A stretch of DNA of 64,000 nucleotides from Mechercharimyces sp. CAU 1602. GTDB lineage: Bacteria > Bacillota > Bacilli > Thermoactinomycetales > JANTPT01. The translations under genes were made by a program, and so were the position numbers. The notes beneath the pieces were generated by a model. The model worked only from the letters and a program-made list of their open reading frames with translations. It was not told where the DNA came from and made no database searches. Position 1 is the stretch's first letter. Each line of letters opens with the position of its first letter. The stretch spans positions 310,001-374,000 of the forward strand of contig NZ_JANTPT010000001.1 in assembly GCF_024753565.1 (NCBI RefSeq), read 5' to 3'. This document shows positions 1 to 64,000 of the stretch, one piece after another.

Positions 1-1770
1 ATTCGAAGGACGGTGTTTGAGGAATTTGATTCTGTTAATAACCCAGAGAAGACATTCTGGTATAAAAGAAAAGTTATTATTGGTAGAAAGGATTATCCTT
101 TAAGCTACTTATATCAGGGATATGACCCTAAAAAAGAAGGTGAACAACTTCTCATTAAAAAAAAGCTAGAGGGATCGAATATTGTCGTGACTAATATACA
201 TAAAGTTGTAGCAAGTAATGAAGAGGTGTCCTTGAAAAATATTATAGATGAAGATTTTTTTGACATGATAATTGTAGATGAGGCACATCACGTAGCTGCT
301 GATATGTGGCAAGAGGCATTGACGTACTTTAATGTCAGCAAGATTATTAAGCTGACTGGTACACCCTTTAGGTCAGATGGTCAAGAGATATCCAGTAATC
401 CTTATGACCCTGTTTATGAGTTTACTCTAGGCAATGCAATAAAAGAGAAATTAGTAAAGGATGTAATAAGACAAGAGGAAATACCGGATAAGCTTGTATT
501 TGTACACCGTGAGACGGGTGAAGAATACAATTTAGAACAGTCAAAGAGAATATTTGGGAATGATTGGGTCAATAAAAATGTCGCGATGTCAGAACAGTGT
601 TCTAAAGCTGTTATCCAGAATACTATTAAAATAATTGAAGAAAAGAGAAATAGCTATCCAGAGCATCAAGTTCTCGCAGTGGCATGTAATGATAAGCATG
701 CACAAGATCTTACAAAATGGTTTAAGCAAGAAGGTTTAGATGCTACATATGTAAGTAGTCATCTAGGACAAAATGAAAATGAACAAAGGATAAATGACTT
801 CAATAATGGAAAGTATGCTGTGATGATTAATATACAAATGTTAGGAGAAGGTTATAATAACCCTAATATATCTATTATATCTATTTTTCGCCCATTCAAG
901 ACTTTGAATCCCTATGCTCAACTAATTGGAAGAGGATTGCGTAGGATACGAGAAGAAGGAGTAAGTGATGTAGATAATTACTGTAATGTGATTTATCATG
1001 CAGAACTTGGTCTAAACAAACTATGGGAAGAATATAAATATCAAAAGAAGTATGCAGATCTTAAAGGACGACAGCTTAGTTTTATTTACGAACAACTATC
1101 ATTAGATTTCGGAGAGTTGGGAGCTGTTGAGAAAAGGCCAGATGAAAAAATACTACTAAAACCTCAAGACACAGACTCAGATTTTTATGCCTACGAAAGC
1201 TCAGTAAATGATTACAAATCATCAGGAATTGGTAATGAAGATTCATTTACTCAAGAAGGGATTAATAAATACCGGATAGCTCTACAAGAGAAGGCAATAG
1301 AGAGGAATAAACAATTAGAAGAAAAAGTTGCTCAGTATGACTCCTTATTGGAGTCAGGAGGTTTAAATGAAGAGGAATACAACCTATTAGTTTCAAATGC
1401 AGAGGAACAAGGACAAGAAGTCTACGGTCAGGCTTTTAAAGAGGTCCATGACATGCTGATGGCTGAGACGATGAGGAATGATTTGGCTATTTGGTTAAAT
1501 AGCCAAATAGACCGTTTTTTTCAAAAATCAGTGCTAGACAAAGAGGGCTTTGAGCTATATAATGATTCAAAGATGCCTTCTCTAAGTGATAGTAGTCCAA
1601 TAAATAACATTGGATTTATAGTGAAGAATATACGACAATCCCTGTACTACTATACAAAAAAGCATAGTAGCCTCTACAACTCAAAAGATTTTGCCTTTGC
1701 TAAAAACCGAGCACTGGAGAAATTTGAGTTCTATTTAGATCAGTACGGCGTAAATGAGGAGGCGGATTAA
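1..1770 (+). CDS. DEAD/DEAH-box helicase, 5' end outside window
   Basis: Superfamily 2 ATP-dependent helicase or translocase, open to base 1 and so missing its N-terminus. Counting from the GTG at base 13, motif II DEAH is at residues 89-92 (IIVDEAHH), motif III-like TGTPFR at 115-120, a motif V region LGEGYNNP near 277 and motif VI QLIGRGLRR near 303-311. The Walker A loop must lie upstream of the window. The C-terminal 250 residues are charged and partly coiled-coil, with no motif I recognise. The layout fits the UvrB/type III restriction helicase group. It is followed at once by a small gene, so the two form an operon. Such pairs are often part of defence islands, but nothing here proves that role. 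Confidence 0.85.
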   Translation: MRRTVFEEFDSVNNPEKTFWYKRKVIIGRKDYPLSYLYQGYDPKKEGEQLLIKKKLEGSNIVVTNIHKVVASNEEVSLKNIIDEDFFDMIIVDEAHHVAADMWQEALTYFNVSKIIKLTGTPFRSDGQEISSNPYDPVYEFTLGNAIKEKLVKDVIRQEEIPDKLVFVHRETGEEYNLEQSKRIFGNDWVNKNVAMSEQCSKAVIQNTIKIIEEKRNSYPEHQVLAVACNDKHAQDLTKWFKQEGLDATYVSSHLGQNENEQRINDFNNGKYAVMINIQMLGEGYNNPNISIISIFRPFKTLNPYAQLIGRGLRRIREEGVSDVDNYCNVIYHAELGLNKLWEEYKYQKKYADLKGRQLSFIYEQLSLDFGELGAVEKRPDEKILLKPQDTDSDFYAYESSVNDYKSSGIGNEDSFTQEGINKYRIALQEKAIERNKQLEEKVAQYDSLLESGGLNEEEYNLLVSNAEEQGQEVYGQAFKEVHDMLMAETMRNDLAIWLNSQIDRFFQKSVLDKEGFELYNDSKMPSLSDSSPINNIGFIVKNIRQSLYYYTKKHSSLYNSKDFAFAKNRALEKFEFYLDQYGVNEEAD

Positions 1771-2070
1771 ATGCCATCCCAAGTAAGAGCAAGAAGTAAC
1801 TTGGTTTTTAAAGGAATTCATTATTTGGATCTCATTGCTTATAAGATAACAAAGGGAGCAAAATTGGAAGGTCTGGAGATACGGTTGGAAAAGAGGGTAA
1901 CTGAAGCTAGCATTAGTACAAGCTTTGCAGATGGGATGACTCATGTTACCGATCAATTGATCTACGAGAATGATTTGTTAGTTCGCTGGGAAATGAAATT
2001 CAAACAACACGATAGAACATATCTTGTTTTCGACAGAAAAGAATTTGATGGATTAAGAAACAGAAGGTAA
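1771..2070 (+). CDS. hypothetical protein, operon partner of the helicase
   Basis: Unrecognised 99-residue protein. Its ATG follows the helicase TAA directly, and its ribosome binding site GAGGAGG lies inside the end of the helicase gene, so the two are translationally coupled. It is mixed charged and hydrophobic, with no signal peptide or membrane segment. The C-terminus (WEMKFKQHDRTYLVFDRKEF) looks beta-rich. A hairpin follows it, making it the last gene of the operon. No family could be named. Confidence 0.6.
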   Translation: MPSQVRARSNLVFKGIHYLDLIAYKITKGAKLEGLEIRLEKRVTEASISTSFADGMTHVTDQLIYENDLLVRWEMKFKQHDRTYLVFDRKEFDGLRNRR

Positions 2071-2081
2071 TATGTAAGTTC

Positions 2082-2135
2082 AAATTCTCCCTTTTGGATA
2101 ATTTATTTTGGATAATTTATACAAGGGAGAATTTT
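2082..2135 (+). terminator. intrinsic terminator of the helicase operon
   Basis: Arms AAATTCTCCCTT and AAGGGAGAATTT are perfectly complementary around a 25-30 nt loop and are followed by Ts. The loop holds a direct repeat of TTGGATAATTTA. Confidence 0.7.
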
Positions 2136-2166
2136 TGAGTTTAGGAAGTACCCATAAGAACTAACT

Positions 2167-2195
2167 AGACACCGCGCTGACAGCTCGGTGTCTTT
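2167..2195 (+). terminator. second hairpin after the helicase operon
   Basis: AGACACCG and CGGTGTCT form an 8-bp stem with an 11-nt loop followed by a short T run. Confidence 0.5.
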
Positions 2196-2203
2196 CAGTG
2201 CAA

Positions 2204-2228
2204 ACAAAAACACCCCCGTGGAGGGGTG
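2204..2228 (-). terminator. terminator of the reverse-strand propeptide gene
   Basis: CACCCC and GGGGTG form a stem that on the reverse strand is followed by TTTTTGTTTG. It lies 15 bases beyond the propeptide stop codon. Confidence 0.6.
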
Positions 2229-2243
2229 AAAAGTAATGTGTGT

Positions 2244-2378
2244 TTAACCACCAGGCTCTTCTTGTTTTAGTTTGATCTCCTTAGCAAAGACTTGTGATGG
2301 TTCAAGGATGCTTTGTGACAAAGAGAGGATTGATCCAACAAAGATTAAAGATAAAACCACTGCTATCGTTTTACGCAT
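2244..2378 (-). CDS. Phr/AimP-like signalling propeptide (44 aa)
   Basis: Short secreted propeptide of the RRNPP quorum-sensing type. It starts with MRKTIAVVLSLIFVGSILSL, a classic Sec signal peptide, and ends with KLKQEEPGG. The ATG has a strong SD (AAGGAGGG, 8-nt spacing) and overlaps the last codons of the upstream TPR receptor remnant by 8 bp, as in Rap-Phr and NprR-NprX pairs. In known systems the exported precursor is processed and the C-terminal 5-8 residues return to the cell to bind the receptor. Here the receptor is broken while the peptide gene is intact, so it may be an orphan signal. Its C-terminal Glu-Pro is shared with the propeptides at 15115 and 46576. Confidence 0.75.
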   Translation of the reverse strand: MRKTIAVVLSLIFVGSILSLSQSILEPSQVFAKEIKLKQEEPGG

Positions 2379-2943
2379 TAAAGACTCCCTCCTTATGTTC
2401 ACGGAATGCTTTGTCCAGCTCATAAATTCTAGCTGTATATGCTTCGAAATCTGAAAGGTGACCCTCTTTGGCTAGGTCAGCTAGCAATTCCACTACGGCT
2501 TTTTCTTGACGGTTTAGGCAGTTTTCGTGGGCTATTTTTTCAGCTTTCTTTAAACTGGCGATGGATTCAGTTATACATTTTTGCTTTTTATATGCGTACC
2601 CTTGTTCAAGTAGTCCATCAATAAGGCGAGAGCAGTCATTTTCATTTTTGGCAATATTGATAGCCAGTTTAAACATATTTTGCGCTTGATCGAAATCTTT
2701 TTTCATCGAGTACAATTTGCCAAGCTTCAAGTGAATTGTAGAGAGTAATTGATTTTCACTGATTTGCTCTTCGAAAGATAGAGCGGTTTTATAGCAAGAT
2801 TCGGCATGTGACCATTCTTTTAGTGAGTAATGGATATCATCCCGTCGTGATCATAATCCAGATAACCGATTATACTGATGGTTATGATAAGCGATTGAAA
2901 TACCTTGTTTAACCAAATCTTTCGCTTCTTTATAGCCGTTAGA
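2371..2943 (-). pseudogene. C-terminal remnant of an RRNPP TPR receptor
   Basis: The reverse strand encodes TPR repeats typical of Rap/NprR/AimR-type receptors (for example the segment beginning KKDFDQAQNMFKLAINIAKN and a C-terminal KEGHLSDFEAY). The frame has a TGA at 2851-2853, and homology continues upstream (NGYKEAKDLVKQGISIAYH) to about 2943, where it stops abruptly. The N-terminal HTH half is missing. Beyond the break lies an unrelated sigma-like remnant on the other strand, so a deletion or rearrangement joined the two. Translation of the last 119 codons could still occur, but a working receptor is unlikely. Confidence 0.75.
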
Positions 2944-3100
2944 GCGTGAGGTGTATGTGATGAAGGTGGGGCAATGTTTTTCGATGGAGCATGTGGCCGG
3001 GAATTTTGGGATCAGCAAGAGCTCGGTACAGACGATGCTTAGTAGGGCGGAGAAGAAGATGATGAGGCATAAAGTGACCAGCCTATTCTGCGTGGGGTAG
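2936..3100 (+). pseudogene. remnant of a sigma-70-region-4-like phage regulator
   Basis: A frame without start codon reads LEREVYVMKV and then AGNFGISKSSVQTMLSRAEKK before TAG at 3098. This matches region 4 HTH segments of small sigma-like late regulators in Gram-positive phages, which also often end in LFC. Only the C-terminal 50 or so residues survive. It abuts the broken receptor gene. Confidence 0.55.
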
Positions 3101-3314
3101 GCTGGGGTATAAGGTGAATAGATTAGTCACTTTTTGATTTATAAACTATGACATCATTAGTTTCCTCCACTTTTAATTTGGTGGGTTCCAAATAATGATT
3201 GGACCATTAAGCATAGAAATCCCTCTTGATTAGATATATATATTTTGAAATGAGTACAATGAGAAGACAAAAGAGGTTCTCACAAGTGAAGATCAGGGAG
3301 TGAAAATCTGTTGC

Positions 3315-4202
3315 TTAAAGGTTATGCAAGTATTGTATAAGCCAATTTAATAAAGAAAATAGCAAACCACTACAAAATAGAATTGAAAATGCGCCACTTG
3401 CAAAAATTATTTTTGTTATGAGCTCTCTATGTATAGGAACAGATACTATTGAGCGTAAAACAAACTTAACTATCCAACGAAGAGGTATTATGTACCAATA
3501 ATCATTTAAAGAATTAATTTTATTGTGCACTAATGTTGTAAAAATGTATATAGAGATTAGGAAAATTGATATTAAAGAGATTATATTTAGACCAAGCCCT
3601 AAAATTTGAGAAAAAACAAAAGATACTCCCTCTAATCCAAAGCTGCTGAGTAAACCTGGAAGCTTATCATTATCAAAACTTGAGAGGAGTTCGTCAAAAT
3701 TCCCTAACGGGAAAACAGGATTATTTAGAAGGAATAAGTTGAAAAAAGGCACACACAGAAATATGTAAGAAGTTTTTAATGGCTTTGCCCATAATTCTCC
3801 AATACGCAGATCATATTTAGCTATCACAAATGTTAGGATAGAATTGAATGTAAATATTGCGATAGTTAAAATAGTAATGAATATCCAGACTGGTTCTCTG
3901 TACTGAAGATAAAGAGCTGAAATAAGGCAAACAGCAATAAGTAACGCAATTGTTATTCCCCATATATCATCTTGACTATTATGTGACTTATAATGATATG
4001 TTTCTTTGGTCACTTCATAGTAATGTACTTCTTCTATGACCTCTTCTGTCCAAGTACTTATGTTTGCCTGCGATTTGTTATCAATATTCGATCTTCGTTG
4101 CTCATTAAAGGCTATTTTACTTAAAGCGGGACCTAGTAATGTAAAAAATAGACCAAGAAAAATTTCAAACCAGCGGTCAATAAAAAAATCAACTATAATC
4201 AA
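3315..4202 (-). CDS. multi-pass membrane protein, unknown function
   Basis: A 295-residue protein starting at TTG, with the SD GAGGTGA 7 nt upstream. There is an N-terminal membrane segment (residues 5-28), a polar stretch (30-80), and about five further hydrophobic helices between residues 82 and 290. No conserved motif is recognised. It stands alone on the reverse strand behind its own sigma-A-like promoter. Its AT-rich composition differs from the phage genes further right. It could be an exclusion or anti-phage membrane protein, but nothing in the sequence shows this. Confidence 0.6.
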   Translation of the reverse strand: MIIVDFFIDRWFEIFLGLFFTLLGPALSKIAFNEQRRSNIDNKSQANISTWTEEVIEEVHYYEVTKETYHYKSHNSQDDIWGITIALLIAVCLISALYLQYREPVWIFITILTIAIFTFNSILTFVIAKYDLRIGELWAKPLKTSYIFLCVPFFNLFLLNNPVFPLGNFDELLSSFDNDKLPGLLSSFGLEGVSFVFSQILGLGLNIISLISIFLISIYIFTTLVHNKINSLNDYWYIIPLRWIVKFVLRSIVSVPIHRELITKIIFASGAFSILFCSGLLFSLLNWLIQYLHNL

Positions 4203-4266
4203 GAAAATTCACCTCTGTAATATAGATTAATCTAGTTCGAATTTCATGTATTTTCTTATGAGGGAT

Positions 4267-4295
4267 ATTATACTAGTTCGTTTGAAAATATGCAA
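4267..4295 (-). promoter_or_regulatory. sigma-A promoter of the membrane protein gene
   Basis: On the reverse strand TTGCAT, a 17-nt spacer and TATAAT lie about 65 nt upstream of the TTG start at 4202. Confidence 0.7.
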
Positions 4296-4299
4296 TATT

Positions 4300-4747
4300 G
4301 AGGTCTCGATTTATGATTGTCATACGACTGCCACCATATAGTGAGGGGGATATGTTCTCACCTCAATATGTAGATATGAGGGGGCATAACGCTCCTTTTT
4401 GTATTTGGTGATATATTCAGATATAATAGATTTAAAATAATTAAGGAGTGGCATAAGATGGTGGAGCCAGATGGTCCGTGAAGGAGTATTTCAAATGGAA
4501 GAGCTACGAGGTTTCGACCCACAACTAGGAGGTTAGGAGTGATAGTAATTTGGATCCTGCTTGTGCTTGATACAGAGCCACATGGCGGACAATTACCATA
4601 TTTTGATTAATCGTTAGGGAATACTGAACTAGATGGACCATAAGATCAGAAGAACCAGGCTGTAATTAAAGCAACTAGGTGGTGCTTTTTATTTTGAATG
4701 ATTTTACCCTTCTCTGTCTAATTTTGGTTGGATGGAGGGGAAATCAA
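4300..4747. other. intergenic stretch with gene debris
   Basis: No convincing gene. It contains very short SD-preceded reading frames (around 4458 and 4495) that stop after 7-14 codons and look like gene debris. A small hairpin (AAAGCA/TGCTTT followed by Ts, 4667-4692) may terminate transcription. Confidence 0.4.
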
Positions 4748-5272
4748 ATGAATCAGAGTCAATCTGAAATAAGTGTAGAGCTATGTTATCATTGTGGAAA
4801 TAAAACAACTGTTGAGAAGGTATCTTATTATGAAAAGGATATATAATTTAACAAGAATGAGGGATCGTGGTACAAGGCTGGATAGTCGATGTTGCTGTGC
4901 CCTGTTTGCTCTAACATCACTTTAAAAGAGAGAATCACTTACAATTCGTATGCAAAGGCAGACGATGAGATTCTATATCCTAGGATATCAATAAATAATA
5001 ACTTCTTGCCTTCTAGTGTTGCTATTGCTTATGTGGCAGCATTAAAAACCAAAAACATCGATGGAGCAATTTGTGTGTTAGCATTAAGAAGAACATTGGA
5101 AATGATGTGTATAGATAAAGGTGAAAATAACAGGAATTTATATAAAAACATACAGGAACTATCTGATAGAGATATTTTACCACCAATTTTAGATGGTATG
5201 GCGGGAATTCTGAGGGAAGTTGGGAATTATGCTGCACCTCTTTTAATGTGTTGCTCAATCATATGTGAATAG
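4748..5272 (+). pseudogene. DUF4145-type zinc-ribbon protein, disrupted
   Basis: One frame carries a zinc-ribbon pair (CYHCGN near the start, CPVCSN later) and then the conserved run ILYPRISINNNFLPSSVAIA, an ALRRTLEMMC helix and GNYAAP, typical of DUF4145 proteins. In-frame TAA (4844) and TAG (4883) stops interrupt it between the two cysteine pairs. The end after GNYAAP departs from the family, which normally continues with a histidine-aspartate region. DUF4145 domains occur in restriction and defence proteins, so this may be a dead accessory gene. A start at 4889 could still give a 127-residue product. Confidence 0.7.
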
Positions 5273-5316
5273 AGGAAATCCATATACAGGGTCGGACCCA
5301 CGGAGGTGGTGAAGAT

Positions 5317-5943
5317 GTGAAAACAAACCCCATGCAAGGAAGGTGTGGTGCGAAAACTCGCTCAGGCAACCCATGTAAAAACAATGCTATGGCAAACGGC
5401 CGATGCCGAATGCATGGGGGAAAGTCAACAGGCGCACCACCGGAGAAGATGAAGCGCAATAAAAAAGTATTTGCTACAGGCGAATTTGAGAGGATATTCA
5501 TAGATGAGCTAAACGATAGCGAAAAAGAGCTTTACAGCATCGCACCCAAGGCGGACTATCTCAGGCAGATAGATCACGCATTGGGTGTTTTATATGTGAA
5601 AGAGCTAGGGATGAGCCGAAGGCTTAAGCAATATAGAGAGGATCAGATGGTCACCATTACCCAGCGCACATTAGAGGAGAGCTATATCCATAGGGAAACA
5701 AGTAAGAAAGTGATCAGAAACCAGGAAGAAGAGATAGGTCAACAGCGGGCAGAGGAATTGATTCAACGTCAAGAGGAAGCACTTTTCCGTCTGCAAGAGA
5801 GAAAGGCAAAGCTACTTGATTTGAAGCACAAGATAGAGAAGGAAGAAGGCGAAGGCCATCCGGACCAGCTTCCATATATGAAGGCATTAGCTGGATTGGT
5901 CAGCGATGTGTGGAGGGATGGAGATGGGGAGGAAGAGGAATAA
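5317..5943 (+). CDS. HGGxSTG-motif phage protein, probable terminase small subunit
   Basis: A 208-residue protein starting at GTG after GGAGGTGGTGAAGAT. Its N-terminus has the cysteine-rich CGAKTRSGNPC and CRMHGGKSTG motif found in many Gram-positive phage proteins encoded just before the large terminase. The rest is highly charged and alpha-helical (about residues 70-190 coiled coil). It overlaps the TerL start by 20 bp. It would select phage DNA for packaging, but it sits in a collapsed prophage with no head genes, so it probably no longer acts in packaging. Confidence 0.65.
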   Translation: MKTNPMQGRCGAKTRSGNPCKNNAMANGRCRMHGGKSTGAPPEKMKRNKKVFATGEFERIFIDELNDSEKELYSIAPKADYLRQIDHALGVLYVKELGMSRRLKQYREDQMVTITQRTLEESYIHRETSKKVIRNQEEEIGQQRAEELIQRQEEALFRLQERKAKLLDLKHKIEKEEGEGHPDQLPYMKALAGLVSDVWRDGDGEEEE

Positions 5944-7198
5944 TCAAGTCTCAGCAATTCAGTTTGAACCGTATTCACAGAAACAGCTTAAACCGCTTAC
6001 GTGGTGGATGCCGAACAGTCCATATGAAAACCATCATATGTACATTGCTGATGGTTCCATCCGATCCGGCAAGACCATCTCCATGATCGATGGTTTCACT
6101 ACATGGGCAACGGAATGCTTTCGAGATGAGAACTTTATACTAGCAGGCAAAAGCATGGGAGCACTGAAAAGAAACGTCCTAGCTCCTATGTTTCAAATTC
6201 TTTCAGCAAAGGGAATCAGCTACCACTATCATAGGGGCGAAAACCCGCACGTCTTAATAGGGTCCAATACCTACTACCTGTTTGGAGCTAACAACGAATC
6301 ATCGCAAGACTCCATGCAGGGGCTTACATCCGCCGGAGCATACGCAGATGAGGCGGCGTTATTCCCTGAATCGTTTGTTGATCAAATGATCGGGCGGTGT
6401 TCAGTGGAGGGAGCGAAGACATGGCTGAATTGCAACCCCAAGGGACCACGTCATTGGTTGAAAACAAAATATATTGACCAGAAGGAAGACAAGCGAATCC
6501 TTCATCTCACCTTTCTCATGAATGACAATCTCTCATTGCCAGAGAGCACAATAGAGAGGTATAAACGGATGTTTACTGGTGTCTTCTATCAGCGCAACAT
6601 CCTAGGTCAATGGGTCATGGCGGATGGATTGATCTATTCCATGTTTGATGAGGACAGGATGGCCGTTAGTGAACTACCTGAGATGAGGAAGTATTGGATA
6701 AGAATTGACTACGGGACCAGCAACGCAACCACCTTTATGTTAAGTGGTCTTGGGATCGATGGCCGTTTATATATCATAGATGAGTATTACCATAGTGGCC
6801 GGGAGTCACAGACGAAGAAATCACCTTCCAAGTATGCGGAGGATTTTTTAGTCTGGCGATCCAAGCACAGAGACCACAACAACCATCCCATTCACCCAGA
6901 GTGGGTATATATTGATCCATCTGCAGACGGTTTTCTATTGGAATTACGGAGCCGTGGCGTTCGGCGATTGGCGAAGGCCAACAATGAAGTCAGCGCGGGT
7001 ATTGGATTGGTTCAGTCCATCATGGACAACGACTTGTACCGTGTTCATAAATGCTGTACCCACCATTTAGATGAATTGAATATGTACACTTGGGACTATA
7101 AAGCTCAACAACGGGGCGAAGATAAGCCCGTGAAAGAGAATGACCATACTTGCAATCCGATCCGATATATAGCGAATGGTACGAGACATCTAAAATAG
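5924..7198 (+). CDS. phage terminase large subunit, PBSX family
   Basis: Packaging motor and nuclease. Counting from the ATG at 5924, Walker A GSIRSGKT is at about 44-51, the Walker B region AYADEAA near 139-145, and nuclease acidic motifs at IDYGTS (about 260) and YIDPSADG (about 328). The 424-residue length is normal for the family. A frame-compatible ATG at 5906 exists, but the SD GGAGGG fits 5924. The gene looks intact although the genes after it are destroyed. It differs clearly in sequence from the other terminase at 25258, so the two come from different phages. Confidence 0.85.
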   Translation: MGRKRNNQVSAIQFEPYSQKQLKPLTWWMPNSPYENHHMYIADGSIRSGKTISMIDGFTTWATECFRDENFILAGKSMGALKRNVLAPMFQILSAKGISYHYHRGENPHVLIGSNTYYLFGANNESSQDSMQGLTSAGAYADEAALFPESFVDQMIGRCSVEGAKTWLNCNPKGPRHWLKTKYIDQKEDKRILHLTFLMNDNLSLPESTIERYKRMFTGVFYQRNILGQWVMADGLIYSMFDEDRMAVSELPEMRKYWIRIDYGTSNATTFMLSGLGIDGRLYIIDEYYHSGRESQTKKSPSKYAEDFLVWRSKHRDHNNHPIHPEWVYIDPSADGFLLELRSRGVRRLAKANNEVSAGIGLVQSIMDNDLYRVHKCCTHHLDELNMYTWDYKAQQRGEDKPVKENDHTCNPIRYIANGTRHLK

Positions 7199-7200
7199 AT

Positions 7201-7669
7201 ATGTTACCTACAGACCCAAAGTCACCATTCCCGCCCGAAGAATGGGAGCCTATCTATAGCAAATACCGAGAATGGGCGGCTTGGTATTCAGGCGATTCTA
7301 ATCAAATATCATCCGCTCATAGTTCCATGGCTTACACACCTACACCTAAAGGACGATTTTGGGCAAAGGAGTTAAAAGGTGAGCGGCAGACATGATTCAT
7401 GTACCGATAGCGGGGGATATTGCAACTGCCAGCGCGCAGACCTGCTATTTGGTGAGCAACCAAAGATTCAGATACCAGAAGCCCATGAGGAAAAAGCACA
7501 ACAAGATGCTATAGAGTGTGAAAGCACCTTGCTGTCTATGATCGAAGAAACAGGCTTCTATAACCGACTTGTGGAGGGAGCAGAAACATCATCGGCAATG
7601 TCTGGTGTCTTTTATAAAGTGAATTGGGATCAATCTTTATCAACATATCCTACTATCAGCCTAGCGTGA
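7201..7669 (+). pseudogene. phage portal protein, N-terminal fragment with frameshifts
   Basis: Begins right after terL. The first frame (LPTDPKSPFPPEEWEPIYSK) stops at 7390. The conserved portal text then continues in a shifted frame (IHVPIAGDIATASA) and shifts again near 7434 into DLLFGEQPKIQIPEAHEEKA. It ends at TYPTISLA with a stop at 7669. The two shifts nearly cancel. The middle of the portal is absent after this point. Classical portal features (N-terminal PPEEW, the LLFGEQP core) support the call. Confidence 0.75.
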
Positions 7670-7686
7670 ATCATTGTACCCGGTGA

Positions 7687-8559
7687 GTGGCTACAAAAGC
7701 CGATGGCGGGAAGCTGTCCTTTGATATAGATGAGGATGTATTCGCTCAAATGCCGGGGCAACCAACGGACGGCGATGGAGCGAAGGCAGAAGCAGTTCAA
7801 TTTAATGTTAGGACAGAAGAGCATAGGATAGCGAGCCTTGAATTACTAGACAGGATCATCACGGATGCAGGTTATTCATCGCAGACGTTTGGGTTACAGA
7901 TCGAAGGTCGGGCGGAGTCAGGAACCGCGCTCAATATCCGTGAACGCAAATTATTTTTAACGAAAGAGAAGAAAGAGCGGTATTGGAAGAATTCCATTGA
8001 GGATATTCTTTATGGCATTACAGGTATACAGGATTCATTTAGGCGGAAAAACCTCCATCTATCATCGAAAATGGAGTTTAGAAACGCCACTCATGATCCA
8101 ACATCAACCTCTCAGACGATTTTAACTCTAACTCAAGCTCAATCTGTCTCGATCGAAACGAGGGTACGAATGGCACATCCTGATTGGTCGGAGGATCAGA
8201 TTCCTTTATGGGTCGACCGTATCCAAGAAGAGAACGGACTGAAAATGCCTAACCCCGATGGGGCGGATGGAGACTTTGGCCCCGAAACTGAGCGGGCTGT
8301 ACGTGCATTTCAGAAAAAGCACGGCCTAGTCGTTGATGGTTTATACGGGCCAAAAACAAAGGATGCCATGAAAAAATTCCTTACACCACCGAAGAAAAAG
8401 GTCAAGGAGTTCTGGCGCGTATACCGTGATGGGAAAAGGCTAGCGAGCTTCGACTATGACGAAAACGCACGCGAAAAGGTGATGGATGAATTAAAGAAGC
8501 TGATGGATGATAATCAAGGTAAAATTACGATCGACTTAGAGCGTGTATCGATTGAGTAA
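7687..8559 (+). pseudogene. chimera: portal C-terminal part fused to endolysin 3' end
   Basis: An open frame of 290 codons. The first 190 or so residues match the C-terminal half of a portal protein (TEEHRIASLELLDRIITDAG, GRAESGTALNIRERK). From about residue 185 the text changes to a peptidoglycan-binding repeat (DGDFGPETERAVRAFQKKHG, VDGLYGPKTKDAMKKF). It ends with a tail segment (EFWRVYRDGKRLASFDYDEN) that matches the C-terminus of the endolysin at 45268-46200. An in-frame deletion that removed the prophage's head, tail and lysis genes explains this. No lysin catalytic domain remains. Confidence 0.8.
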
Positions 8560-8617
8560 TAGGGCAGTTAGCGAAATCATGTAGAGAACATATAGTAGAA
8601 TAGGGGTAGAGATTTTC

Positions 8618-8660
8618 GGCTGAGTGAAGGATATACATCCCTTACTCAGTCTTTTCTTCT
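8618..8660 (+). terminator. terminator of the collapsed prophage operon
   Basis: GGCTGAGTGAAGG pairs with CCCTTACTCAGTC across a 7-9-nt loop, followed by TTTTCTTCTTTTTT. Confidence 0.7.
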
Positions 8661-8820
8661 TTTTTGTACATAAATATCTTTACAGTAGCAGGAGATGAAA
8701 GTATTGGTGGAGAACAGGAAAATAGGGATATTGAACTAAAGTAAAGTAGAGTGGCATCTATGTTTCGTTTTAGAATTCATTCTTACTGCAAAAAAAAATT
8801 AAACCAAAGGAGGTTTTCTA

Positions 8821-9084
8821 TTGAATAAAAGTGTTTCTATGATGGTGCTAGTAAGTTTGATTACGGGCTGTACTTACCAAGGTGCAGATTGTATTGAAGT
8901 TGTCGAAATGGATCTACCTGAACCGACGATTCAGTCATTAACAGATGTTAAATTTCAGGCACCTCATATTGAGACAGAGACAAACTATAGTATCCCAGAC
9001 TTTAGTGATGTCCCTGATTTTAGTGACGTTCCAGAATTTGAAGTCCCTAAATTTGAATTCCCTGACATAGATACTGAATATTGA
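8821..9084 (+). CDS. small lipoprotein with acidic repeats (toxin locus protein A)
   Basis: An 87-residue protein with TTG start behind a very strong SD (AAAGGAGG). The signal peptide ends in lipobox LITGC, so the cysteine would be lipid-modified and the protein held on the outer face of the membrane. After the cysteine comes a leader shared with the next two genes (Gln, then DC, then DLPEPTIQS). The rest is low-complexity: two copies of PDFSDV followed by VPEFEVPKFEFPDID. It is the first of three tandem lipoprotein genes, the third of which carries a nuclease toxin. Function unknown. Confidence 0.65.
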   Translation: MNKSVSMMVLVSLITGCTYQGADCIEVVEMDLPEPTIQSLTDVKFQAPHIETETNYSIPDFSDVPDFSDVPEFEVPKFEFPDIDTEY

Positions 9085-9148
9085 TTTTGCTATTTGTGTT
9101 ATATGAGAGACTGGTGGCCAGAATGAAGTTTATTTGGGGGTATTGCGT

Positions 9149-9436
9149 TTGAAAAAGCTGTTTTGCTTGAAATTTTGTTTGCTTATTCTCGCAGGGTGCT
9201 CCACTCAAAGCGCAGACTGTATTAACATAGCTAAAATGGATCTACCTGAACCGGCAATTCAATCAGTATCAAGAGTAGAGAGTGATACTCATAATGCGGT
9301 GACAGTTCCAGAAATAACGACAGATATAGAAGTACAAGTGTCGGAAATAACAACGGATGTAGAAGTGCAAGTACCCGAAATTAGAACCGATGTAGAGGTG
9401 CAGATACCGGAATATCAATTTCCTGAGATAGATTAA
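9149..9436 (+). CDS. small lipoprotein with acidic repeats (toxin locus protein B)
   Basis: About 95 residues. A TTG at 9149 is preferred (SD GGGGG 8 nt upstream); an in-frame TTG at 9134 is the alternative. The signal peptide ends in lipobox LILAGC. The mature start (STQSADC, then MDLPEPAIQSVS) is nearly the same as in the preceding gene. It is followed by three imperfect 12-residue repeats of the type EITTDVEVQVPE and ends YQFPEID, close to the FPDID end of protein A. Likely a paralogue of protein A with a different repeat body. Confidence 0.65.
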   Translation: MKKLFCLKFCLLILAGCSTQSADCINIAKMDLPEPAIQSVSRVESDTHNAVTVPEITTDIEVQVSEITTDVEVQVPEIRTDVEVQIPEYQFPEID

Positions 9437-9474
9437 TTTCATATTACATAGAAATTGTTGAGGGAGAGGTTGTT

Positions 9475-11034
9475 GTGCTTAAGAGATTAGCTTTTATTTT
9501 GTTTATTTTTACTTTGGTAGGATGTTCGATACAGGGACTAGATTGTGGAGATGACTTGGCATTACCTAATCCGGTTGTTGATTCGATTATGATAGATTAT
9601 AACCCTCCGGAATACGTTCCCCGTACGGATTATAACCCTCCGGAATACGTTCCCCGTACGGATTATAACCCTCCGGAATACGTTCCCCGTACGGATTATA
9701 ACCCTCCGGAATACGTTCCCCGTACGGATTATAACCCTCCAGAATATATTCCTCCTACTAGTTTATATACTCCAAATGAAGGTATAAGCCTGGCTAAAAA
9801 TGGAAGTTTCTTCAGTTTTTTCTCCACGGCGTACGCAGAACCAGACTCCTCTACAACTTCTGTTGAGTGTCTGGATCATAGTGGTGGATTGAATGGATTC
9901 GACTTATTCTCCTGGATTCTATTTCTTATACTAGCGATTCTAGCACTTGTATTTATATTTCTCGTTCCGGGTCTAGGATGGTCTGTATTTGCGGGTATGG
10001 CTTTTGGAGGGTTGTTCAGCTGGCTTGAAGGAGATAGTCTTTCAGATATTGCTATGAATTCAGCAGTTGGTGGAATAGCGGGGCTAGTAGGACTGGGTGT
10101 ATACGGGGTCACAACTAGATTACTTCGTCCGATAGGGAGGGGAATGACCGGACTTCGCTGGTTGCCTAAAGTAAGTGCAGGATCAACATCCGATGCAAGT
10201 GATAGTATGGTTACAGACCTTCTTACCGAAGGAAAGGTTAATTGGAAGAATGCCCTCTTAGCGGGGTTGATGGGCGGCTTGCTCGCTTTTGGCGGCGGTG
10301 CACTAAGTAATAACTGGCACTTTGCTGCTGAAGGAAAAGTCCATAGGTACCCCAAAGTCGATCTACATTCAGATGCGGGAAAAACTTTTATCAACAAAGA
10401 AGGGAAGTGGAGGTACATAAATTGGGAAGGGAAAGAAAAGAAATTATTAAATGGGAGACATGCGGATCAGAAGGCAAGCGTTAAAGTGAATGGAACAAAC
10501 TATGAAGTACCATTTGATAGTAAAGGGTTTCCTGAATTTGAAGATTGGAGTCGTTATGAAACCACTCTTCCTAAAAAATATTGGTTTACTTCTGATAGGG
10601 TTCAATTTAACAGGTTATCAAAAGAGGTCTTTATTAAAATGAATGAAGATGAGAAATTACGAGGGAGCATAGATGAAGCATTCTTGGAAACTATAAAATT
10701 TGGAGTAGGATCAAAGAATAGACCTGTTCAGAAAAAAATAAAAACCTTTATAGAGAGTAACGATAAAATCTCTAAAAATATAACTGTTGAAGAAAAGAAA
10801 CAACTTATAAGTGGATATGGAAGTGAAAGTCTTTACCAAAAGGTTGTCTCAGATGAAAGTTTATTACGGGAATTTCTGCAAACAAACTATAGTTGGGTTA
10901 GAATGGGAAGGGACCCTGTCGGATTTACGTGGCATCATCACCAAGAACCTGGCAAAATGATGCTAGTTAAGTCTAGAGTTCATGGTAATATAAGACATGT
11001 AGGTGGGCGCCAGATTTGGTGTAATGGACGATAA
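9475..11034 (+). CDS. lipoprotein-anchored polymorphic toxin with WHH (HNH/Endo VII) nuclease domain
   Basis: A 519-residue protein. The signal peptide ends in lipobox TLVGC, followed by the leader SIQGLDC. Residues 41-95 are five 11-residue repeats of DYNPPEYVPRT. A hydrophobic region (about 145-235) follows, with a membrane helix and Gly-rich stretches. Next is a pre-toxin segment containing RHADQKASVKVNGTNYEVPF and GFPEFEDW. The C-terminus has FTWHHHQEPGKMMLV and HVGGRQIW, the signature of DNases of the HNH/Endo VII WHH group. It would attack DNA of rival cells after contact or release. The gene after it encodes the presumed immunity protein. The architecture parallels the phage toxin at 22639, including the (V/F)(N/D)WK(N/K)A motif. 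Confidence 0.8.
   Translation: MLKRLAFILFIFTLVGCSIQGLDCGDDLALPNPVVDSIMIDYNPPEYVPRTDYNPPEYVPRTDYNPPEYVPRTDYNPPEYVPRTDYNPPEYIPPTSLYTPNEGISLAKNGSFFSFFSTAYAEPDSSTTSVECLDHSGGLNGFDLFSWILFLILAILALVFIFLVPGLGWSVFAGMAFGGLFSWLEGDSLSDIAMNSAVGGIAGLVGLGVYGVTTRLLRPIGRGMTGLRWLPKVSAGSTSDASDSMVTDLLTEGKVNWKNALLAGLMGGLLAFGGGALSNNWHFAAEGKVHRYPKVDLHSDAGKTFINKEGKWRYINWEGKEKKLLNGRHADQKASVKVNGTNYEVPFDSKGFPEFEDWSRYETTLPKKYWFTSDRVQFNRLSKEVFIKMNEDEKLRGSIDEAFLETIKFGVGSKNRPVQKKIKTFIESNDKISKNITVEEKKQLISGYGSESLYQKVVSDESLLREFLQTNYSWVRMGRDPVGFTWHHHQEPGKMMLVKSRVHGNIRHVGGRQIWCNGR
9595..9759 (+). repeat. 33-bp tandem repeats within the toxin gene
   Basis: Four identical 33-bp units (9595-9726) followed by a diverged fifth (9727-9759), each coding for DYNPPEYVPRT or a close variant. 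Perfect DNA identity implies recent expansion or slippage. Confidence 0.95.
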
Positions 11035-11046
11035 GGAGGTCTTTAA

Positions 11047-11529
11047 ATGATATCTAAACTAGTAAGATCAAACATTGAATTAGCATTAAGGAGTGAAAGG
11101 GAGAGAACTATAAGTGAGTTGAGAGACCTATTTCAATACCCATTTCACTCTGATGTAAAGATACTACATTTTGAGTTGGATGGAAGTGTAGGGGATTATG
11201 GAATTACTGTGGCTCAATTCAAGGAATTAGATGAGATAATAGAAATAAATGCTCATGGAGAAATTGTCAGTGGAGGTATTCTTGAAATAGGGTTTGGATG
11301 CTCTCTTTTTGAACATGTTCCTATGGAAGAATACGAAGATATAGAGAGATTGGATGCTTACGCTAGATATGGTATAGATCGTATGTTTGAGTGGTTTGCT
11401 GATTGCTTTGAAGAGGCAGGGGGTAAGGAATTTCCTTTGAGGTGCTGTTTGTGCTATCACGATTCCGGAAGTGGATTAGACCTACATGATCGAAAGTGGA
11501 AAGAACTAGAGGAGTTCGAAGAGGATTAA
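11047..11529 (+). CDS. probable immunity protein for the WHH toxin
   Basis: A 160-residue acidic cytoplasmic protein whose ATG lies 12 bp after the toxin stop, with its own SD (AAGGAGG). No signal peptide or membrane segment. It contains GSVGDYGITVAQF, a central CSLFEHVPMEEYED and a C-terminal FADCFEEAGGKEFPLRCCLC followed by LDLHDRKWKELEE. I cannot assign a named immunity family. Position directly after the toxin, and three or four downstream relatives, support the role. A long segment is repeated almost base for base at 12671. Confidence 0.65.
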   Translation: MISKLVRSNIELALRSERERTISELRDLFQYPFHSDVKILHFELDGSVGDYGITVAQFKELDEIIEINAHGEIVSGGILEIGFGCSLFEHVPMEEYEDIERLDAYARYGIDRMFEWFADCFEEAGGKEFPLRCCLCYHDSGSGLDLHDRKWKELEEFEED

Positions 11530-11535
11530 AATACT

Positions 11536-11571
11536 AAACCCAGCAGACTACAGAAGTTGCTGGGTTTATTT
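11536..11571 (+). terminator. terminator-like hairpin after immunity gene 1
   Basis: AAACCCAGCA and TGCTGGGTTT pair around an 11-nt loop, with T-rich sequence after. Near copies follow the second (12113) and fourth (13101) immunity units. Confidence 0.7.
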
Positions 11572-11652
11572 TATTCTCTGCGTACATTATTGTCATCTTT
11601 CAATAGGAGTAGCTGAGGCGGCGGTTCGAAAAGAAGGTAATGAGGTGAGACT

Positions 11653-12098
11653 GTGGTTTCAAAGTCAGCTAAGGAAAGAATTAAAAAATCATTGGATGAG
11701 GAATACGAAAATGCTGTGAGTGAACTAAAAAAGGTTTGGGGTTCCCTCATCATGATACTAAGTTGTTTTTGTTTATAGTAACTGGACACAGTGGAGATTA
11801 TGGAGTTGGAGTTCACCCACAATATTTTATTGATGATATCGAAGATTCAATTGCTGACTTTGGGGCAAGTTGTTTTCGATATTTATCAAAAGAGGAATGG
11901 GAGGACGACACTGGTAGGTATGAAGATTTTACAAAAGAACTTTTTTACGAATGGGTTGTTGATTGTTTTAAGGATGCCGGTGGAGATAAGTTCAAAATAC
12001 CTTGTTATTTGAGTTTCTATGAGCCTGAAGATGTAGTCTTGGATTTACACACTAGAAAATGGCGAGAAGTTGATGAATTGCAAAATAGTTTGGAGTAG
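11653..12098 (+). pseudogene. second immunity-like gene, single frameshift
   Basis: Starts at GTG (SD GAGGTGA) as MVSKSAKERIKKSLDEEYEN. Around 11730, in a run reading AAAAAAGGTTTGGGG, one base is missing, so the first frame stops at 11778. The rest continues in a second frame as GFPHHDTKLFLFIVTGHSGD through RYLSKEEWEDD and KDAGGDKFKIPCYLSFYE to LDLHTRKWREVDE. Apart from this shift it is well preserved. A sequencing error in the homopolymer, rather than true decay, cannot be excluded. Confidence 0.7.
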
Positions 12099-12112
12099 AA
12101 GATTAAAATGTC

Positions 12113-12146
12113 GAACCCAGCAGACTACTGGAGTTGCTGAGTTTAT
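12113..12146 (+). repeat. repeat copy of the immunity-gene 3' hairpin
   Basis: GAACCCAGCAGACTACTGG and the following TTGCTGAGTTT are a diverged copy of the hairpin at 11536. The right arm has one mismatch (TGAG for TGGG), which weakens the stem. Confidence 0.7.
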
Positions 12147-12164
12147 TGAAATTGGGGGTGTAAA

Positions 12165-12620
12165 ATGATACCAAACTCGGGGAAAGACAAAATTGAGCAA
12201 GCTTTAAATGAAGCGTATGATGAAGTAACTCACGAGATCAAAAAGCTTCTTGAAATTTCTCAAGAAGGTAATAGGTTTTATTTATTCGATTTAACAAAAG
12301 ATGGGGAGCATTATGGAGTGCAAGTGTATCCTATGGTTTCGATAGATGGGATGGAATATATTTCAATCTCATTTGGAGTTTCCCCTTTTACTTATATTCC
12401 AGAAACAGAATGGTGTAATGATGACAACATTGACAGTTATTCTGACTATACATTAGATCGGTTGTTTGATTGGATAGTTGATTGTATCGAAAGTGTTTGT
12501 GGTAAAGAGTTCCTCATACCTTGCTATATAAGCTACTATGATATTGATCGACTAATAGATATGCACACTAGGGAATGGATTCTCCTGGAGGACAATGGAG
12601 GTTTTTTTTACAATGAATAA
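12165..12620 (+). CDS. third immunity-like protein, intact
   Basis: A 151-residue protein with ATG start and SD GGGGGTG. It shares the plan of immunity protein 1: an N-terminal helix (KIEQALNEAYDEVTHEIKKL), a central GEHYGVQVYPM matching GDYGITVAQF, a SPFTYIPETEW segment, FDWIVDCIESVCGKEFLIPC and a C-terminal DMHTREWILLE. It is divergent from gene 1 but full length. It probably protects against a different variant of the toxin's C-terminal domain, as orphan immunity genes usually do. Confidence 0.65.
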   Translation: MIPNSGKDKIEQALNEAYDEVTHEIKKLLEISQEGNRFYLFDLTKDGEHYGVQVYPMVSIDGMEYISISFGVSPFTYIPETEWCNDDNIDSYSDYTLDRLFDWIVDCIESVCGKEFLIPCYISYYDIDRLIDMHTREWILLEDNGGFFYNE

Positions 12621-12670
12621 TTATTTTATACTACAAAATCTTGTGTATTTGAAAGTGAAGGGACTACGAA

Positions 12671-13097
12671 GTGGTATCTAAACTAGTAAAATCAAACATT
12701 AAATTAGCATTAAGGAGTGAAAGGGAGAGAACTATAAGTGAGTTGAGAGACCTATTTCGATACCCATTTCACTCTGATGTAAAGATACTACATTTTGAGA
12801 TGGATGGAAGTGTAGGGGATTATGGAATTACTGTGGCTCAATTCAAGGAATTAGATGAGATAATAGAAATAAATGCTCATGGAGAAAAAGTGTCAGTGGA
12901 GGTATTCTTGAAATAGGGCTTGGATGCTTATGTTATATATGGTATAGATCGTATGTTTTAGTGGTTTGCTGATTGCTTTGAAGAGGCAGGGGGTAAGGAA
13001 TTTCCTTTGAGGTGCTGTTTGTGCTATCACGATTCCGGAAGTGGATTAGACCTACATGATCGAAAGTGGAAAGAACTAGGGGTTCGAGGATTAAAAT
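12671..13097 (+). pseudogene. fourth immunity-like gene, near-copy of gene 1, decayed
   Basis: Almost identical in DNA to 11047-11529. It differs by a 2-bp insertion near 12886, which shifts the frame and stops it at 12914, by a deletion of about 60 bp covering the CSLFEHVPMEEYED region, and by a TAG in place of GAG near 12958. This is a recent tandem duplication that has already been inactivated. It starts at GTG rather than ATG. Confidence 0.8.
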
Positions 13098-13100
13098 ACT

Positions 13101-13132
13101 AAACCCAGCAGACTACTGGACTTGCTGGTTTT
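13101..13132 (+). repeat. repeat copy of the immunity-gene 3' hairpin
   Basis: AAACCCAGCAGACTACTGG followed by CTTGCTGGTTTT, a third copy of the module at 11536. Confidence 0.7.
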
Positions 13133-13148
13133 GATATCGGGTGTTAAA

Positions 13149-13274
13149 ATGACACCAAAATATAGGAAAGACAAAATTGAGCAAGCTTTAAATGAAGCGT
13201 ATGATGAAGTAATTCACGAGATCAGAAAGCGACTGACTAAACCCAGTTTAGAAGCAGAAGTAATCCGCTACTAA
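13149..13274 (+). pseudogene. fifth immunity-like unit, truncated 5' copy of gene 3
   Basis: The first 29 or so codons (KDKIEQALNEAYDEV, then HEIRK) copy the start of the gene at 12165. Homology then ends and the frame runs into a terminator, stopping after 41 codons. It marks the broken end of the tandem array. Confidence 0.75.
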
Positions 13275-13305
13275 GTGTGAGGCACTTGGCGGATTACTTC
13301 TTTTT
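13257..13305 (+). terminator. strong terminator at the end of the immunity array
   Basis: GAAGTAATCCGC and GCGGATTACTTC form a perfect 12-bp stem followed by TTTTT. The reverse-strand small peptide gene ends inside it. Confidence 0.85.
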
Positions 13306-13377
13306 ACCGACATTATACGCATAATAGCCGACAGTAACAATTAGCATAAAGAGCATAATTGTTTCTCCGACCGTCAT
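13294..13377 (-). CDS. type-I-toxin-like membrane peptide (27 aa)
   Basis: The reverse strand encodes MTVGETIMLFMLIVTVGYYA followed by YNVGKKK. The SD-like GGGGGTGA lies 4 nt before the ATG. A short hydrophobic helix with an MTV start and a lysine-rich end is the pattern of TxpA/BsrG-type and phage holin-like toxins of Bacillus. It converges with the immunity array, and its 3' end lies inside the shared terminator. Antisense regulation would be expected, but no antisense promoter was defined. Confidence 0.5.
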   Translation of the reverse strand: MTVGETIMLFMLIVTVGYYAYNVGKKK

Positions 13378-13743
13378 AGCGTCACCCCCTCTCGGGGGTT
13401 AGTCGCGCTCCAGCCCTTATCCAATCATCTTAAACAGAATTACTACATAATTCAAACTAATTATGTGGTAGATTTGTACAATAACAGTGCAATTCGCATA
13501 CCAATGGCAATAAGTGATACCAGGAGTAATACCAAAAAGTGGTTCTCTCCGGGTCACAATTGGACTGTTTTTGTTGAGATTCTTTTTTGGAAAGAAGGAT
13601 GAACCTTGAACAACTTGACTAGAGAATAAATCAATATTGAAAAGAATGGGTTAACAGTCAATACACATTGATCTAGTCAAGTCATAGTAGGGCAACAAAT
13701 TATGCATTTTAGCTGAATAGAATAATATATTAGTAAATTTATA
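13378..13743. other. intergenic region upstream of the RRNPP receptor
   Basis: No gene seen. It contains a GC-rich palindrome (ACCCCCTCTCGGGGGTT, about 13383-13400) that overlaps the leader of the small peptide gene. An imperfect AT-rich inverted repeat (CTACATAATT and AATTATGTGGTAG, about 13443-13471) is also present. Confidence 0.4.
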
Positions 13744-13771
13744 TTGCATATCCCAATGCTTGGTATATAAT
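13744..13771 (+). promoter_or_regulatory. sigma-A promoter of the RRNPP receptor operon
   Basis: TTGCAT, 16-nt spacer, TATAAT, about 38 nt before the receptor ATG. The same TTGCAT -35 hexamer serves the related receptor at 47906. Confidence 0.7.
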
Positions 13772-13808
13772 GATATCTAAGCATGTATTCTATTGAGGAG
13801 GGGTGAAA

Positions 13809-15128
13809 ATGTTAGCAGGCTATTCGAAAGAAGTAGGTGAAATTCTTAGACGAGAAAGAAAAGAAAAAAGGTTGCGCCTGGAGGATGTAGCAGACAAAAA
13901 TATTTCACCTGCAACAGTATCAAATATTGAACGTGGGGTTCCACATGTTCTGCCCGCAAAGATTGAATATCTTATGGATAAACTTGACTTGAGTGAAGCT
14001 GATATAAAAGCGCGTATGTCGGGGATCGAAAAGGAGTTAGAATATCTTGAGCTGAGACTGACTGCAATTGAAGCACTTATAGACCAAGGGGACATTGCTT
14101 TGGCAGAAAAACAGCTCATCGAATTCGATGGGTTGGGTACAGAACACCCTCTATCTGCTCACATCTTCTATCTCCGTGGGAGTCTATATATTGAAAAAAA
14201 GCAACCTTCAAAAGCGGAAAAGGAATTATTGAATGCGATACGGTTATCAGAACAAAACCACAACAATATTCATGTGGATAGTTATAATTTACTTAGTTAT
14301 GTAGCGTACTTTAAGAATGATTTAGAATCTGCGCTCAAGTTTGCAAACCAAGGTCTTGAAAAATTTATACCAGGGGGCAAACGTGATCACGTGTTTGATG
14401 TACTTCTTGTTAATAAGCTTTCTTACTTGGACAAGCTCAATCGGGTTGGAGAGGCTCTATCCATCTTAAACGATATTTGGGAGCGTAAAGAAGAAATCAA
14501 GAGGCCAGAGCTCTTACTTCATTTGTACCATCTAAAGGTAAGTTTGCTTCGAAAAACAGGCTATTATGAGGAAGCACTCGAAGTGGGGCTTGAAGGAATA
14601 CAACGATCAAGACTAACAAATGAATATAATCGGACTCTTCATATTTGGGATTCGTTAAGTAGTGTTTACTTGCGATTGGGCAACTTGAAAAGTGCCGATG
14701 TTTGCTTGGAGTATGCCATATCACTAGAGCCACTAATCAGTAGTAAAAGTTATTTTGTCTCCACTTTAACAAAAAAAGGGATTTTGCACATGAAGAAAAG
14801 TGAGTTTGAGCAAGCAACCGAGTATTTGAGCAGAGCTATTATACTTGGTAACAAGCAAAAGACAGATGTTTACCTACTCGATGCTTTAGCGATCATGGGT
14901 GACCTCAAAGTTTCATTGGAAGAATATAACGATGCTTTGACATTTCATCGGAAAGCGCTAGATATTGCTGATCGATTAGGATTCAAGAGAAAAAAACATT
15001 CTTTACTATTTCGCATCATTAAATCTTTACAGAAGACAGGTTCAGAGGAATTCAAAACAGAGTTAACGAATATGTTTGAAGTACAGAAGGAAATAAAGGA
15101 GGATCCGGTATTCGATGAAATCATTTAA
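13809..15128 (+). CDS. RRNPP-family quorum receptor (XRE HTH + TPR)
   Basis: A 439-residue peptide-responsive transcription regulator. Residues 8-60 form an XRE helix-turn-helix (EILRRERKEKRLRLEDVADK, SPATVSNIERGVPHV). The rest is a series of TPR helix pairs (for example LAEKQLIEFDGLG, EQATEYLSRAI, FHRKALDIADRLGFKRKKHS) as in NprR, PlcR and AimR. The SD GAGGAGG fits the ATG at 13809 better than the GTG at 13803. The C-terminus overlaps the propeptide gene by 14 bp. It should bind the imported mature peptide and change DNA binding. Its target is unknown: it could be the adjacent toxin locus or a mobile element. It is closely similar in design to 46560-47906. Confidence 0.85.
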   Translation: MLAGYSKEVGEILRRERKEKRLRLEDVADKNISPATVSNIERGVPHVLPAKIEYLMDKLDLSEADIKARMSGIEKELEYLELRLTAIEALIDQGDIALAEKQLIEFDGLGTEHPLSAHIFYLRGSLYIEKKQPSKAEKELLNAIRLSEQNHNNIHVDSYNLLSYVAYFKNDLESALKFANQGLEKFIPGGKRDHVFDVLLVNKLSYLDKLNRVGEALSILNDIWERKEEIKRPELLLHLYHLKVSLLRKTGYYEEALEVGLEGIQRSRLTNEYNRTLHIWDSLSSVYLRLGNLKSADVCLEYAISLEPLISSKSYFVSTLTKKGILHMKKSEFEQATEYLSRAIILGNKQKTDVYLLDALAIMGDLKVSLEEYNDALTFHRKALDIADRLGFKRKKHSLLFRIIKSLQKTGSEEFKTELTNMFEVQKEIKEDPVFDEII

Positions 15129-15237
15129 ATTGCTACTAATAGTAGCCCTGTTGACGCTTGGTACCCTATCTCTTTCTTCTCCACTCGGGGAAAAGGGATA
15201 CGCCGAACCCCAAAGAGCAGAGCCTAGTAAAAGTTAG
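15115..15237 (+). CDS. Phr/NprX-like signalling propeptide (40 aa)
   Basis: Starts at the ATG inside the receptor's last codons, SD AAAGGAGG. The N-terminus MKSFKLLLIVALLTLGTLSL is a Sec signal peptide. The C-terminal part reads EKGYAEPQRAEPSKS. Size, export signal, basic N-terminus and overlap with the receptor gene match propeptides of RRNPP systems. The mature signal is expected in the last 5-8 residues. It shares Glu-Pro near the C-terminus with the other two propeptides of the window. Confidence 0.8.
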   Translation: MKSFKLLLIVALLTLGTLSLSSPLGEKGYAEPQRAEPSKS

Positions 15238-15298
15238 GTATAAAGATACTACTAACTTCGCAAAAAGTTAGTTGCGCGTCTCGGTAGTTTTAATACGA

Positions 15299-15340
15299 AA
15301 TAGCTTGTAGAGGATTTCTCTCTACAAGCTATTTTATTTT
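15299..15340 (+). terminator. terminator of the receptor-propeptide operon
   Basis: AATAGCTTGTAGAG and CTCTACAAGCTATT form a perfect 14-bp stem with a 7-nt loop, followed by TTATTTT. Confidence 0.85.
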
Positions 15341-15350
15341 CAGAATGATT

Positions 15351-15453
15351 TTAATGCCCACTTCGTACGACCACTGACCAATGAATTTTCTCTTCACAGT
15401 CTTTAAATTGACTATAATGAAACGGTGAATAGTCTTCATACTGAACGTATCCT
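15351..15453 (-). pseudogene. small C-terminal protein fragment, unidentified
   Basis: After a stop codon, the reverse strand reads GYVQYEDYSPFHYSQFKDCE and continues to VVVRSGH before TAA. The composition looks like real protein, but there is no start codon and no recognised family. It lies between the receptor operon terminator and the sigK fragment and may be debris of a mobile element. Confidence 0.3.
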
Positions 15454-15486
15454 TAAGCCTATCCCTCACAGACAAAAAGTTAGTGT

Positions 15487-15720
15487 AATCTCATTTCCTT
15501 CTTTGTCTTTTCCGATCGGATCATGCAAAGAGACATCTTTGCGTGCTTTTTTTAATGAGCGTAGGTGCATTAAAATCTCATTTTCAATACAACGCGCTGC
15601 GTAGGTTGCCAGCTTGGTTCCTTTATTAGGTCGATACGATTCGATCGCTTTGATGAGTCCAATGGTGCCGATAGAAATGAGATCTTCTGTATCCTCTGAT
15701 GTATTTTCGAATTTTTTGAC
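15487..15720 (-). pseudogene. sigK: internal fragment of sigK, mother-cell sigma factor
   Basis: The reverse strand reads [20 protein letters not shown], then [34 protein letters not shown] and [17 protein letters not shown], near-identical to region 2 of sigma-K. The first 60 or so residues of sigma-K and everything after NEI are absent. Upstream of VKKFEN the DNA becomes an inverted repeat and then phage DNA. Downstream of NEI it becomes unrelated sequence. In B. subtilis sigK is split once, by the skin prophage, and rejoined during sporulation. Here a middle piece stands alone, so either two elements sit in the gene or this is a scar of an imprecise excision. Confidence 0.85.
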
Positions 15721-15749
15721 GTTATAAACACAACACAACGTCAAAAAAT
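15711..15749. repeat. perfect 13-bp inverted repeat at the sigK fragment edge
   Basis: ATTTTTTGACGTT (15711-15723) and AACGTCAAAAAAT (15737-15749) flank a 13-nt spacer. The left arm overlaps the first sigK codons (VKK), so a sigK sequence is mirrored across the junction. It could be the remains of an attachment or crossover site. Confidence 0.7.
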
Positions 15750-16074
15750 CCTTATAGAATCGGGATTTATAGTTACTTTGAATAAAATTCCAGGGAAGAA
15801 TAACACCTGTTATCGAAAGGAGATCGAAAGAAAAGGTGAAATAACTGTTATTACTTTATAGAGTGGACAAGCCATAAATGATTGTCAGGTAAAAAATAAA
15901 AAAAATAATCTCGTAAACCACTTGTATTTCACTCCTTCAGACGGCTATACGTTATAGAAGGAGTTTTTTCTTTTCCTCTCGATACCCGGAACCAATCGAA
16001 TAACGCCAGAAGAGCACCCGTCCATTGTGGCGGGTCTTTTTATGTCTTCATAACGCAAACAAGGAGGAATGCCA
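15750..16074. other. junction region with two terminators, left edge of the phage genome
   Basis: No gene. Two terminators pointing right are seen: ACTCCTTC/GAAGGAGT followed by TTTTTTC (15931-15972) and ACCCG..CC/GG..CGGGT followed by CTTTTT (16016-16042). They would stop transcription entering the phage rightward genes. Confidence 0.6.
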
Positions 16075-16320
16075 ATGGACATTCGTAAACGAGGTGACGG
16101 GACAGCCGTTATCTTCAAAACGAATAAAGGCGAGATTACGTTTTCCGACTATCCATATTCGCCGTACAAAACGATCATGGTTCGAGCAGGAGGCGTCCGG
16201 ATGCACATGCCGCTTAAACGCCATATACGTACCCTAGTCGAAATCTTCGGCTTTGAAGCGGTATCCGACGCAATCAACAATTACCCTGAATCATTACGAA
16301 AACAAGGAGGCGATGACTAA
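16075..16320 (+). CDS. hypothetical small phage protein
   Basis: An 81-residue basic protein (DIRKRGDGTAVIFKTNKGEI, ending NYPESLRKQGGDD). The ATG at 16075 is 8 nt from the SD AAGGAGG; the ATG at 16069 is too close to it. No family recognised. Its stop overlaps the presumed start of the next gene, pointing to coupled translation. Confidence 0.6.
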   Translation: MDIRKRGDGTAVIFKTNKGEITFSDYPYSPYKTIMVRAGGVRMHMPLKRHIRTLVEIFGFEAVSDAINNYPESLRKQGGDD

Positions 16321-17183
16321 TCGAAGAGTTACGAGAGAGGTTGCGTCGTATTCGACTGGATAAACCTGATGGAACGTTGTACCCGCTTGGGGGCAATAAC
16401 TACGCAGACCATTCCGGTCGTCCATTCCAAGCCAAATCACATCAGCAAATTGAAGCTGCGAAGAAGTTCTTTAACATCGGCAAGGACCGTCGCCATTTTT
16501 CGTTTACCGATATGGAGAATATTCGTGAGGTGATTGCTACGTTATCGACGGCTCATTGCGGTCACTTATTACACTTACAATGCTACATGGAGCTGTATAC
16601 GGGGTTCCTGATCCGCGAAGACAAGGAGTACATGACGTGGGACGACGCAAGAAAGGTACTCGACGTTAGTAAGCGTTCCATGACGGATTTCAAGAAGGCT
16701 ATGCTAGACAACGACATCATCGAAAGAACTGCGAATGAAGACGGAGAAGTCGTGTTGAGAGTGAATCCGCGTTATCACTTCCGCAACGAACTACCGGAGA
16801 ACAAACGTGTCATCAAGACGTTTACGAATCGACTCAAGGAGATGGCCGAAGAGCTAAAACCGCATGAAGTCGGTATGGTCTATAAACTATTGCCGTATAT
16901 TCATCAGAACACGAATACGATCTGTTCCAATCCGTTTGAACGTGATCCTGCGAAGATTGAGCAACTGAATAGCACACAGATTGCGGAGCTTATCGGTATG
17001 GAACGCGCAAAGCTATCGAGATATTTACGGTTAACTGTTAAGGATCAACACGTTTTTGCGGTCGTTAAAGTCGGGAGGAATCGTTACTACAAGTTGAATC
17101 CATGGATTTTCTATCGCAAGAACGGTAAGCCTGACGATACCTTGACAGAGATGTTCGTAGTCAAGAAGAAGAAAAATAAGTAG
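16320..17183 (+). CDS. winged-helix replication-initiator-like protein, unusual start
   Basis: About 287 residues. The central part (YMTWDDARKVLDVSKRSMTD, NDIIERTANEDGEVVLRVNP) has the winged-helix layout of firmicute Rep/RepL-like initiators and related regulators. A second HTH-like block (NSTQIAELIGMERAKLSRYL) follows. The SD AAGGAGG (16304-16310) is placed for a codon at 16317-16322, where the frame offers only CTA or ATC. The ATC at 16320 overlaps the upstream TAA, like a TAATG junction with ATC. The first canonical start, TTG at 16341, has no SD. Two 15-bp direct repeats lie just downstream, supporting a role in initiation. A regulator role is the alternative. Confidence 0.5.
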   Translation: MEELRERLRRIRLDKPDGTLYPLGGNNYADHSGRPFQAKSHQQIEAAKKFFNIGKDRRHFSFTDMENIREVIATLSTAHCGHLLHLQCYMELYTGFLIREDKEYMTWDDARKVLDVSKRSMTDFKKAMLDNDIIERTANEDGEVVLRVNPRYHFRNELPENKRVIKTFTNRLKEMAEELKPHEVGMVYKLLPYIHQNTNTICSNPFERDPAKIEQLNSTQIAELIGMERAKLSRYLRLTVKDQHVFAVVKVGRNRYYKLNPWIFYRKNGKPDDTLTEMFVVKKKKNK

Positions 17184-17215
17184 TGAATCCATACAGATAA
17201 TACCATCCACTTTCA

Positions 17216-17262
17216 ATTGTGTGCCCTTTTTTGCCGATTTACCCTTGATTGTGTGCCCTTTT
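17216..17262 (+). repeat. two 15-bp direct repeats after the Rep-like gene (iteron candidates)
   Basis: ATTGTGTGCCCTTTT occurs at 17216-17230 and 17248-17262, spaced 32 bp start to start, about three helical turns. Position next to the winged-helix gene suggests binding sites for it. Confidence 0.6.
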
Positions 17263-17411
17263 GTGCGCGTGGACTAAAAGGCTGTATCGCAGTCACAATA
17301 ATGGGTACAGCCAATTTTTACGCGAAAAAGTTCAGATTTGTTCTTTTCTTTATAGACGTTATGAAACGAAAGACCTTCGCAAACAAAGTAAACTGACGAG
17401 GAGGGGACGGA

Positions 17412-17660
17412 ATGAAGAATATAATGCCGTCATCTATTCCGCCAAGACCGGGAAGAGACGGTTTTACCGAAGAAGCTATTAGCGCAATTACACGGAAGGT
17501 AAATGGCGAAGAGGACTACTATGAACGCTTAGACAACGAATCACTACTAGATTACGCATGGGCGTTGGCTACGATATACGAATATCAAGTGGAGAATGGG
17601 ATCATTGAAGGTATTGAGGAAAAAGAAAGACACGACAAGAGGGAGTGTCCAATGACGTAG
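17412..17660 (+). CDS. hypothetical small acidic protein
   Basis: An 82-residue protein with strong SD GAGGAGGGG. It starts KNIMPSSIPPRPGRDGFTEE and is acidic and helical (YYERLDNESLLDYAWALATI). No family recognised. It lies in the early small-gene cluster after the Rep-like gene. Confidence 0.6.
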   Translation: MKNIMPSSIPPRPGRDGFTEEAISAITRKVNGEEDYYERLDNESLLDYAWALATIYEYQVENGIIEGIEEKERHDKRECPMT

Positions 17661-17729
17661 TAATAACGCATTCCGTATCGCAAAGTATAGCGCAATAAAC
17701 TAGACAAAGTATTAAGAGGAGGGTTAATC

Positions 17730-17885
17730 ATAAAAAAGTCATTAATCCAGAAATATTATGACGGAGATATTACGCTTGAAAAGTACATCAAGATATTGTC
17801 AAAGGGAGATAAAGCGAATCATACGCTAAAAGAGTCTGAACGGAGGGTAAAGAAGATACTCAAGAAAGTACGCAGTTTTGCTTAA
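17730..17885 (+). CDS. hypothetical 51-aa protein with AUA start
   Basis: GAGGAGGG at 17716-17723 is followed 6 nt later by ATA AAA AAG, opening a frame of 51 codons (KKSLIQKYYDGDITLEKYIK, ending KILKKVRSFA). There is no ATG, GTG or TTG in frame near the SD. The basic helical product looks real, with codon use like its neighbours. An ATA start would explain why it is easily missed. Two other genes of this phage (35120, 63354) show the same feature. Confidence 0.5.
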   Translation: MKKSLIQKYYDGDITLEKYIKILSKGDKANHTLKESERRVKKILKKVRSFA

Positions 17886-18140
17886 TAACCGATAGAGGCG
17901 CAAAGAACAACGAAATAAACATCTATTACTATTAAATTCTATTTATTTACAGTTCCTATCCCCATATACTTATTCGCGAGTAAGATTTAAGAGAAAGAAA
18001 AGCATGACAGGAGGGAGTGCCAATAACGTCTCCGTAACGCTAATCATGGCGCCATAAATAACGTTATTACTGTCAAGTCCTTACCTGTCCTTGACTGCGA
18101 GTAAATAAGACCGAAAGGAACAGATAAGGAGGAGTATCTA

Positions 18141-18371
18141 TTGGGAATTTTATTGCGGAGTCCATTACGCCAAGAATACCGTGACGTTCCTATTAACGCT
18201 ACAGGCGTATTCAAACCGTTTAGTCGCACTGACTCTTCCACTGCGTTAACCAGCGAAGACCTACAACGCACGATAAACAAAAACCTTACGGAAAGGAGGC
18301 GAAATCATGGCGTTAAAACGTTTAGAAGCGAAGCATTACAAAGCGTTAAGTTATCTCATTCAACCGGATAA
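18141..18371 (+). CDS. hypothetical small protein overlapping the small terminase
   Basis: TTG start with SD AAGGAGGAG 7 nt upstream; 76 residues (GILLRSPLRQEYRDVPINAT). It overlaps the next gene by 65 bp in another frame. The good SD argues for translation, but the overlap and lack of family make it uncertain. It may serve as a leader for the terminase gene. Confidence 0.4.
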   Translation: MGILLRSPLRQEYRDVPINATGVFKPFSRTDSSTALTSEDLQRTINKNLTERRRNHGVKTFRSEALQSVKLSHSTG

Positions 18372-18837
18372 TGGCGGTTTGTCTCTCGAAGAGATAGCGG
18401 AAGAATGCGGAGTAACGAGAAAGACGTTATGGGAATGGCGCAATGATGATACGTTTGACCGCGAATTTAAGAAACAGATGCGAAGGTTAGTCGGAGACAG
18501 GGCGCCTGAGTTACTGGAAGCGGGAATTACGCAAGCGTTATCGGGTAGCGGGAAGCACCTCGAATTAATGCTGAAATCGATAGGCGGTATCCTTACGGAT
18601 GAAGTCGAAATAAGCCAAAACGTGAATAGCAACGTATCCCATAACGTAGATGATATTAAGGCGCGATTGAAACGGTATAAGAAGCGTAAGGGAGATGAAG
18701 GGGGTGACGATGCAGAAGAGAGCGAAACAGAAACGGAAGTATATGAGGAGGAGGAGACGAGAGATAGCGAAGAAGATAGATATATTCAGGATAAAGACAT
18801 TGATATCGATGATTTCGAAGACGGGGAATGGGCGTAA
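18307..18837 (+). CDS. terminase small subunit with helix-turn-helix (phBC6A51 type)
   Basis: A 176-residue protein with SD AAAGGAGG. Residues 8-50 carry an HTH (YLIQPDNGGLSLEEIAEECG, TRKTLWEWRNDD) typical of phBC6A51-family small terminases. A helical oligomerisation core follows (FKKQMRRLVGDRAPELLEAG), and the tail is strongly acidic (about 125-176). It should recognise the packaging start and recruit the large subunit. The large subunit lies 6.4 kb away at 25258 beyond a cargo region; normally the two are adjacent. Confidence 0.75.
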   Translation: MALKRLEAKHYKALSYLIQPDNGGLSLEEIAEECGVTRKTLWEWRNDDTFDREFKKQMRRLVGDRAPELLEAGITQALSGSGKHLELMLKSIGGILTDEVEISQNVNSNVSHNVDDIKARLKRYKKRKGDEGGDDAEESETETEVYEEEETRDSEEDRYIQDKDIDIDDFEDGEWA

Positions 18838-19241
18838 TGGAATAGATGCGGAGGAGTGAGTAGCATAGGAATAGCGCAGTGATGGCGTATAGGTAGCGTG
18901 TTCATTTCGTAGGGGGTAGCGTTTTGAATAACGGAGGAGGGCGTTAAATTACGGTGGGAGTTACGTTTTTCATTTCGGGGGTGACACATAAATAAGTAGG
19001 GATACGGTTGATTGCGTGGGGTATCGTGGTATTACGAGGTAACGTATGTAACGTTATCGTATCGTATACACCCGCTGCACGCTTTTTACGGACGTCACCC
19101 TCGAAACTTTCCGCATCCCATTCGTTTTACCACCGTATATTTACATTTACTATACGCCATTTCATTCATTACGGAGGTCCCATCTATTATCGGGACATGG
19201 GGGTATATTGCGCAGGACATACGGTGTGGAGAGGAGGCGTA

Positions 19242-19373
19242 TTGCCATACGTACCAACGGTTACAGACGTTATGTATTACGTATATGTACGCATGGCTAC
19301 GCAGTGCATACTGATGCTTACGTTGTTATACCTGTTATCGGTATACACCAGTGTAGTCGTAGCAAGCGATTGA
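19242..19373 (+). CDS. possible small membrane peptide (43 aa)
   Basis: TTG start 5 nt after GAGGAGG. The product begins PYVPTVTDVMYYVYVRMATQ and continues with a hydrophobic helix (CILMLTLLYLLSVYTSVVVA). The frame is open further upstream, so the start is uncertain. No family recognised. Confidence 0.3.
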   Translation: MPYVPTVTDVMYYVYVRMATQCILMLTLLYLLSVYTSVVVASD

Positions 19374-19383
19374 CGTTTCGTTC

Positions 19384-19412
19384 AATGTAACAAAACTCTT
19401 TTCTGTTACATT
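19384..19412. promoter_or_regulatory. inverted repeat AATGTAACA / TGTTACATT
   Basis: Perfect 9-bp arms with an 11-nt spacer and no T run after. It is more like a protein binding site than a terminator. Confidence 0.45.
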
Positions 19413-19602
19413 CGATATTAGTCGTGATGAATAACGATACGTTGATGCAGAGAGACGAAAGGGTGACGATTCGCATACGCTATGAACCCCCCAGGCGGGG
19501 GTAGCGAAGAGGTGGCGTCTGACGTAAGTAGAATCCGCGTAATAAAAATAATGTTCGGAAGTAATCTTTACCATACGAAAGGGAGGCGTTAGGTTGGTCG
19601 GT

Positions 19603-20541
19603 CTAAAGAACGTCTTCCTTTCTGTTTTTCACTACGAAATGTGACGCTAATATACCGATAATCGTAGTGCTTGTAAACCAGCCTATGACATGTTCGATAA
19701 ATGGTATTAACGTAAATTTATTATGAATATCGAGGTTCGTTGTTTCAGGGAAAGTGAAGAATGGCTTTAGTCCGAGAAATATAATAGGTATAATGTCTTT
19801 TTCATTGTTATTGTCTTCAAGATCTTTTAGATGCTCTTTTTCGAAAATAACTAGTTTTTCTTCCTCATCATCGATGTCCATGTATTTGTGCGAGTAGTAG
19901 TAGTAAGTGCTTCCAAATGTAATGCCAGTATAGGTGAGAATCATTGCCATGATCATTATATACCAGAAGAGTTTAAACCAAATAGATTTGTCTCTTGATA
20001 GAAGGTTGATTAAAAATGCGAAAGAGTAGATGAGGATAAATACCAAGAAAATAAACTTCACCTCAAAGTCGAGTCCCTTTTTCAGAGCTTGTCCTAAAAA
20101 TACAACTGCGTAGACAGATAATATATAAAATCCGACTATGAAGTGAGATATGTAAATAAAGTACCAAATTAAGGCTAAGAAAAGTAATCCAAAGATGAAA
20201 TCGGCCAATGTATTGCTTATAAAAATTGTTAGTACTGCTATGGAGATCATCAACAGTAAATATCCATATTTAATTTTAGTTAAACGCTTGATTATTCTTA
20301 GCACTAACTCTTTAAAGTGAGGGATACGTTTTCGCACACTATCTAAGAAAGAGGTGAATCTTTTCGATAAGTCACGTAGATTCAAACTACGTACGCAAGA
20401 CCAGATACCTCGCCAACTCATGAACTGCTTTAGAACTTTTTTTATGGAGGATAACTGGTTAGGAAAGTCTTGTTGGACTTTAATAAAAATCAGGCAAATA
20501 GAAATCAAAGATAGTATCAACAAAGGTATCTTCAGGTACAA
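19603..20541 (-). CDS. multi-pass membrane protein, unknown function
   Basis: About 313 residues. The TTG at 20541 is preferred, with GAGGTGA 8-9 nt upstream; the GTG at 20553 overlaps that SD. It has an N-terminal membrane helix (YLKIPLLILSLISICLIF), a basic cytoplasmic stretch (20-85), about five more helices (90-210), a polar acidic segment (DIDDEEEKLVIFEKEHLKD) and a last helix near 285. It is AT-rich compared with the phage genes around it and on the opposite strand, so it looks like a later-acquired cargo gene. Superinfection exclusion is one possibility, unproven. Confidence 0.6.
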   Translation of the reverse strand: MYLKIPLLILSLISICLIFIKVQQDFPNQLSSIKKVLKQFMSWRGIWSCVRSLNLRDLSKRFTSFLDSVRKRIPHFKELVLRIIKRLTKIKYGYLLLMISIAVLTIFISNTLADFIFGLLFLALIWYFIYISHFIVGFYILSVYAVVFLGQALKKGLDFEVKFIFLVFILIYSFAFLINLLSRDKSIWFKLFWYIMIMAMILTYTGITFGSTYYYYSHKYMDIDDEEEKLVIFEKEHLKDLEDNNNEKDIIPIIFLGLKPFFTFPETTNLDIHNKFTLIPFIEHVIGWFTSTTIIGILASHFVVKNRKEDVL

Positions 20542-20709
20542 TTTATTATTCACCTCGCTAATTGGTATATTTTTAATATTAAACTAAATACAACCGAATG
20601 TCATGCGAAATTAACACGAAATAGAGACAGAACGCATCCGCCTCTCATCCGTATCCATATCGTCAACCAATTACTAACTTAACGCTATCCTACGCTTCCC
20701 TACGAAGCC

Positions 20710-20787
20710 TTATGTTTGCGCCAGAAGAAGACGAATGTGATATATCGCTAATTCGATAACAATCGCAATCTCACCATAAACCGTCAT
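20710..20787 (-). CDS. possible type-I-toxin-like peptide (25 aa)
   Basis: The reverse strand reads MTVYGEIAIVIELAIYHIRL followed by LLAQT. The MTVY start and short hydrophobic body resemble Bacillus holin-like toxins, and it resembles the peptide at 13377. The SD is weak, so this may be a decayed copy. Confidence 0.3.
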   Translation of the reverse strand: MTVYGEIAIVIELAIYHIRLLLAQT

Positions 20788-20896
20788 TTGTGGCTCATCT
20801 GATGCGGTTTTCGGCAAACACGCATCCCCGCAAGTAATTCATATTTATGGTAATGGTAATATAGCTGGTAAGCAGATATCATAAGGTGATTTAACA

Positions 20897-21187
20897 TTGG
20901 AGAAGCCTATAACGGAGAAAAAGAAGATGATAGAAAAGTTTTACAAAATATCGACACCCATTGTAGCCTTTATTGCGTTCATTATGACGGTTAAGACTGA
21001 TAATGATATATGGATGATGGCTATGTTTGCGTATATTACTGGGGTGGCAACGATAGTGAGCGTTATGGATTTCATAGAGACCAGAAAAGAGAGCGGAAAG
21101 TTAAAAATAGCGAGTGGCTTATTTACAATCACTTTTGTCGCGAGTGCTTTTGTTTATTGCATTGTGAATATGCTTTTTCGTTCATGA
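20897..21187 (+). CDS. small two- or three-helix membrane protein
   Basis: A 96-residue protein, TTG start with SD AAGGTGAT. A charged N-terminus (EKPITEKKKMIEKFYK) precedes three hydrophobic segments (STPIVAFIAFIMTV, WMMAMFAYITGVATIVSVMD, GLFTITFVASAFVYCIVNM). It has its own terminator. No family recognised. It is part of the cargo region between the terminase genes. Confidence 0.6.
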   Translation: MEKPITEKKKMIEKFYKISTPIVAFIAFIMTVKTDNDIWMMAMFAYITGVATIVSVMDFIETRKESGKLKIASGLFTITFVASAFVYCIVNMLFRS

Positions 21188-21193
21188 GTTAGG

Positions 21194-21220
21194 AGGCATC
21201 TCATAGCGGATGCCTTTTTC
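21194..21220 (+). terminator. intrinsic terminator
   Basis: GGCATC and GATGCC pair around TCATAGCG and are followed by TTTTTC, 7 bp after the membrane protein gene. Confidence 0.8.
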
Positions 21221-21274
21221 TTTCGCCTAAACTAAAACGAAAGCGAGGCGCTTAAATCGAAATACTTACGAAAA

Positions 21275-21820
21275 CTGAATTGCCTTATCTTCGGCCATGA
21301 CTTAGAGTACATCAACATCAATGGCCGCGTTAGTAAACATGTATGTTGGAATTGCGGTCATGTAGGCAATGTTGTTTATTCAAGCGAAGCATCGCCGCAA
21401 GAAATCGAATTTGGAGAAGATCTATATACTATGGATTGGGAAGAATTCGAAGCGAAACACGGCAAGGTGGAGGTTACCCCGGAGAATGGATGTGATCACT
21501 TGAACCGTAAAACATCCGTCTCCCTCGACGGTAAACAATTCGCCAAGTACCGCCAAATACCCGTCACCATCGAAGCCTATCAAACCGACGAAGAAGTCGA
21601 AATCGAAACGCTAGAAGGCGTCATGAAAGCAAATAAAGGCGATTGGATTATTCGCGGAGTCAAAGGCGAATTGTATACATGTAAGCCAGATGTGTTTGCG
21701 ATGACTTACGAAAAGGAGGCGTCAAATGAATATTGTAACCGAGCCGACTGCCCCACATCTCTCCGAAACAGAAACGAAACGCCTACGTTTGGTAGGCGCG
21801 AAGGGAAGGGAGTTGCGTAA
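21275..21820 (+). CDS. DUF1660-like zinc ribbon joined to a conserved phage domain, start unclear
   Basis: The frame is open from 21238. Its first part reads LNCLIFGHDLEYININ and then CWNCGHVGNV, the pattern of small DUF1660-type phage proteins with paired cysteines. The second part has PVTIEAYQTDEEVEIETLEG and ANKGDWIIRGVKGELYTCKP, a domain common in siphovirus proteins. Only CTG (21275) or the much later ATG at 21431 is available, and neither has an SD. The gene may have lost its 5' end, or use a rare start. It overlaps the next gene by 95 bp, but the conserved domain ends before the overlap. Confidence 0.5.
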   Translation: MNCLIFGHDLEYININGRVSKHVCWNCGHVGNVVYSSEASPQEIEFGEDLYTMDWEEFEAKHGKVEVTPENGCDHLNRKTSVSLDGKQFAKYRQIPVTIEAYQTDEEVEIETLEGVMKANKGDWIIRGVKGELYTCKPDVFAMTYEKEASNEYCNRADCPTSLRNRNETPTFGRREGKGVA

Positions 21821-21983
21821 TCTATACCGTAAGGCAATCGAAAGGTACAACGAAGAGGCTTCTTTTAGAAATTTGAAGCGGATGGAGAAGGCGAGGAGGC
21901 GGTATGAGCGTCATATGAAAGATAATGCTATAAACCGCCATACTGAAATTGAGCTGGGGACGGCAGGGAAAGAAATACTTTAA
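21726..21983 (+). CDS. hypothetical basic helical protein
   Basis: An 85-residue protein with SD AAAGGAGG. Highly charged helix (RRRYERHMKDN, NLYRKAIERYNEEASFRNLK). No family recognised. It sits in the small-gene cluster upstream of the toxin cassette. Confidence 0.55.
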   Translation: MNIVTEPTAPHLSETETKRLRLVGAKGRELRNLYRKAIERYNEEASFRNLKRMEKARRRYERHMKDNAINRHTEIELGTAGKEIL

Positions 21984-22007
21984 TACTATAAAGGGAGATG
22001 ATGCGAA

Positions 22008-22424
22008 ATGAGTAAGCTAAACGAAATCGAAATCAATGCAAAAGTATCCGTCAATACTGACGAAGCTGTGCGGGAATTAAACGAATTGGAACAGAAAATC
22101 GTGGATATGGGATTACGTTTAAAAGAAATCTTCGCACCAATTAGTGAAAAGTATGGGCCAGGTTTCTTTGGCGAGGACGACTACGACGATGAAGACGAAT
22201 CCGAGACGATATTCCAAACAGGAGACTTTGCCGAGATCGATGGCGAGATGTACTACGTCATTGTAGCGGATGAAGAAAATGCGGTTCTAGGGCGTTATAA
22301 AATACTACCGGACGATTGGGCATATGCTTGCGAAAATGCTAGCGTTTACTCGAATCGAATGGACATGATTGATTCCGTTGTGGGACTAGAATGGATTCAG
22401 CGTGACGGAGAGCAGATACACTAA
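22008..22424 (+). CDS. hypothetical phage protein
   Basis: A 138-residue acidic protein starting SKLNEIEINAKVSVNTDEAV, with a helix (VRELNELEQKIVDMGLRLKE), an acidic linker (FGEDDYDDEDESE) and a beta-rich second half (GDFAEIDGEMYYVIVADEEN). SD GGGAGATGATG. No family recognised. Confidence 0.6.
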   Translation: MSKLNEIEINAKVSVNTDEAVRELNELEQKIVDMGLRLKEIFAPISEKYGPGFFGEDDYDDEDESETIFQTGDFAEIDGEMYYVIVADEENAVLGRYKILPDDWAYACENASVYSNRMDMIDSVVGLEWIQRDGEQIH

Positions 22425-22586
22425 GTGAGTTATTACGTACTTAGACGAAATCTACACCGTCTCTAACGAATGAAAATTACGAATAGACGCAATCATATCA
22501 AACGAATACGAACCGTTCTTAGAATCGATTTAATTAGCCGTTTTCTGAAAAACACTTGAAACTCTCTTTCCTGATCTACCAACAAA

Positions 22587-22595
22587 TGCTATAAT
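22587..22595 (+). promoter_or_regulatory. extended -10 promoter element before the toxin gene
   Basis: TGCTATAAT, a TGn-extended consensus -10, lies 44 nt before the toxin start. No good -35 is seen at the normal distance. Confidence 0.5.
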
Positions 22596-22638
22596 GCTAG
22601 TGTTAAAGGGTGGATAAGGAACGGGAGGGATTCAGTTA

Positions 22639-24060
22639 TTGGGGAAACTTTTCAGTAGGTTGCGACAGGTTTTTACGAGTCAAAAGGGAGCGCCTACCGT
22701 TGAATATGTCGTTATCCTAGCCGCAGGAGTTCTTTTCGCAGGAATTTTAGTATCTGTGATGAACAGTGAACCGGTAAAAGAAGAGCTTGCACAGACAATT
22801 GACTGTCACATTCAGTCGATTGGAGACGAAGAATTAGATCCAGAATGTAACGGAAAAAACGAGATATCGCAAGCATCTGCACCTAAAGCGAAACAGAAGG
22901 GTAAGCAAGATACGGAAGAAGACGAGGGGTTTTTTAGCTCTCTTTGGGAAGATGTAAAAGATGCCGGTAGTGACATTGCAGAGGGAGCCGAAAACTTTTG
23001 GGAGGATACAAAGGAAGTTGCTTCAGAAGTTTGGGGAGGAACGAAAGAAGTCGCCTCTGACGTGTGGGAATGGGCGAAAGAGAATAAAGAGTACATTTTC
23101 GCAGGTTTAACGATTGTCGCTGGCGTTGCACTAATTGTTTCAGGAGTAGGAGTTGGCCTTGGGGCCGCTATATTGATAGGGGCAGCAGTTGGAGGCGGAA
23201 TAACGTACTTCACTGGTGGAGATGCCAAAGATATTGCTCGTGATATGGCGTTTGGTGGAATTACGGGGATTATAGGTGGCGGAATTGGAGCGGTAGCGTC
23301 ACGTGGAGCTATGGCAGCAGCTACACGATTTGGTACGAGTGCTATAGGGCGAAAGCTCATTCCAGGACTTGCTGGCGGATTAGCTGGCGGGGGAACAGAG
23401 AGCCTAGCCGATGATGCCTTGCGTGGAAAGGAGTTCGATTGGAAAAAAGCGGTTATTAGTGCCGCCACTGCCGGAGGAGTACTTCTCGGTGCATTTGGCG
23501 GGAGTCAGATATTAGGCGCTGTTGACGAGTTTGGGCCGATGGCAGGGCAGAAATTGGCGAAAGAAGCCGATGAAGCTACTGTTGCAACGGCAAAGCCAAA
23601 GATCGAGACTTACACCAAAACAGAAAAGGGTAAGACAAGGCGGTACATGAAATCGACAGATGGGCGTGAGATCAAGCTAAGGAACGGTCATTTAGCTGGA
23701 CAGACACATCCTAAAACAGGAGTTCCATTTGATAAAAACGGTTTCCCTGATTTTAATGAATGGAAAGTTGGTTCTGACGTAAGGATTGATAATTCCCTTT
23801 ATCTTGCGGACGATAAAACTCAGTTCAAAGAGGCTACCAAACAATTAAAAGAACAAATCAAAAAAAACCCTGATTTAAAGAAGCAGTTTACAGCTGAACA
23901 GCTTGAAGCGATTCAAAAGGTGAAAGACAAAATACCCAAATATACTTGGCACCACAATCAAGAAGAAGGTATATTACAATTGATCCCTTATAGTGTCCAT
24001 TCAAGAACAGGTCACACAGGGGGACGAGATATTTGGGGCGGGGGAAATTCCTATAGGTAG
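22639..24060 (+). CDS. polymorphic toxin with pilin-like leader and WHH nuclease domain
   Basis: A 473-residue protein, TTG start behind GGGAGGG. Residues 17-42 (KGAPTVEYVVILAAGVLFAG) resemble the class III prepilin leader of Flp/TadE pilins rather than a normal signal peptide. Acidic, Trp-rich helical repeats follow (WEDTKEVASEVWGGTKEVAS), then Gly-zipper hydrophobic regions (about 153-300) and the conserved segment KEFDWKKA. A pre-toxin motif follows (LAGQTHPKTGVPFDKNGFPD). The C-terminus has YTWHHNQEEGILQLIP and HTGGRDIWGGG, the WHH HNH/Endo VII nuclease signature. It would be a DNase toxin exported or displayed by the lysogen. A SUKH immunity gene follows. It shares middle and C-terminal layout with 9475-11034. 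Confidence 0.8.
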   Translation: MGKLFSRLRQVFTSQKGAPTVEYVVILAAGVLFAGILVSVMNSEPVKEELAQTIDCHIQSIGDEELDPECNGKNEISQASAPKAKQKGKQDTEEDEGFFSSLWEDVKDAGSDIAEGAENFWEDTKEVASEVWGGTKEVASDVWEWAKENKEYIFAGLTIVAGVALIVSGVGVGLGAAILIGAAVGGGITYFTGGDAKDIARDMAFGGITGIIGGGIGAVASRGAMAAATRFGTSAIGRKLIPGLAGGLAGGGTESLADDALRGKEFDWKKAVISAATAGGVLLGAFGGSQILGAVDEFGPMAGQKLAKEADEATVATAKPKIETYTKTEKGKTRRYMKSTDGREIKLRNGHLAGQTHPKTGVPFDKNGFPDFNEWKVGSDVRIDNSLYLADDKTQFKEATKQLKEQIKKNPDLKKQFTAEQLEAIQKVKDKIPKYTWHHNQEEGILQLIPYSVHSRTGHTGGRDIWGGGNSYR

Positions 24061-24069
24061 GTGAACTAG

Positions 24070-24528
24070 ATGAAATGGGAGTATGTAAAGCCGATTGATG
24101 AACAAAAAATAAAGGAAATTGAGAGTGAATTAAAAGTAAAATTCCCGAAGGCGTTTGTTAGCTGTGTTCGGGATAACAATGGCGGACGTCCAGAGACTCA
24201 TACAGTATATGATTTGGGTCGTCGTAAAGGCAAAGTATTTGGTGAGTTATTTGATTTTTATTGGACAGATGATGGTCTATCTATTATCGAAGCTCACGAG
24301 ATATCGATCGACGAAAATGAGCTACCTGAAGAGATAATTCCTTTTGGAATTGATCCCGCTGGCGACTTTTTTTGCTTTGATTATCGTCATTTAATAAACG
24401 ATGAGCCTATTGTGGTTTTATATAATCATGATCGTGAGTATGATCCTGGAGATGAGGGAGACAGTCTAACGAAAATAGCAGATTCGTTTTCGGACTTTCT
24501 CTCAATGCTCTATGAACCGGAAGAATAA
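24070..24528 (+). CDS. SMI1/KNR4 (SUKH) family immunity protein
   Basis: A 152-residue acidic cytoplasmic protein starting 9 bp after the toxin gene. Typical SUKH features: IKEIESELKVKFPKAFVSCV at the N-terminus, IIPFGIDPAGDFFCFDYR in the centre, and a C-terminal FSDFLSMLYEPEE helix. Proteins of this superfamily neutralise nuclease toxins, including WHH types, by binding them. It protects the lysogen from its own toxin or its siblings' toxin. It belongs to a different family from the immunity genes at 11047-13274. Confidence 0.85.
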   Translation: MKWEYVKPIDEQKIKEIESELKVKFPKAFVSCVRDNNGGRPETHTVYDLGRRKGKVFGELFDFYWTDDGLSIIEAHEISIDENELPEEIIPFGIDPAGDFFCFDYRHLINDEPIVVLYNHDREYDPGDEGDSLTKIADSFSDFLSMLYEPEE

Positions 24529-24534
24529 TTTTTA

Positions 24535-24563
24535 AGCGGCTCCACTCGCGGAGTCGCTTTTTT
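24535..24563 (+). terminator. terminator of the toxin-immunity cassette
   Basis: AGCGGCTCC and GGAGTCGCT form a stem with one mismatch around a short loop, followed by TTTTTT. It also lies at the 3' end of the convergent recombinase gene. Confidence 0.8.
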
Positions 24564-24583
24564 ACGCAAAAGAAAAACGCAGT

Positions 24584-25177
24584 CTATAACTCGATTCCGG
24601 CGTAAATTTCATCCATATCGCTTTGTTCAATACCGATATATCGCATTGTTTCGCGCTGACTGGAATGGTTCAGAGCTTTCGTGATATACGTTAGTTCTAC
24701 ACCGGATTTGAATCGGTGATAAGCGAAAGTCTTACGAAGTGTATGCGTTCCGACATTCTCTTTAATTCCCACGCGTTTAGCCGCTTGCTTCAAAATGCGG
24801 AGTGCTTGAAATCGTGTTATCGGTTTGTTAACTCCTTTTCGTGAAGGGAAGAGGTACGCATTATCGCTCATATCGGGAGTTAAATAAGCGGTTAACTCAC
24901 GCTTATTTGCGCCGTTGACGAGGAACATTTTCGACTTTTTCGTCTTTTCTTCGCGGACGAAGATATATTCGGAGAGGGAACCGTCTTTGTTTCGAACATC
25001 ACTAACTTTGAGACGGAGAATGTCGCTAATACGAAGTGCCGAGTTGATTCCGATGACAAACATTAAGCGGTCACGGTCGTTTAATTGGCGCTTCATGGCG
25101 TTTATTTTTTTCTTGGATTTAATGGGGTGAACGATTTCCACAATATCACTCCATTCGTGTTTTGTTACATTCATCAT
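24584..25177 (-). CDS. small tyrosine recombinase (phage integrase family)
   Basis: About 197 residues, essentially only a catalytic domain: Arg in ALRISDILRLKVSDV, Lys in EEKTKK, HTLRKT for HxxR, LNHSS for the second His region, and a Tyr in MRYIGIEQ. The N-terminal core-binding arm of full integrases is missing, as in small phage recombinases. Two adjacent ATGs (25177, 25174) have no clear SD. Position between cargo and TerL, far from any recognised attachment site, suggests resolution of multimers or cargo exchange as well as possible integration. Confidence 0.8.
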   Translation of the reverse strand: MMNVTKHEWSDIVEIVHPIKSKKKINAMKRQLNDRDRLMFVIGINSALRISDILRLKVSDVRNKDGSLSEYIFVREEKTKKSKMFLVNGANKRELTAYLTPDMSDNAYLFPSRKGVNKPITRFQALRILKQAAKRVGIKENVGTHTLRKTFAYHRFKSGVELTYITKALNHSSQRETMRYIGIEQSDMDEIYAGIEL

Positions 25178-25221
25178 ATGCTGTTTGATCGAAAATATCA
25201 ACGATCATTTGCGGGATTTGA

Positions 25222-25237
25222 TCGATAAAATTATCGA
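25222..25237. promoter_or_regulatory. 16-bp palindrome upstream of TerL
   Basis: TCGATAAAATTATCGA is a perfect palindrome 20 bp before the TerL start. It is a candidate operator between the divergent recombinase and structural operon. Confidence 0.4.
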
Positions 25238-25257
25238 AAAGGAAGGAGGAAAAGTCA

Positions 25258-27018
25258 TTGGCGTGGATTGAATCAGAGAAACGCTGGTTAATTCGCGAGG
25301 AAAGGCAAGAAGTCATAGACACTCTAACAGAATTGATCGAAGCTATGGCGGATAACATAGACGACTTGTCTCCGAGTGAATACGAAGAGTTGGATCAGCA
25401 TATGACGGAGTTGGAACGGTTAGAACGCATTCATGATTGCGAGGTCAATCTATATCGGTTTGCGTGGGAGTATTTTTCGCAGGTTGGAAATGGAGATAAT
25501 CCAGGAAATTGGGACGGATTCGAGTTGGAGTCGTATGAGGATGCACCATGGTTCCATGAAGAAATTTGCGACATTATGAACCACGTGTCAAATGAAGAAA
25601 TTAACGCTAAGACTTGCGTTGCGGCGCCTCGTGGACACGCCAAGTCATCGTTTCTTTCCAAGGCATTTCCGCTCCACGAAATCGTGTTCCGAAAACGCAA
25701 GTACATCATCATTATTTCGGAAACGCCGTCCGTCGCAACTGGGAATATGGAGTGGCTGGCGTTACAGCTCAAGCACAATAAGAAACTGCGTGAGGACTTC
25801 GGTCCCTTACTCTCGCCGAAAAAGCAAGAGAATCCGCGAGATAATAACGAAACCTTTGTCGCATGGACACCGGAGGAAGGCGATAGACAATACTTGATTT
25901 CGAAAGTGGAATCGACGTCAACGGGGCAGGCGTTACGGGGTCGTAACTGGAATGGCACTCGGCCAGATTTAATTATCTGCGACGACTTGGAATCGCGGGA
26001 GAATACGAATACCGAGGAGCTACGGAGGAAGCTGAAAGACTGGTTTTCGCAGGTCGTGATTCCGCTTGGAGATCCAGGCGGAAAACGAACAGCTTACGTT
26101 TACATGGGGACGACGGTGCATCACGACTCGCTATTGGTTCACGTTCTTAAAAACCGGAAGGATTTTAAAAAGAAAATATACCGAGCCGTGATTGACTGGC
26201 CGGAACGAATGGACTTGTGGGAACGATGCCAAGACATCTACCAAGATCCCGACGCAGAGGATACAGAAGCCTTGGAAAATGCTAAGGCTTTTTATTTTGC
26301 ACATCAAAACGAAATGAACAAAGGTGCAAGAGTCGTATGGCCGGAAGTCAAACCGCTTTTCGATTTGTTCCGATTCAAATGGGACGAGGGATCGAAGGCG
26401 TTCAATACGGAGTTGATGAACAATCCGCTAGACGAAGAATCCATGATCTTTAATCCGGAGAAGTTTACGTATTGGGACGACATTGATCCGAATATGGAGT
26501 TTCCTGCGAAACAATACGACATCTTCATGGGGATTGACTTTGCGATGGGGAAACAGAGAGGCGATTATAGCGCCATTGTGACGATAGCCAAAGACCGGAG
26601 GACGAAGACGGTACGCGTGATTGACGCTTGGGGTGACAAGGTTCATCCCGATATCTTCATGAAGATCATCGTAGACAAGGTGATGAAATACCAGCCACAC
26701 CGGATTGCCGCGGAAGCACAGGCGGCGCAAGAGTTCTTTACGCACAAACTCAAAGAGGCGTTAAGGAAAGAAGGGTATCCGGCGAATACGCGAGTCAAGG
26801 AGATTAAACAGCGAACACGGAAGGAACTACGAATTGAAGCGATGCTTCCGGATATTGAGAGCGGTCGCTTGCAGTTTAACCGTGGTCATCGATTGTTATT
26901 GTGGCAATTCGAGGCGTGGCCTCAAACCGCGGATGACGTCCCCGATGCCTGTGAAATGGCTTGGTCAATAAGTAAGACATCGAAGGCACAGATTGTAAAT
27001 AAACCTGCGTGGATGTAA
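25258..27018 (+). CDS. phage terminase large subunit (Terminase_6 type)
   Basis: A 586-residue packaging ATPase and nuclease, TTG start with SD AAGGAGGA. An N-terminal helical region precedes Walker A APRGHAKSS (about 123-131), Walker B LIICDDLES (about 238-246) and the nuclease motif GIDFAMG (about 425-431) with later acidic residues (DDVPDACEMAW). It is first in a head operon with portal and minor head protein. It is unrelated at the sequence level to the PBSX-type terminase at 5924. Confidence 0.9.
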   Translation: MAWIESEKRWLIREERQEVIDTLTELIEAMADNIDDLSPSEYEELDQHMTELERLERIHDCEVNLYRFAWEYFSQVGNGDNPGNWDGFELESYEDAPWFHEEICDIMNHVSNEEINAKTCVAAPRGHAKSSFLSKAFPLHEIVFRKRKYIIIISETPSVATGNMEWLALQLKHNKKLREDFGPLLSPKKQENPRDNNETFVAWTPEEGDRQYLISKVESTSTGQALRGRNWNGTRPDLIICDDLESRENTNTEELRRKLKDWFSQVVIPLGDPGGKRTAYVYMGTTVHHDSLLVHVLKNRKDFKKKIYRAVIDWPERMDLWERCQDIYQDPDAEDTEALENAKAFYFAHQNEMNKGARVVWPEVKPLFDLFRFKWDEGSKAFNTELMNNPLDEESMIFNPEKFTYWDDIDPNMEFPAKQYDIFMGIDFAMGKQRGDYSAIVTIAKDRRTKTVRVIDAWGDKVHPDIFMKIIVDKVMKYQPHRIAAEAQAAQEFFTHKLKEALRKEGYPANTRVKEIKQRTRKELRIEAMLPDIESGRLQFNRGHRLLLWQFEAWPQTADDVPDACEMAWSISKTSKAQIVNKPAWM

Positions 27019-27035
27019 AGAGAGGAGGCGAAATC

Positions 27036-28610
27036 ATGGCGAAGTTATTTAATACCGGAGGAGAGTTCCCCGAACCGTCGTCTATTGAGAGGTTGGCAAA
27101 ATACGAACGAGGACGAATCCTATTTAAGAACAAAATAGAGTCTATGCGCGAAAGAGCATTACAGCTATTCAAGGACAATGATCGAATGGAACAATATGAA
27201 CAGCTCAAGTCATTACTGATTGCAGTTGCGCTACCAGATATACTTGTTACAAAACCAGCGGATTTAATGGTCGGAGAGCCTCCGATAATATCAACGGGTA
27301 AATCCGATAAATCAGACGTACAGAAAGCGGTAAATAAAATAACGGAAGAAAATGGTTTGAACAAATTGATTCATGAAATAGTTGTAGGAGCCGGGTACCG
27401 GGGGGATGCTTTTTTAAAGGTGAGGTATAACTATCGACAAGATTTCAGTGAGCTACCAGACGAAGTCATCCCTGAGGGTAGAAGCGCACCAGAAGGTGTT
27501 ATGCCGGAACCGATTATTGAGGCGATAGATCCTTCGTACGTTTTTCCTGAAACCTCCTCAATGAATCGGAAACAGTTTAAGGCGATTAATATCGCGTTTA
27601 TCGAGTGGATGGATGAGGGAAAAGAAGAGATCCCATATTTGAGCGTCGAACGACATATACCGGGATACATTATGTACGATCGCTTCCGACTTAATAAGAA
27701 CGGGGTTAACTCCGAATATGGTTCCAGCATCAGCACCTATAAGATAGGCGAAAGGATGTCGACGGGGAGAGATAACGATATTGAATTTACTGGGGTTATG
27801 CGTCCTCTCATCTTTCATTGTCCGTATAAAACAACCGATGACGAATGGCAAGGGATCAGCGGAATTGAAAAAATGGAGAGTTTGTTTGATGCATTGAATG
27901 AGCGATTGGTTCAAATTGACTATATTCTATACAAGCATAGCGATCCCAATATGTACGGCCCGGATTTAGAAACAAATGCGAAAACACTTGGAACTGGCGG
28001 TATGTATATCACAGTTGCGGAAAAAGACAAAGAGCCTGGCTATATGGATTGGAACGCACAGCTAGATAGCGCGTTTAAGGAGTTAGATAAAATTACTGGC
28101 TTTATCTTTCAAGTCAGTGAGACTCCGCAATGGATTTTTGGGACTGTCGTTGCGGACAACGGTTCAGATGGGGGCACAGGCACATCACACACTGATGGAG
28201 CAGCAATCGAAGCGAGGTTCATGCCTCTCCTCAAGAAGGTTGAGAGAATTCGCGTTCACGTTGATAAGGCGATAAAAGATGCGCTATTCGCTGCAATGGA
28301 ACTTGAGGTTCAACAAAACGAAGGTGTAGAGGGTTTCAGTTCGTATGAGCCTGTCTACCCGAAAATTAAATGGCGTAACGGATTACCGAAGAACAAGAAG
28401 GAAGTCGCTGAGACGATGAGTATCCGCACAGGAGGTAAGCCGACGATAGACGTTGCATCAGCTATTAAGGAACAAGACGGAGGTGACGACTACTACGCTG
28501 AAAAGATAAAAAAAGCAATAGAGAAGGACGAAGAGGACGCTAACAGTTTCGTGGAGGCGTCTATTTTTAATGATGAACAACCGAAGACCGAAGAAGAAGG
28601 CGATAGCTAA
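27036..28610 (+). CDS. phage portal protein
   Basis: About 524 residues from the ATG at 27036 (SD GAGAGGAGG). An in-frame upstream ATG at 27009 lacks a proper SD. Conserved portal segments include LLIAVALPDILVTKPADLMV, a WxxGISGIEKMESLF-like core (GISGIEKMESLFDALNERLV), and SETPQWIFG followed by a GTSHTDGAAIEARFMPLLKK helix. It forms the dodecameric ring through which DNA enters the capsid. The stop overlaps the next ATG (TAATG). Confidence 0.85.
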   Translation: MAKLFNTGGEFPEPSSIERLAKYERGRILFKNKIESMRERALQLFKDNDRMEQYEQLKSLLIAVALPDILVTKPADLMVGEPPIISTGKSDKSDVQKAVNKITEENGLNKLIHEIVVGAGYRGDAFLKVRYNYRQDFSELPDEVIPEGRSAPEGVMPEPIIEAIDPSYVFPETSSMNRKQFKAINIAFIEWMDEGKEEIPYLSVERHIPGYIMYDRFRLNKNGVNSEYGSSISTYKIGERMSTGRDNDIEFTGVMRPLIFHCPYKTTDDEWQGISGIEKMESLFDALNERLVQIDYILYKHSDPNMYGPDLETNAKTLGTGGMYITVAEKDKEPGYMDWNAQLDSAFKELDKITGFIFQVSETPQWIFGTVVADNGSDGGTGTSHTDGAAIEARFMPLLKKVERIRVHVDKAIKDALFAAMELEVQQNEGVEGFSSYEPVYPKIKWRNGLPKNKKEVAETMSIRTGGKPTIDVASAIKEQDGGDDYYAEKIKKAIEKDEEDANSFVEASIFNDEQPKTEEEGDS

Positions 28611-29539
28611 TGCGCCAAGTGCCTTCACCTGACTTCGAATACGACGTGGAGACGTTGGTTTCGTACTATAAAGACGCGCTTAGACAGATTCAATTGGAAC
28701 TTGAACGGTATGACTTAACGAAGTATCAACGTGCGAATCAAATGGCGCTACTAAAGCAACTATCGGATATCTTGTCGGAGCTAAACGACAAAGCTATGGA
28801 TTGGGTAGAAGAGAACATTCCGAAAGCGGCGAGACAAGGTGTAGTGGATACGCTGTACGAGTTAGGCGTGGTGGAATCAGTGACAGAGGCTGAACGGGTC
28901 ATGTCGTTTAACAGACCGAACAAGGAAGCTGTTCAAGCGGCAGTGGCGGATATGCAGACTGACCTCCTGGCAGTCACTCAAAATGTCGAGAGAAAAGTAA
29001 GGGCAGTCGTCCGACAGGTTGCTGCGGAAGTCATGCGGGAGAATATGACGCTAGGGATAAACGGCGTGAAGACGATTCGAAGCGATTTGTTGACGAGGTT
29101 GCGGAATCAGTTAGGGAATTCTGCAGATAACGCGCTAATAGATTCTGCGGGTCGTAGATGGAGGTTGCCAACGTATACCGACATGTTAGCACGAACAAAG
29201 CTCTCACAGGTATATCTGGAGGCGAAGACAAATGAGGCGGTAGGTCGGGGAGCCTACCTCGGTATTATTTCGAGCCACGCTGCGACCGACGGATGCCGTT
29301 GGCACGAGAATAGGATTGTGAAGTTATCGGTATCCGCACCAGGCAATTATCCGACTGTCGAAGAGTTGCGTGCTACAGGTCAAATATTCCACCCAAACTG
29401 TAAACACACGATTACAACTCTGATGAGTACAGATTACTTACCACAAGAGGTGAAAGAGAAGGCGGTGAGACAAGCAGAACGAGGAGATAAAGCGATAGTA
29501 ACGGGTAAACGAAACCCTAAGTTCATACGTACTAAGTAA
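28610..29539 (+). CDS. minor capsid protein (phage Mu F/SPP1 gp7-like)
   Basis: A 309-residue protein translationally coupled to the portal gene. Helical N-terminal half. The C-terminal half has the MuF signature: YTDMLARTKLSQVYLEAKTN, ISSHAATDGCRWHENRIVK and GQIFHPNCKHTITT. In SPP1-like phages such proteins sit inside the procapsid near the portal and may be injected with DNA. Confidence 0.8.
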   Translation: MRQVPSPDFEYDVETLVSYYKDALRQIQLELERYDLTKYQRANQMALLKQLSDILSELNDKAMDWVEENIPKAARQGVVDTLYELGVVESVTEAERVMSFNRPNKEAVQAAVADMQTDLLAVTQNVERKVRAVVRQVAAEVMRENMTLGINGVKTIRSDLLTRLRNQLGNSADNALIDSAGRRWRLPTYTDMLARTKLSQVYLEAKTNEAVGRGAYLGIISSHAATDGCRWHENRIVKLSVSAPGNYPTVEELRATGQIFHPNCKHTITTLMSTDYLPQEVKEKAVRQAERGDKAIVTGKRNPKFIRTK

Positions 29540-29613
29540 GATGTGACGGGTCTCCGGAAGCACATTCCCGTTGGAAGTAGTTCGTGTCATTAGCAATCCG
29601 ATACTCCTACCTT

Positions 29614-29784
29614 TTAATTTATAAAAGACAGAGGTAGCCACCAGTCGATTAAATAGAAGGCTGTACTCACTAGAAGTAGTATTAAAAGGAAAATTAAGAA
29701 TCGGGTTATCAAGGTGTAAAGGAAATCTATAAACTGGTCAAATGAATTCTCTAAACTCTGGTTTTGTTTTTTGTTATATAGCAT
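29614..29784 (-). CDS. small membrane protein on the reverse strand within the head operon
   Basis: A 56-residue protein, ATG with SD AAGGAAG: polar N-terminus (LYNKKQNQSLENSFDQFIDF) and one long helix (LITRFLIFLLILLLVSTAFY). The gene and flanks are AT-rich compared with the surrounding head genes, and it runs against the operon, marking a late-inserted accessory gene (moron). A longer open frame reaching 30060 is artefactual, since it overlaps the scaffold gene. Function unknown; membrane exclusion is a guess. Confidence 0.55.
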   Translation of the reverse strand: MLYNKKQNQSLENSFDQFIDFLYTLITRFLIFLLILLLVSTAFYLIDWWLPLSFIN

Positions 29785-29972
29785 TGAACTTCTTCCTTCC
29801 TGATCCATTATGGAAAAGTATAATACAAATTTCACTATAAAATAAGGTGAGAGATGAGGTGGAAATGAAAATATTTTACTATAAGCAGTGTCCTGGCGGA
29901 AGACGATAAAAGCCGCAATAGATCGCGGCGTTGCGCGTAAAACTCGAACATAAAAATGGAGGTATACGATTA

Positions 29973-30692
29973 ATGACGAAAAAACGAAAATTACCGATGA
30001 ATCTACAGATGTTTGCGGAACCAACGGGAGATCCGACGGAAACGCCTGCGGGGGCGCCAAATACCGAAGATCCGCCGTCGGAACCGAAAAAGCAAGAGGA
30101 GAAGACGATTCCCTATGATCGTTTTAAGGAGGTGAACGATAGCCTTAAGGAATTTAAGAGCGTATTTAAGGAGCTAGGAATAGACGACGTTGGGAAACTG
30201 AAAGGAATCTTGGGTGAACATGACCAACTATCGAAGGAGAAGCAAAAGCTAGAGCGCGAAAAACTGTCGGAACAGGAGCGATTGCAGAAGGATTTAGACG
30301 AGGCACAAAAAGCGAAGGAGCAGTTCGAAAAAGAACTCGAAGGGTTGCGCCAGTCCAATCGCAAACAACGGATTCAAAACGAGTTCATTAAAGCGGCGCA
30401 AGCGAATAACATCCAGTACATTGATGATGCGTATAAACTCGCTGACCTGTCTAATGTTGAATTGGGCGATGACGGTGTAAGCGGTGTAGATGACGTAATC
30501 AAGTCGCTAATCGAGAACAAACCGTATCTTGTCGGAGAGAAAAAGCAACCGAAGGAAATCGGCAGTCCCTCGAATCCGCCTTCAAATGGAGATGCGAAGA
30601 CGTTGCAAGCGCAGCTTGACGAGGCGCAGAAGAAAGGGGATTTCAGTAAGGTTATCGAGATATCCAACAAAATTAAAGGATTGCTCAAGTAG
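29973..30692 (+). CDS. phage scaffolding protein
   Basis: 239 residues from the ATG at 29973 (SD TGGAGG). Begins TKKRKLPMNLQMFAEPTGDP, the standard start of siphovirus scaffold proteins. A long charged coiled coil follows (about 50-130, SKEKQKLEREKLSEQERLQK) and a basic helical end (KVIEISNKIKGLLK). Encoded just before the capsid gene, it directs procapsid assembly. Confidence 0.8.
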   Translation: MTKKRKLPMNLQMFAEPTGDPTETPAGAPNTEDPPSEPKKQEEKTIPYDRFKEVNDSLKEFKSVFKELGIDDVGKLKGILGEHDQLSKEKQKLEREKLSEQERLQKDLDEAQKAKEQFEKELEGLRQSNRKQRIQNEFIKAAQANNIQYIDDAYKLADLSNVELGDDGVSGVDDVIKSLIENKPYLVGEKKQPKEIGSPSNPPSNGDAKTLQAQLDEAQKKGDFSKVIEISNKIKGLLK

Positions 30693-30741
30693 TCGACCGA
30701 ATATGCGGCTATTTTTAAATTCAAAAACGGAGGTAAGGTAA

Positions 30742-31851
30742 ATGCTTAAAACATATGACTTTCAAGATCAGGTACGTCAGCTAGACGCTGGTATCGAAAT
30801 GATCATCAATGACGCTCCGACGTTATTAGGACTAGTAGGGATGAACGACGAGGCGATTTACAACACGAAGTATGAATGGATGAGCGACCGTTTGAACTCG
30901 AATCTATCGAGTGTGTCTGGTGCGAAAACGGCAGGGGATACGGTAATCGATTTACCCGCGACGGACGGTGAAAAGTTACGTGTGAATGCGATTGTGGTGG
31001 CAGGCGAGGAATACATGCGTGTGACTGCGGTGAACGGCGATCAAATTACGGTAGCACGTGGATTCGATGGTACGACGGCGGCAGACTTAGCAGATGGGGC
31101 AGAATTGCGGATCGTCTCTCGTCCACAGTACGAGGGAGAAAATCCCGGCACTGACGAAAGTCACGACCGTTATGTCGATTATAACTATGCGCAGATTATC
31201 GAGCGCTACGCTGCGGTATCCAAAACGCAACAAGCGGTGCGGACGCATAACGTTTCTAATGAATTGAACTACCAAGTCGAGCTTCGATTACAGGAAGCAA
31301 CGCGTGAGTTTAACGATTGGTTGATTTATGGACGTCGCATGAATACGTCAGGCATTCCGCGTACAACTGGTGGTTTGCTCTATTTCGCAAATGCCAATGG
31401 CGCGAAAAAAGAAAATGCGAGTAGCGGAGAGTTGTCTGCGTCTCTATTGAATGGCGTAATGGAAGCCGTTTACCAACGAGGAGGTAGTGTAAATACGATT
31501 CTTACCAATACGGCAGGAGCGCGTCAAATTTCTAAATTAGCAGGCGATAGCATTCGGACAGAACGCCAAGACACAGCGACAGGGCATCGAATTTCTACGT
31601 TCGTCTCCGACATTGTCGGCGGGAACGTAGCGACGGTGGTCGTAGATCCGAACTTCCCAAAAAATAAAGTGGCGCTATTTGACCGAAATATATTGTCTAT
31701 GCACCCACTTCGCCCAATGTACGATGAAGATGCTACAATCCCAGGCGCTGACTACGTTTCTCGACAGATTCGCGGGGAGTATGGCATCAAAGTGAAGAAT
31801 GCAAACGAGAAGATCGCGATTATCGAGAACATTAGCACGACTGTATCGTAG
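30742..31851 (+). CDS. major capsid protein (SU10/DUF5309-like)
   Basis: A 369-residue HK97-fold coat protein. LKTYDFQDQVRQLDAGIEMI at the N-arm; residues 75-125 form a small inserted domain (GDTVIDLPATDGEKLRVNAI, GDQITVARGFDG), as in DUF5309 capsids. The spine helix region reads QEATREFNDWLIYGRRMNTS, and the P-domain end has HPLRPMYDEDATIPGADYVS. SD GGAGGTAAGG. No insertion or truncation. Confidence 0.85.
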   Translation: MLKTYDFQDQVRQLDAGIEMIINDAPTLLGLVGMNDEAIYNTKYEWMSDRLNSNLSSVSGAKTAGDTVIDLPATDGEKLRVNAIVVAGEEYMRVTAVNGDQITVARGFDGTTAADLADGAELRIVSRPQYEGENPGTDESHDRYVDYNYAQIIERYAAVSKTQQAVRTHNVSNELNYQVELRLQEATREFNDWLIYGRRMNTSGIPRTTGGLLYFANANGAKKENASSGELSASLLNGVMEAVYQRGGSVNTILTNTAGARQISKLAGDSIRTERQDTATGHRISTFVSDIVGGNVATVVVDPNFPKNKVALFDRNILSMHPLRPMYDEDATIPGADYVSRQIRGEYGIKVKNANEKIAIIENISTTVS

Positions 31852-31861
31852 GAGGGATTGT

Positions 31862-32224
31862 ATGGCGAAATATAAAGCACATCCGAATTACACTGTCCTA
31901 GGTAAGAATGGCCGCATTCAGTTCGATTATCACGGTGACTATGTAACCGAAGACAAAGAAGAAATCGCGGCACTAGATGCGCTTTGTCCTACGTGGATGA
32001 AGCGCATTGACGTTTCTAAAGTAGAATCAAAACAAACGGAACCCTTCGAAAAAGTAGAGCCATCCGAATCAGCGCCAAAACAAACGGAACAGGAAACGGT
32101 AGAACCAATAGGAGAATCCGAGCCGTCTGAAACGCCGAAAGAAGACGAAGAGAAACCGGAAGAAAAGAAAGAAGATAAGTCGAAGTCCACGAAAAAGAAA
32201 ACCAAGCGTTCATCCGCTAAGTAG
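31862..32224 (+). CDS. small head protein with acidic/lysine tail
   Basis: 120 residues from the ATG at 31862 (SD GGAGGG). The N-terminus AKYKAHPNYTVLGKNGRIQF resembles head-associated proteins found after capsid genes. The second half is repetitive Glu/Pro/Ser, then Lys-rich (EKPEEKKEDKSKSTKKKTKR). Function unknown; perhaps capsid decoration. Confidence 0.6.
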   Translation: MAKYKAHPNYTVLGKNGRIQFDYHGDYVTEDKEEIAALDALCPTWMKRIDVSKVESKQTEPFEKVEPSESAPKQTEQETVEPIGESEPSETPKEDEEKPEEKKEDKSKSTKKKTKRSSAK

Positions 32225-32236
32225 GGAGGGGCGCAT

Positions 32237-32626
32237 ATGGCGACAGCAGTAAGCCTGACGGATGCGAAAGCGTACTTCGATGTAGAAGTCTTGCACTCTG
32301 ACGCGTGGGACGAAGTAGACGATACGAAACGTCAGAAAGCACTTAACAACGCTGAACGAATCCTCTATCGCTACTACTCGTCTTCATACGACATCGATGA
32401 CGAAGACAACCGAATGCCTGTCGAAGCTGTCTACGAGCAGGCACTATGGATGCTCCGGAAAGATGATGCCATTCAAAAGGCGGAACTAGGTGTTCTTCAA
32501 GTATCGGTTGAAGGCGTCTCCGTTTTGACGAAAGGCGCAGGCACTGACGATATCGCGCCGGAAGTTAAGAAAATCATCGCGCATGATTCCGGAGCTTCAC
32601 GGCGGTCCACTTGGACGGTGATATAA
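32237..32626 (+). CDS. head-tail connector (gp6/gp15-like adaptor)
   Basis: A 129-residue mainly helical protein with DAKAYFDVEVLHSDAWDEVD, KALNNAERILYRYYSSSYD and AVYEQALWMLRKDDAIQKAE, matching connector adaptor proteins. SD GGGAGGGG. It is followed directly by the next connector gene. Confidence 0.7.
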   Translation: MATAVSLTDAKAYFDVEVLHSDAWDEVDDTKRQKALNNAERILYRYYSSSYDIDDEDNRMPVEAVYEQALWMLRKDDAIQKAELGVLQVSVEGVSVLTKGAGTDDIAPEVKKIIAHDSGASRRSTWTVI

Positions 32627-32947
32627 ATGTCGTTGGTTCCTTTGAAGCAAACCGTCACCATAACGAAAAGCTCCGGAGAGTTGGACGAATGGGGAAATCC
32701 GATACCTGCCGATCCGGTTGAGTACGCTTGTCGCGTTAAGGAAGGGTCGGAAATCGTAACGGACTCGCGGGGAGACGAAGTTGTCGCCTCGTTAACGGTT
32801 CTTCTTTATAAGCTCGTAGACGTTGGATATGGGGACAACTTTGCGTATACGAATGAACTCGGAATAACGACCGAAGGCTCGCCGAAAAGAATTGATGTCA
32901 TTCGAGATTTCGGCGGGAAGCCTTTGTTTACGAGGGTGAGGCTATAA
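32627..32947 (+). CDS. head closure/stopper protein
   Basis: A 106-residue beta-rich protein (LVPLKQTVTITKSSGELDEW, RIDVIRDFGGKPLFTRVRL). It occupies the usual stopper position between adaptor and tail completion genes, with TAATG overlap to the next gene. Confidence 0.65.
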   Translation: MSLVPLKQTVTITKSSGELDEWGNPIPADPVEYACRVKEGSEIVTDSRGDEVVASLTVLLYKLVDVGYGDNFAYTNELGITTEGSPKRIDVIRDFGGKPLFTRVRL

Positions 32948-33363
32948 TGGCGAAAGTCGAATTTGATGCATCGGATTTCTTCGCGAAGACTGCGTTGATT
33001 CCAGCGAAGATCGAAGTGGCGGGGACGACAGCGGTTCAAGCGTCAGTGGACGATTTAGAGAGAATCGCGGTCAATGTTGCGCCGATTGACACAGGTCAAT
33101 TGCGGAGGTCTTCTCAGAAAAAGGTTAAGACGAAGGGAGACGTAATTACGGGCGAGGTGTCGTTTTCAGCATCCGAAAGAGGTTTCAATTACGCTCTTTG
33201 GACGCACGAGTATGATTATAATCTAGGACCACAATCGTCTTCCGCAGGTGGTACTGACGGATATTCTGTCGGCAACAAATACCTTTCGCGTCCTTTGTAC
33301 GGAGAGCAAAACAAGTATGCAAAGTGGTGGAAGGATGCGATGGAACGTGCATTGAGTCTATAG
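32947..33363 (+). CDS. HK97 gp10-like tail completion protein
   Basis: 138 residues. The motif VNVAPIDTGQLRRSSQKKVK is the hallmark of HK97 gp10 family proteins; the C-terminus has RPLYGEQNKYAKWWKDAMER. It helps join head and tail. Confidence 0.8.
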   Translation: MAKVEFDASDFFAKTALIPAKIEVAGTTAVQASVDDLERIAVNVAPIDTGQLRRSSQKKVKTKGDVITGEVSFSASERGFNYALWTHEYDYNLGPQSSSAGGTDGYSVGNKYLSRPLYGEQNKYAKWWKDAMERALSL

Positions 33364-33372
33364 CGAAGGGAG

Positions 33373-33774
33373 GTGACGGAGGGATTGCGTACACTCGAAT
33401 TAATTAACTTTATTAAGGGTCGAGTCTCCTACGTATACTATCCGAATCGCTTTCCGGAGAATTCGATAGATGATTGCGCGATAGTCCGAATCTATTCAGG
33501 CGAAGGAACAGACGAATGGATAGGGAAGAGAGTACCGCACTTTCAGGTACTCGTGCGGGGAGCGGAGACGGACGCAGGAGGAACAGAAGAAAAGGCTTAC
33601 GAGATATTCGAATCTCTCGTGAATCAAAAGCATGTCGATATAGGGAGCGATCACATCGTGCAAATTGTGGCGATGGGATCGGCTCCCTTTTTCATTGGGA
33701 ACGACGAGAACAGTAGACCAATTTACTCTATGAATTTCAGAGCGATAGTAAAACCGAAAATTGAGAAGGAGTGA
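33373..33774 (+). CDS. tail terminator-like protein
   Basis: A 133-residue alpha/beta protein (LRTLELINFIKGRVSYVYYP, VPHFQVLVRGAETDAGGTEE, FESLVNQKHVDIG). Position just before the tail tube gene and its fold pattern fit tail terminators, which cap tail length. The start is GTG at 33373 or TTG at 33385; the SD region AAGGGAGGTGA does not settle it. Confidence 0.65.
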   Translation: MTEGLRTLELINFIKGRVSYVYYPNRFPENSIDDCAIVRIYSGEGTDEWIGKRVPHFQVLVRGAETDAGGTEEKAYEIFESLVNQKHVDIGSDHIVQIVAMGSAPFFIGNDENSRPIYSMNFRAIVKPKIEKE

Positions 33775-33781
33775 GAACGTA

Positions 33782-34318
33782 ATGGCGACTAACTATATTG
33801 ATGTTCCCATAGGTCCAGCGATTGTTGAGTTTGGGTCTACAGAGCCTATCGTCTTCGATATCACGAAGGGAGGCGTTGTTTTTTCTGTTGAGACTTCGGT
33901 GCAGGACATTACCGTGGATCAATACGGAGATACACCGGTTAAAACGATCTTAAAAGGGCGTGCTGCACAAGTGAAAATCCCGCTTGCCGAGTATGACTTA
34001 GAGCGGATTTCACAGGTTATGCCAGACTCGGAGCTGGTGACAGACTCTGCGGATGCACAAAAGAAGAAGCTTATCGTAAAAGCGAACGCCGGGTTTAATG
34101 TGATGACATTGGCGGATAAACTCGTCATCAAACCGACTGATCCGAATTCGACAGTTAACGATTACATCACTATTCCACTTGCAGCACCCATGGCGGATAT
34201 TGAATCCACGTATGACAGCGATAATGTTCGGATTTACAACGTGACTTTTAAGGCTTATGTAGACAAAGATAACGGCAACCAGCTCTTTATCCTGGGAGAC
34301 GAAACAGCGACAGCATAG
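33782..34318 (+). CDS. major tail tube protein
   Basis: 179 residues from the ATG at 33782 (SD AAGGAGTGAG). Beta-rich, with VFSVETSVQDITVDQYGDTP, GRAAQVKIPLAEYDLERISQ and a C-terminal NVTFKAYVDKDNGNQLFILG. It precedes the tail chaperone genes, as tail tube genes do in siphoviruses. Confidence 0.75.
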   Translation: MATNYIDVPIGPAIVEFGSTEPIVFDITKGGVVFSVETSVQDITVDQYGDTPVKTILKGRAAQVKIPLAEYDLERISQVMPDSELVTDSADAQKKKLIVKANAGFNVMTLADKLVIKPTDPNSTVNDYITIPLAAPMADIESTYDSDNVRIYNVTFKAYVDKDNGNQLFILGDETATA

Positions 34319-34377
34319 ATATTAATGAATGGCGGGCGAAAGCTCGCCTTTTTATATTCCATTAGCGAGGTGATTGG

Positions 34378-34803
34378 ATGTTCGAGATGTTTAAGGCAGT
34401 GAAAGAGCGTCAGATTGACAAAGCCAAAAGCGCCATGACTCCATCAGATATTTGTACGATTGGCGAAAAGGAAGTCAGAGTAACGAAGGTCACCGCGAAG
34501 AAGTTTAAGGAGATTATTCGTGTCGTTGAACGCCTTCCTGGGTTGTTGTTACAAGTCATACGAGCACCAGAACACGAGGTACATGCGCATCTCGTAGCGG
34601 CACTTGAGTTGGCGTTAGACGAAGTGATAGCGGTGACATCCATTTTAAGCGGCATTGAAGAGGAGTATCTATCTGAAAACGCTGGACTTGACGAACTTGT
34701 AGCGTATTTCATCGCGATGGAACGACACAATAACCTCTCGCGAACAGTAAAAAACGTAATGAGCCTTCTGCCGAAAGTACAGATGGAGAAAAGCGAACAG
34801 TAG
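34378..34803 (+). CDS. tail assembly chaperone, short product (gpG-like)
   Basis: A 141-residue helical protein (FEMFKAVKERQIDKAKSAMT, EIIRVVERLPGLLLQVIRAP). It follows the tail tube and precedes the tape measure gene. Near its end, at 34749-34755, lies AAAAAAC in the phase A AAA AAC, the standard -1 slippery heptamer. Most ribosomes would end at 34803; a minority would shift to make the longer form. Confidence 0.8.
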   Translation: MFEMFKAVKERQIDKAKSAMTPSDICTIGEKEVRVTKVTAKKFKEIIRVVERLPGLLLQVIRAPEHEVHAHLVAALELALDEVIAVTSILSGIEEEYLSENAGLDELVAYFIAMERHNNLSRTVKNVMSLLPKVQMEKSEQ

Positions 34804-35123
34804 ACGATTGGCTTATCGAGATATCGGTGGAACTCGGTGTGAGTCAGAACGTCATAGAAACCGAGTATTACATGATCGATTTGCCAAAAGTCTTGGAAGC
34901 CAAGCGCAGGCAGAAGGCAAGAACGGCTATGGAAGATGCGATGTTGGAGATGCTTCCTCACTTGAAGAACGAGGATCGGAAGCGGTTTATAACGGAGATG
35001 GAACTCCAGTCAGGCTTAAAGAAAGAAATTGAGACACAGAATGTAAAGTTTAGTCGCGAAAAAATGGACTCTCTTCACGTTTTATATGGTCAGCTTCGAG
35101 GAAAGCGGGGTGAAGGGAAATAG
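34378..35123 (+). CDS. tail assembly chaperone, -1 frameshifted product (gpGT-like)
   Basis: A shift at AAAAAAC (34749-34755) moves into a frame open from the slip to 35123. It reads KKRNEPSAESTDGEKRTVDD, then WLIEISVELGVSQNVIETEY and a basic helical end (EAKRRQKARTAMEDAMLEML), about 248 residues in total. The downstream frame has no SD-preceded start of its own before 34827. Frameshifted chaperone pairs that bind the tape measure are conserved in long-tailed phages. The frame and heptamer are seen; use of the site is inferred from the family. Confidence 0.8.
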
Positions 35124-38100
35124 CGAATGCAGGTACAATCAAAGCGAAAATGCTGTTGGAAGCGGATCAGTTCAATACAGAATTGAACCGCGCCAAGCAA
35201 AACATGAATGACACGACGACATACGGAACGAAGATGAAAAGATCGTTCGGTTTAGTCGAAAAAGCGGCACTCGCAGTCGGCGGAGCAGTGGCAATCGGCA
35301 TAGGCGGATCAACGGCAGTAGCGGCGACATTCGAGCAAGCAATGTCTCGTGTCAAAGCCATTTCCGGTGCTAACGAATCTCAGTTCAAAAAACTCGAAGA
35401 TGCAGCACGTCAGCTCGGCGAAACTACGTCATTTTCCGCGAGTGAAGCGGCGAGTGGTATGGAGTATCTTGCGATGGCTGGCTTCGATACTACGGAAATC
35501 ATTGCCGCAATGCCTGGCGTTTTGAATCTCGCAAAATCTGGCGCAATTGATCTAGGTACTGCTGCGGATATTACTTCGAATATTCTTACTGGCTTCGGAA
35601 TGTCGGCGGATCAAACGGGACACCTTGTTGACGTCATGGCTTCGACGGTTTCGAGTAGTAATACGAATATCGATCAGCTTGGGGATGCGATGAAGTATGT
35701 CGCTCCGATTGCGTCACAGCTTGGATGGAGTGTCGAGGAAACTGCTTCTGCGATTGCTGCAATGTCGTCAGCGGGAATTCAGGGGTCCCAGGCGGGCACC
35801 TCGCTCCGTCAATCGTTGCTATCACTCGTGAATCCGTCTCAGGAAGCAAAGGATTTGATGGACGAACTCGAAATATCGATCACCGGAACCAATGGCGAAA
35901 TGAAGCCGATGCCAGAGTTAATCGGGCACATCGCTAACAGACTCGAAGGCATGACGGAGAAACAGAAAACGTCAACACTCGCGCAACTCGTAGGTACAGA
36001 AGCGGCATCGGGTTTTATAAACGTCATTAACAAAGGACCAGATGCTCTCGCCGAATATGCCGAAGGACTAGAGAACAGCGATGGTGCGGCTCAAAAGATG
36101 GCGGATACCATGGGCGACAATATGCTCGGTTCCTTTAAGAAGTTCCAGTCGGCGTTGGAAGGTCTCGGAATATCGATAGGAAACGAATTCCTTCCGTATT
36201 TTACCGTCATCGTCGATGCAGCTACAGATGTCGTTCGGTTATTCGGGAAATTAGATAGCGGATCAGTGGCGATGGGTCTCGCGATGGCTGGCGTAGCGAG
36301 TACAGTTGCTCTCGTCTCTACGGCTTTCCTTCGACTGCGTGTTGCGGTGGCAGCGCTATACGCAAGCATGGGTCCAGCGGGTTGGATTATCGCAGGGATT
36401 TCGGCTATTGCAGCGGTGATGACCGGATACATCATGCAACAAGAGCGTCAAGTAGAGGTTTCAATGGAACAGGTTCAAGCTGGGTTAAAGCAGACACAGG
36501 CGAACGATCAGCTCATTGGTTCCTTCGAGGAACTGAAATCGAAAAGCCGATTGACTACGGAGGAATTCGGTAGATATATCGACTTACAAGAGGAATTAGC
36601 GCAGACAAATAGCGAGGAGAAAGTCGCAGAGATAAAAGAAGAGATGGAAGGGCTGCGAGAGAAGTCGGGGTTGTCGAATGACGAACTGAATACGATGGTT
36701 CGTCTGAACGGCGAGCTGATCGAGGCGTTTCCAAATGCTGAAAAAGCTGTTTCGGAGTTCGGAAACGAAGTTGTAGAAACAACGGATAAAATGTGGGATA
36801 TGAACTACCAACAACAGGAAATGTTGAAGATGGAACTCATGCAGAAGCTCTCGGAAGGTGCACACGAGTATGCGGATTGGATGGAGCAGATAAAGCAAAA
36901 AGAAAGTGAAATGACGGTGCTCCGACAGCAACATGAGGGACAGACAAGTCATATTAACGATTTATATGTTAAAAGGAAGGTATATCAAGATCGATTGTTA
37001 GATGGAGATAAAGAAAATGACTGGTACGCGAAACAACGTTTAGATCATTATGATAAGTTGATTGAAAAAGCAAAGGAAGAACGGGATGCAACGTTTGAAA
37101 AGGTTGAGGCATCAAAAGAGGATGTAGGTAATTTAAATGAAAAGATAGCGAAACATGAAATAGCAAAGCAGCAAATGGCGGATCTGTTGTTGGCGCAGAA
37201 CGGTATTAATATTGAAGCGGGTAAAGGGTTAGAAGGTATTGATAAGGAGATAGAGAAAAACAAGGACCTCATTCAATCGTTGAAAGAACAGAAGACGGGT
37301 CATTTTGAGAACGATAAACTACTCCAAGAACAAATTGAAAGTTACGAAGAACAAAATTCGATTTTACAAGGTATAAAGGAATCGATAAACGAAACTGCAG
37401 GTGCACAGTTAGAAGTAAATAAAGAAATCAATGAGGGAACAAATTATGCTCGTACATTGAACGATAAATTGAATGAAGAAACGAAAAAACCAGTCGATAC
37501 TTCGGATATTGACGACGGAAAGAAGAAAACAGATGAATTAAACTCAAAAGCCAATCAGAAGACGAAGAAGCCCGTAGACACAAGCGATGTGGATAAAGGT
37601 AACCAGAAAGCGGCTAATTTAAATAAAGACATTTCCAAATCCACGAAAAAGCCTATGTCGAGTAAAGATATTGAATCAGGTCAAGGAAAGGCGCGTGATT
37701 TGAATAAGGATATATCGAGAAGCATCACCAAAACAGTAAAAACATCATCTATTTGGGATGCGGTAAGTGTTGCGAAGGACCTACATGATTGGCTCACAAA
37801 ACCCGCGACAAAAGCTGTTTCCGTTGTCCGTTCTATTTATGAAAATCTCGTACGTCACCAAGGCGGATTAATTCCGACATACCATACGGGGACACCCTCG
37901 TCCGTTGTTCCTGGAATCGGAGAAGTCAACGCGACTCTACTAGGTGGAGAAATGGTGCTGACGCAACAAGACCAGGCGAAGTTGTTTCGATGGATCAACG
38001 ATATGGAAGCGAGTTTCGGAAACGTTGAGGTTAGTGGCGTTTCCAGTATCGGAGATCAAGAAATAACAATAAACCTTCCGGTAATTCTCGATGGAAGGCA

Positions 38101-38176
38101 AATTGGCCAGACTTCGCATAGCTTCTTATACAACCAGAAAACAAGCACGCTTAGATCGAAAGGCTATATGACTTGA
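35120..38176 (+). CDS. tail tape measure protein (TP901 type), apparent AUA start
   Basis: About 1018 residues. The region EQAMSRVKAISGANESQFKK, SASEAASGMEYLAMAGFDTT and IAAMSSAGIQGSQAGTSLRQ is the TP901 tape-measure core (about 75-340). Hydrophobic helices follow (about 385-440), then long coiled coils (450-750) and three or four 28-residue repeats containing KKPVDTSDI or KKPMSSKDI (about 770-870). Tape measure length sets tail length. The first ATG (35150) has no SD, but GGGGTGA lies 6 nt before ATA at 35120, giving (M)ANAGTIKAKM, the usual beginning of such proteins. ATA overlaps the upstream TAG. Confidence 0.85.
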   Translation: MANAGTIKAKMLLEADQFNTELNRAKQNMNDTTTYGTKMKRSFGLVEKAALAVGGAVAIGIGGSTAVAATFEQAMSRVKAISGANESQFKKLEDAARQLGETTSFSASEAASGMEYLAMAGFDTTEIIAAMPGVLNLAKSGAIDLGTAADITSNILTGFGMSADQTGHLVDVMASTVSSSNTNIDQLGDAMKYVAPIASQLGWSVEETASAIAAMSSAGIQGSQAGTSLRQSLLSLVNPSQEAKDLMDELEISITGTNGEMKPMPELIGHIANRLEGMTEKQKTSTLAQLVGTEAASGFINVINKGPDALAEYAEGLENSDGAAQKMADTMGDNMLGSFKKFQSALEGLGISIGNEFLPYFTVIVDAATDVVRLFGKLDSGSVAMGLAMAGVASTVALVSTAFLRLRVAVAALYASMGPAGWIIAGISAIAAVMTGYIMQQERQVEVSMEQVQAGLKQTQANDQLIGSFEELKSKSRLTTEEFGRYIDLQEELAQTNSEEKVAEIKEEMEGLREKSGLSNDELNTMVRLNGELIEAFPNAEKAVSEFGNEVVETTDKMWDMNYQQQEMLKMELMQKLSEGAHEYADWMEQIKQKESEMTVLRQQHEGQTSHINDLYVKRKVYQDRLLDGDKENDWYAKQRLDHYDKLIEKAKEERDATFEKVEASKEDVGNLNEKIAKHEIAKQQMADLLLAQNGINIEAGKGLEGIDKEIEKNKDLIQSLKEQKTGHFENDKLLQEQIESYEEQNSILQGIKESINETAGAQLEVNKEINEGTNYARTLNDKLNEETKKPVDTSDIDDGKKKTDELNSKANQKTKKPVDTSDVDKGNQKAANLNKDISKSTKKPMSSKDIESGQGKARDLNKDISRSITKTVKTSSIWDAVSVAKDLHDWLTKPATKAVSVVRSIYENLVRHQGGLIPTYHTGTPSSVVPGIGEVNATLLGGEMVLTQQDQAKLFRWINDMEASFGNVEVSGVSSIGDQEITINLPVILDGRQIGQTSHSFLYNQKTSTLRSKGYMT

Positions 38177-38196
38177 CATAGAGAGGAGGCGGTATT

Positions 38197-41100
38197 TTGT
38201 CATTTACTTTTAACGGAGTTCATTCGGATGAGCATAATTTAACTGTCACTAAAACCGATTCGCAGGTGTTGCCGCCACGCCAACTCCAAACCATCGAAGT
38301 TCCTGCGAGAGCGGGGACGTTATACTACGGGGCCGAAAAGGGAGCTAGGATATTCACGCTTCATTGTGCCCTCATAGGCGAAACAGATTTCGAACACAGA
38401 ATTCGCTTGATTGCGGAATGGCTTGATGTTGACGAACCCGCTCCGCTTGTTTTTAATACCGAAGCCGACAAAACATACTACGCCGTGGTAAACGACACTC
38501 CGACTCTCGATAGAGTGGGAACGTACGGAGAGTTTTCGATTCAGTTCTATTGCGCCGATCCACATGCGTTTGGGGAGGTGAAAACGCAGCCAATAGCGAA
38601 TCCGGACGCTGTTTTCGTGAGGCAAGGGATTCGCTATCGCGAAGATGGAACGGAGGTCACAGAAAACTATCCGGTGTACAAAGACGGAAAGTTCGGAAAG
38701 GCGGTTCTTATCGAGGAAGGGACGGAGAACCTTTTGACTACGGCTAGTTTGCCGAGTAACGAAGAGGTGGCGGTTGATGTTGGAGAGGAATATTCGCTAT
38801 CAATCGTTGACGGATCTGCGAAAATCGAACACACAGAGGTTTATGAGATTAACGCGACACTCGAAAAAGAAGGGGTCGATTTTGAGGGTTATGTCGATCA
38901 GGGTTGGCAGTCAGGGACTCATGTTAATACGGTGGAAGCCGATAATGACTATCTTGAATTGGCGAAGACAGGCGAGGATTTACGGTTAATAAATGGTACG
39001 GATTCGGAGTGGGCTGACTCATCGAATACATTAGTCGACACAACCTCGGAAAATGGAAATCTAGTTCTATCGAATCTTCCATCCTGGGACGTAGAAGAGA
39101 AAATGGAGGACTATACCGACACTTGGCAGATTGCGGGTCAGGGATACGGAGGTACCGTGACGCAAAAAACGAATTATGTTGAGATCATTGATGGAGGGTC
39201 AGGGGTTTCGGGTAACTTTGGAATGGAGCTGTTAGATCAAACTGTTTTTCCAGTGACCATGGATTTCCGTGTCCGGTGTCGCGATAATACGGATGCGTAC
39301 GTTGTTATTGAGGATGACATCGACTATATAAAAGTAAAACTACCAAGTACTTCTGGAGAATGGGTATGGCACCGGATTATATGCCATAGTTCTAGTTCCA
39401 TGACAAAGTATGTTGATGGAGTTGAGGTTAGCGGAGGTTGGTGGAAAGGAGACTCGAAGGTGAATCAAATTCAATTTTATATCGATGGTCCTGATGGATA
39501 TGGTGACTTCGATATTGGACCAACCTATATCGCGTTCGGAGAAGACCTCGGTGCGCCTCCGTCAAACCACGAATATGAGGGAAAGTGGACGACTGACTAC
39601 ATTTCTGTGAGTTCAGTTGATACGTATGAATCTGTAGGAGTGGGCTGGGGTGCTTCGTATCCGGCTCCGTTTTCCGCAGACGATTATACGATCACATGGG
39701 AGTCTCAGCTCAAAATCGGAGGGGCTGAACAGGGTTGGAAAGACTTTGACAAGGACAATATAGTCGGGTTGTCCAAGGGAGATGACGTTTCAAATGTTGA
39801 AGTCTGTTTCCGAATCACTCTGAAAAGCCGTGACTCCTGTTTTTCTCCGCGAATATATAGAGCAGAGTACACTTTATACTCTGGATACGAGACGGCGGGA
39901 TATAGAGAATCTGCTCCGATAGATATTTCGCAGGTTGGGAAGGCTTCTAGAACAGAATTAACATGGTTTGTTTCCGATGAGCCTACAGGAACTTCAGCGA
40001 AGGTAGAAACACAGGTTTCATTGGATGGAGGATCTAGCTGGTCTGAATACACGGAAGTTGTGATTAGTAGTGATCCGATACCAGATATCAGCCAGGATAC
40101 CGATCTTTCCAACGCTTATCTCCGTTACAAGTGGACACTCACGACAACCGACATTTCCGAAACCCCGTCTATTGATCGAATGGATTACGACCTTTTCACC
40201 GGATACAAACCTTCACAGACAATTGATATTGAAACGGTAGATGTCGGATCTATTGGCGAAGTCGAATCATCGTTTATCGAATGGTCAGAGGATGTCCAAC
40301 CCAACACGAACATCAAAATCGAAACCAGCATCGACGGAACTAATTACAAAGAAGCGACCATCGGGTCGTCTTTTTTAGTTCCAAATGAAAACCTAAGTGG
40401 AAAATCACTATACCTTCGATACACTATCGAAACTTCGGACACTGCCGTTGCGCCTACGTTGAACAACATAGCTTGGAAAATTGCGCAACAAGAGGAAACG
40501 AGAATTTCACCTGCGACATCGACACTATCGTTGACTCCGGCAAATGTATCTCGATGGCAACTCGAAAAGAAACCGTTTCCAACCGGATGGCAAGCGTATG
40601 GCTCACCACGAAATGGCGAATGTATCTATGTTAAAACCGATGAAGTGTTAAACGAAACGGAGGGGACAATAGAGTTCTGGGTTTATGAAGAGGGAGATAG
40701 CCCGGTTCAGCGATACATGATCGACTTGAACGGAAACTCACGAATGTCGCTGTATCGAAGTACAGATGGCAACTATGTTATCTATTTCAATGGAGAAGAA
40801 GTCATGTCTTCCTCTGCGCCATCTATCGGTTGGCACGCAATCACTATACGATGGAATGGAACCGAAGTAACTCTGTTCGTCGATGGAATCGAAATGGATT
40901 CCGAGGTATTGACGCAAAGTGTTTCTTTCTACGAAGCGACGCGGCTTTATGTCGGGTGTGACCAACATGGAGCGAATCAGTGGAATAGCCTCATTGATGA
41001 TATGCGAATATCGAATATTGCACGAGCAGACGAAGAGATTGCCATTGGATACAATTCCGGAGAATCGTTTGAAGTAGACGATTTCACGACATACAAAGTA

Positions 41101-41448
41101 ACTTTCGATTCTGCTCTCGCTTCGGCTACGGATTCCTCGATGATTGTCGAAGGGACTGCGCCTGTTCAACCGATATTCACCGTGTCGATAGTAAAATCTG
41201 CATCGTATTTGAAAGTGAGTGACGGAATCCATTATGTTTATGTCACGCCGGAAGTAGGTGAAGAGTTTGTGGTTGGGGACGTAATAGTGATCGATAACGA
41301 AAGAGCAAAGGTTACCCACAACGGCACGCTAAACATGCCGGATCTTGACTCGGATTTCTTCACGATACCGAAGGGAGAAACCGAATTCATCGTTGAGCCG
41401 TCAGGAGTCGCACGTATCGAGGCTTCTTTCACTGAACGCTGGAAGTAA
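38197..41448 (+). CDS. evolved distal tail protein with carbohydrate-binding (LamG-like) domain
   Basis: A 1083-residue protein, TTG start with SD GAGGAGG. The first 130 residues are a Dit-type N-terminal domain (FTFNGVHSDEHNLTVTKTDS, AGTLYYGAEKGARIFTLHCA). Several beta-sandwich stretches follow, and a LamG-like domain (about 800-955: NETEGTIEFWVYEEGDSPVQ, GWHAITIRWNGTEVTLFVDG, LIDDMRISNIARADEE). A short beta end closes it. Dit proteins form the hub at the tail tip; inserted binding modules make it an evolved Dit that can contact cell-surface polysaccharide. It sits between tape measure and tail lysin genes, as expected. Confidence 0.8.
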   Translation: MSFTFNGVHSDEHNLTVTKTDSQVLPPRQLQTIEVPARAGTLYYGAEKGARIFTLHCALIGETDFEHRIRLIAEWLDVDEPAPLVFNTEADKTYYAVVNDTPTLDRVGTYGEFSIQFYCADPHAFGEVKTQPIANPDAVFVRQGIRYREDGTEVTENYPVYKDGKFGKAVLIEEGTENLLTTASLPSNEEVAVDVGEEYSLSIVDGSAKIEHTEVYEINATLEKEGVDFEGYVDQGWQSGTHVNTVEADNDYLELAKTGEDLRLINGTDSEWADSSNTLVDTTSENGNLVLSNLPSWDVEEKMEDYTDTWQIAGQGYGGTVTQKTNYVEIIDGGSGVSGNFGMELLDQTVFPVTMDFRVRCRDNTDAYVVIEDDIDYIKVKLPSTSGEWVWHRIICHSSSSMTKYVDGVEVSGGWWKGDSKVNQIQFYIDGPDGYGDFDIGPTYIAFGEDLGAPPSNHEYEGKWTTDYISVSSVDTYESVGVGWGASYPAPFSADDYTITWESQLKIGGAEQGWKDFDKDNIVGLSKGDDVSNVEVCFRITLKSRDSCFSPRIYRAEYTLYSGYETAGYRESAPIDISQVGKASRTELTWFVSDEPTGTSAKVETQVSLDGGSSWSEYTEVVISSDPIPDISQDTDLSNAYLRYKWTLTTTDISETPSIDRMDYDLFTGYKPSQTIDIETVDVGSIGEVESSFIEWSEDVQPNTNIKIETSIDGTNYKEATIGSSFLVPNENLSGKSLYLRYTIETSDTAVAPTLNNIAWKIAQQEETRISPATSTLSLTPANVSRWQLEKKPFPTGWQAYGSPRNGECIYVKTDEVLNETEGTIEFWVYEEGDSPVQRYMIDLNGNSRMSLYRSTDGNYVIYFNGEEVMSSSAPSIGWHAITIRWNGTEVTLFVDGIEMDSEVLTQSVSFYEATRLYVGCDQHGANQWNSLIDDMRISNIARADEEIAIGYNSGESFEVDDFTTYKVTFDSALASATDSSMIVEGTAPVQPIFTVSIVKSASYLKVSDGIHYVYVTPEVGEEFVVGDVIVIDNERAKVTHNGTLNMPDLDSDFFTIPKGETEFIVEPSGVARIEASFTERWK

Positions 41449-41461
41449 GGGAGGTGAAACT

Positions 41462-44290
41462 GTGGATAAATTGTGGATAATCAATAGAAGTACAGAGAAG
41501 GCACTTGCTGTTTTGACGAATAGCTCGAACAAGTCGTGTACCTTTTTCAACGCGGTTCATCGTGAATCGATTAACGAATTTGAGCAACTGGAATTCAGTA
41601 TTGACGCTACTCACGAAGACTCGGAATACGTCATCGAAAAGAATTTCGTTTGCTTTAGAGACCTAGACGGATTATACCGACTCTTCATCATTCAGGACAT
41701 ACAAGAAACGCATGACTCCATTAAGACGAAAAAAGTCATTTGCGAATCCGCAGCGTCTGAACTCCTCGGAGAGCCAGTCGAAGACATTACGATTTCCAAT
41801 GGGACTGCGGAATACGCGCTGGATCGAATTCTTTCCGGAACACGTTGGCAAGTCGGTACTGTAGACAATCTCGGCGAACATGATGACCGATTCTATCGTG
41901 GAAACGTCATACGTTGGATCAACCGTATCCTTGAAATCTGGGGTGGTGAAGTACGGTTCCGTGTGACTATCGCGAATAACCGAATCACGGGGCGCTACGT
42001 AGATATTGTTAGTCAACTCGGCAATTCCGTACGAAAGCGTTTCGAGTATGGAAAAGACGTGCAGCAGATCGAAAAGAAAGTAGACGCGAAATCAGTTGTG
42101 ACTGCGCTCTATGGCTATGGGAAATCCGATAGGGACGAAAACGATAACGAAACCTACGTCACCTTAGAGAATTCCGAGTGGTCTGTTGACAACGGAGATC
42201 CAACCGACAAACCTACCGGACAGTCGTGGGTAGGCGATTCAGATGCGCGGGATGCTTGGGGCATGCCGAATGGAGACGGAACCTACCGACACATATTCGG
42301 TGAGTTCACGGATAGCGATATCGAAGATCCGGAAGAACTATTGCAGGCGACATGGGACGAATTGCAGAAACGTAAAGAGCCACTTGTCGAGTACACGGCG
42401 ACAGTGGTCGACCTTGAACGGGCGTATGGCGAAGACTACAGTCACGAAGCGATACGATTGGGCGACGTAGTATTCGTTATTGACCGTGAATTCGCTCCGG
42501 AGCTTCGAGCAGAGGCAAGAGTCATAGGAGTGGAACGACATCTCGATAGGCCGCAGGATACCGTTGTGACTATCGGGAATTTCCTGCCTAAAATGGCGGA
42601 TGACTCTGCAAAACTACGAGATGTTGAACGTAGAGTAGGCGAGAAGATAGGCGTGACTGATCCGATACGTACTTCGTGGTTGAGTGGTGCTCTTGATGCT
42701 ATCAACAATGAGATTTACGCAGGTGGTGGTACGGTTGTCACAACGAATGATGGCATCAATATCCTTGATAAACCACTGGATCATAATCCATCGAAATCAA
42801 TCTTGATGAACAATGGGATTGTTGCGGTCTCGAATCAAAAGGTGAATGGGGATTTCGTGTACGAGGACGCGTTAACGGGAGACGGGATTGTTGCGAGTGT
42901 TATCCGTTCTGGTACGATGCTCTCGGATAGAATTCGTGGGGGAACGTTCTACGTTGGTGGAACGATAGAAGGTGTAGGACAAAACGGAGTTCTGTATTTA
43001 CTAGACGACAAAAACGAGATAGTAACGACATTGAGTGCGGAACAGCAGGGATTCTCAAAACTCTATGTGGGTGAATTATCAGGAGAAAATGTAGTAGTAA
43101 AGGGTAGCGAGGACAAAACGATTTACGTAGACCCGTCATCCGGATCTAATGAAAAAGACGGTTCTTCATGGGAAAATGCATATCAGTCATTGCAACAAGC
43201 GATCGATGAAAATGTAAAAGAGGTGAATATAGGACGAATAACATTCAGGATCAAATCGGGGACAACGGTTGATGAAGAAATCGTCTTAGACAACATCATT
43301 GGCCCAGGAAGACTGGATTTCGATTTTCAAGACGACTCAACGAACCTGTACGGATACTTTCGAGTAGCATCGTGTCTAAACAGAATTTATATCTACGATG
43401 GGACATTTACACATTCAGGGTCGACTCATCCCAATGACGGCAAGCCGTATTCCGTTATCCGCACTCTAATGACGAATTGGGTGTCGATTAATCGTACGAA
43501 AATTCAAGGCGATGGTAAATGTGATTATGGTATCGCATCTGAAGGTGCCAATATTGTTGTGAGTGATTGTGAAATCTATGATGTGAATAGTGGATGTTTA
43601 TATGCGACTATTGGCGGACACATTGCGTCTATGAACAATATCGGATCAGGTGGATATGGTGCGAGAGCGACGAACACGGGAACCATTTGTGGATGGGGTA
43701 CCTATCCGTCAGGGTCAACAGCAAATATCCACGCAACAAGTGGTGCGAGAATATGGCTAACAGGTTCCGCAGATGATGGTTCTGGCGGGGGTTCCTATGA
43801 TCCGCAACCAGTGACGTATACATGGTCTCAAAAAGATTCTCTTTCTTGGGATTCGAAATGGGGGTGGAATACGTGGGACCCGAATGAAGTAACGCAAGGA
43901 GATCCAGGCAGTTGGGGGGATGCTGGTTTGCATAGAGGTTGCTGGTTCTTCGACTATAACGACATTAGATCGAAACTAGCGGGAAAGATGATTACATCCG
44001 TAAAGTTTTACGCAAGGAGACAATCCAGAGGTGGGTACTCGGCTTCACGTCCTGTCTATTTCTGTACGCATGATAGATCATCTGCATCCGGGACTCCAAG
44101 CATGAGCGGCGCAACGAATGCAGGGAGTTTTAAATGGGGCGACAAAAAGTGGGTCACTCTCCCGAAAAGCTTTGGCGAAAGACTTCGTGATGGAGACGCA
44201 AAGGGGATCGGTATTTATACCTCAAACGCCAGCAACTATTATTATGTTTTGATGGAGGAAGCGTGTACCCTCAAAATTACATGTGAGTAG
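41462..44290 (+). CDS. tail-associated lysin/spike protein (Tal) with beta-helix C-terminus
   Basis: 942 residues from the GTG at 41462 (SD GGGAGGTGA). The N-terminal 380 residues are the Gram-positive phage tail-hub fold (KLWIINRSTEKALAVLTNSS, RYVDIVSQLGNSVRKRFEYG, RDAWGMPNGDGTYRHIFGEF). No endopeptidase motif is evident. Residues 540-780 look like a parallel beta-helix tailspike (TIYVDPSSGSNEKDGSSWEN, VVSDCEIYDVNSG), and the last 150 residues form a separate jelly-roll-like tip (WGDAGLHRGCWFFDYNDIRS). It probably binds, and perhaps degrades, a surface polymer. Confidence 0.75.
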   Translation: MDKLWIINRSTEKALAVLTNSSNKSCTFFNAVHRESINEFEQLEFSIDATHEDSEYVIEKNFVCFRDLDGLYRLFIIQDIQETHDSIKTKKVICESAASELLGEPVEDITISNGTAEYALDRILSGTRWQVGTVDNLGEHDDRFYRGNVIRWINRILEIWGGEVRFRVTIANNRITGRYVDIVSQLGNSVRKRFEYGKDVQQIEKKVDAKSVVTALYGYGKSDRDENDNETYVTLENSEWSVDNGDPTDKPTGQSWVGDSDARDAWGMPNGDGTYRHIFGEFTDSDIEDPEELLQATWDELQKRKEPLVEYTATVVDLERAYGEDYSHEAIRLGDVVFVIDREFAPELRAEARVIGVERHLDRPQDTVVTIGNFLPKMADDSAKLRDVERRVGEKIGVTDPIRTSWLSGALDAINNEIYAGGGTVVTTNDGINILDKPLDHNPSKSILMNNGIVAVSNQKVNGDFVYEDALTGDGIVASVIRSGTMLSDRIRGGTFYVGGTIEGVGQNGVLYLLDDKNEIVTTLSAEQQGFSKLYVGELSGENVVVKGSEDKTIYVDPSSGSNEKDGSSWENAYQSLQQAIDENVKEVNIGRITFRIKSGTTVDEEIVLDNIIGPGRLDFDFQDDSTNLYGYFRVASCLNRIYIYDGTFTHSGSTHPNDGKPYSVIRTLMTNWVSINRTKIQGDGKCDYGIASEGANIVVSDCEIYDVNSGCLYATIGGHIASMNNIGSGGYGARATNTGTICGWGTYPSGSTANIHATSGARIWLTGSADDGSGGGSYDPQPVTYTWSQKDSLSWDSKWGWNTWDPNEVTQGDPGSWGDAGLHRGCWFFDYNDIRSKLAGKMITSVKFYARRQSRGGYSASRPVYFCTHDRSSASGTPSMSGATNAGSFKWGDKKWVTLPKSFGERLRDGDAKGIGIYTSNASNYYYVLMEEACTLKITCE

Positions 44291-44297
44291 GGATGAA

Positions 44298-44858
44298 ATG
44301 AAAATAATATTATTCGATGGAGATGAGATTAAAGAAGTTCTTAAAGGTTGCGAGAATGTTGAGGTTGACGACGAGACGAATTGTATTTATTTCGAGTCAG
44401 GAGAACTATGCGGAATTAAGAGCGACTATGCGATTGTTGACGATGATGCAGTGCCTGAAGATGCAATCCTAGAATCCAATTTACTTGAACCGGAGAAAGT
44501 GCGAAAGATATCATCACTGAACAATAGATGTGAATCCGCTATACTTTCTGGATTTACGTCAGAGACAACGGAGCACACCTACCAATTTAATACGACGGAC
44601 CAAATTAACATGACGCAACAATATACGCTACTTCTCGGCAACCCCGATATATCTACCGTGGATTGGAAGACGGAAGATAGCGGGGTTGTTGCTCATTCGC
44701 GGGATGAGTTTATATCGATTGTCAATGAAGCGGAAGAGCATAAACGTGGAAAAATCGAAAAGTATTGGCGACTAAAATCGAAAGTACAAGCAAGTACCAC
44801 ACGAGAGGAGGTGAGGTCGATTTCGTGGGATGGAGGAGAAACCGTAGAGGAGAGTTAG
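44298..44858 (+). CDS. tail-fibre-associated protein with DUF4376-like end
   Basis: 186 residues from the ATG at 44298 (SD AGGGATG). N-terminal beta-rich part (KIILFDGDEIKEVLKGCENV). The C-terminal helical part contains TVDWKTEDSGVVAHSRDEFI and EHKRGKIEKYWRLKSKVQAS, similar to the DUF4376 domain at the end of many tail-fibre accessory proteins. It lies between Tal and holin. Confidence 0.65.
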   Translation: MKIILFDGDEIKEVLKGCENVEVDDETNCIYFESGELCGIKSDYAIVDDDAVPEDAILESNLLEPEKVRKISSLNNRCESAILSGFTSETTEHTYQFNTTDQINMTQQYTLLLGNPDISTVDWKTEDSGVVAHSRDEFISIVNEAEEHKRGKIEKYWRLKSKVQASTTREEVRSISWDGGETVEES

Positions 44859-44859
44859 T

Positions 44860-45267
44860 ATGGCTAGTATTGATCAGTTAGTTTACGTTAAGTTTTTAGT
44901 TGGGTTTGGAGGTGCGGTCGCATCGTTTATGTGGGGAGGGTGGTCGGAAGCATTGACGATATTAGCGGTTTTCGTGTCGATTGACTTTCTCACGGGATTT
45001 GCTGCTGCGGGCAGGGAGGGGAGATTATCTAGCAGAAGAGGAATGCGTGGTATATCAAAGAAACTTCTCATCTTCGCATTCGTAGCGGTTGCACACCTTT
45101 TAGATCAGTTTTTAGGCGAAAGTCACTTGCTTCGTGATGGAGCGGTGGCTTTTTATATTGCAAACGAATGCTTATCAATTGTCGAGAATTTCGGGCGAAT
45201 GGGGCTTCCGATACCTCCGAAAGTTCGTGAGGCTATCGAGATTTTAAGGGGAAAGGATGATGAATAA
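44860..45267 (+). CDS. phage holin (toxin-secretion/lysis family)
   Basis: 135 residues. Three hydrophobic helices (KFLVGFGGAVASFMWGGWSE, ILAVFVSIDFLTGFAAAG, ISKKLLIFAFVAVAHLLDQF) with the FLTGFAAAGREGRLSSRRG loop, and NECLSIVENFGRMGLPIPPK near the end, both typical of phage_holin_4-type holins. It forms the membrane lesion for lysis. The stop abuts the endolysin start. Confidence 0.85.
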   Translation: MASIDQLVYVKFLVGFGGAVASFMWGGWSEALTILAVFVSIDFLTGFAAAGREGRLSSRRGMRGISKKLLIFAFVAVAHLLDQFLGESHLLRDGAVAFYIANECLSIVENFGRMGLPIPPKVREAIEILRGKDDE

Positions 45268-46200
45268 ATGGGGCTTTTTGACTTAGGAGTTCCGGTTAAG
45301 GATGTTCGCAAAACATTAAAAAGAAGAGGAAGCTATCGTGATTATGGTGTCAATTCTAAAACCCACATTATAATCCATCACTCGTTAACAAAACGCAATT
45401 TGGCAGGATCTAATGCTGAATCATATGCGAGGTACCACGTTGGTTTGGGGTGGCCAGGAATAGGATATCACTTTGTAATTGAAGCGGACGGAACAATTAA
45501 GTACTGTCATAGCCTTGGTGTGATGTCCTATCATGTTGGAAACCACAATCGCTATTGCGTAGGTATTTGTTTGAGTGGAGATTTCCGATATGAAGAACCG
45601 ACACAAGCACAGAAGGAGTGTTTACGTCGGCTTCACGCGTATCTTACGGGAGCGCTTCCTAATTATAAGAAGACTCTAGGGCATTGCGAATTGTCCGGAT
45701 ACGAGTGGAAGCAATGTCCAGTTTTTGACTATACAGCAACGCTTAAAGAAAAGACGAAAGAACCAAATCCTTTTGACCAATTTAAACCTGATGAACTAAA
45801 CAAAGCACCCAATGGGGCTACATTTTCTCGTACATTGAAATATACGAATCCAATGCAATATGGGAAAGATGTAGAAGCCGTGCAAAAGATTGTAGGAACG
45901 AAATCAGATGGATATTTTGGTCCGAAAACGAAGTCACGCCTAATTAATTGGCAGAAGAAAAAAGGGATCAAGCAATCTGGTGAAGTCGGTGATTATAACT
46001 GGATGCGGATGTTTGGGAAGAAAGAGGTACAAAAACCGAAGAAGCGGAAGGAATACTGGCGTGTTTTGAAGGACGGAAAACAAATCGGTTATTACGACAT
46101 CGACGAAAACGCTCGTAATGTGATACTGGAAGAAGCGGAAAAAGCGATGAAGAAGAATCAAGAAAATACCGAATTTAAGATCGAAAGGGAGTTGAAGTAG
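45268..46200 (+). CDS. endolysin: N-acetylmuramoyl-L-alanine amidase with PG-binding domain
   Basis: 310 residues. The Amidase_2/PGRP domain (about 10-165) has HIIIHHS (His 37-38), GIGYHFVIEADGTI and the zinc-site end LGHCELSGYEWKQCPVFD. A PG_binding_1 repeat follows (about 195-243: DVEAVQKIVGTKSDGYFGPK). The last 50 residues (KEYWRVLKDGKQIGYYDIDE) form an extra small domain also present at the end of the fusion gene 7687-8559. It cleaves the peptidoglycan amide bond at lysis. No signal peptide, so holin-dependent. Confidence 0.9.
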   Translation: MGLFDLGVPVKDVRKTLKRRGSYRDYGVNSKTHIIIHHSLTKRNLAGSNAESYARYHVGLGWPGIGYHFVIEADGTIKYCHSLGVMSYHVGNHNRYCVGICLSGDFRYEEPTQAQKECLRRLHAYLTGALPNYKKTLGHCELSGYEWKQCPVFDYTATLKEKTKEPNPFDQFKPDELNKAPNGATFSRTLKYTNPMQYGKDVEAVQKIVGTKSDGYFGPKTKSRLINWQKKKGIKQSGEVGDYNWMRMFGKKEVQKPKKRKEYWRVLKDGKQIGYYDIDENARNVILEEAEKAMKKNQENTEFKIERELK

Positions 46201-46201
46201 T

Positions 46202-46414
46202 ATGGGTATAGATTGGAAATCACGTTTACGCAATGGATGGTTTTGGGCTTCGGTATCTTCGTTTGTACTGTACTTTCTAGTGGGAGAGGGGATTCTTTCG
46301 CAGGTTATCGCGGATCGTTATGAAATTTATTTCGATATGTTGATGGCGATTCTCGTAGGTATCGGGATTTTGATTGATCCGAAGACTTCTGGGATTAGTG
46401 ATGGAGGGGAATAA
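46202..46414 (+). CDS. phage holin, phiLC3-like
   Basis: 70 residues, two hydrophobic helices (WFWASVSSFVLYFLVGEGIL, YFDMLMAILVGIGILIDPKT) ending SGISDGGE. The DWKSRLRN start and DPKTSGISD end match the phiLC3/phage_holin_1 family. As the second holin-type gene of the lysis cassette it may act as holin partner or antiholin. Confidence 0.75.
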   Translation: MGIDWKSRLRNGWFWASVSSFVLYFLVGEGILSQVIADRYEIYFDMLMAILVGIGILIDPKTSGISDGGE

Positions 46415-46430
46415 GAGGGTTAGAAAAAGA

Positions 46431-46457
46431 AATGCCAGGGCATAATGCCCTGGCATT
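46431..46457 (-). terminator. bidirectional terminator between lysis and quorum cassettes
   Basis: ATGCCAGGGCAT and ATGCCCTGGCAT form a near-perfect 12-bp stem with a 1-nt centre. The T run (TTTCTTTTT) follows on the reverse strand, so it serves mainly the propeptide operon. Confidence 0.8.
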
Positions 46458-46576
46458 CACCTAACGATGGGTTCTGTTTTAATAGGATCGTCTGCTGCAT
46501 ACGAATCGTGCGAACCTATCGGAATGAGGACAGCAACAATCAGCGCAAGAATAGCGGTTTTAAGCCAACCCTTCAA
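46457..46576 (-). CDS. Phr/AimP-like signalling propeptide of the phage (39 aa)
   Basis: The reverse strand, TTG start inside the receptor's last codons, SD AAGGAG 9-10 nt upstream. Reads KGWLKTAILALIVAVLIPIG (signal peptide) and then SHDSYAADDPIKTEPIVR. The gene overlaps the receptor stop by 17 bp and is followed by a terminator. The signal is expected in the C-terminal 5-8 residues. A secreted communication peptide carried on a phage is the arrangement used by arbitrium systems to count infections. Confidence 0.8.
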   Translation of the reverse strand: MKGWLKTAILALIVAVLIPIGSHDSYAADDPIKTEPIVR

Positions 46577-47906
46577 GGTAATCAGCTCCTTCAAAAAAGA
46601 AATTTTTATGTTTAGTCTGTAGGTCATACATATGGCGTAAATAGCGGTTAAATTCCTTTTGGTCTAGGCTCTCCCAAGATTTAGCCAGCCTTGAGGCTAT
46701 CTGAAGCTCTTTGTGTAAGAGGTCATTTTCTTGTGAAAGTTTGAGTGCTTTCTCGTAAATAGGAGTAGACCGATGCGGCTCTCCTTGCCACCGATATACG
46801 TCTCCAAGCACCATCAAGGATTCAACCAATTTAGGGAAGTCTTCATGTCTTTCGGCATTCTCTTGCGCATTGTTGGCTGCATAAAGAGCGTCATCCCAAC
46901 GTTTTTGATGAATGTATAGCGCACCAAGCCGTGAATACAGCGTAGAAATGATGCGGGAGTTGACAAGCTTCTCGACTTGAGTTGCCATCTCAAAGGATTC
47001 CTCAGCGCGCTCGAGTTGCTTAGTAGATAGATAAATGCTACCGAGTGTAGTCCACAGCCCAAAAATATGCGCATATTGTTGTGTTGGTTGTGCTAGATCT
47101 ATTCCAGACTTTACGTATTGAATCGCATCATCATATAGCTTGTTTTCCAAGGAAAGTTTAGAGAAAAGATCATAAATAGGCAAAATAATGTCGAGTCTTT
47201 TTATTTCATTCAAGCTCTCCTTGAGGTTTTCCAGCGTCTTGAGGGCTTCTGCATTACGTCCTACTCGGCTTAGATACGTTGCTTTGTCATGGATCAATAT
47301 GTAACGGAGATCTGGTGTTTCGCTAGAAAGGCTAAATGCTTGGAGGCTTTGGTCTACATAGTCAATCGCCCTATATATATCATTTTGAGAGTATGAACAG
47401 AATGCGATTGAAGATAAGCAAATGGAGACTTCATTGTCCAACTTCCCATACTCGGATTGTTGGGAAAGTCTAATGGACTCAACGTATAGACGTTCAGCAC
47501 GCTCGAAGTCATTAGATAATTCGTAGCAGTGTCCTTTTAAGCGGTAGAATATCGGTGCGTACGGATGTACTTCTGAATCGATATCTATTTTTTCTAACTT
47601 TTCCAGTGCTCGTTCAGGCTTGTTTATCTGACAAAGATATTCTATCATACGCAATTTTTCGCGTAGAACACTCAGTTTTTCTTGCTGGTCTAACATTAGT
47701 TCAGGCAGCTCATCACGATCAACACCGAGCTTTTCTTCCAGTAAATAATAAATTTTATCAGTTGAGACGTGCGGCACTCCTCGTTCAACGTTTGAAATCG
47801 TGGCGGGCGACGCATTGTTATCGGCTAAATCCTCCATACGAAGATCGCGCGATTTACGAATTTTACGAATCAATTCTCCAAGCTGCTTGCGTTGGAACAA
47901 CTCCAC
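46560..47906 (-). CDS. phage-encoded RRNPP quorum receptor (XRE HTH + TPR)
   Basis: 448 residues, GTG start, SD GGAGGTG. N-terminal XRE helix-turn-helix (ELIRKIRKSRDLRMEDLADN, SPATISNVERGVPHV), then TPR pairs (EKLEKIDIDSEVHPYAPIFY, YAEAL-like repeats, ERAEESFEMATQVEKLVNSR). It shares the SPATxSNxERGVPHV recognition segment with the receptor at 13809, so the two may read related DNA sites or peptides. It lies opposite the lysis genes on its own promoter. By analogy with AimR it may steer the lysis-lysogeny choice or lysogen gene expression. Confidence 0.85.
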   Translation of the reverse strand: MELFQRKQLGELIRKIRKSRDLRMEDLADNNASPATISNVERGVPHVSTDKIYYLLEEKLGVDRDELPELMLDQQEKLSVLREKLRMIEYLCQINKPERALEKLEKIDIDSEVHPYAPIFYRLKGHCYELSNDFERAERLYVESIRLSQQSEYGKLDNEVSICLSSIAFCSYSQNDIYRAIDYVDQSLQAFSLSSETPDLRYILIHDKATYLSRVGRNAEALKTLENLKESLNEIKRLDIILPIYDLFSKLSLENKLYDDAIQYVKSGIDLAQPTQQYAHIFGLWTTLGSIYLSTKQLERAEESFEMATQVEKLVNSRIISTLYSRLGALYIHQKRWDDALYAANNAQENAERHEDFPKLVESLMVLGDVYRWQGEPHRSTPIYEKALKLSQENDLLHKELQIASRLAKSWESLDQKEFNRYLRHMYDLQTKHKNFFFEGADYLEGLA

Positions 47907-47942
47907 TCTTCCGCACCTCCTGATTTAATGCAACCTGCCCAT

Positions 47943-47971
47943 ATTATACAGTTTTGACTATATAAATGCAA
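47943..47971 (-). promoter_or_regulatory. sigma-A promoter of the phage quorum receptor
   Basis: On the reverse strand TTGCAT, 17-nt spacer, TATAAT, about 37 nt before the GTG start. Confidence 0.75.
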
Positions 47972-48093
47972 TATACTAGTTGAACTATTTTTGTATTTTA
48001 TGTAATTTCAAAAAGTAATGATTGAGGAGGGAATATAAGTATGCATATCGAAAATTGTATCTAAGTGAGTATCGAGACCGATAACATAGAAAA

Positions 48094-48128
48094 GAAGCGG
48101 TGGTTCCAAATCGGGAATACGCCGCTTC
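48094..48128 (-). terminator. terminator after the anchored protein gene
   Basis: GAAGCGG and CCGCTTC pair around a loop of about 21 nt, with T-rich sequence beyond the left arm on the reverse strand. Confidence 0.45.
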
Positions 48129-48140
48129 GATATTTTTCGT

Positions 48141-48593
48141 TTATTTTAATTCACTTAACTCTACGATTTGCTCTTTTGTCTTTACAATTAATCGATAAGA
48201 AGAGGAACAATCACTTTTTAATTCTCTTGTTTCTTCACCTTCGACTGATGCTTGTGAGACTTTATTACACGAAGTGGACGCTTCTTTCAGGAAATTAAGA
48301 AGCTTGTTGTGGGTGTCGCTATATCTACCGCTTGGTGCGAGACCTTGTATTTTTTCGATTACCTTTTCCGCTTCCATACTGATCAAAAGTGCCTCGCCAC
48401 CGATCCCTGTGTCTAATTCATCATAATATGTCCCTGTGGCAACCTCAAACGGTTCCACTGCATCCTTAATTGCTTTTACGTATTCCTCATCGCTCATCCC
48501 AGAATCCGCGAATACGAAAACCCCAATTCCGATTCCTCCCGCTACAATTACGAAGATCCCGACAACTAGAGAAATCACCCATTTTTTATCCAT
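48141..48593 (-). CDS. membrane-anchored extracytoplasmic protein
   Basis: 150 residues. One N-terminal membrane helix (WVISLVVGIFVIVAGGIGIG) follows a short basic start. The outside part is helical (DEEYVKAIKDAVEPFEVATG, SMEAEKVIEKIQGLAP) with two cysteines (TSCNKVSQ, KSDCSSSY) that could form a disulphide. No family recognised. It is expressed from the lysogen side of the genome, like the quorum cassette, so it may be a lysogenic conversion gene. Confidence 0.6.
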   Translation of the reverse strand: MDKKWVISLVVGIFVIVAGGIGIGVFVFADSGMSDEEYVKAIKDAVEPFEVATGTYYDELDTGIGGEALLISMEAEKVIEKIQGLAPSGRYSDTHNKLLNFLKEASTSCNKVSQASVEGEETRELKSDCSSSYRLIVKTKEQIVELSELK

Positions 48594-48773
48594 ACTCGTC
48601 CCCCTTATAATCTACGTTTAGTTTAACTCGAACGCAGATATGATTCAATATTACGAATTTTATTTTGTTTTATGCGAATTAATCGAAATGACCTCTTTTG
48701 ATCGAATTTATGGATCGAAAAACTTATCTTGTCCATAGAAAATAATGCGAATATAAAATTCATCCACAGATAT

Positions 48774-48860
48774 ACATCTAGTGTACACTCGATCTACCCA
48801 CAGTGTGGTTACGGTACTGCATGTTTACACTCGATGTACCTCTAGTGTAGATCGAGTGTA
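48774..48860. repeat. parC-like repeat cluster upstream of the partition operon
   Basis: TACACTCGATCTAC (48784-48797) and TACACTCGATGTAC (48826-48839) are direct copies. GTAGATCGAGTGTA (48847-48860) is an inverted copy. CTAGTGTA also occurs at 48779 and 48843. Repeats just before a ParM-like gene are the usual site for ParR binding and autoregulation. Confidence 0.65.
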
Positions 48861-48879
48861 TTGAAGGAGGCGAGATGAT

Positions 48880-49665
48880 ATGTTAGTCGCGGTTGATTGC
48901 GGAAGGTCGGAAGTTAAAGTCGTCCATCGTCACGGAAAGTTCGCGTTTCCCGCTGTAATAGGCGAATGGCGGAAGCTAAATATCGGTAAGAAGCGTGAAA
49001 ATGAGATCGAAGTAGTTTACGAAGGAGAACGTCTTTTTATCGGCGACTTAGCTGTTCGTGAGTCCGAATTCCATCGAAGCATGATGACAGATACCAAGGC
49101 GCATGAGCAAACGTTAATTTTAACGCTTGTTGCTGTGTATCAGGCGAACACAGTGGGGAAGGTAAGCGTTGTGACGGGGCTACCAGTCGAATTGCATTCA
49201 GACGACGAGAAAGCGTCAATGAAAAAACTGATAACTGGAAAGCATCGGATCGAAGTGAACGGAATATCGCGCCTAATCCAGATCGAAGAGGTAGTTGTTT
49301 GCATCGAAGGAGGCGGAGCTTTTTGGGCGAATCCTCAACGTGGTTTAGTTCGGATTATTGATGTCGGAGCAAAGACAGTGAACTTCTTGACGCTTAAGGA
49401 TAAAGAGTACATTGATCGCGAATCAGGAACGTTGCAGTTCGGGGGAGATACGACTAAGACCAGAAGCGCCAAGCATCTCGCAGAGCGCATTTGCGGAGAA
49501 GTCGCGAAGAAGTGGAGCGCGGAGGATACCGTAATTACGGCAGGGGCGATGGCAAACGATTTGATTCCGCATTTTAAGCGCCATTTCCCAAACGTAACCG
49601 CCGTACCTGATCCTAAGTACGCCAATGCGCAAGGCTTTTATGAGATCGGGAAGCGGTTATTATGA
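48880..49665 (+). CDS. ParM/Alp-like plasmid-segregation actin
   Basis: 261 residues, SD GAAGGAGG. Actin-family nucleotide motifs are visible: phosphate-1 VAVDCGRSEVK (3-13), VTGLPVELHSDDE (about 105), phosphate-2 IIDVGAKTVNFL (about 159-170), and the adenosine motif VITAGAMANDLIPHF (about 223) with PKYANAQGFYEIGKR at the end. Members form filaments that push plasmid copies apart. It is shorter than classical ParM (about 320), as some Alp proteins are. The next gene overlaps by 4 bp and looks like its adaptor. Confidence 0.8.
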   Translation: MLVAVDCGRSEVKVVHRHGKFAFPAVIGEWRKLNIGKKRENEIEVVYEGERLFIGDLAVRESEFHRSMMTDTKAHEQTLILTLVAVYQANTVGKVSVVTGLPVELHSDDEKASMKKLITGKHRIEVNGISRLIQIEEVVVCIEGGGAFWANPQRGLVRIIDVGAKTVNFLTLKDKEYIDRESGTLQFGGDTTKTRSAKHLAERICGEVAKKWSAEDTVITAGAMANDLIPHFKRHFPNVTAVPDPKYANAQGFYEIGKRLL

Positions 49666-49889
49666 ATCGGTATCGTCAGATCGCAATCGTCTTCAACATC
49701 AGTGATCCGGATCAAAAATTCCTTTACGACATGGTGATAAAGCGTCCAAACAAGTCGGGGTTCGTAAAGAAAGCACTTGATTACTACCGTCTAGGTCAAG
49801 GAACTCCAATGCAGATAGCGCAGGTTACGAAATCAATCGACAACACAGAAGACGATCAAGATGCGGAATTGATGCGAGGGTTGGTCTAG
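49662..49889 (+). CDS. ParR-like partition adaptor
   Basis: 75 residues, ATGA overlap with the actin gene. The N-terminus (NRYRQIAIVFNISDPDQKFL) and helix (YDMVIKRPNKSGFVKKALDY) fit a small ribbon-helix-helix DNA-binding adaptor. The acidic C-terminal tail (EDDQDAELMRGLV) would contact the filament. The family match is weak; position carries the call. Confidence 0.6.
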   Translation: MNRYRQIAIVFNISDPDQKFLYDMVIKRPNKSGFVKKALDYYRLGQGTPMQIAQVTKSIDNTEDDQDAELMRGLV

Positions 49890-50110
49890 CGTGTATATTC
49901 GCGTAATTCAGATGCCTACGTCGCACCGACTGAGGTGGCTGGAAACAACACAGATATTAGCACCCTGACGCTGCCACCGAAGGAGGTGTTTCAATGTAAA
50001 GGAAAAACGTATACGGAGATAAACGCATAGGAGGTAAAGAAACCGAACAAAAACGTTAATTTCCGGATCAGAGCCGAAAAAGCAAGCAAAAGGAAATCAA
50101 ACGGAAAGGT

Positions 50111-51355
50111 GTGGGACGGGTGATAATTAGCTACACGGTATTCGGCGGAATGATTGCGTATAGCGGGATTCGCCTCTTCCATCTAACGAAAGAATCGCGA
50201 AAGGTTCAATCGGTACTTCGGAATAACGGAATTGAAGTAACCGAAAACAATAAGAAGAAGCGAGTAAGAGTGCGTCGGATCAGTCAAGCACAATACGGAA
50301 GTCGATTGTATCTAAAACTTCCCGAAGGGATTTCGTCAGAGGACATCGAGAAGTGCGAAGCAGCCATTAACGAATCTCTCCGAAAGGACATCGAAATCAG
50401 ATACGAAAAGGAAGAAGGCGTGTACATCGATATTTACGACGCGGATCTGCCGGAAGAAATCGAATACTCGACACGGCTATTGAGAAATGACTACAAGGTT
50501 CCGATTGGCGTGGATCATCTTGGTGAAACGATTTACTACGACTTCGAGGGATCATACCCTCATCTTCTTGTAGGTGGTATAGCTGGAGGAGGGAAGTCGG
50601 TTTTGCTGCGCTCCATACTTACATCACTGGCGTTGAAGACGAAAACCGACTTGTACCTAACGGATCTTAAAGGCGGTGTTGAACTCGGTTTATTCCGTAG
50701 CATCGAACACACGAAAGGCTTCTCAACGACTCTCGGTGAAACAGCGAAAATCCTCGGCAAAGTCGAACGGGAGATGGAGCGGAGATACGAAATCCTCCGT
50801 CGCAATGAATCACAACAGTGGAAGGGGAAACGGGTGATCTTCGTCATGGATGAGCTGGCGGATCTGAAGGAGAGAGGAGGCGAACCGAAACAAGACAGAT
50901 CCGCCAAACACGCAATCAAATCGTCACTGGCGAGAATATCGGCGAAAGGTCGGGCGGCAGGCGTAATTTTAGTCCTGTGTACGCAAAGACCAAGCGCTGA
51001 TATCGTAGACGGCTTAATCAAGACGAACATTTCAACGTCTGTCTGCTTCCGTACTCGTGATAATATCCAGTCAAGAATCATCTTGGACCACGGTAGGGCT
51101 TCGGAATTGCCGGGGATTCCAGGCAGGTGTATGTACCAACAGACAGACGATCTAAAGGTTCAGACGTTCCACTTGTCGTATGCTAACGCAAAAAAGCTTC
51201 TGAAAGACGTGCCGAAACGCCAGGAGGAACAGGAGCATTCCGAGGAGGTGACCGAAGTTGAACGCGGCACTCAAACAGCGAAAGTACCTCCGAATGAGAG
51301 TGGTACTATCGACGTTGATGCGCTTGGACTATTTGACCGCGGATCAACTGCGTAG
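50111..51355 (+). CDS. FtsK/SpoIIIE-domain DNA translocase (TcpA/ConQ-like)
   Basis: 414 residues from a GTG at 50111 or 50120. A short N-terminal hydrophobic segment (SYTVFGGMIAYSGIRLF) is followed by a basic stretch and an FtsK-like ATPase: DHLGETIYYDFEG, Walker A GGIAGGGKSV (about 155-164), LTDLKGGVELGLF, Walker B VIFVMDELADL (about 242-252), VLCTQRPSADIVDG and FRTRDNIQSRIILD. Coupling ATPases of this sort occur on conjugative plasmids and ICEs and, paired with replication-relaxation proteins, on Bacillus phages and plasmids. Its 3' end overlaps the next gene by 98 bp. Confidence 0.8.
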   Translation: MGRVIISYTVFGGMIAYSGIRLFHLTKESRKVQSVLRNNGIEVTENNKKKRVRVRRISQAQYGSRLYLKLPEGISSEDIEKCEAAINESLRKDIEIRYEKEEGVYIDIYDADLPEEIEYSTRLLRNDYKVPIGVDHLGETIYYDFEGSYPHLLVGGIAGGGKSVLLRSILTSLALKTKTDLYLTDLKGGVELGLFRSIEHTKGFSTTLGETAKILGKVEREMERRYEILRRNESQQWKGKRVIFVMDELADLKERGGEPKQDRSAKHAIKSSLARISAKGRAAGVILVLCTQRPSADIVDGLIKTNISTSVCFRTRDNIQSRIILDHGRASELPGIPGRCMYQQTDDLKVQTFHLSYANAKKLLKDVPKRQEEQEHSEEVTEVERGTQTAKVPPNESGTIDVDALGLFDRGSTA

Positions 51356-51863
51356 CCTACACGATGACTTAGGTGGGAATCGAAATACGCGTATCTTCAT
51401 GGCGAGTCTTGAGAAAGAAGGCTTCGTGAAGAGCTTTCTGACGGAACGCGTCAAGGTCTACTACTTGTCGAAGAAAGGACGTCAGGAAGTCGGGTCGCGA
51501 GTAATCCGAAAGAAGACGGTTTACATCGGCCACTATCTCCTTCGCAATCAACTGTATCTCTCTGTGATGCCGGAAACATGGCGGAGCGAACCGAAAATCG
51601 AATTTCAACAGGAGACATTGCGCCCTGACGCTGTGTTCACGAAAAAAGACCGTAAGTATTTCCTCGAAGTCGACATAACACGGTCAATGGCGGATAACCG
51701 CGAGAAGATACGGCTGTACCGCGAACTAAGAGATAGTGGTGCATGGAAAGGCGAATTCCCGATTGTGATGTTCGTGACGACGACGGAGTATCGAAGGAAG
51801 GCGTTGGACACGGAGCTAGAGGGATTGAAGCACATTATCTTAACAGAGGTGGATTTACGATGA
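51258..51863 (+). CDS. replication-relaxation family protein
   Basis: 201 residues, TTG start with SD GGAGGTGA inside the end of the ATPase gene. An N-terminal winged helix (LSTLMRLDYLTADQLRSLHD, RIFMASLEKEGFVKSFL) precedes a nuclease-like alpha/beta part (LRPDAVFTKKDRKYFLEVDI, DNREKIRLYRELRDSGAW). It matches the Replic_Relax family, which accompanies rolling-circle or theta replication and transfer genes on Gram-positive plasmids. Confidence 0.75.
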   Translation: MNAALKQRKYLRMRVVLSTLMRLDYLTADQLRSLHDDLGGNRNTRIFMASLEKEGFVKSFLTERVKVYYLSKKGRQEVGSRVIRKKTVYIGHYLLRNQLYLSVMPETWRSEPKIEFQQETLRPDAVFTKKDRKYFLEVDITRSMADNREKIRLYRELRDSGAWKGEFPIVMFVTTTEYRRKALDTELEGLKHIILTEVDLR

Positions 51864-52108
51864 TGTGGGGACGTGAAATGGCGAATATTTTCGAAGTCCA
51901 AGCGGGGTATCCGGATTATAGATTTAATTACGAAGAAACAAAGTGGTACGTGGCAGAGCACGGAATAGACGAATTCATTCGAGAAATCCAGGACGCGCAT
52001 CCGAGCTACGATATAGGACAGATTTCAATCGCATGGCTAGATGATCATAAATTTATCTGCAAAGCGCATGGTAATCGGGGGGACATAACGATTGGATGGG
52101 AGCGATAA
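51860..52108 (+). CDS. hypothetical small protein
   Basis: 82 residues from the ATG at 51860 (SD GAGGTGG, overlap with the previous stop). Starts MWGREMANIFEVQAGYPDYR and ends HKFICKAHGNRGDITIGWER. No family recognised; coupled to the replication-relaxation gene. Confidence 0.55.
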   Translation: MMWGREMANIFEVQAGYPDYRFNYEETKWYVAEHGIDEFIREIQDAHPSYDIGQISIAWLDDHKFICKAHGNRGDITIGWER

Positions 52109-52112
52109 GCGA

Positions 52113-52256
52113 ATGACAACGTTAACGAGTATTGCAATTACAGCGATGGTTGTAGCACATGGCGTTGCGGCAACGAAGTCGGCTGTCTGGCTGGTTCAGA
52201 ATTCAAAGGTGCGAAAGTTCTACGATGAGAAACGAAAGGAGCGAGTATCGTGTTGA
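52113..52256 (+). CDS. small protein with hydrophobic N-terminus (47 aa)
   Basis: ATG at 52113, reading TTLTSIAITAMVVAHGVAAT followed by KSAVWLVQNSKVRKFYDEKR. One membrane helix and a basic tail. Its stop overlaps the next start. Confidence 0.45.
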   Translation: MTTLTSIAITAMVVAHGVAATKSAVWLVQNSKVRKFYDEKRKERVSC

Positions 52257-52444
52257 ACATGGAGCCGATGTTTGTCGTTGTCGGGGTAGCGATAGGTTCG
52301 TCTTTCGTGGAAAAGACACTTGAAAAAATGGGCCACGGTTCACTAATCCCTTTCGTCAGCTTGATTTCATGGGCAGTGGCGGGATGGTATACGCTGGATT
52401 TCTACATGGGAGAGGTATCGCGGATAGGTTCGCTGTTCCGATAG
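52250..52444 (+). CDS. small membrane protein (64 aa)
   Basis: GTG start with SD AAAGGAGCG. Two hydrophobic segments (MFVVVGVAIGSSFVEKT, LIPFVSLISWAVAGWYTLDF). The layout resembles small membrane proteins of ICE and plasmid transfer modules. Function unknown. Confidence 0.55.
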   Translation: MLNMEPMFVVVGVAIGSSFVEKTLEKMGHGSLIPFVSLISWAVAGWYTLDFYMGEVSRIGSLFR

Positions 52445-52616
52445 GAATTCGATTTAGTAGCGCCTTAGCGGGCGTTATTTTTTTTGTTTTCGGAAGCGAT
52501 ACATAGTGTTGTCGAGGGATTACGTGTGGCACCGAGAGGCGGAAATAGTGATCGGATGGTTTCGTATGCGTGGCGATGGAGCGTATCTTATAACGGATTT
52601 AATTAGGTGATTTCTG

Positions 52617-53060
52617 AAAAAGTTTTTCGAAAGTGTCCTCAAACGAAGAGCAGTTACCCGTTAGTTAAGGTGAGATGAAAAAAGGAGATAGAATTCTCAT
52701 CAAAAGTGCGCAGAAGTGGGGTGAAGGTACCTCTAATATAGTGAGGGCGAAATTAATCAAAACTTTTTTCGGAAAAAGTGCGCAGAACCACTGACGATTG
52801 ACTCTAAACATTGTAGAGGGACAAAAAAGAAAAGTTTTTCGCAGAAAGTGTCCTAATTTGAGATCAAGAGTGAGTGTATATAAATGAGGACGACAAAAGA
52901 GAAAATAATTTCGCGAAAACGTCCTCGAAATGGAGGTGGTTCGCCCCATTAAATAGTGAGGGGAAAATCGCAGAAACTTTTTTCGGAAAAGTGTTATCAG
53001 ATCAAGGTCACCCTGCCCCTATATATATAGTGAGAAGGGAAAATCGAAAGATCGTTATCA
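52617..53060. repeat. array of six ~70-bp palindrome-led units
   Basis: Units begin near 52617, 52697, 52759, 52831, 52902 and 52973. Five start with an imperfect palindrome built on TTTTTCG-AAA, while the second (52697) keeps only the AAAAGTG half. Most continue with AGTGTCCT or AGTGCGCAG, and end 35-50 nt later in an AT-rich box plus TGAGGG or TAGAGGG (TATATAGTGAGAAGGG, TAATATAGTGAGGG, TTAAATAGTGAGGGG, TATAAATGAGG). The region has no gene. A seventh unit lies at 60836. The units could be promoters, operators or origin elements. Confidence 0.75.
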
Positions 53061-53082
53061 AAACAATGAGGAGGTCGTGAAA

Positions 53083-53457
53083 ATGGAAAACGAAGTTTTC
53101 GTCAAGATGAAGATTTCCGCAACGCATGACGGCATGATCGGAGACATGGGCGCTGAACGATGGCAGACGTTGTGTGTATTGGCTTCTTACATCGATAAGA
53201 ACGGCAAATGTTTTCCTTCGCAAGATTTGATTGCGGTAAGACTCGGAGTATCTAGACAATCTGCGAATAAACGGATTAAAACACTTTGTGATTACCGATG
53301 GCAAGGCGAGCCGTTAGTGGAGAAATACCAGATGAGGACGGAAGGGCAACGATTTACGAATACGGTGTACTTCTTTACAGAGATGAATCCATTTTCGATA
53401 TTCTCGAAAGAATCCGCAGATGAAGAACCGTGTCAAGTTGAAGCTCTTTCCTTGTAA
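53083..53457 (+). CDS. helix-turn-helix replication/regulatory protein
   Basis: 125 residues from the ATG at 53083 (SD GAGGAGG). The segment ASYIDKNGKCFPSQDLIAVR, then GVSRQSANKRIKTL, is an HTH_36-type winged helix as found at the start of many phage and plasmid replication initiators. The C-terminus is short and acidic, so it may be a regulator rather than a full initiator. It lies directly downstream of the 70-bp array, which may be its target or its promoter. Confidence 0.65.
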   Translation: MENEVFVKMKISATHDGMIGDMGAERWQTLCVLASYIDKNGKCFPSQDLIAVRLGVSRQSANKRIKTLCDYRWQGEPLVEKYQMRTEGQRFTNTVYFFTEMNPFSIFSKESADEEPCQVEALSL

Positions 53458-53649
53458 CGCTGATTAAAGTTCCGTGTAAACGATGACGCAGAAAGGGGTG
53501 GTTAGGAGACGGTATACGGATAAAGTTGAAGCTACCTATACGTAATGTTTACCGATAACCAGTTAACCTAGAGCCATTGTACCTAGAAAAAGACAGTGTC
53601 AAGTACCTTGTTCGCGCAGTCAGTTAAAAAGAAAAGGAGAGGATAAAGG

Positions 53650-53970
53650 TTGAAAAAGTATCCAGTTATATCTGAAAAGACTGGAAGGAAATATCTAGTC
53701 AAGATAGAGGATCGTTCGTGGAGTATGTTCTCAGCTTACCGTCTTAAGTTATATGGAGAAAAAAACAAAAAAGCGATGACTATAGGCTTTAAAAACGTGT
53801 TTCTAACGTATGTAGATGTCCCGATTCATACATTTGATGGGGATCTTATAAGGGATGTACGCGATCTTGTTAACGATTACGAGGAAGAAATTCACCAAAA
53901 AGAAGAGAAGAAAGCACAGATTAAACAAACAATTAAGAATTTCGAACAATGGGACGGTATTGTACGATGA
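53650..53970 (+). CDS. hypothetical phage protein
   Basis: 106 residues, TTG start with SD AAAGGAGAGG at longer spacing. Starts KKYPVISEKTGRKYLVKIED; the C-terminal helix is charged (YEEEIHQKEEKKAQIKQTIK). No family recognised. Its stop overlaps the next ATG. Confidence 0.55.
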   Translation: MKKYPVISEKTGRKYLVKIEDRSWSMFSAYRLKLYGEKNKKAMTIGFKNVFLTYVDVPIHTFDGDLIRDVRDLVNDYEEEIHQKEEKKAQIKQTIKNFEQWDGIVR

Positions 53971-54140
53971 GTACCGCGTACATCTACGATTGCCCTAACT
54001 GTTCAAACGTAATTGCGGTTTATGTACCCGTAATGTATGTAGTCTGTAGCTGCGGAAAAAGGTTGTCGGAACCTATGGAAATCCTTAATACGAAAGATGA
54101 CTACTACAAGATCAAGAAGCTGTCTGAACCGCGTCATTAA
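53967..54140 (+). CDS. small zinc-ribbon-like protein
   Basis: 57 residues from the ATG at 53967 (ATGA overlap). The CPNCSN and CSCGK pairs are 20 or so residues apart, a likely zinc ribbon. The basic C-terminus suggests nucleic-acid contact. Function unknown. Confidence 0.55.
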   Translation: MSTAYIYDCPNCSNVIAVYVPVMYVVCSCGKRLSEPMEILNTKDDYYKIKKLSEPRH

Positions 54141-54160
54141 ATGGAGAAGGGGTGATTATT

Positions 54161-54526
54161 GTGGGTACTCCAATTTGCAACTGGAGAAGGATAGAGGTAG
54201 ACAATTGGTCGGAGATAACGTTTCTACATTATCTAGAAGACAGACATGAAGAGATATACGGTCTCCCCTACGCAAGAAGAGGGAATACCGCATCAGAATA
54301 TCAGCAAATCGGTAAATTAATCGAGCATTACGGGACAGAAATCGTGAAGGAATTCATTGACGAATGTTTCGAAGTCTATCGTCCTAGCGCGGATTATCCA
54401 GGAGTGAATTTATACTTCATGTGTACGTATATGGGGTATTGTCTACAACGCGTGATCATTCGAGATAAGATTCGCCGAGGAGAAGATGGACGAATTTTGA
54501 TCTTGGGAGACATGGACTATAAATGA
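54161..54526 (+). CDS. hypothetical phage protein
   Basis: About 121 residues. The GTG at 54161 is preferred over 54152 because the SD GGAGAAGGGG lies at proper distance. Contains WSEITFLHYLEDRHEEIYGL and YGTEIVKEFIDECFEVYRPS, seen in early-region proteins of Bacillus phages. Role unknown. Confidence 0.55.
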   Translation: MGTPICNWRRIEVDNWSEITFLHYLEDRHEEIYGLPYARRGNTASEYQQIGKLIEHYGTEIVKEFIDECFEVYRPSADYPGVNLYFMCTYMGYCLQRVIIRDKIRRGEDGRILILGDMDYK

Positions 54527-54544
54527 GATGAAAGGAGTCAGTAT

Positions 54545-54976
54545 ATGCGAAATCTGATAAACGACTTACGTATCTGCCAGCAAGCAACGGATGGACCGTG
54601 GTATGCGTATTGCGAAAGCGGACAATTCCATCACGTTGATAGGAAACTTGAAAAGGGATGGGAGTTCATTTGCCAGTACGCAAACAAAAAGGACGCGGAG
54701 TTCATCGCGGAGTCTCGTGAAGGATGGCAGGAAGCAATAGAGCGAGCGGTTACTGCGGAGACGGAGATCGTACGGTTGCAACACGAATTGTCGGAACTAT
54801 TCATGAATTTGTTGGAAGAGTACGAAGATGCTAAAACGAAAGTGATTTATGATCGAATAGATACTCATAAAGAAAACGAAGCCTTTGAGGAACTTAACGA
54901 AGAGGTCGAAGGGTACGTGAATCGTATGAATGGCGTATTGACTGGACGGACAGTGGAAGACGTACGTAATTACTAA
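54545..54976 (+). CDS. Ea22-like early phage protein
   Basis: 143 residues. The first half (RNLINDLRICQQATDGPWYA, ANKKDAEFIAESREGWQEAI) matches the Ea22/ead-type pattern (LL..C..ATDGPW..., DA.FIA..R). The second half is coiled coil. These are accessory early genes of unclear role. Confidence 0.6.
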   Translation: MRNLINDLRICQQATDGPWYAYCESGQFHHVDRKLEKGWEFICQYANKKDAEFIAESREGWQEAIERAVTAETEIVRLQHELSELFMNLLEEYEDAKTKVIYDRIDTHKENEAFEELNEEVEGYVNRMNGVLTGRTVEDVRNY

Positions 54977-54997
54977 ATCAAAAGGGAGAGGTTGAGT

Positions 54998-55858
54998 ATG
55001 AGTAAAAAGACAATGATCAGCAGTGCGGCGTTGATGGAAAGTCGATCATTACGCGAAGCACATATTGATCGTGTGGAGGTCTTAGACAAGGTGAAGAAGT
55101 TGGCTTTACTACCAAATGATGTTCATACAACGGTTGGATTGGTAGCGAATTATTACGAAGTGAGTAAGAAAACGATTGAAAAAATCATCGAACGTCATCG
55201 GTTGGAAGTTGAGTCGGATGGTTTGAAGGTTCTAAGGGGGAAAGAACTGACCGACATGAAGTCGGTGGGTTTAATTGGAAAACGGACGGCGTCATTTGTA
55301 GTAGTCCCACGACGTGCAGTTCTCCGAATCGGGATGACATTAGAAAAAAGCGAAGTTGCCAAGGCTGTCCGTGATTACTTACTAGATGCCGAAGAACAGA
55401 CGAACCATCGAAAGGCGTTCAATACGGAAGGGATGTCCGAAGATGAGCAGTTCGAGTTAGCGAAGATGGCTTTTGACAATTGGACGAAAGAGCGTCAACT
55501 ACGTAAGCAGGTGGAAGAATCGAATAAAATGATGGCACCAAAAGCAGAAGTCTACGATGCCTTAGTTGATACGAATACCACCATGTCACTGCGGGATGTT
55601 GCGAAGCTCATCGGTGCAAAACCGAATAAAATGAACGAGTTTTTGAGAGAAAGTGGCATCCTCTTCAAAAACATACGCGGAGACATGAGACCGTATCAAA
55701 CTTATATGAACAAGGGGTGGTTTGAAGTGAAAGAGATGACGATAAACGGTCGGATTTGTTTGCAAACACGAGTTACGCAGAAAGGCGTAGTAGGGATACG
55801 TACGTTTGTACTCGATGCTGAAACACGGAATTTACTAGTAGGAGGGGTTGCGAAATGA
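54998..55858 (+). CDS. phage antirepressor with KilAC domain
   Basis: 286 residues from the ATG at 54998. The N-terminal part (VANYYEVSKKTIEKIIERHR, AVLRIGMTLEKSEVAKAVRD) is a DNA-binding-like module. The C-terminal 115 residues are a KilAC domain (NKMMAPKAEVYDALVDTNTT, SLRDVAKLIGAKPNKMNEFL, RPYQTYMNKGWFEVKEM). KilAC antirepressors inactivate CI-type repressors or act as early regulators. Its stop overlaps the next start. Confidence 0.8.
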   Translation: MSKKTMISSAALMESRSLREAHIDRVEVLDKVKKLALLPNDVHTTVGLVANYYEVSKKTIEKIIERHRLEVESDGLKVLRGKELTDMKSVGLIGKRTASFVVVPRRAVLRIGMTLEKSEVAKAVRDYLLDAEEQTNHRKAFNTEGMSEDEQFELAKMAFDNWTKERQLRKQVEESNKMMAPKAEVYDALVDTNTTMSLRDVAKLIGAKPNKMNEFLRESGILFKNIRGDMRPYQTYMNKGWFEVKEMTINGRICLQTRVTQKGVVGIRTFVLDAETRNLLVGGVAK

Positions 55859-56373
55859 GTATGATCGACTTTGATTTCTTTCACAAATACAAAGATCTTT
55901 ACTCAAGGATGACTCACAGATTTCTGGATGAGGTGCGTAATATTGATGAAGATGAACTAGCACAGAGAAGGATGGTTAAAAAGAATTTTAGGGACATGGT
56001 AATCACCCTGAAATTGATATGTAGGAAATTAGAGAGTATTCGCGATGAACTGACGCTAGAACAGTATAAGCATTACAAGAAGCATTTTGGCGATTCTGCC
56101 CTCCTACTCATAGAAATGGCAGATGACTTGAAGATGCGCCTGACAAGTGATGAGTATTGCTCGTTGTTCAGTATCGAAAAAGAGGAATGGATTAAGTCAT
56201 ACGGACGGAAGAAGCCAGAAAGTATCATGGATGCAGTTTTCGTGGAGAAGCTGAGCGAGGAGTATCTGTTCGACTGCATGATAGGTGTAGTGGTGGGCCG
56301 GATATTCGCAGATCGAAAATTGAAGAAGCAAGCAGATACTTTCTCACGGTATGGATTGGGATTTCCTTTTTAG
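55855..56373 (+). CDS. hypothetical helical protein
   Basis: 172 residues, ATGA overlap with the antirepressor gene. All-helical (DFDFFHKYKDLYSRMTHRFL, VITLKLICRKLESIRDELTL). No family recognised. It sits between two KilAC antirepressor genes. Confidence 0.5.
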   Translation: MSMIDFDFFHKYKDLYSRMTHRFLDEVRNIDEDELAQRRMVKKNFRDMVITLKLICRKLESIRDELTLEQYKHYKKHFGDSALLLIEMADDLKMRLTSDEYCSLFSIEKEEWIKSYGRKKPESIMDAVFVEKLSEEYLFDCMIGVVVGRIFADRKLKKQADTFSRYGLGFPF

Positions 56374-56441
56374 CAGATGGGGTGGGTATTAATTCATGGT
56401 CAGTCGTTTGCTGAAATGGGTGAATGTAAAAGGAAGTCTCG

Positions 56442-56459
56442 TTTAACAAAACTGTTAAA
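56442..56459. promoter_or_regulatory. 18-bp operator-like palindrome
   Basis: TTTAACA, 4-nt spacer, TGTTAAA: perfect dyad in the leader of the AntA gene, 55 bp before its start. Confidence 0.5.
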
Positions 56460-56507
56460 TGAACGATCAAGTTTCTGACAAACTTATCAAAAAGAATTGA
56501 GAGGAGA

Positions 56508-57278
56508 ATGTATATGTCTGACTTCAAAGTAATTGATAATGAGTTGATCCCTGTGTATCAGAATAAAAACGAGGAACGCATCGTAAACGCAAGGGAGCTT
56601 CATGGGTTTTTGGGAAGTCGTCAGGAATTTTCGAACTGGATCAAGTCACGGATTAAAAAGTACGGATTTAAAGAGCGAGTAGACTTTTTGATAAGCTTAT
56701 CAAAAAGTACCGGAGGGAGACCTTCTAAGGAGTACTACCTTAAGCTCGGCACAGCAAAGGAGATCGGGATGATTGAGGATAATGAACGCGGAAGAGAGGT
56801 ACGACTTCATTTCATAGCGGTTGAAGAGAAGTTTAAAGAACAGCAACTTGTGATGAATCGGTTTGACATCCCGCAAACATTACCTGATGCTCTGCGTTTA
56901 GCAGCGGATTTAACAGAAGACAATGAACGCCTAAAAAAAGAGAACAAAACGATGATTCCTAAGGCGAAATCCTACGACATCTTCATGAACGGTGAAAATT
57001 CGCAGACTGTCGGTGTAGTGGCGAAGGCAATTGGATTCGGTCCCTACAAGCTATTTGCAAGGCTGCGTGACGAAAAGATACTGATGGATGGCAGCCGACG
57101 GAATATACCATACCAGCGATATATCGATGCAGGATTTTTCACAGTGAAGGAAAGTACGATTCAAATGGGCGGTCAAGTGGTGAACGTTGCCACGACGCAT
57201 GTAACACCGAAGGGAGTCGATTTCATCGTCAAGAGATTGGGATTGGTGGTTTCGGAAACGCAGTTAATCAAAAATTAA
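56508..57278 (+). CDS. AntA/AntB-type antirepressor with KilAC domain
   Basis: 256 residues. Two ATGs (56508, 56514) follow GAGAGGAG; the second fits better. AntA domain at 10-115 (VNARELHGFLGSRQEFSNWI, KSTGGRPSKEYYLKLGTAKE, GREVRLHFIAVEEKF), then KilAC (about 150-250: MIPKAKSYDIFMNGENSQTV, IGFGPYKLFARLRDEKILMD). In P1-like and Bacillus phages these proteins are antirepressors, often under antisense control. The coding sequence contains a 24-bp perfect palindrome at 56684-56707. Confidence 0.8.
   Translation: MYMSDFKVIDNELIPVYQNKNEERIVNARELHGFLGSRQEFSNWIKSRIKKYGFKERVDFLISLSKSTGGRPSKEYYLKLGTAKEIGMIEDNERGREVRLHFIAVEEKFKEQQLVMNRFDIPQTLPDALRLAADLTEDNERLKKENKTMIPKAKSYDIFMNGENSQTVGVVAKAIGFGPYKLFARLRDEKILMDGSRRNIPYQRYIDAGFFTVKESTIQMGGQVVNVATTHVTPKGVDFIVKRLGLVVSETQLIKN
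56684..56707. repeat. perfect 24-bp palindrome within antA, half-site in its leader
   Basis: The half CTTTTTGATAAG is followed at once by its reverse complement. The same 12-mer CTTATCAAAAAG occurs alone at 56483-56494, just before the antA SD. Confidence 0.85.
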
Positions 57279-57294
57279 GAAAAGGAGGAACGCC

Positions 57295-58101
57295 ATGACA
57301 GCGACTAACGAGAAAAACTGTATTCTAAGCGGAGTGTGTACGAAAGCGGGATCGGTGGAATGCACGCGTATATGTCCGCATTTTGTCGCGATGCATGGAG
57401 CGAGCGGAAGCGGTGGTCGTATCGGAAACGCGAATATACCGAAGGACTATGCGAAAGTAACCGTTGATACGTCTCCTATCCGGAAAAATCAACGCGAAGT
57501 ATACGGAATAATCGAACAGTATGTAGGAACTTTCTCGCGGCAGTTCGGGGAGAACGGCGAGCGTATCAAGTCGCTATATCTATACAGCGCAAACACCGGA
57601 ACAGGGAAGACAACGACAGCCTGTGCTTTGGTGAATGAATACCTCATTAGGCACTATATCGGTTCACTCAAACAAGGGCGGAAACCGTTAGACCGCCCTG
57701 TTTTTTTCCTTGATTTTAATGCATGGCAGAGTCGCTACAACGCGGCTAACCGTTCGCATGTTGACGAGGATCAAGCGAAGGAGGCATCGAGACGATACTA
57801 CGAGTGGTTTGACATTGCGAAGAAGGTGCCGTTCTTGATAATCGACGACATCGGCGTTCGGCGTTGTACCGAGGCTTTTCGTGGGGATGTGGAGGAGCTA
57901 ATTAATTACCGATCTGCGAATCAGATGCCTACAGTATATACGTCCAATATAAATATTGAAGGACTGGCGAGAGTGTACGATCTGCGAATTATGGATCGAG
58001 TTCGCGATTTGTGCCTGCCAATCGAGTTCGAAGGAGAAAGCTACCGGAAAAAGAAACATGAACGCATGGTGACTGAGTTGGCTAATTTTACAAAAAGGTA
58101 A
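57295..58101 (+). CDS. DnaC/DnaI-like helicase loader
   Basis: 268 residues, SD AAAGGAGG. A cysteine cluster (C9, C15, C23, C27, with H29) suggests an N-terminal zinc site. The AAA+ core has Walker A SANTGTGKTT (about 99-108), Walker B FLIIDDIG (about 180-187), sensor-like YTSNINIEGL and an arginine-rich end (RIMDRVRDLC). It loads the replicative helicase encoded next. Confidence 0.85.
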   Translation: MTATNEKNCILSGVCTKAGSVECTRICPHFVAMHGASGSGGRIGNANIPKDYAKVTVDTSPIRKNQREVYGIIEQYVGTFSRQFGENGERIKSLYLYSANTGTGKTTTACALVNEYLIRHYIGSLKQGRKPLDRPVFFLDFNAWQSRYNAANRSHVDEDQAKEASRRYYEWFDIAKKVPFLIIDDIGVRRCTEAFRGDVEELINYRSANQMPTVYTSNINIEGLARVYDLRIMDRVRDLCLPIEFEGESYRKKKHERMVTELANFTKR

Positions 58102-58111
58102 GAGGACTAAC

Positions 58112-59479
58112 TTGAAGAAAGGGGATGGATATGTGCCTAACGCAGGAATGAAATTGTTTTCTAAAGTGATTGACTCGAATGATCCGAAAGCGCTCGTTCG
58201 GTTTGGAGTCGAAGAATACCATCTTGCTACCGAGTCGGAAAAGAAAGCGTATCGATTTGTCCAAGATTACGCAGAGAAGAACCGAGGGACAGCGCCAGAC
58301 TTCCGGACGGTGGCGGAGGAAGTCGAGGGTTTCGAGTACCACCCAAATGTTGGTGATGACTACGAATACCTTGTGCGAGAGATCAAGTCACATTCAGCCA
58401 AACAATTTGCTCAAAAAATGCTTCAAGATGATGCTGTGGAAAAGTTCTCTGAATATGACGGAGAATCATTCATTAACTGGTTGATTTCCGAGGCTGAGAA
58501 GATTAAAATGAAAACAAATGTTCGAGCAGATGTCGGAACTAGTGTTAAATATGACTCGAATAAGTTCCTAGAGGAGTACAAGAAGAGAAAGCTAGGCGAA
58601 TCTCTGCGGATATGGAAGTCTGTGTTCCCTACAATCAATAATGAGATCGGAGGGTATTTTTCAGGAAATCTCTATACGTGGTACGCAAGGAGCGGGCGAG
58701 GTAAATCCGTTATTACGAAAACAGAAGCACTTAATTCCGCGTTCCAAGGAGCCAACGTTTTGTTTTGGGGAATGGAAATGGCTCGTTTCGAAATCATGGC
58801 TCGATTGTATTCAATGATCTCCGCTCGTGAAGGAATCTTTAATAAACAGATAGACGGATTGGACTATGAATGTGGCTTCGATAACCGCGCTTTGTTAATG
58901 GCGACATTGACGGAAGAATTTGAACAGGGCTTAGAAACGTTCCTTTCAGTAGTCCACGAGATGATTCCAGGTAACCTTATTATCCGCGCTGCTGACGACG
59001 AAGACTTTATCCGACGGGATCTCCGTCAATTGGAAGCAGACATAATCGAAACAGAAGCTGACGTAGTGGTCATCGACCCCTTTTACTACCTCGATTATGA
59101 GGCGAATACAACGCGTACGGCAGGCGGGGACGCAGCGAATACCTCAAAGAAGTTACGTCAACTTGCCGGAAGAACGAAAACCGTTATCCATGCGATTACT
59201 CAATCTGAAGAGATTCGGAACGACAAAGATGATGACGGCAATCGGCTGCTAAAAGCGCCAAGCAGGGCGGAAATCAAGAAGACGAAAGCTGTTCTCGAGG
59301 ACGCGACAAACACCTTCGGAATCGATACACTCGATGGTCGTGGGATCATCGATCTTGGAAAAGGACGCAATGGCGGAGAGGGAGCGCAAGTCGAGCTGAT
59401 CTACCTTCCGAATTACGGCATCGTTCGTGAAGTTCCGATGGGAGATGAAGCTGGAGGGGCGGGTCAATTTGAATTTTAA
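58112..59479 (+). CDS. DnaB-like replicative helicase
   Basis: 455 residues from a TTG at 58112 (SD AAGAGGA). The N-terminal domain (FGVEEYHLATESEKKAYRFV) is followed by a RecA-like motor: NNEIGGYFSGNLYTWYARSG with Walker A SGRGKSV (about 194-200), LFWGMEMARFEIMARL, Walker B DVVVIDPFYYLDYE, and KGRNGGEGAQVELIYLPNYG. It unwinds DNA at the phage fork. The last codons overlap the primase gene. Confidence 0.85.
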   Translation: MKKGDGYVPNAGMKLFSKVIDSNDPKALVRFGVEEYHLATESEKKAYRFVQDYAEKNRGTAPDFRTVAEEVEGFEYHPNVGDDYEYLVREIKSHSAKQFAQKMLQDDAVEKFSEYDGESFINWLISEAEKIKMKTNVRADVGTSVKYDSNKFLEEYKKRKLGESLRIWKSVFPTINNEIGGYFSGNLYTWYARSGRGKSVITKTEALNSAFQGANVLFWGMEMARFEIMARLYSMISAREGIFNKQIDGLDYECGFDNRALLMATLTEEFEQGLETFLSVVHEMIPGNLIIRAADDEDFIRRDLRQLEADIIETEADVVVIDPFYYLDYEANTTRTAGGDAANTSKKLRQLAGRTKTVIHAITQSEEIRNDKDDDGNRLLKAPSRAEIKKTKAVLEDATNTFGIDTLDGRGIIDLGKGRNGGEGAQVELIYLPNYGIVREVPMGDEAGGAGQFEF

Positions 59480-60425
59480 CGTGGAAGAGGAGTTACGCGA
59501 ATTCGAATGGCGTGATGCAGAGTGGACTGACGGTAGACTCCGCGCTTGCAGTCCGTTTCGTGAAGATGACCATCGGCCCTCGTTTTATGTGTGGTTGCGA
59601 GATGATCCGCAGAATGACTCAAAAGCGGGGTATTGGGGTGATTCGGGAGGATACGAATATCAGCGTGGCGGGTTCTTTCGTTTGCTGGCGTTTCTTCGCG
59701 AAGAAACGGAAGAGGAGACGCGGGAGTATCTACGAGAGAAATATGGAGATGGCCGTGAGGAAGATGTTCCTGATGAACTGACGTTAAAACCGTTGGTTGT
59801 CGAGGAGAAGACGAAGAGACGATCGTTGGACTTGGAGATATTGAAACCGTATCAGTTTCGGCATCCATACTTGGCGAAGCGAGGAATTTCGGAGAGGACG
59901 CAGAGAGAGATGGGCGTGGGATATGACAGGAAGCGGAAGGCAATCGTGATCCCATGGTTTTTGCCGAACGGGGAACTTGGAAACGTCAAATACCGTAAAG
60001 TTGATTCAAAGTCGTTCTGGTACCAACGCGGAGGGATGCCGATCCGCGATATGGTTTACGGAATGGACATCGTGAAGCGTAAAGATGCGAAAGAAGCGGT
60101 ACTTGTCGAGGCGGAAATTGACGCGATGACGGTAAAGGAATTGAGAATGTCGGGGGTTGCTGTAGGAGGCGCAAAGATTAGCGATAGGCAGGCAGAAATT
60201 ATCGCTAATAGTTCCTTGGAAAAGATTATTATTGCGACAGATAACGACCAGGCAGGCGTGGGTTTGCGCGGTCAGGTCGTGGAAAAGTTGCGTGGATACA
60301 TGGAATTGGCGATAGTACACTTGCCTGACGGATGCAAGGATGTAAATGAGGTCGGAGCAGGCGAGGAATTGCGTAGATGTATCGAAGGAGCGGAATCAGT
60401 GGAGGCGTTAAAGATACCCATATAA
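59469..60425 (+). CDS. DnaG-type primase with TOPRIM domain
   Basis: About 318 residues from the TTG at 59469 (SD GGAGGGG, 9 nt); an earlier GTG at 59427 lacks a good SD. N-terminal part: RLRACSPFREDDHRPSFYVW, like a primase substrate domain though without a clear CHC2 zinc site. TOPRIM: EAVLVEAEIDAMTVKELRMS with catalytic Glu, then IIIATDNDQAGVGLRGQVVE with the DxD. It makes primers for phage replication with the DnaB- and DnaC-like partners. Confidence 0.8.
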   Translation: MNFNVEEELREFEWRDAEWTDGRLRACSPFREDDHRPSFYVWLRDDPQNDSKAGYWGDSGGYEYQRGGFFRLLAFLREETEEETREYLREKYGDGREEDVPDELTLKPLVVEEKTKRRSLDLEILKPYQFRHPYLAKRGISERTQREMGVGYDRKRKAIVIPWFLPNGELGNVKYRKVDSKSFWYQRGGMPIRDMVYGMDIVKRKDAKEAVLVEAEIDAMTVKELRMSGVAVGGAKISDRQAEIIANSSLEKIIIATDNDQAGVGLRGQVVEKLRGYMELAIVHLPDGCKDVNEVGAGEELRRCIEGAESVEALKIPI

Positions 60426-60427
60426 AA

Positions 60428-60450
60428 ACGCCGGAGCGGATGTCCGGCGT
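60428..60450 (-). terminator. terminator between primase and repressor genes
   Basis: ACGCCGGA and TCCGGCGT form a perfect 8-bp stem; on the reverse strand it is followed by TTTTTATA. Confidence 0.8.
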
Positions 60451-60459
60451 ACATAACGA

Positions 60460-60687
60460 CTAGGATTCGTCGTCGGGGACGTACTCGAATATGTCGGTTA
60501 CTTGGATGTTGAACGTGTTGCAAAGTTTTTCGATGGTGCCGAAGTAGATGCGTTTGTCTTCCTCAAAGTAAGTTGGACGCATTAATATTCCAATAGCGCG
60601 TTCACTCATTCCTGTAAGTGTGGCGATTTCTCTATTAGTTCGCAATCCTAGTTTCGCCATTGTGATGGGTAAATTGTTCCGAATCAG
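60460..60687 (-). CDS. Cro/CI-type XRE repressor, apparent CUG start
   Basis: 75 residues. A single XRE helix-turn-helix (TNREIATLTGMSERAIGILM) with a short C-terminal segment (TIEKLCNTFNIQVTDIFEY), typical of small Cro/CI regulators. The first ATG (60660) has no SD and would cut into the first helix. AAAGGAGG lies 9 nt before an in-frame CTG at 60687, giving (M)IRNNLPITMAKLG, which matches the usual start of this family. A TAA just upstream excludes any earlier start. It faces a divergent promoter region and should control the early genes. Confidence 0.75.
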   Translation of the reverse strand: MIRNNLPITMAKLGLRTNREIATLTGMSERAIGILMRPTYFEEDKRIYFGTIEKLCNTFNIQVTDIFEYVPDDES

Positions 60688-60717
60688 TTTTTATCGCCTC
60701 CTTTCACACTTTACTTG

Positions 60718-60746
60718 ATCTTATCATATAATAAATTAATCGTAAA
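60718..60746 (-). promoter_or_regulatory. promoter of the repressor gene
   Basis: On the reverse strand TTTACG, 17-nt spacer, TAAGAT, 31 nt upstream of the CTG start. Confidence 0.5.
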
Positions 60747-60769
60747 CATCAAAAAAGTGATCTTGTATA

Positions 60770-60798
60770 TTGACGACTTGTACTATGGTTGGTATGAT
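60770..60798 (+). promoter_or_regulatory. rightward early promoter divergent from the repressor
   Basis: TTGACG, 17-nt spacer, TATGAT: strong sigma-A match facing the sigma-like gene. Confidence 0.7.
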
Positions 60799-60835
60799 TA
60801 GAATAAACAATCGGAAAGAAAATTCAGATTTAAAA

Positions 60836-60896
60836 ATTTTTCGAAAAAGTGTCCTCAAATCTATTAGATTTACCCGTTAGTTAAAGTGAGGGGTAC
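60836..60896 (+). repeat. isolated copy of the 70-bp unit before the sigma-like gene
   Basis: AAAATTTTTCGAAAAAGTG followed by TCCTCAAA and, 16 nt later, ACCCGTTAGTTAAAGTGAGG. It shares GTGTCCTCAAA and ACCCGTTAGTTAA-GTGAG with unit one of the array at 52617. Confidence 0.85.
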
Positions 60897-60911
60897 AAAG
60901 GAGGCTGTTAA

Positions 60912-61481
60912 GTGGAAGACTTGAACAATTTAATACGTAGAGCGCGTCACGGTTCAATCGAAGCGGAGAATCAGATCTTTTCAAGATTCAGTGAGCTAAT
61001 TGAGAGGGAAGCCGATGCTATATGGCACAGATTGAAAGACGAGAGCGCATTTCGTTGGGAGTGTTATTGCAGCATAAAGAGGGCGTTGAAGAAGTATGAC
61101 GAGGGAAAAGGGAAATTTGAGTCGCTGGTCAAGAAAAACATAATGCGCACACGATCCAAATTCTTAGCTGAGAACAGAAGACCTGGTATCGAAATTAGTC
61201 TTGAAGGTTTAACAGAAAGCGGATATGATCCACCAGATAGAGGGAAGGACGTTGAAAAGACACTGCTTGAACAGGAGACAGAGGGAATGATAATAGAAAA
61301 GGTCGCCGCGTTGGCCCGCGGCGACGCTAAAAAAAATAAGCGAGTAATCTCATGCTGGTTGGACGGATTGACGGATACCGAAGCCGCTAAAGAGTTGGCC
61401 CTCCGAAGCGGTTCCGCTGTAGCCACTCAACAAAAGTACGTCCAACGATTCAAAAAACGTTGTCAAGCGGCTTTGGCGTAG
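60912..61481 (+). CDS. phage-encoded ECF-like sigma factor
   Basis: 189 residues, GTG start with SD AAAGGAGG. N-terminal helices (LNNLIRRARHGSIEAENQIF, RWECYCSIKRALKKYDEGKG) look like sigma region 2. The C-terminal HTH (ISCWLDGLTDTEAAKELALR, ATQQKYVQRFKKRCQAALA) looks like region 4. The linker contains GLTESGYDPPDRGKDVEKTL. It may switch transcription to middle or late phage promoters. A 70-bp unit sits directly upstream. Confidence 0.65.
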   Translation: MEDLNNLIRRARHGSIEAENQIFSRFSELIEREADAIWHRLKDESAFRWECYCSIKRALKKYDEGKGKFESLVKKNIMRTRSKFLAENRRPGIEISLEGLTESGYDPPDRGKDVEKTLLEQETEGMIIEKVAALARGDAKKNKRVISCWLDGLTDTEAAKELALRSGSAVATQQKYVQRFKKRCQAALA

Positions 61482-61500
61482 ACACTTAACACGTAGAGGG

Positions 61501-61521
61501 CGGAGCTGACAACTCCGTTTT
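61501..61521 (+). terminator. terminator after the sigma-like gene
   Basis: CGGAG and CTCCG around CTGACAA, then TTTT; an outer AGAGGG/CCCTCT pair extends the stem imperfectly. Confidence 0.55.
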
Positions 61522-61731
61522 CCCTCTATTATAATTATAGCAATTTTTGCGACAAAACATACACCCAATTATTGTAGAAAATATTCAGCCACTACGAAAA
61601 CACAGTAATGACGCTAACTTCTCTCTTGTATCTATTCTAAGCCGATACATTTTTCCTGTCAACACCGCGATCTGTTCAATATGACTACTAAAACTATCGC
61701 AGAATTTAAGTTTTAAAGGAGTTGATAATCT

Positions 61732-62274
61732 GTGACGAGCTTAAACGTTAATGTGAAAATAAGTAATCATGCTGTTAAAAGGGTTCAAGCGTACTATTTC
61801 CGGCGCCCGTATAAAGAAGCGAAAAACTTTATCAAGAATTTAATAACGGATGCTCGATTTATTGCAGAAATAATCGGAGGTAAAGGTGAAGAAGGCTTAC
61901 TGTATGCAAACGGTAAATACTCCATTATTACAACTCGTGATGGTTCGCTCATAAAAACAGTTTATCGGGTGGAGAAATTAAAACACAAGGGCACAGAGGA
62001 GAAGATTCGGGAATTGGTTGCGAAAGAGGAACGGAAATACGCTAGGACAATAAAAGCTACTATACGTAAAACTGAACGTGAAAAGTTGGAATGGGGTCTT
62101 TACATTGCGGAGCTACGGATTCAACAATATGAAACTAAATCGGACACAAAAAAGAACGCTATTGAAGCGCATATAAGAGGAATAGAAAAGTACCTCGTTC
62201 AAGTAGAGGGGGACATCAAAGCAATGCAAGACGAACATCGCCAGATTTCGAAGAGTCTCGTCTTTATGGGGTAG
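61732..62274 (+). CDS. hypothetical phage protein
   Basis: 180 residues, GTG start (SD AAAGGAG). N-terminal compact domain (ISNHAVKRVQAYYFRRPYKE, EEGLLYANGKYSIITTRDGS) followed by a long coiled coil (about 90-175). No family recognised with certainty. Confidence 0.55.
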   Translation: MTSLNVNVKISNHAVKRVQAYYFRRPYKEAKNFIKNLITDARFIAEIIGGKGEEGLLYANGKYSIITTRDGSLIKTVYRVEKLKHKGTEEKIRELVAKEERKYARTIKATIRKTEREKLEWGLYIAELRIQQYETKSDTKKNAIEAHIRGIEKYLVQVEGDIKAMQDEHRQISKSLVFMG

Positions 62275-62301
62275 CGCCGACACTAGGCTTCTATGTCGGC
62301 G
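62275..62301 (+). terminator. hairpin after the coiled-coil protein gene
   Basis: CGCCGACA and TGTCGGCG form a perfect 8-bp stem; there is no clear T run, so it may slow rather than stop transcription. Confidence 0.5.
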
Positions 62302-62385
62302 AAGCGGTATCATAACGCCAACCTCAGAGCTAGTACCGTTTCGCGAGCGTAGAAGCTCGAAAACATTATGAAGGAGGACGATATA

Positions 62386-63120
62386 TTGTCGTACGTTGCG
62401 AAGAAGGGGCGGCAGGCGGCGGAGTCGGCGAATGAAGAGAAGGCAGACGTGTCCCAAGTACTGCGGTCACTAAAAAGCGGATCATCGTTTAAGGTTCGTG
62501 TTCCATCGACGGAAGATTTCGTCGAATACTTTGCGCACGGTGTTTTCGGGAAGTTTTACACAACTCCGTGTACAAAACCTGGAGGAGAGGAGGATTATTA
62601 CGATAAGGCAGTTGATCACTTGTATACCAAAGTCAACGAAGAGGAAGACGAAGATAAGAAACAGGTGCTACGGGATCAGGCGTATCAACTAAAAGCGAAA
62701 CCACGCTATCTTTTCGGATTCATTAACCTTGAAGACGGGTTACCCCTCATAGTGGATCTCACGAAAAACCAAGCGAAGTCCGTAATATCCGCTATCGATA
62801 AGTATACGAAGAAGATCGGCACATTTCCATTTGAGTTGTCAAAGGAGGGAATGAAAATGGCTACGAAGGTATCGTTGACTCCGGTTATTGACGAGGACGA
62901 TCTAACGGAACAAGAGCGCAAACATTTTGAAAGCACAGCAGGGAAGGCGTTTGATGATCTGTTGTATGAAAAGGTCTTAAAAGTACGTAAAGAGGAGGAG
63001 CAAATAGAGGACTTGAAAGCGTTTGGATTTGACGTAAGGAAGTTAGGTGTTGAAGACGAAGTTACTCCGATTGAAGACGAAGGTCAAGGAGACAACGGCG
63101 ACGATAACTACCCATTCTAA
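62386..63120 (+). CDS. single-stranded-DNA-binding-like phage protein
   Basis: 244 residues from the TTG at 62386 (SD AAGGAGGA at 9 nt); the ATG at 62368 lies before the SD. Contains SLKSGSSFKVRVPSTEDFVE and KAKPRYLFGFINLEDGLPLI, the pattern of phage SSB-like proteins. The acidic C-terminal tail (EDEGQGDNGDDNYPF), as in SSBs, recruits replication proteins. It lies with the replication genes. Confidence 0.65.
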   Translation: MSYVAKKGRQAAESANEEKADVSQVLRSLKSGSSFKVRVPSTEDFVEYFAHGVFGKFYTTPCTKPGGEEDYYDKAVDHLYTKVNEEEDEDKKQVLRDQAYQLKAKPRYLFGFINLEDGLPLIVDLTKNQAKSVISAIDKYTKKIGTFPFELSKEGMKMATKVSLTPVIDEDDLTEQERKHFESTAGKAFDDLLYEKVLKVRKEEEQIEDLKAFGFDVRKLGVEDEVTPIEDEGQGDNGDDNYPF

Positions 63121-63132
63121 GGAGGAGATATT

Positions 63133-63357
63133 TTGTTTCGAGTTCATACGGCTAGCCATACGATGAAAGTTCCGCGTGACGGAGACATGGAGAAGAGGGC
63201 ACACGATTTTTTCGAAAAGGAGCTTCCGAAGATGGGGTTCGATGACGCAGACCAAGTGGCCTCATTCGTTTGTCATCTGAGGGAGCAGGCGGATCTGTTG
63301 CTGGAGGATATTGCGATTATGGTTATTCAGATGGAAGGAGAGGAGGAAGGCGAATAG
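63133..63357 (+). CDS. hypothetical small protein
   Basis: 74 residues, TTG start with SD AAGGAGGAG. Reads FRVHTASHTMKVPRDGDMEK and a helical acidic end. Its TAG overlaps the ATA start of the next gene. No family recognised. Confidence 0.55.
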   Translation: MFRVHTASHTMKVPRDGDMEKRAHDFFEKELPKMGFDDADQVASFVCHLREQADLLLEDIAIMVIQMEGEEEGE

Positions 63358-63734
63358 CGACGGAAACGGCAAACGTAGGTAAACATAGCGAATTGTTAGC
63401 GCAGACTGCGCTTCTCGCAAATGGACATGAAATCGCGCAACCTGTCGCAACGGAATCATACGACATCGTTGCAAAACACCCGAAAACAGGCGTCTGGCAT
63501 ACGTATCAAGTCAAGACATGTAGAGTTCGTGAGGATCGCAATGGAGCGATAGTCGTCGAGGCACGAAGAAGCGGAGGGAGGTATACGAAAGAAGACGCTG
63601 ATTATTTCATAGGCGTATGTGGCGAAGACGTATATCTGATCGAAAATGTCGGATTCAGCGAATATTGGGCGAGTAAGACGACATTAAAGAAGTGGACGAA
63701 ATTAAAAACGAACATGAAGGGGAGGGTTAAATGA
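63354..63734 (+). CDS. PD-(D/E)XK nuclease (resolvase/endonuclease-like), AUA start
   Basis: 126 residues. Reads (M)ATETANVGKHSELLAQTALL, then ESYDIVAKHPKTGVWHTYQV followed by KTCRV: glutamate in the first helix, Asp in SYDIV and Q-V-K form a PD-(D/E)XK site. It resembles Holliday-junction resolvase-like or homing-type nucleases of phages. AGGAGG (63341-63346) lies 7 nt before ATA at 63354, which overlaps the upstream TAG. No canonical start exists near the SD in this frame. Confidence 0.7.
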   Translation: MATETANVGKHSELLAQTALLANGHEIAQPVATESYDIVAKHPKTGVWHTYQVKTCRVREDRNGAIVVEARRSGGRYTKEDADYFIGVCGEDVYLIENVGFSEYWASKTTLKKWTKLKTNMKGRVK

Positions 63735-63907
63735 AGAGTTATTTTAGAAGAAATAAGAGTTTTTATTCGGTAATTTGCGCAATTGTATTGATGACCATAG
63801 GGTTTGAGATTGACAGGATTTTTTATGGGTTTGGTAATCTACTGCTACTTTGGATAGCGGGCTGGATTTTAGGGGTAGTCGCAGGTAGAGCCGATTATCA
63901 TTCGTAA
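63731..63907 (+). CDS. small two-helix membrane protein
   Basis: 58 residues from the ATG at 63731 (SD GGGGAGGG, ATGA overlap). KSYFRRNKSFYSVICAIVLM and NLLLLWIAGWILGVVAGRA give two membrane helices. Function unknown. Confidence 0.55.
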   Translation: MKSYFRRNKSFYSVICAIVLMTIGFEIDRIFYGFGNLLLLWIAGWILGVVAGRADYHS

Positions 63908-63920
63908 AAGGAGGCGAGCC

Positions 63921-64000
63921 ATGGAGCAGCTAACTCTAAATCTTAATATGAAGGAGGAAGAAGAGGAAAAGAAGCGTCGAGAACGAGTCAAAGAAGCGGA
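63921..64000 (+). CDS. hypothetical protein, 3' end outside window
   Basis: ATG with SD AAAGGAGG; the first 26 residues (EQLTLNLNMKEEEEEKKRRE) are highly charged. The gene runs off the window, so no function can be assigned. Confidence 0.5.
   Translation, partial: MEQLTLNLNMKEEEEEKKRRERVKEA

Follow-up and report, generated by a model that had tools for sequence, protein, structure and literature searches.

We found that a prophage of Mechercharimyces sp. CAU 1602 carries a peptide receptor gene together with the gene of a propeptide predicted to be secreted, and that this cassette extends a known type of signalling by a new, phage-borne branch. On balance our data suggest that the cassette is prophage cargo of the lysogenic-conversion kind, a quorum-sensing unit from the chromosomal RRNPP family of the host order that is probably wired into the host network, with no dedicated timer. 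To our knowledge, arbitrium in phages of Bacillaceae is essentially the only RRNPP-type phage communication that has been validated by experiment. Positions are those of the window, by which we mean the whole 64,000-nucleotide stretch of DNA analysed, unless a contig (C1 or C2) is named. The cassette has the following parts.

46430-46458, minus strand: intrinsic terminator of the cassette, a 13-bp stem and a T tract
46457-46576, minus strand: secreted propeptide of 39 amino acids, TTG start with a Shine-Dalgarno sequence; predicted secreted part ADDPIKTEPIVR
46560-47906, minus strand: RRNPP-type receptor of 448 amino acids, XRE HTH and nine modelled helical TPR pairs, GTG start
47943-47971, minus strand: cassette promoter TTGCAT-N17-TATAAT; the same type stands at paralogues (window 13744-13771 and C2:262348)

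Pfam profiles placed an HTH_3 domain at residues 13-67 of the receptor and matched the protein to TPR families (best E 1e-18). An AlphaFold2 model (mean pLDDT 90.7) has an N-terminal helical domain at residues 2-58, and by our count nine helical pairs follow it in the model. The product is thus a TPR-domain receptor, as expected of RRNPP(A) systems, with an N-terminal HTH, which is optional in them, and the XRE-TPR assignment of the first-pass annotation was correct. When the model was compared with the PDB it matched TPR superhelices generally, and among the matches listed Rap-pheromone structures rank among the highest query-normalised TM-scores (RapJ-CSF 4gyo, 0.57; phi3T Rap 8rsv, 0.55). 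A structure search of BFVD gave mostly TPR proteins of giant viruses, and none of its matches was recognised as an RRNPP receptor from a phage.

The propeptide gene adjoins the receptor gene and carries an export signal by the hydrophobic-segment and Shine-Dalgarno criteria, again as in RRNPP(A) systems. It starts with TTG at 46576 behind the Shine-Dalgarno sequence AAGGAG, overlaps the end of the receptor gene by 17 nt and stops at 46457; the first-pass annotation had proposed a longer frame, 46457-46627, beginning at an upstream ATG. The propeptide reads MKGWLKTAILALIVAVLIPIGSHDSYA/ADDPIKTEPIVR, where the slash marks the predicted cleavage; both the signal peptide and the cleavage after SYA were assigned by eye from the sequence. 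The pheromone is likely the C-terminal 5-7 residues, KTEPIVR, a mature form that we infer. The genome also carries oligopeptide-binding proteins. We then asked how often such an overlap occurs, using all genes of at least 250 codons within the fetched loci and counting frames of 25-90 codons that start no more than 25 nt before the stop and have a Shine-Dalgarno sequence and a hydrophobic segment. A propeptide-like frame of this kind overlaps 48 of 115 family receptors but only 3 of the 975 other genes; chance therefore does not account for the pairing in the cassette. A proline is present among the last six residues of all 48 family peptides and of one of the three background frames.

That the cassette has its own terminator, as first proposed, is well founded (13-bp stem, -25.8 kcal/mol, z -6.9). 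The claim of its own promoter fared less evenly. A generic consensus scan yielded no more sites than shuffled sequence did and lent no support, whereas the rare TTGCAT-17-TATAAT type found at 47943-47971 occurs three times in the window with 0.04 expected. Across the 2.93 Mb genome there are five ATTGCAT-N14-18-TATAAT sites (none in the reversed control), three of which are the promoters of cassette receptors listed above. The remaining two are intragenic or, at window 4267-4295, precede a membrane-protein gene by a decayed cassette. Two of the three receptors with this promoter are close paralogues, so the sharing may be partly due to descent; neither of them is close to the window receptor. 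A search for motifs by EM found a promoter-like TTCCAA...TGTA..ATAA at other family receptors, and a family-wide operator motif was rejected since the window receptor is absent among the sites listed and has the TTGCAT type. As a side observation, the membrane-protein gene next to the decayed cassette (3315-4202, minus strand) has this rare promoter type of the cassettes and is a possible member of the regulon.

The receptor belongs to a family that is abundant in the host order. The window genome has 14 matches to it, and most of the intact paralogues have an overlapping propeptide in the same layout. This genome has the peptide ends TEPIVR, TEPIGH, LDPSFP, GDPSIS, AEPSST, AEPSKS, SDPEHV, YEPDGP, STPSE and EEPGG, while those of relatives include SEPGGL, SNPGHA and EDPGMS, the family type being [E/D/N]PGGx; in some relatives' genomes the propeptides stand as 3-4 tandem copies. 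Among 61 genomes searched, strong matches are confined to Thermoactinomycetales (1-27 per genome), with weak matches only elsewhere in the class. A scan of named genomes gave 95 relatives, and the 80 kept are all from Thermoactinomycetaceae or from unclassified Bacillota MAG contigs. No match was found in the phage, plasmid and viral collections INPHARED, PLSDB and IMG/VR. A phage-specific receptor clade was rejected since the phage copies are scattered in the tree, in which the placement of the window copy is weak (SH-aLRT 90). Identity between the window receptor and its relatives is 57-74% in the HTH, with exceptions at 41% (the copy in an ICE-like element) and 56%, and 23-36% in the TPR region. 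A conserved HTH with diverged TPRs fits a conserved operator and diversified peptide specificity. RRNPP systems in Thermoactinomycetaceae are not new as such, since candidates near gene clusters of this family are already among those of a survey with 21 novel subfamilies (PMC10075063).

Under the preferred reading, of cargo derived from a host family, a lysogen would transcribe the cassette from its own promoter, and the 39-residue propeptide would leave the cell through Sec, with cleavage after SYA. Proteases outside the cell would free the C-terminal pheromone of 5-7 residues, about KTEPIVR, which would re-enter through an oligopeptide permease and bind in the TPR groove of the receptor. Binding would alter the action of the HTH at a TTGCAT-type operator or promoter. 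The outcome would be self-control of the cassette and crosstalk with host peptide circuits, and lysogens would sense the density of lysogens. Both autoregulation and crosstalk are suggested by the HTH and promoter of the cassette, which resemble those of host paralogues; these shared features predict that prophage and host circuits communicate, in a genome whose sigK is split by cassette-bearing mobile elements.

Known peptide systems share parts of this design. AloR-AloP of Paenibacillus pairs an HTH and TPR receptor with a downstream, often overlapping secreted-peptide gene, is reported to be essentially confined to Paenibacillaceae, has the mature peptide SHGRGG and is present as 16 AloR paralogues in P. 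polymyxa ATCC 842, with some orphan receptors (PMC7425212). The window family resembles it in receptor type, in the overlapping downstream gene and in the many paralogues per genome, but it differs from the description of AloR in having been found in Thermoactinomycetales only, in its [E/D/N]PGGx peptides and in its additional carriage by prophages. NprR-NprX and QssR are similar in architecture, having an HTH, nine helical pairs and non-degenerate TPRs recognised by Pfam; NprR has a sporulation-phosphatase role in addition. Like the Rap-Phr pairs of prophages and ICEs, the cassette combines a receptor-peptide overlap with carriage on a mobile element and a TPR fold (4gyo, 8rsv). Membership in Rap-Phr was nevertheless rejected, since Rap has an N-terminal three-helix bundle and no HTH, unlike the window receptor with its XRE HTH. 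A five-TPR receptor of the PlcR/Rgg type was rejected as well, since RNPP_C (PF18768) gave nothing above cut-off in the genome and nine helical pairs were counted. AimR-AimP is likewise a phage-borne HTH/TPR receptor with a secreted peptide, but the AimR profile (PF22871) has no match over cut-off anywhere in the genome, and membership was rejected on this ground; the genomic position and the peptide, KTEPIVR, also differ, and no aimX-like unit was seen. The profile results and the detection of the family only in one order both support the earlier proposal of a lineage other than AimP/AimR.

The cassette is carried by an apparently complete prophage of siphophage type, with genes for both the small and the large terminase subunit. 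Around the cassette the prophage has the following features.

25258-44858, plus strand: head, packaging and tail genes (terminase, portal, scaffold, major head, tape measure, Dit, Tal, fibre)
44860-45267, plus strand: phage holin (Phage_holin_4_1)
45268-46200, plus strand: endolysin (Amidase_2 and PG_binding_1)
46202-46414, plus strand: second holin (Phage_holin_1)
48141-48593, minus strand: small membrane-anchored protein of no family, directly upstream of the receptor gene
48769-48860, plus strand: centromere-like repeats, a parC candidate
48880-49665, plus strand: actin-like ParM/Alp partition protein

The cassette is convergent with the holin-endolysin-holin genes, and 42 bp separate the stop codons of the holin and the propeptide. 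With both frames intact, the 17-nt overlap and the terminator, the complete receptor-propeptide gene pair opposite holin and endolysin that was first described is confirmed. It sits where the late operon ends, and neither the repressor, the anti-repressor nor the integrase is adjacent. The end of a phage late operon is a usual site for accessory genes; adjacency to holin and endolysin marks that end and is no proof of lysis control. Beyond the cassette, the partition and replication region has ParM, FtsK, an anti-repressor and a DnaB-type helicase, and a serine integrase is found at the far end of the prophage near C1:389094-390728. Comparison of the membrane-anchored protein with two lipoproteins gave no clear sign of relationship. 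Separately, we note that positions 48769-49889 form a plasmid-type partition module (repeats, ParM-like actin and a small gene that is likely ParR) in an integrated prophage.

We counted recurrence of this arrangement starting from holin loci (PF04531) and not from receptors. Outside the window genome a receptor lies within 7 kb of the holin at 5 of 16 loci (1.0 expected, Poisson-binomial P 0.002), although the five are not fully independent because three share one genome. At all five, receptor and lysis genes converge (L165, L173 and L174 in one genome, L177 and L195). A locus of T. daqus (L153) has the same layout, and terminase and portal genes lie upstream of several such loci. At least three other genera have prophages in which similar receptors face the lysis genes. 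In the window genome, a decayed prophage at C1:1732k retains a receptor end (41%), a peptide ending in TEPIGH, and an antisense holin (61%) with endolysin fragments; TEPI is thus conserved between the peptides of this prophage and the window prophage. The prophage whose terminase is most similar (G027, 68%) has no receptor in the stretch where one was expected, which indicates that the cassette is accessory. A wider and more tentative proposal is that these prophages constitute a second, independent lineage of phage communication, unrelated to AimR by recent descent. Prophages of Thermoactinomycetales may repeatedly have captured receptors of the host order's pheromone family behind their lysis genes and may use them, in some cases together with leaderless repeat peptides (PDPPD, GDDDDT), to gauge the number of lysogens and to direct what phage or host does. 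A lineage found in one order only that recurs at the same prophage site would make phage capture of host quorum sensing testable with synthetic peptides.

The first-pass annotation had suggested an arbitrium-like timer of a different lineage. In such a timer the peptide would carry information on earlier infections, and the receptor would switch a phage gene on which the choice between lysis and lysogeny, or prophage induction, depends. The phage-borne pair of RRNPP type and its separation from AimR hold. Nine-TPR receptors include AimR and have been linked to dormancy decisions, and the [E/D/N]PG motif of the family peptides recalls the DPG motif reported in AimP-like peptides (PMC12700828); the recurrence of the cassette at one location in several prophages also fits a timer. 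Nevertheless we consider the timer role unlikely. Apart from the missing AimR match, no aimX-like target was seen after the propeptide near a lysogeny module, since the terminator closes the unit directly and is followed by the lysis genes on the opposite strand. The cassette is not next to the repressor or the integrase, its HTH and promoter are of the host chromosomal type, and the prophage with the most similar terminase does without it.

By its sequence, sigK of this genome is interrupted by two adjacent skin-like elements of about 18 kb and 65 kb. The gene is broken into three pieces, all of them on the minus strand: the N-terminal one at C1:390702-390908, the middle one at C1:325469-325729 and the C-terminal one at C1:306850-307128. 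The middle and C-terminal pieces have the 16-nt junction sequence AATGAGATTACACTAA in common, while the joint between the N-terminal and middle pieces was inferred from the protein reading frame because its core is very short. The 65-kb element is the prophage with the cassette, and the 18-kb element has its own serine recombinase, one intact cassette and one decayed cassette.

2371-2943, minus strand: decayed third cassette, with what remains of a receptor and, after it, a propeptide frame that ends in ...LKQEEPGG
13803-15128, plus strand: second intact receptor, a paralogue, in the neighbouring sigK element
15115-15237, plus strand: propeptide of that receptor, ending in ...QRAEPSKS
15469-15729, minus strand: middle third of sigK between the two elements, the left edge of the cassette-bearing prophage

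Excisable elements in sigK are established (PMC5025042, PMC4430133); we found no earlier report in the literature of RRNPP cassettes in both of two such elements. The smaller element also contains, at 5317-8559, a remnant of another phage; it has terminase genes and part of a portal that is fused to a C-terminal end resembling an endolysin. The presence of cassettes in both elements would fit one that senses density and times sporulation entry or excision of the elements; prophage RRNPP systems adjoining sporulation regulators are on record (PMC10075063), and AloR13 controls a Spo0E gene (spo0E) in Paenibacillus (PMC7425212). We regard this role as improbable, since no Spo0E, AbrB or Rap gene was recognised beside the cassette and most paralogues lie outside the sigK elements. 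We likewise give little credence to a passive or decaying passenger, a host cassette acquired with no present role: the neighbouring and C1:1732k copies are already broken and the nearly invariant W228 of the family is K in the window receptor, but both frames are intact, 58 of the 70 strongly conserved columns of the family-wide alignment are kept, as are promoter, terminator and overlap, and TEPI is common to the peptides of two prophages.

Several further observations were made at other family loci. A small gene that we call 'X' (~90-120 aa, weak DUF3970 resemblance) is divergent from the receptors at L165, L173, L174, L177, L195, L153 and L154. It occurs in 22 of 61 genomes in up to 16 copies, is widespread in one of the order's families, and is a candidate target of the receptor branch that it adjoins. 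It was rejected as a general target of the family since it is absent from the genome of the window, including beside the window receptor. Just after some receptors, leaderless mini-ORFs take the place of secreted propeptides, with tandem PDPPD at L177 and L195 and a shared GDDDDT at L174 and L153; these may be leaderless pheromones or intracellular peptides. Finally, at C1:1151k (L010, 4514-7236) a cassette with the peptide end YEPDGP has an XRE repressor and a ParM-like gene as neighbours; it lies in an apparent integrative element that interrupts a Mur-ligase-like gene.
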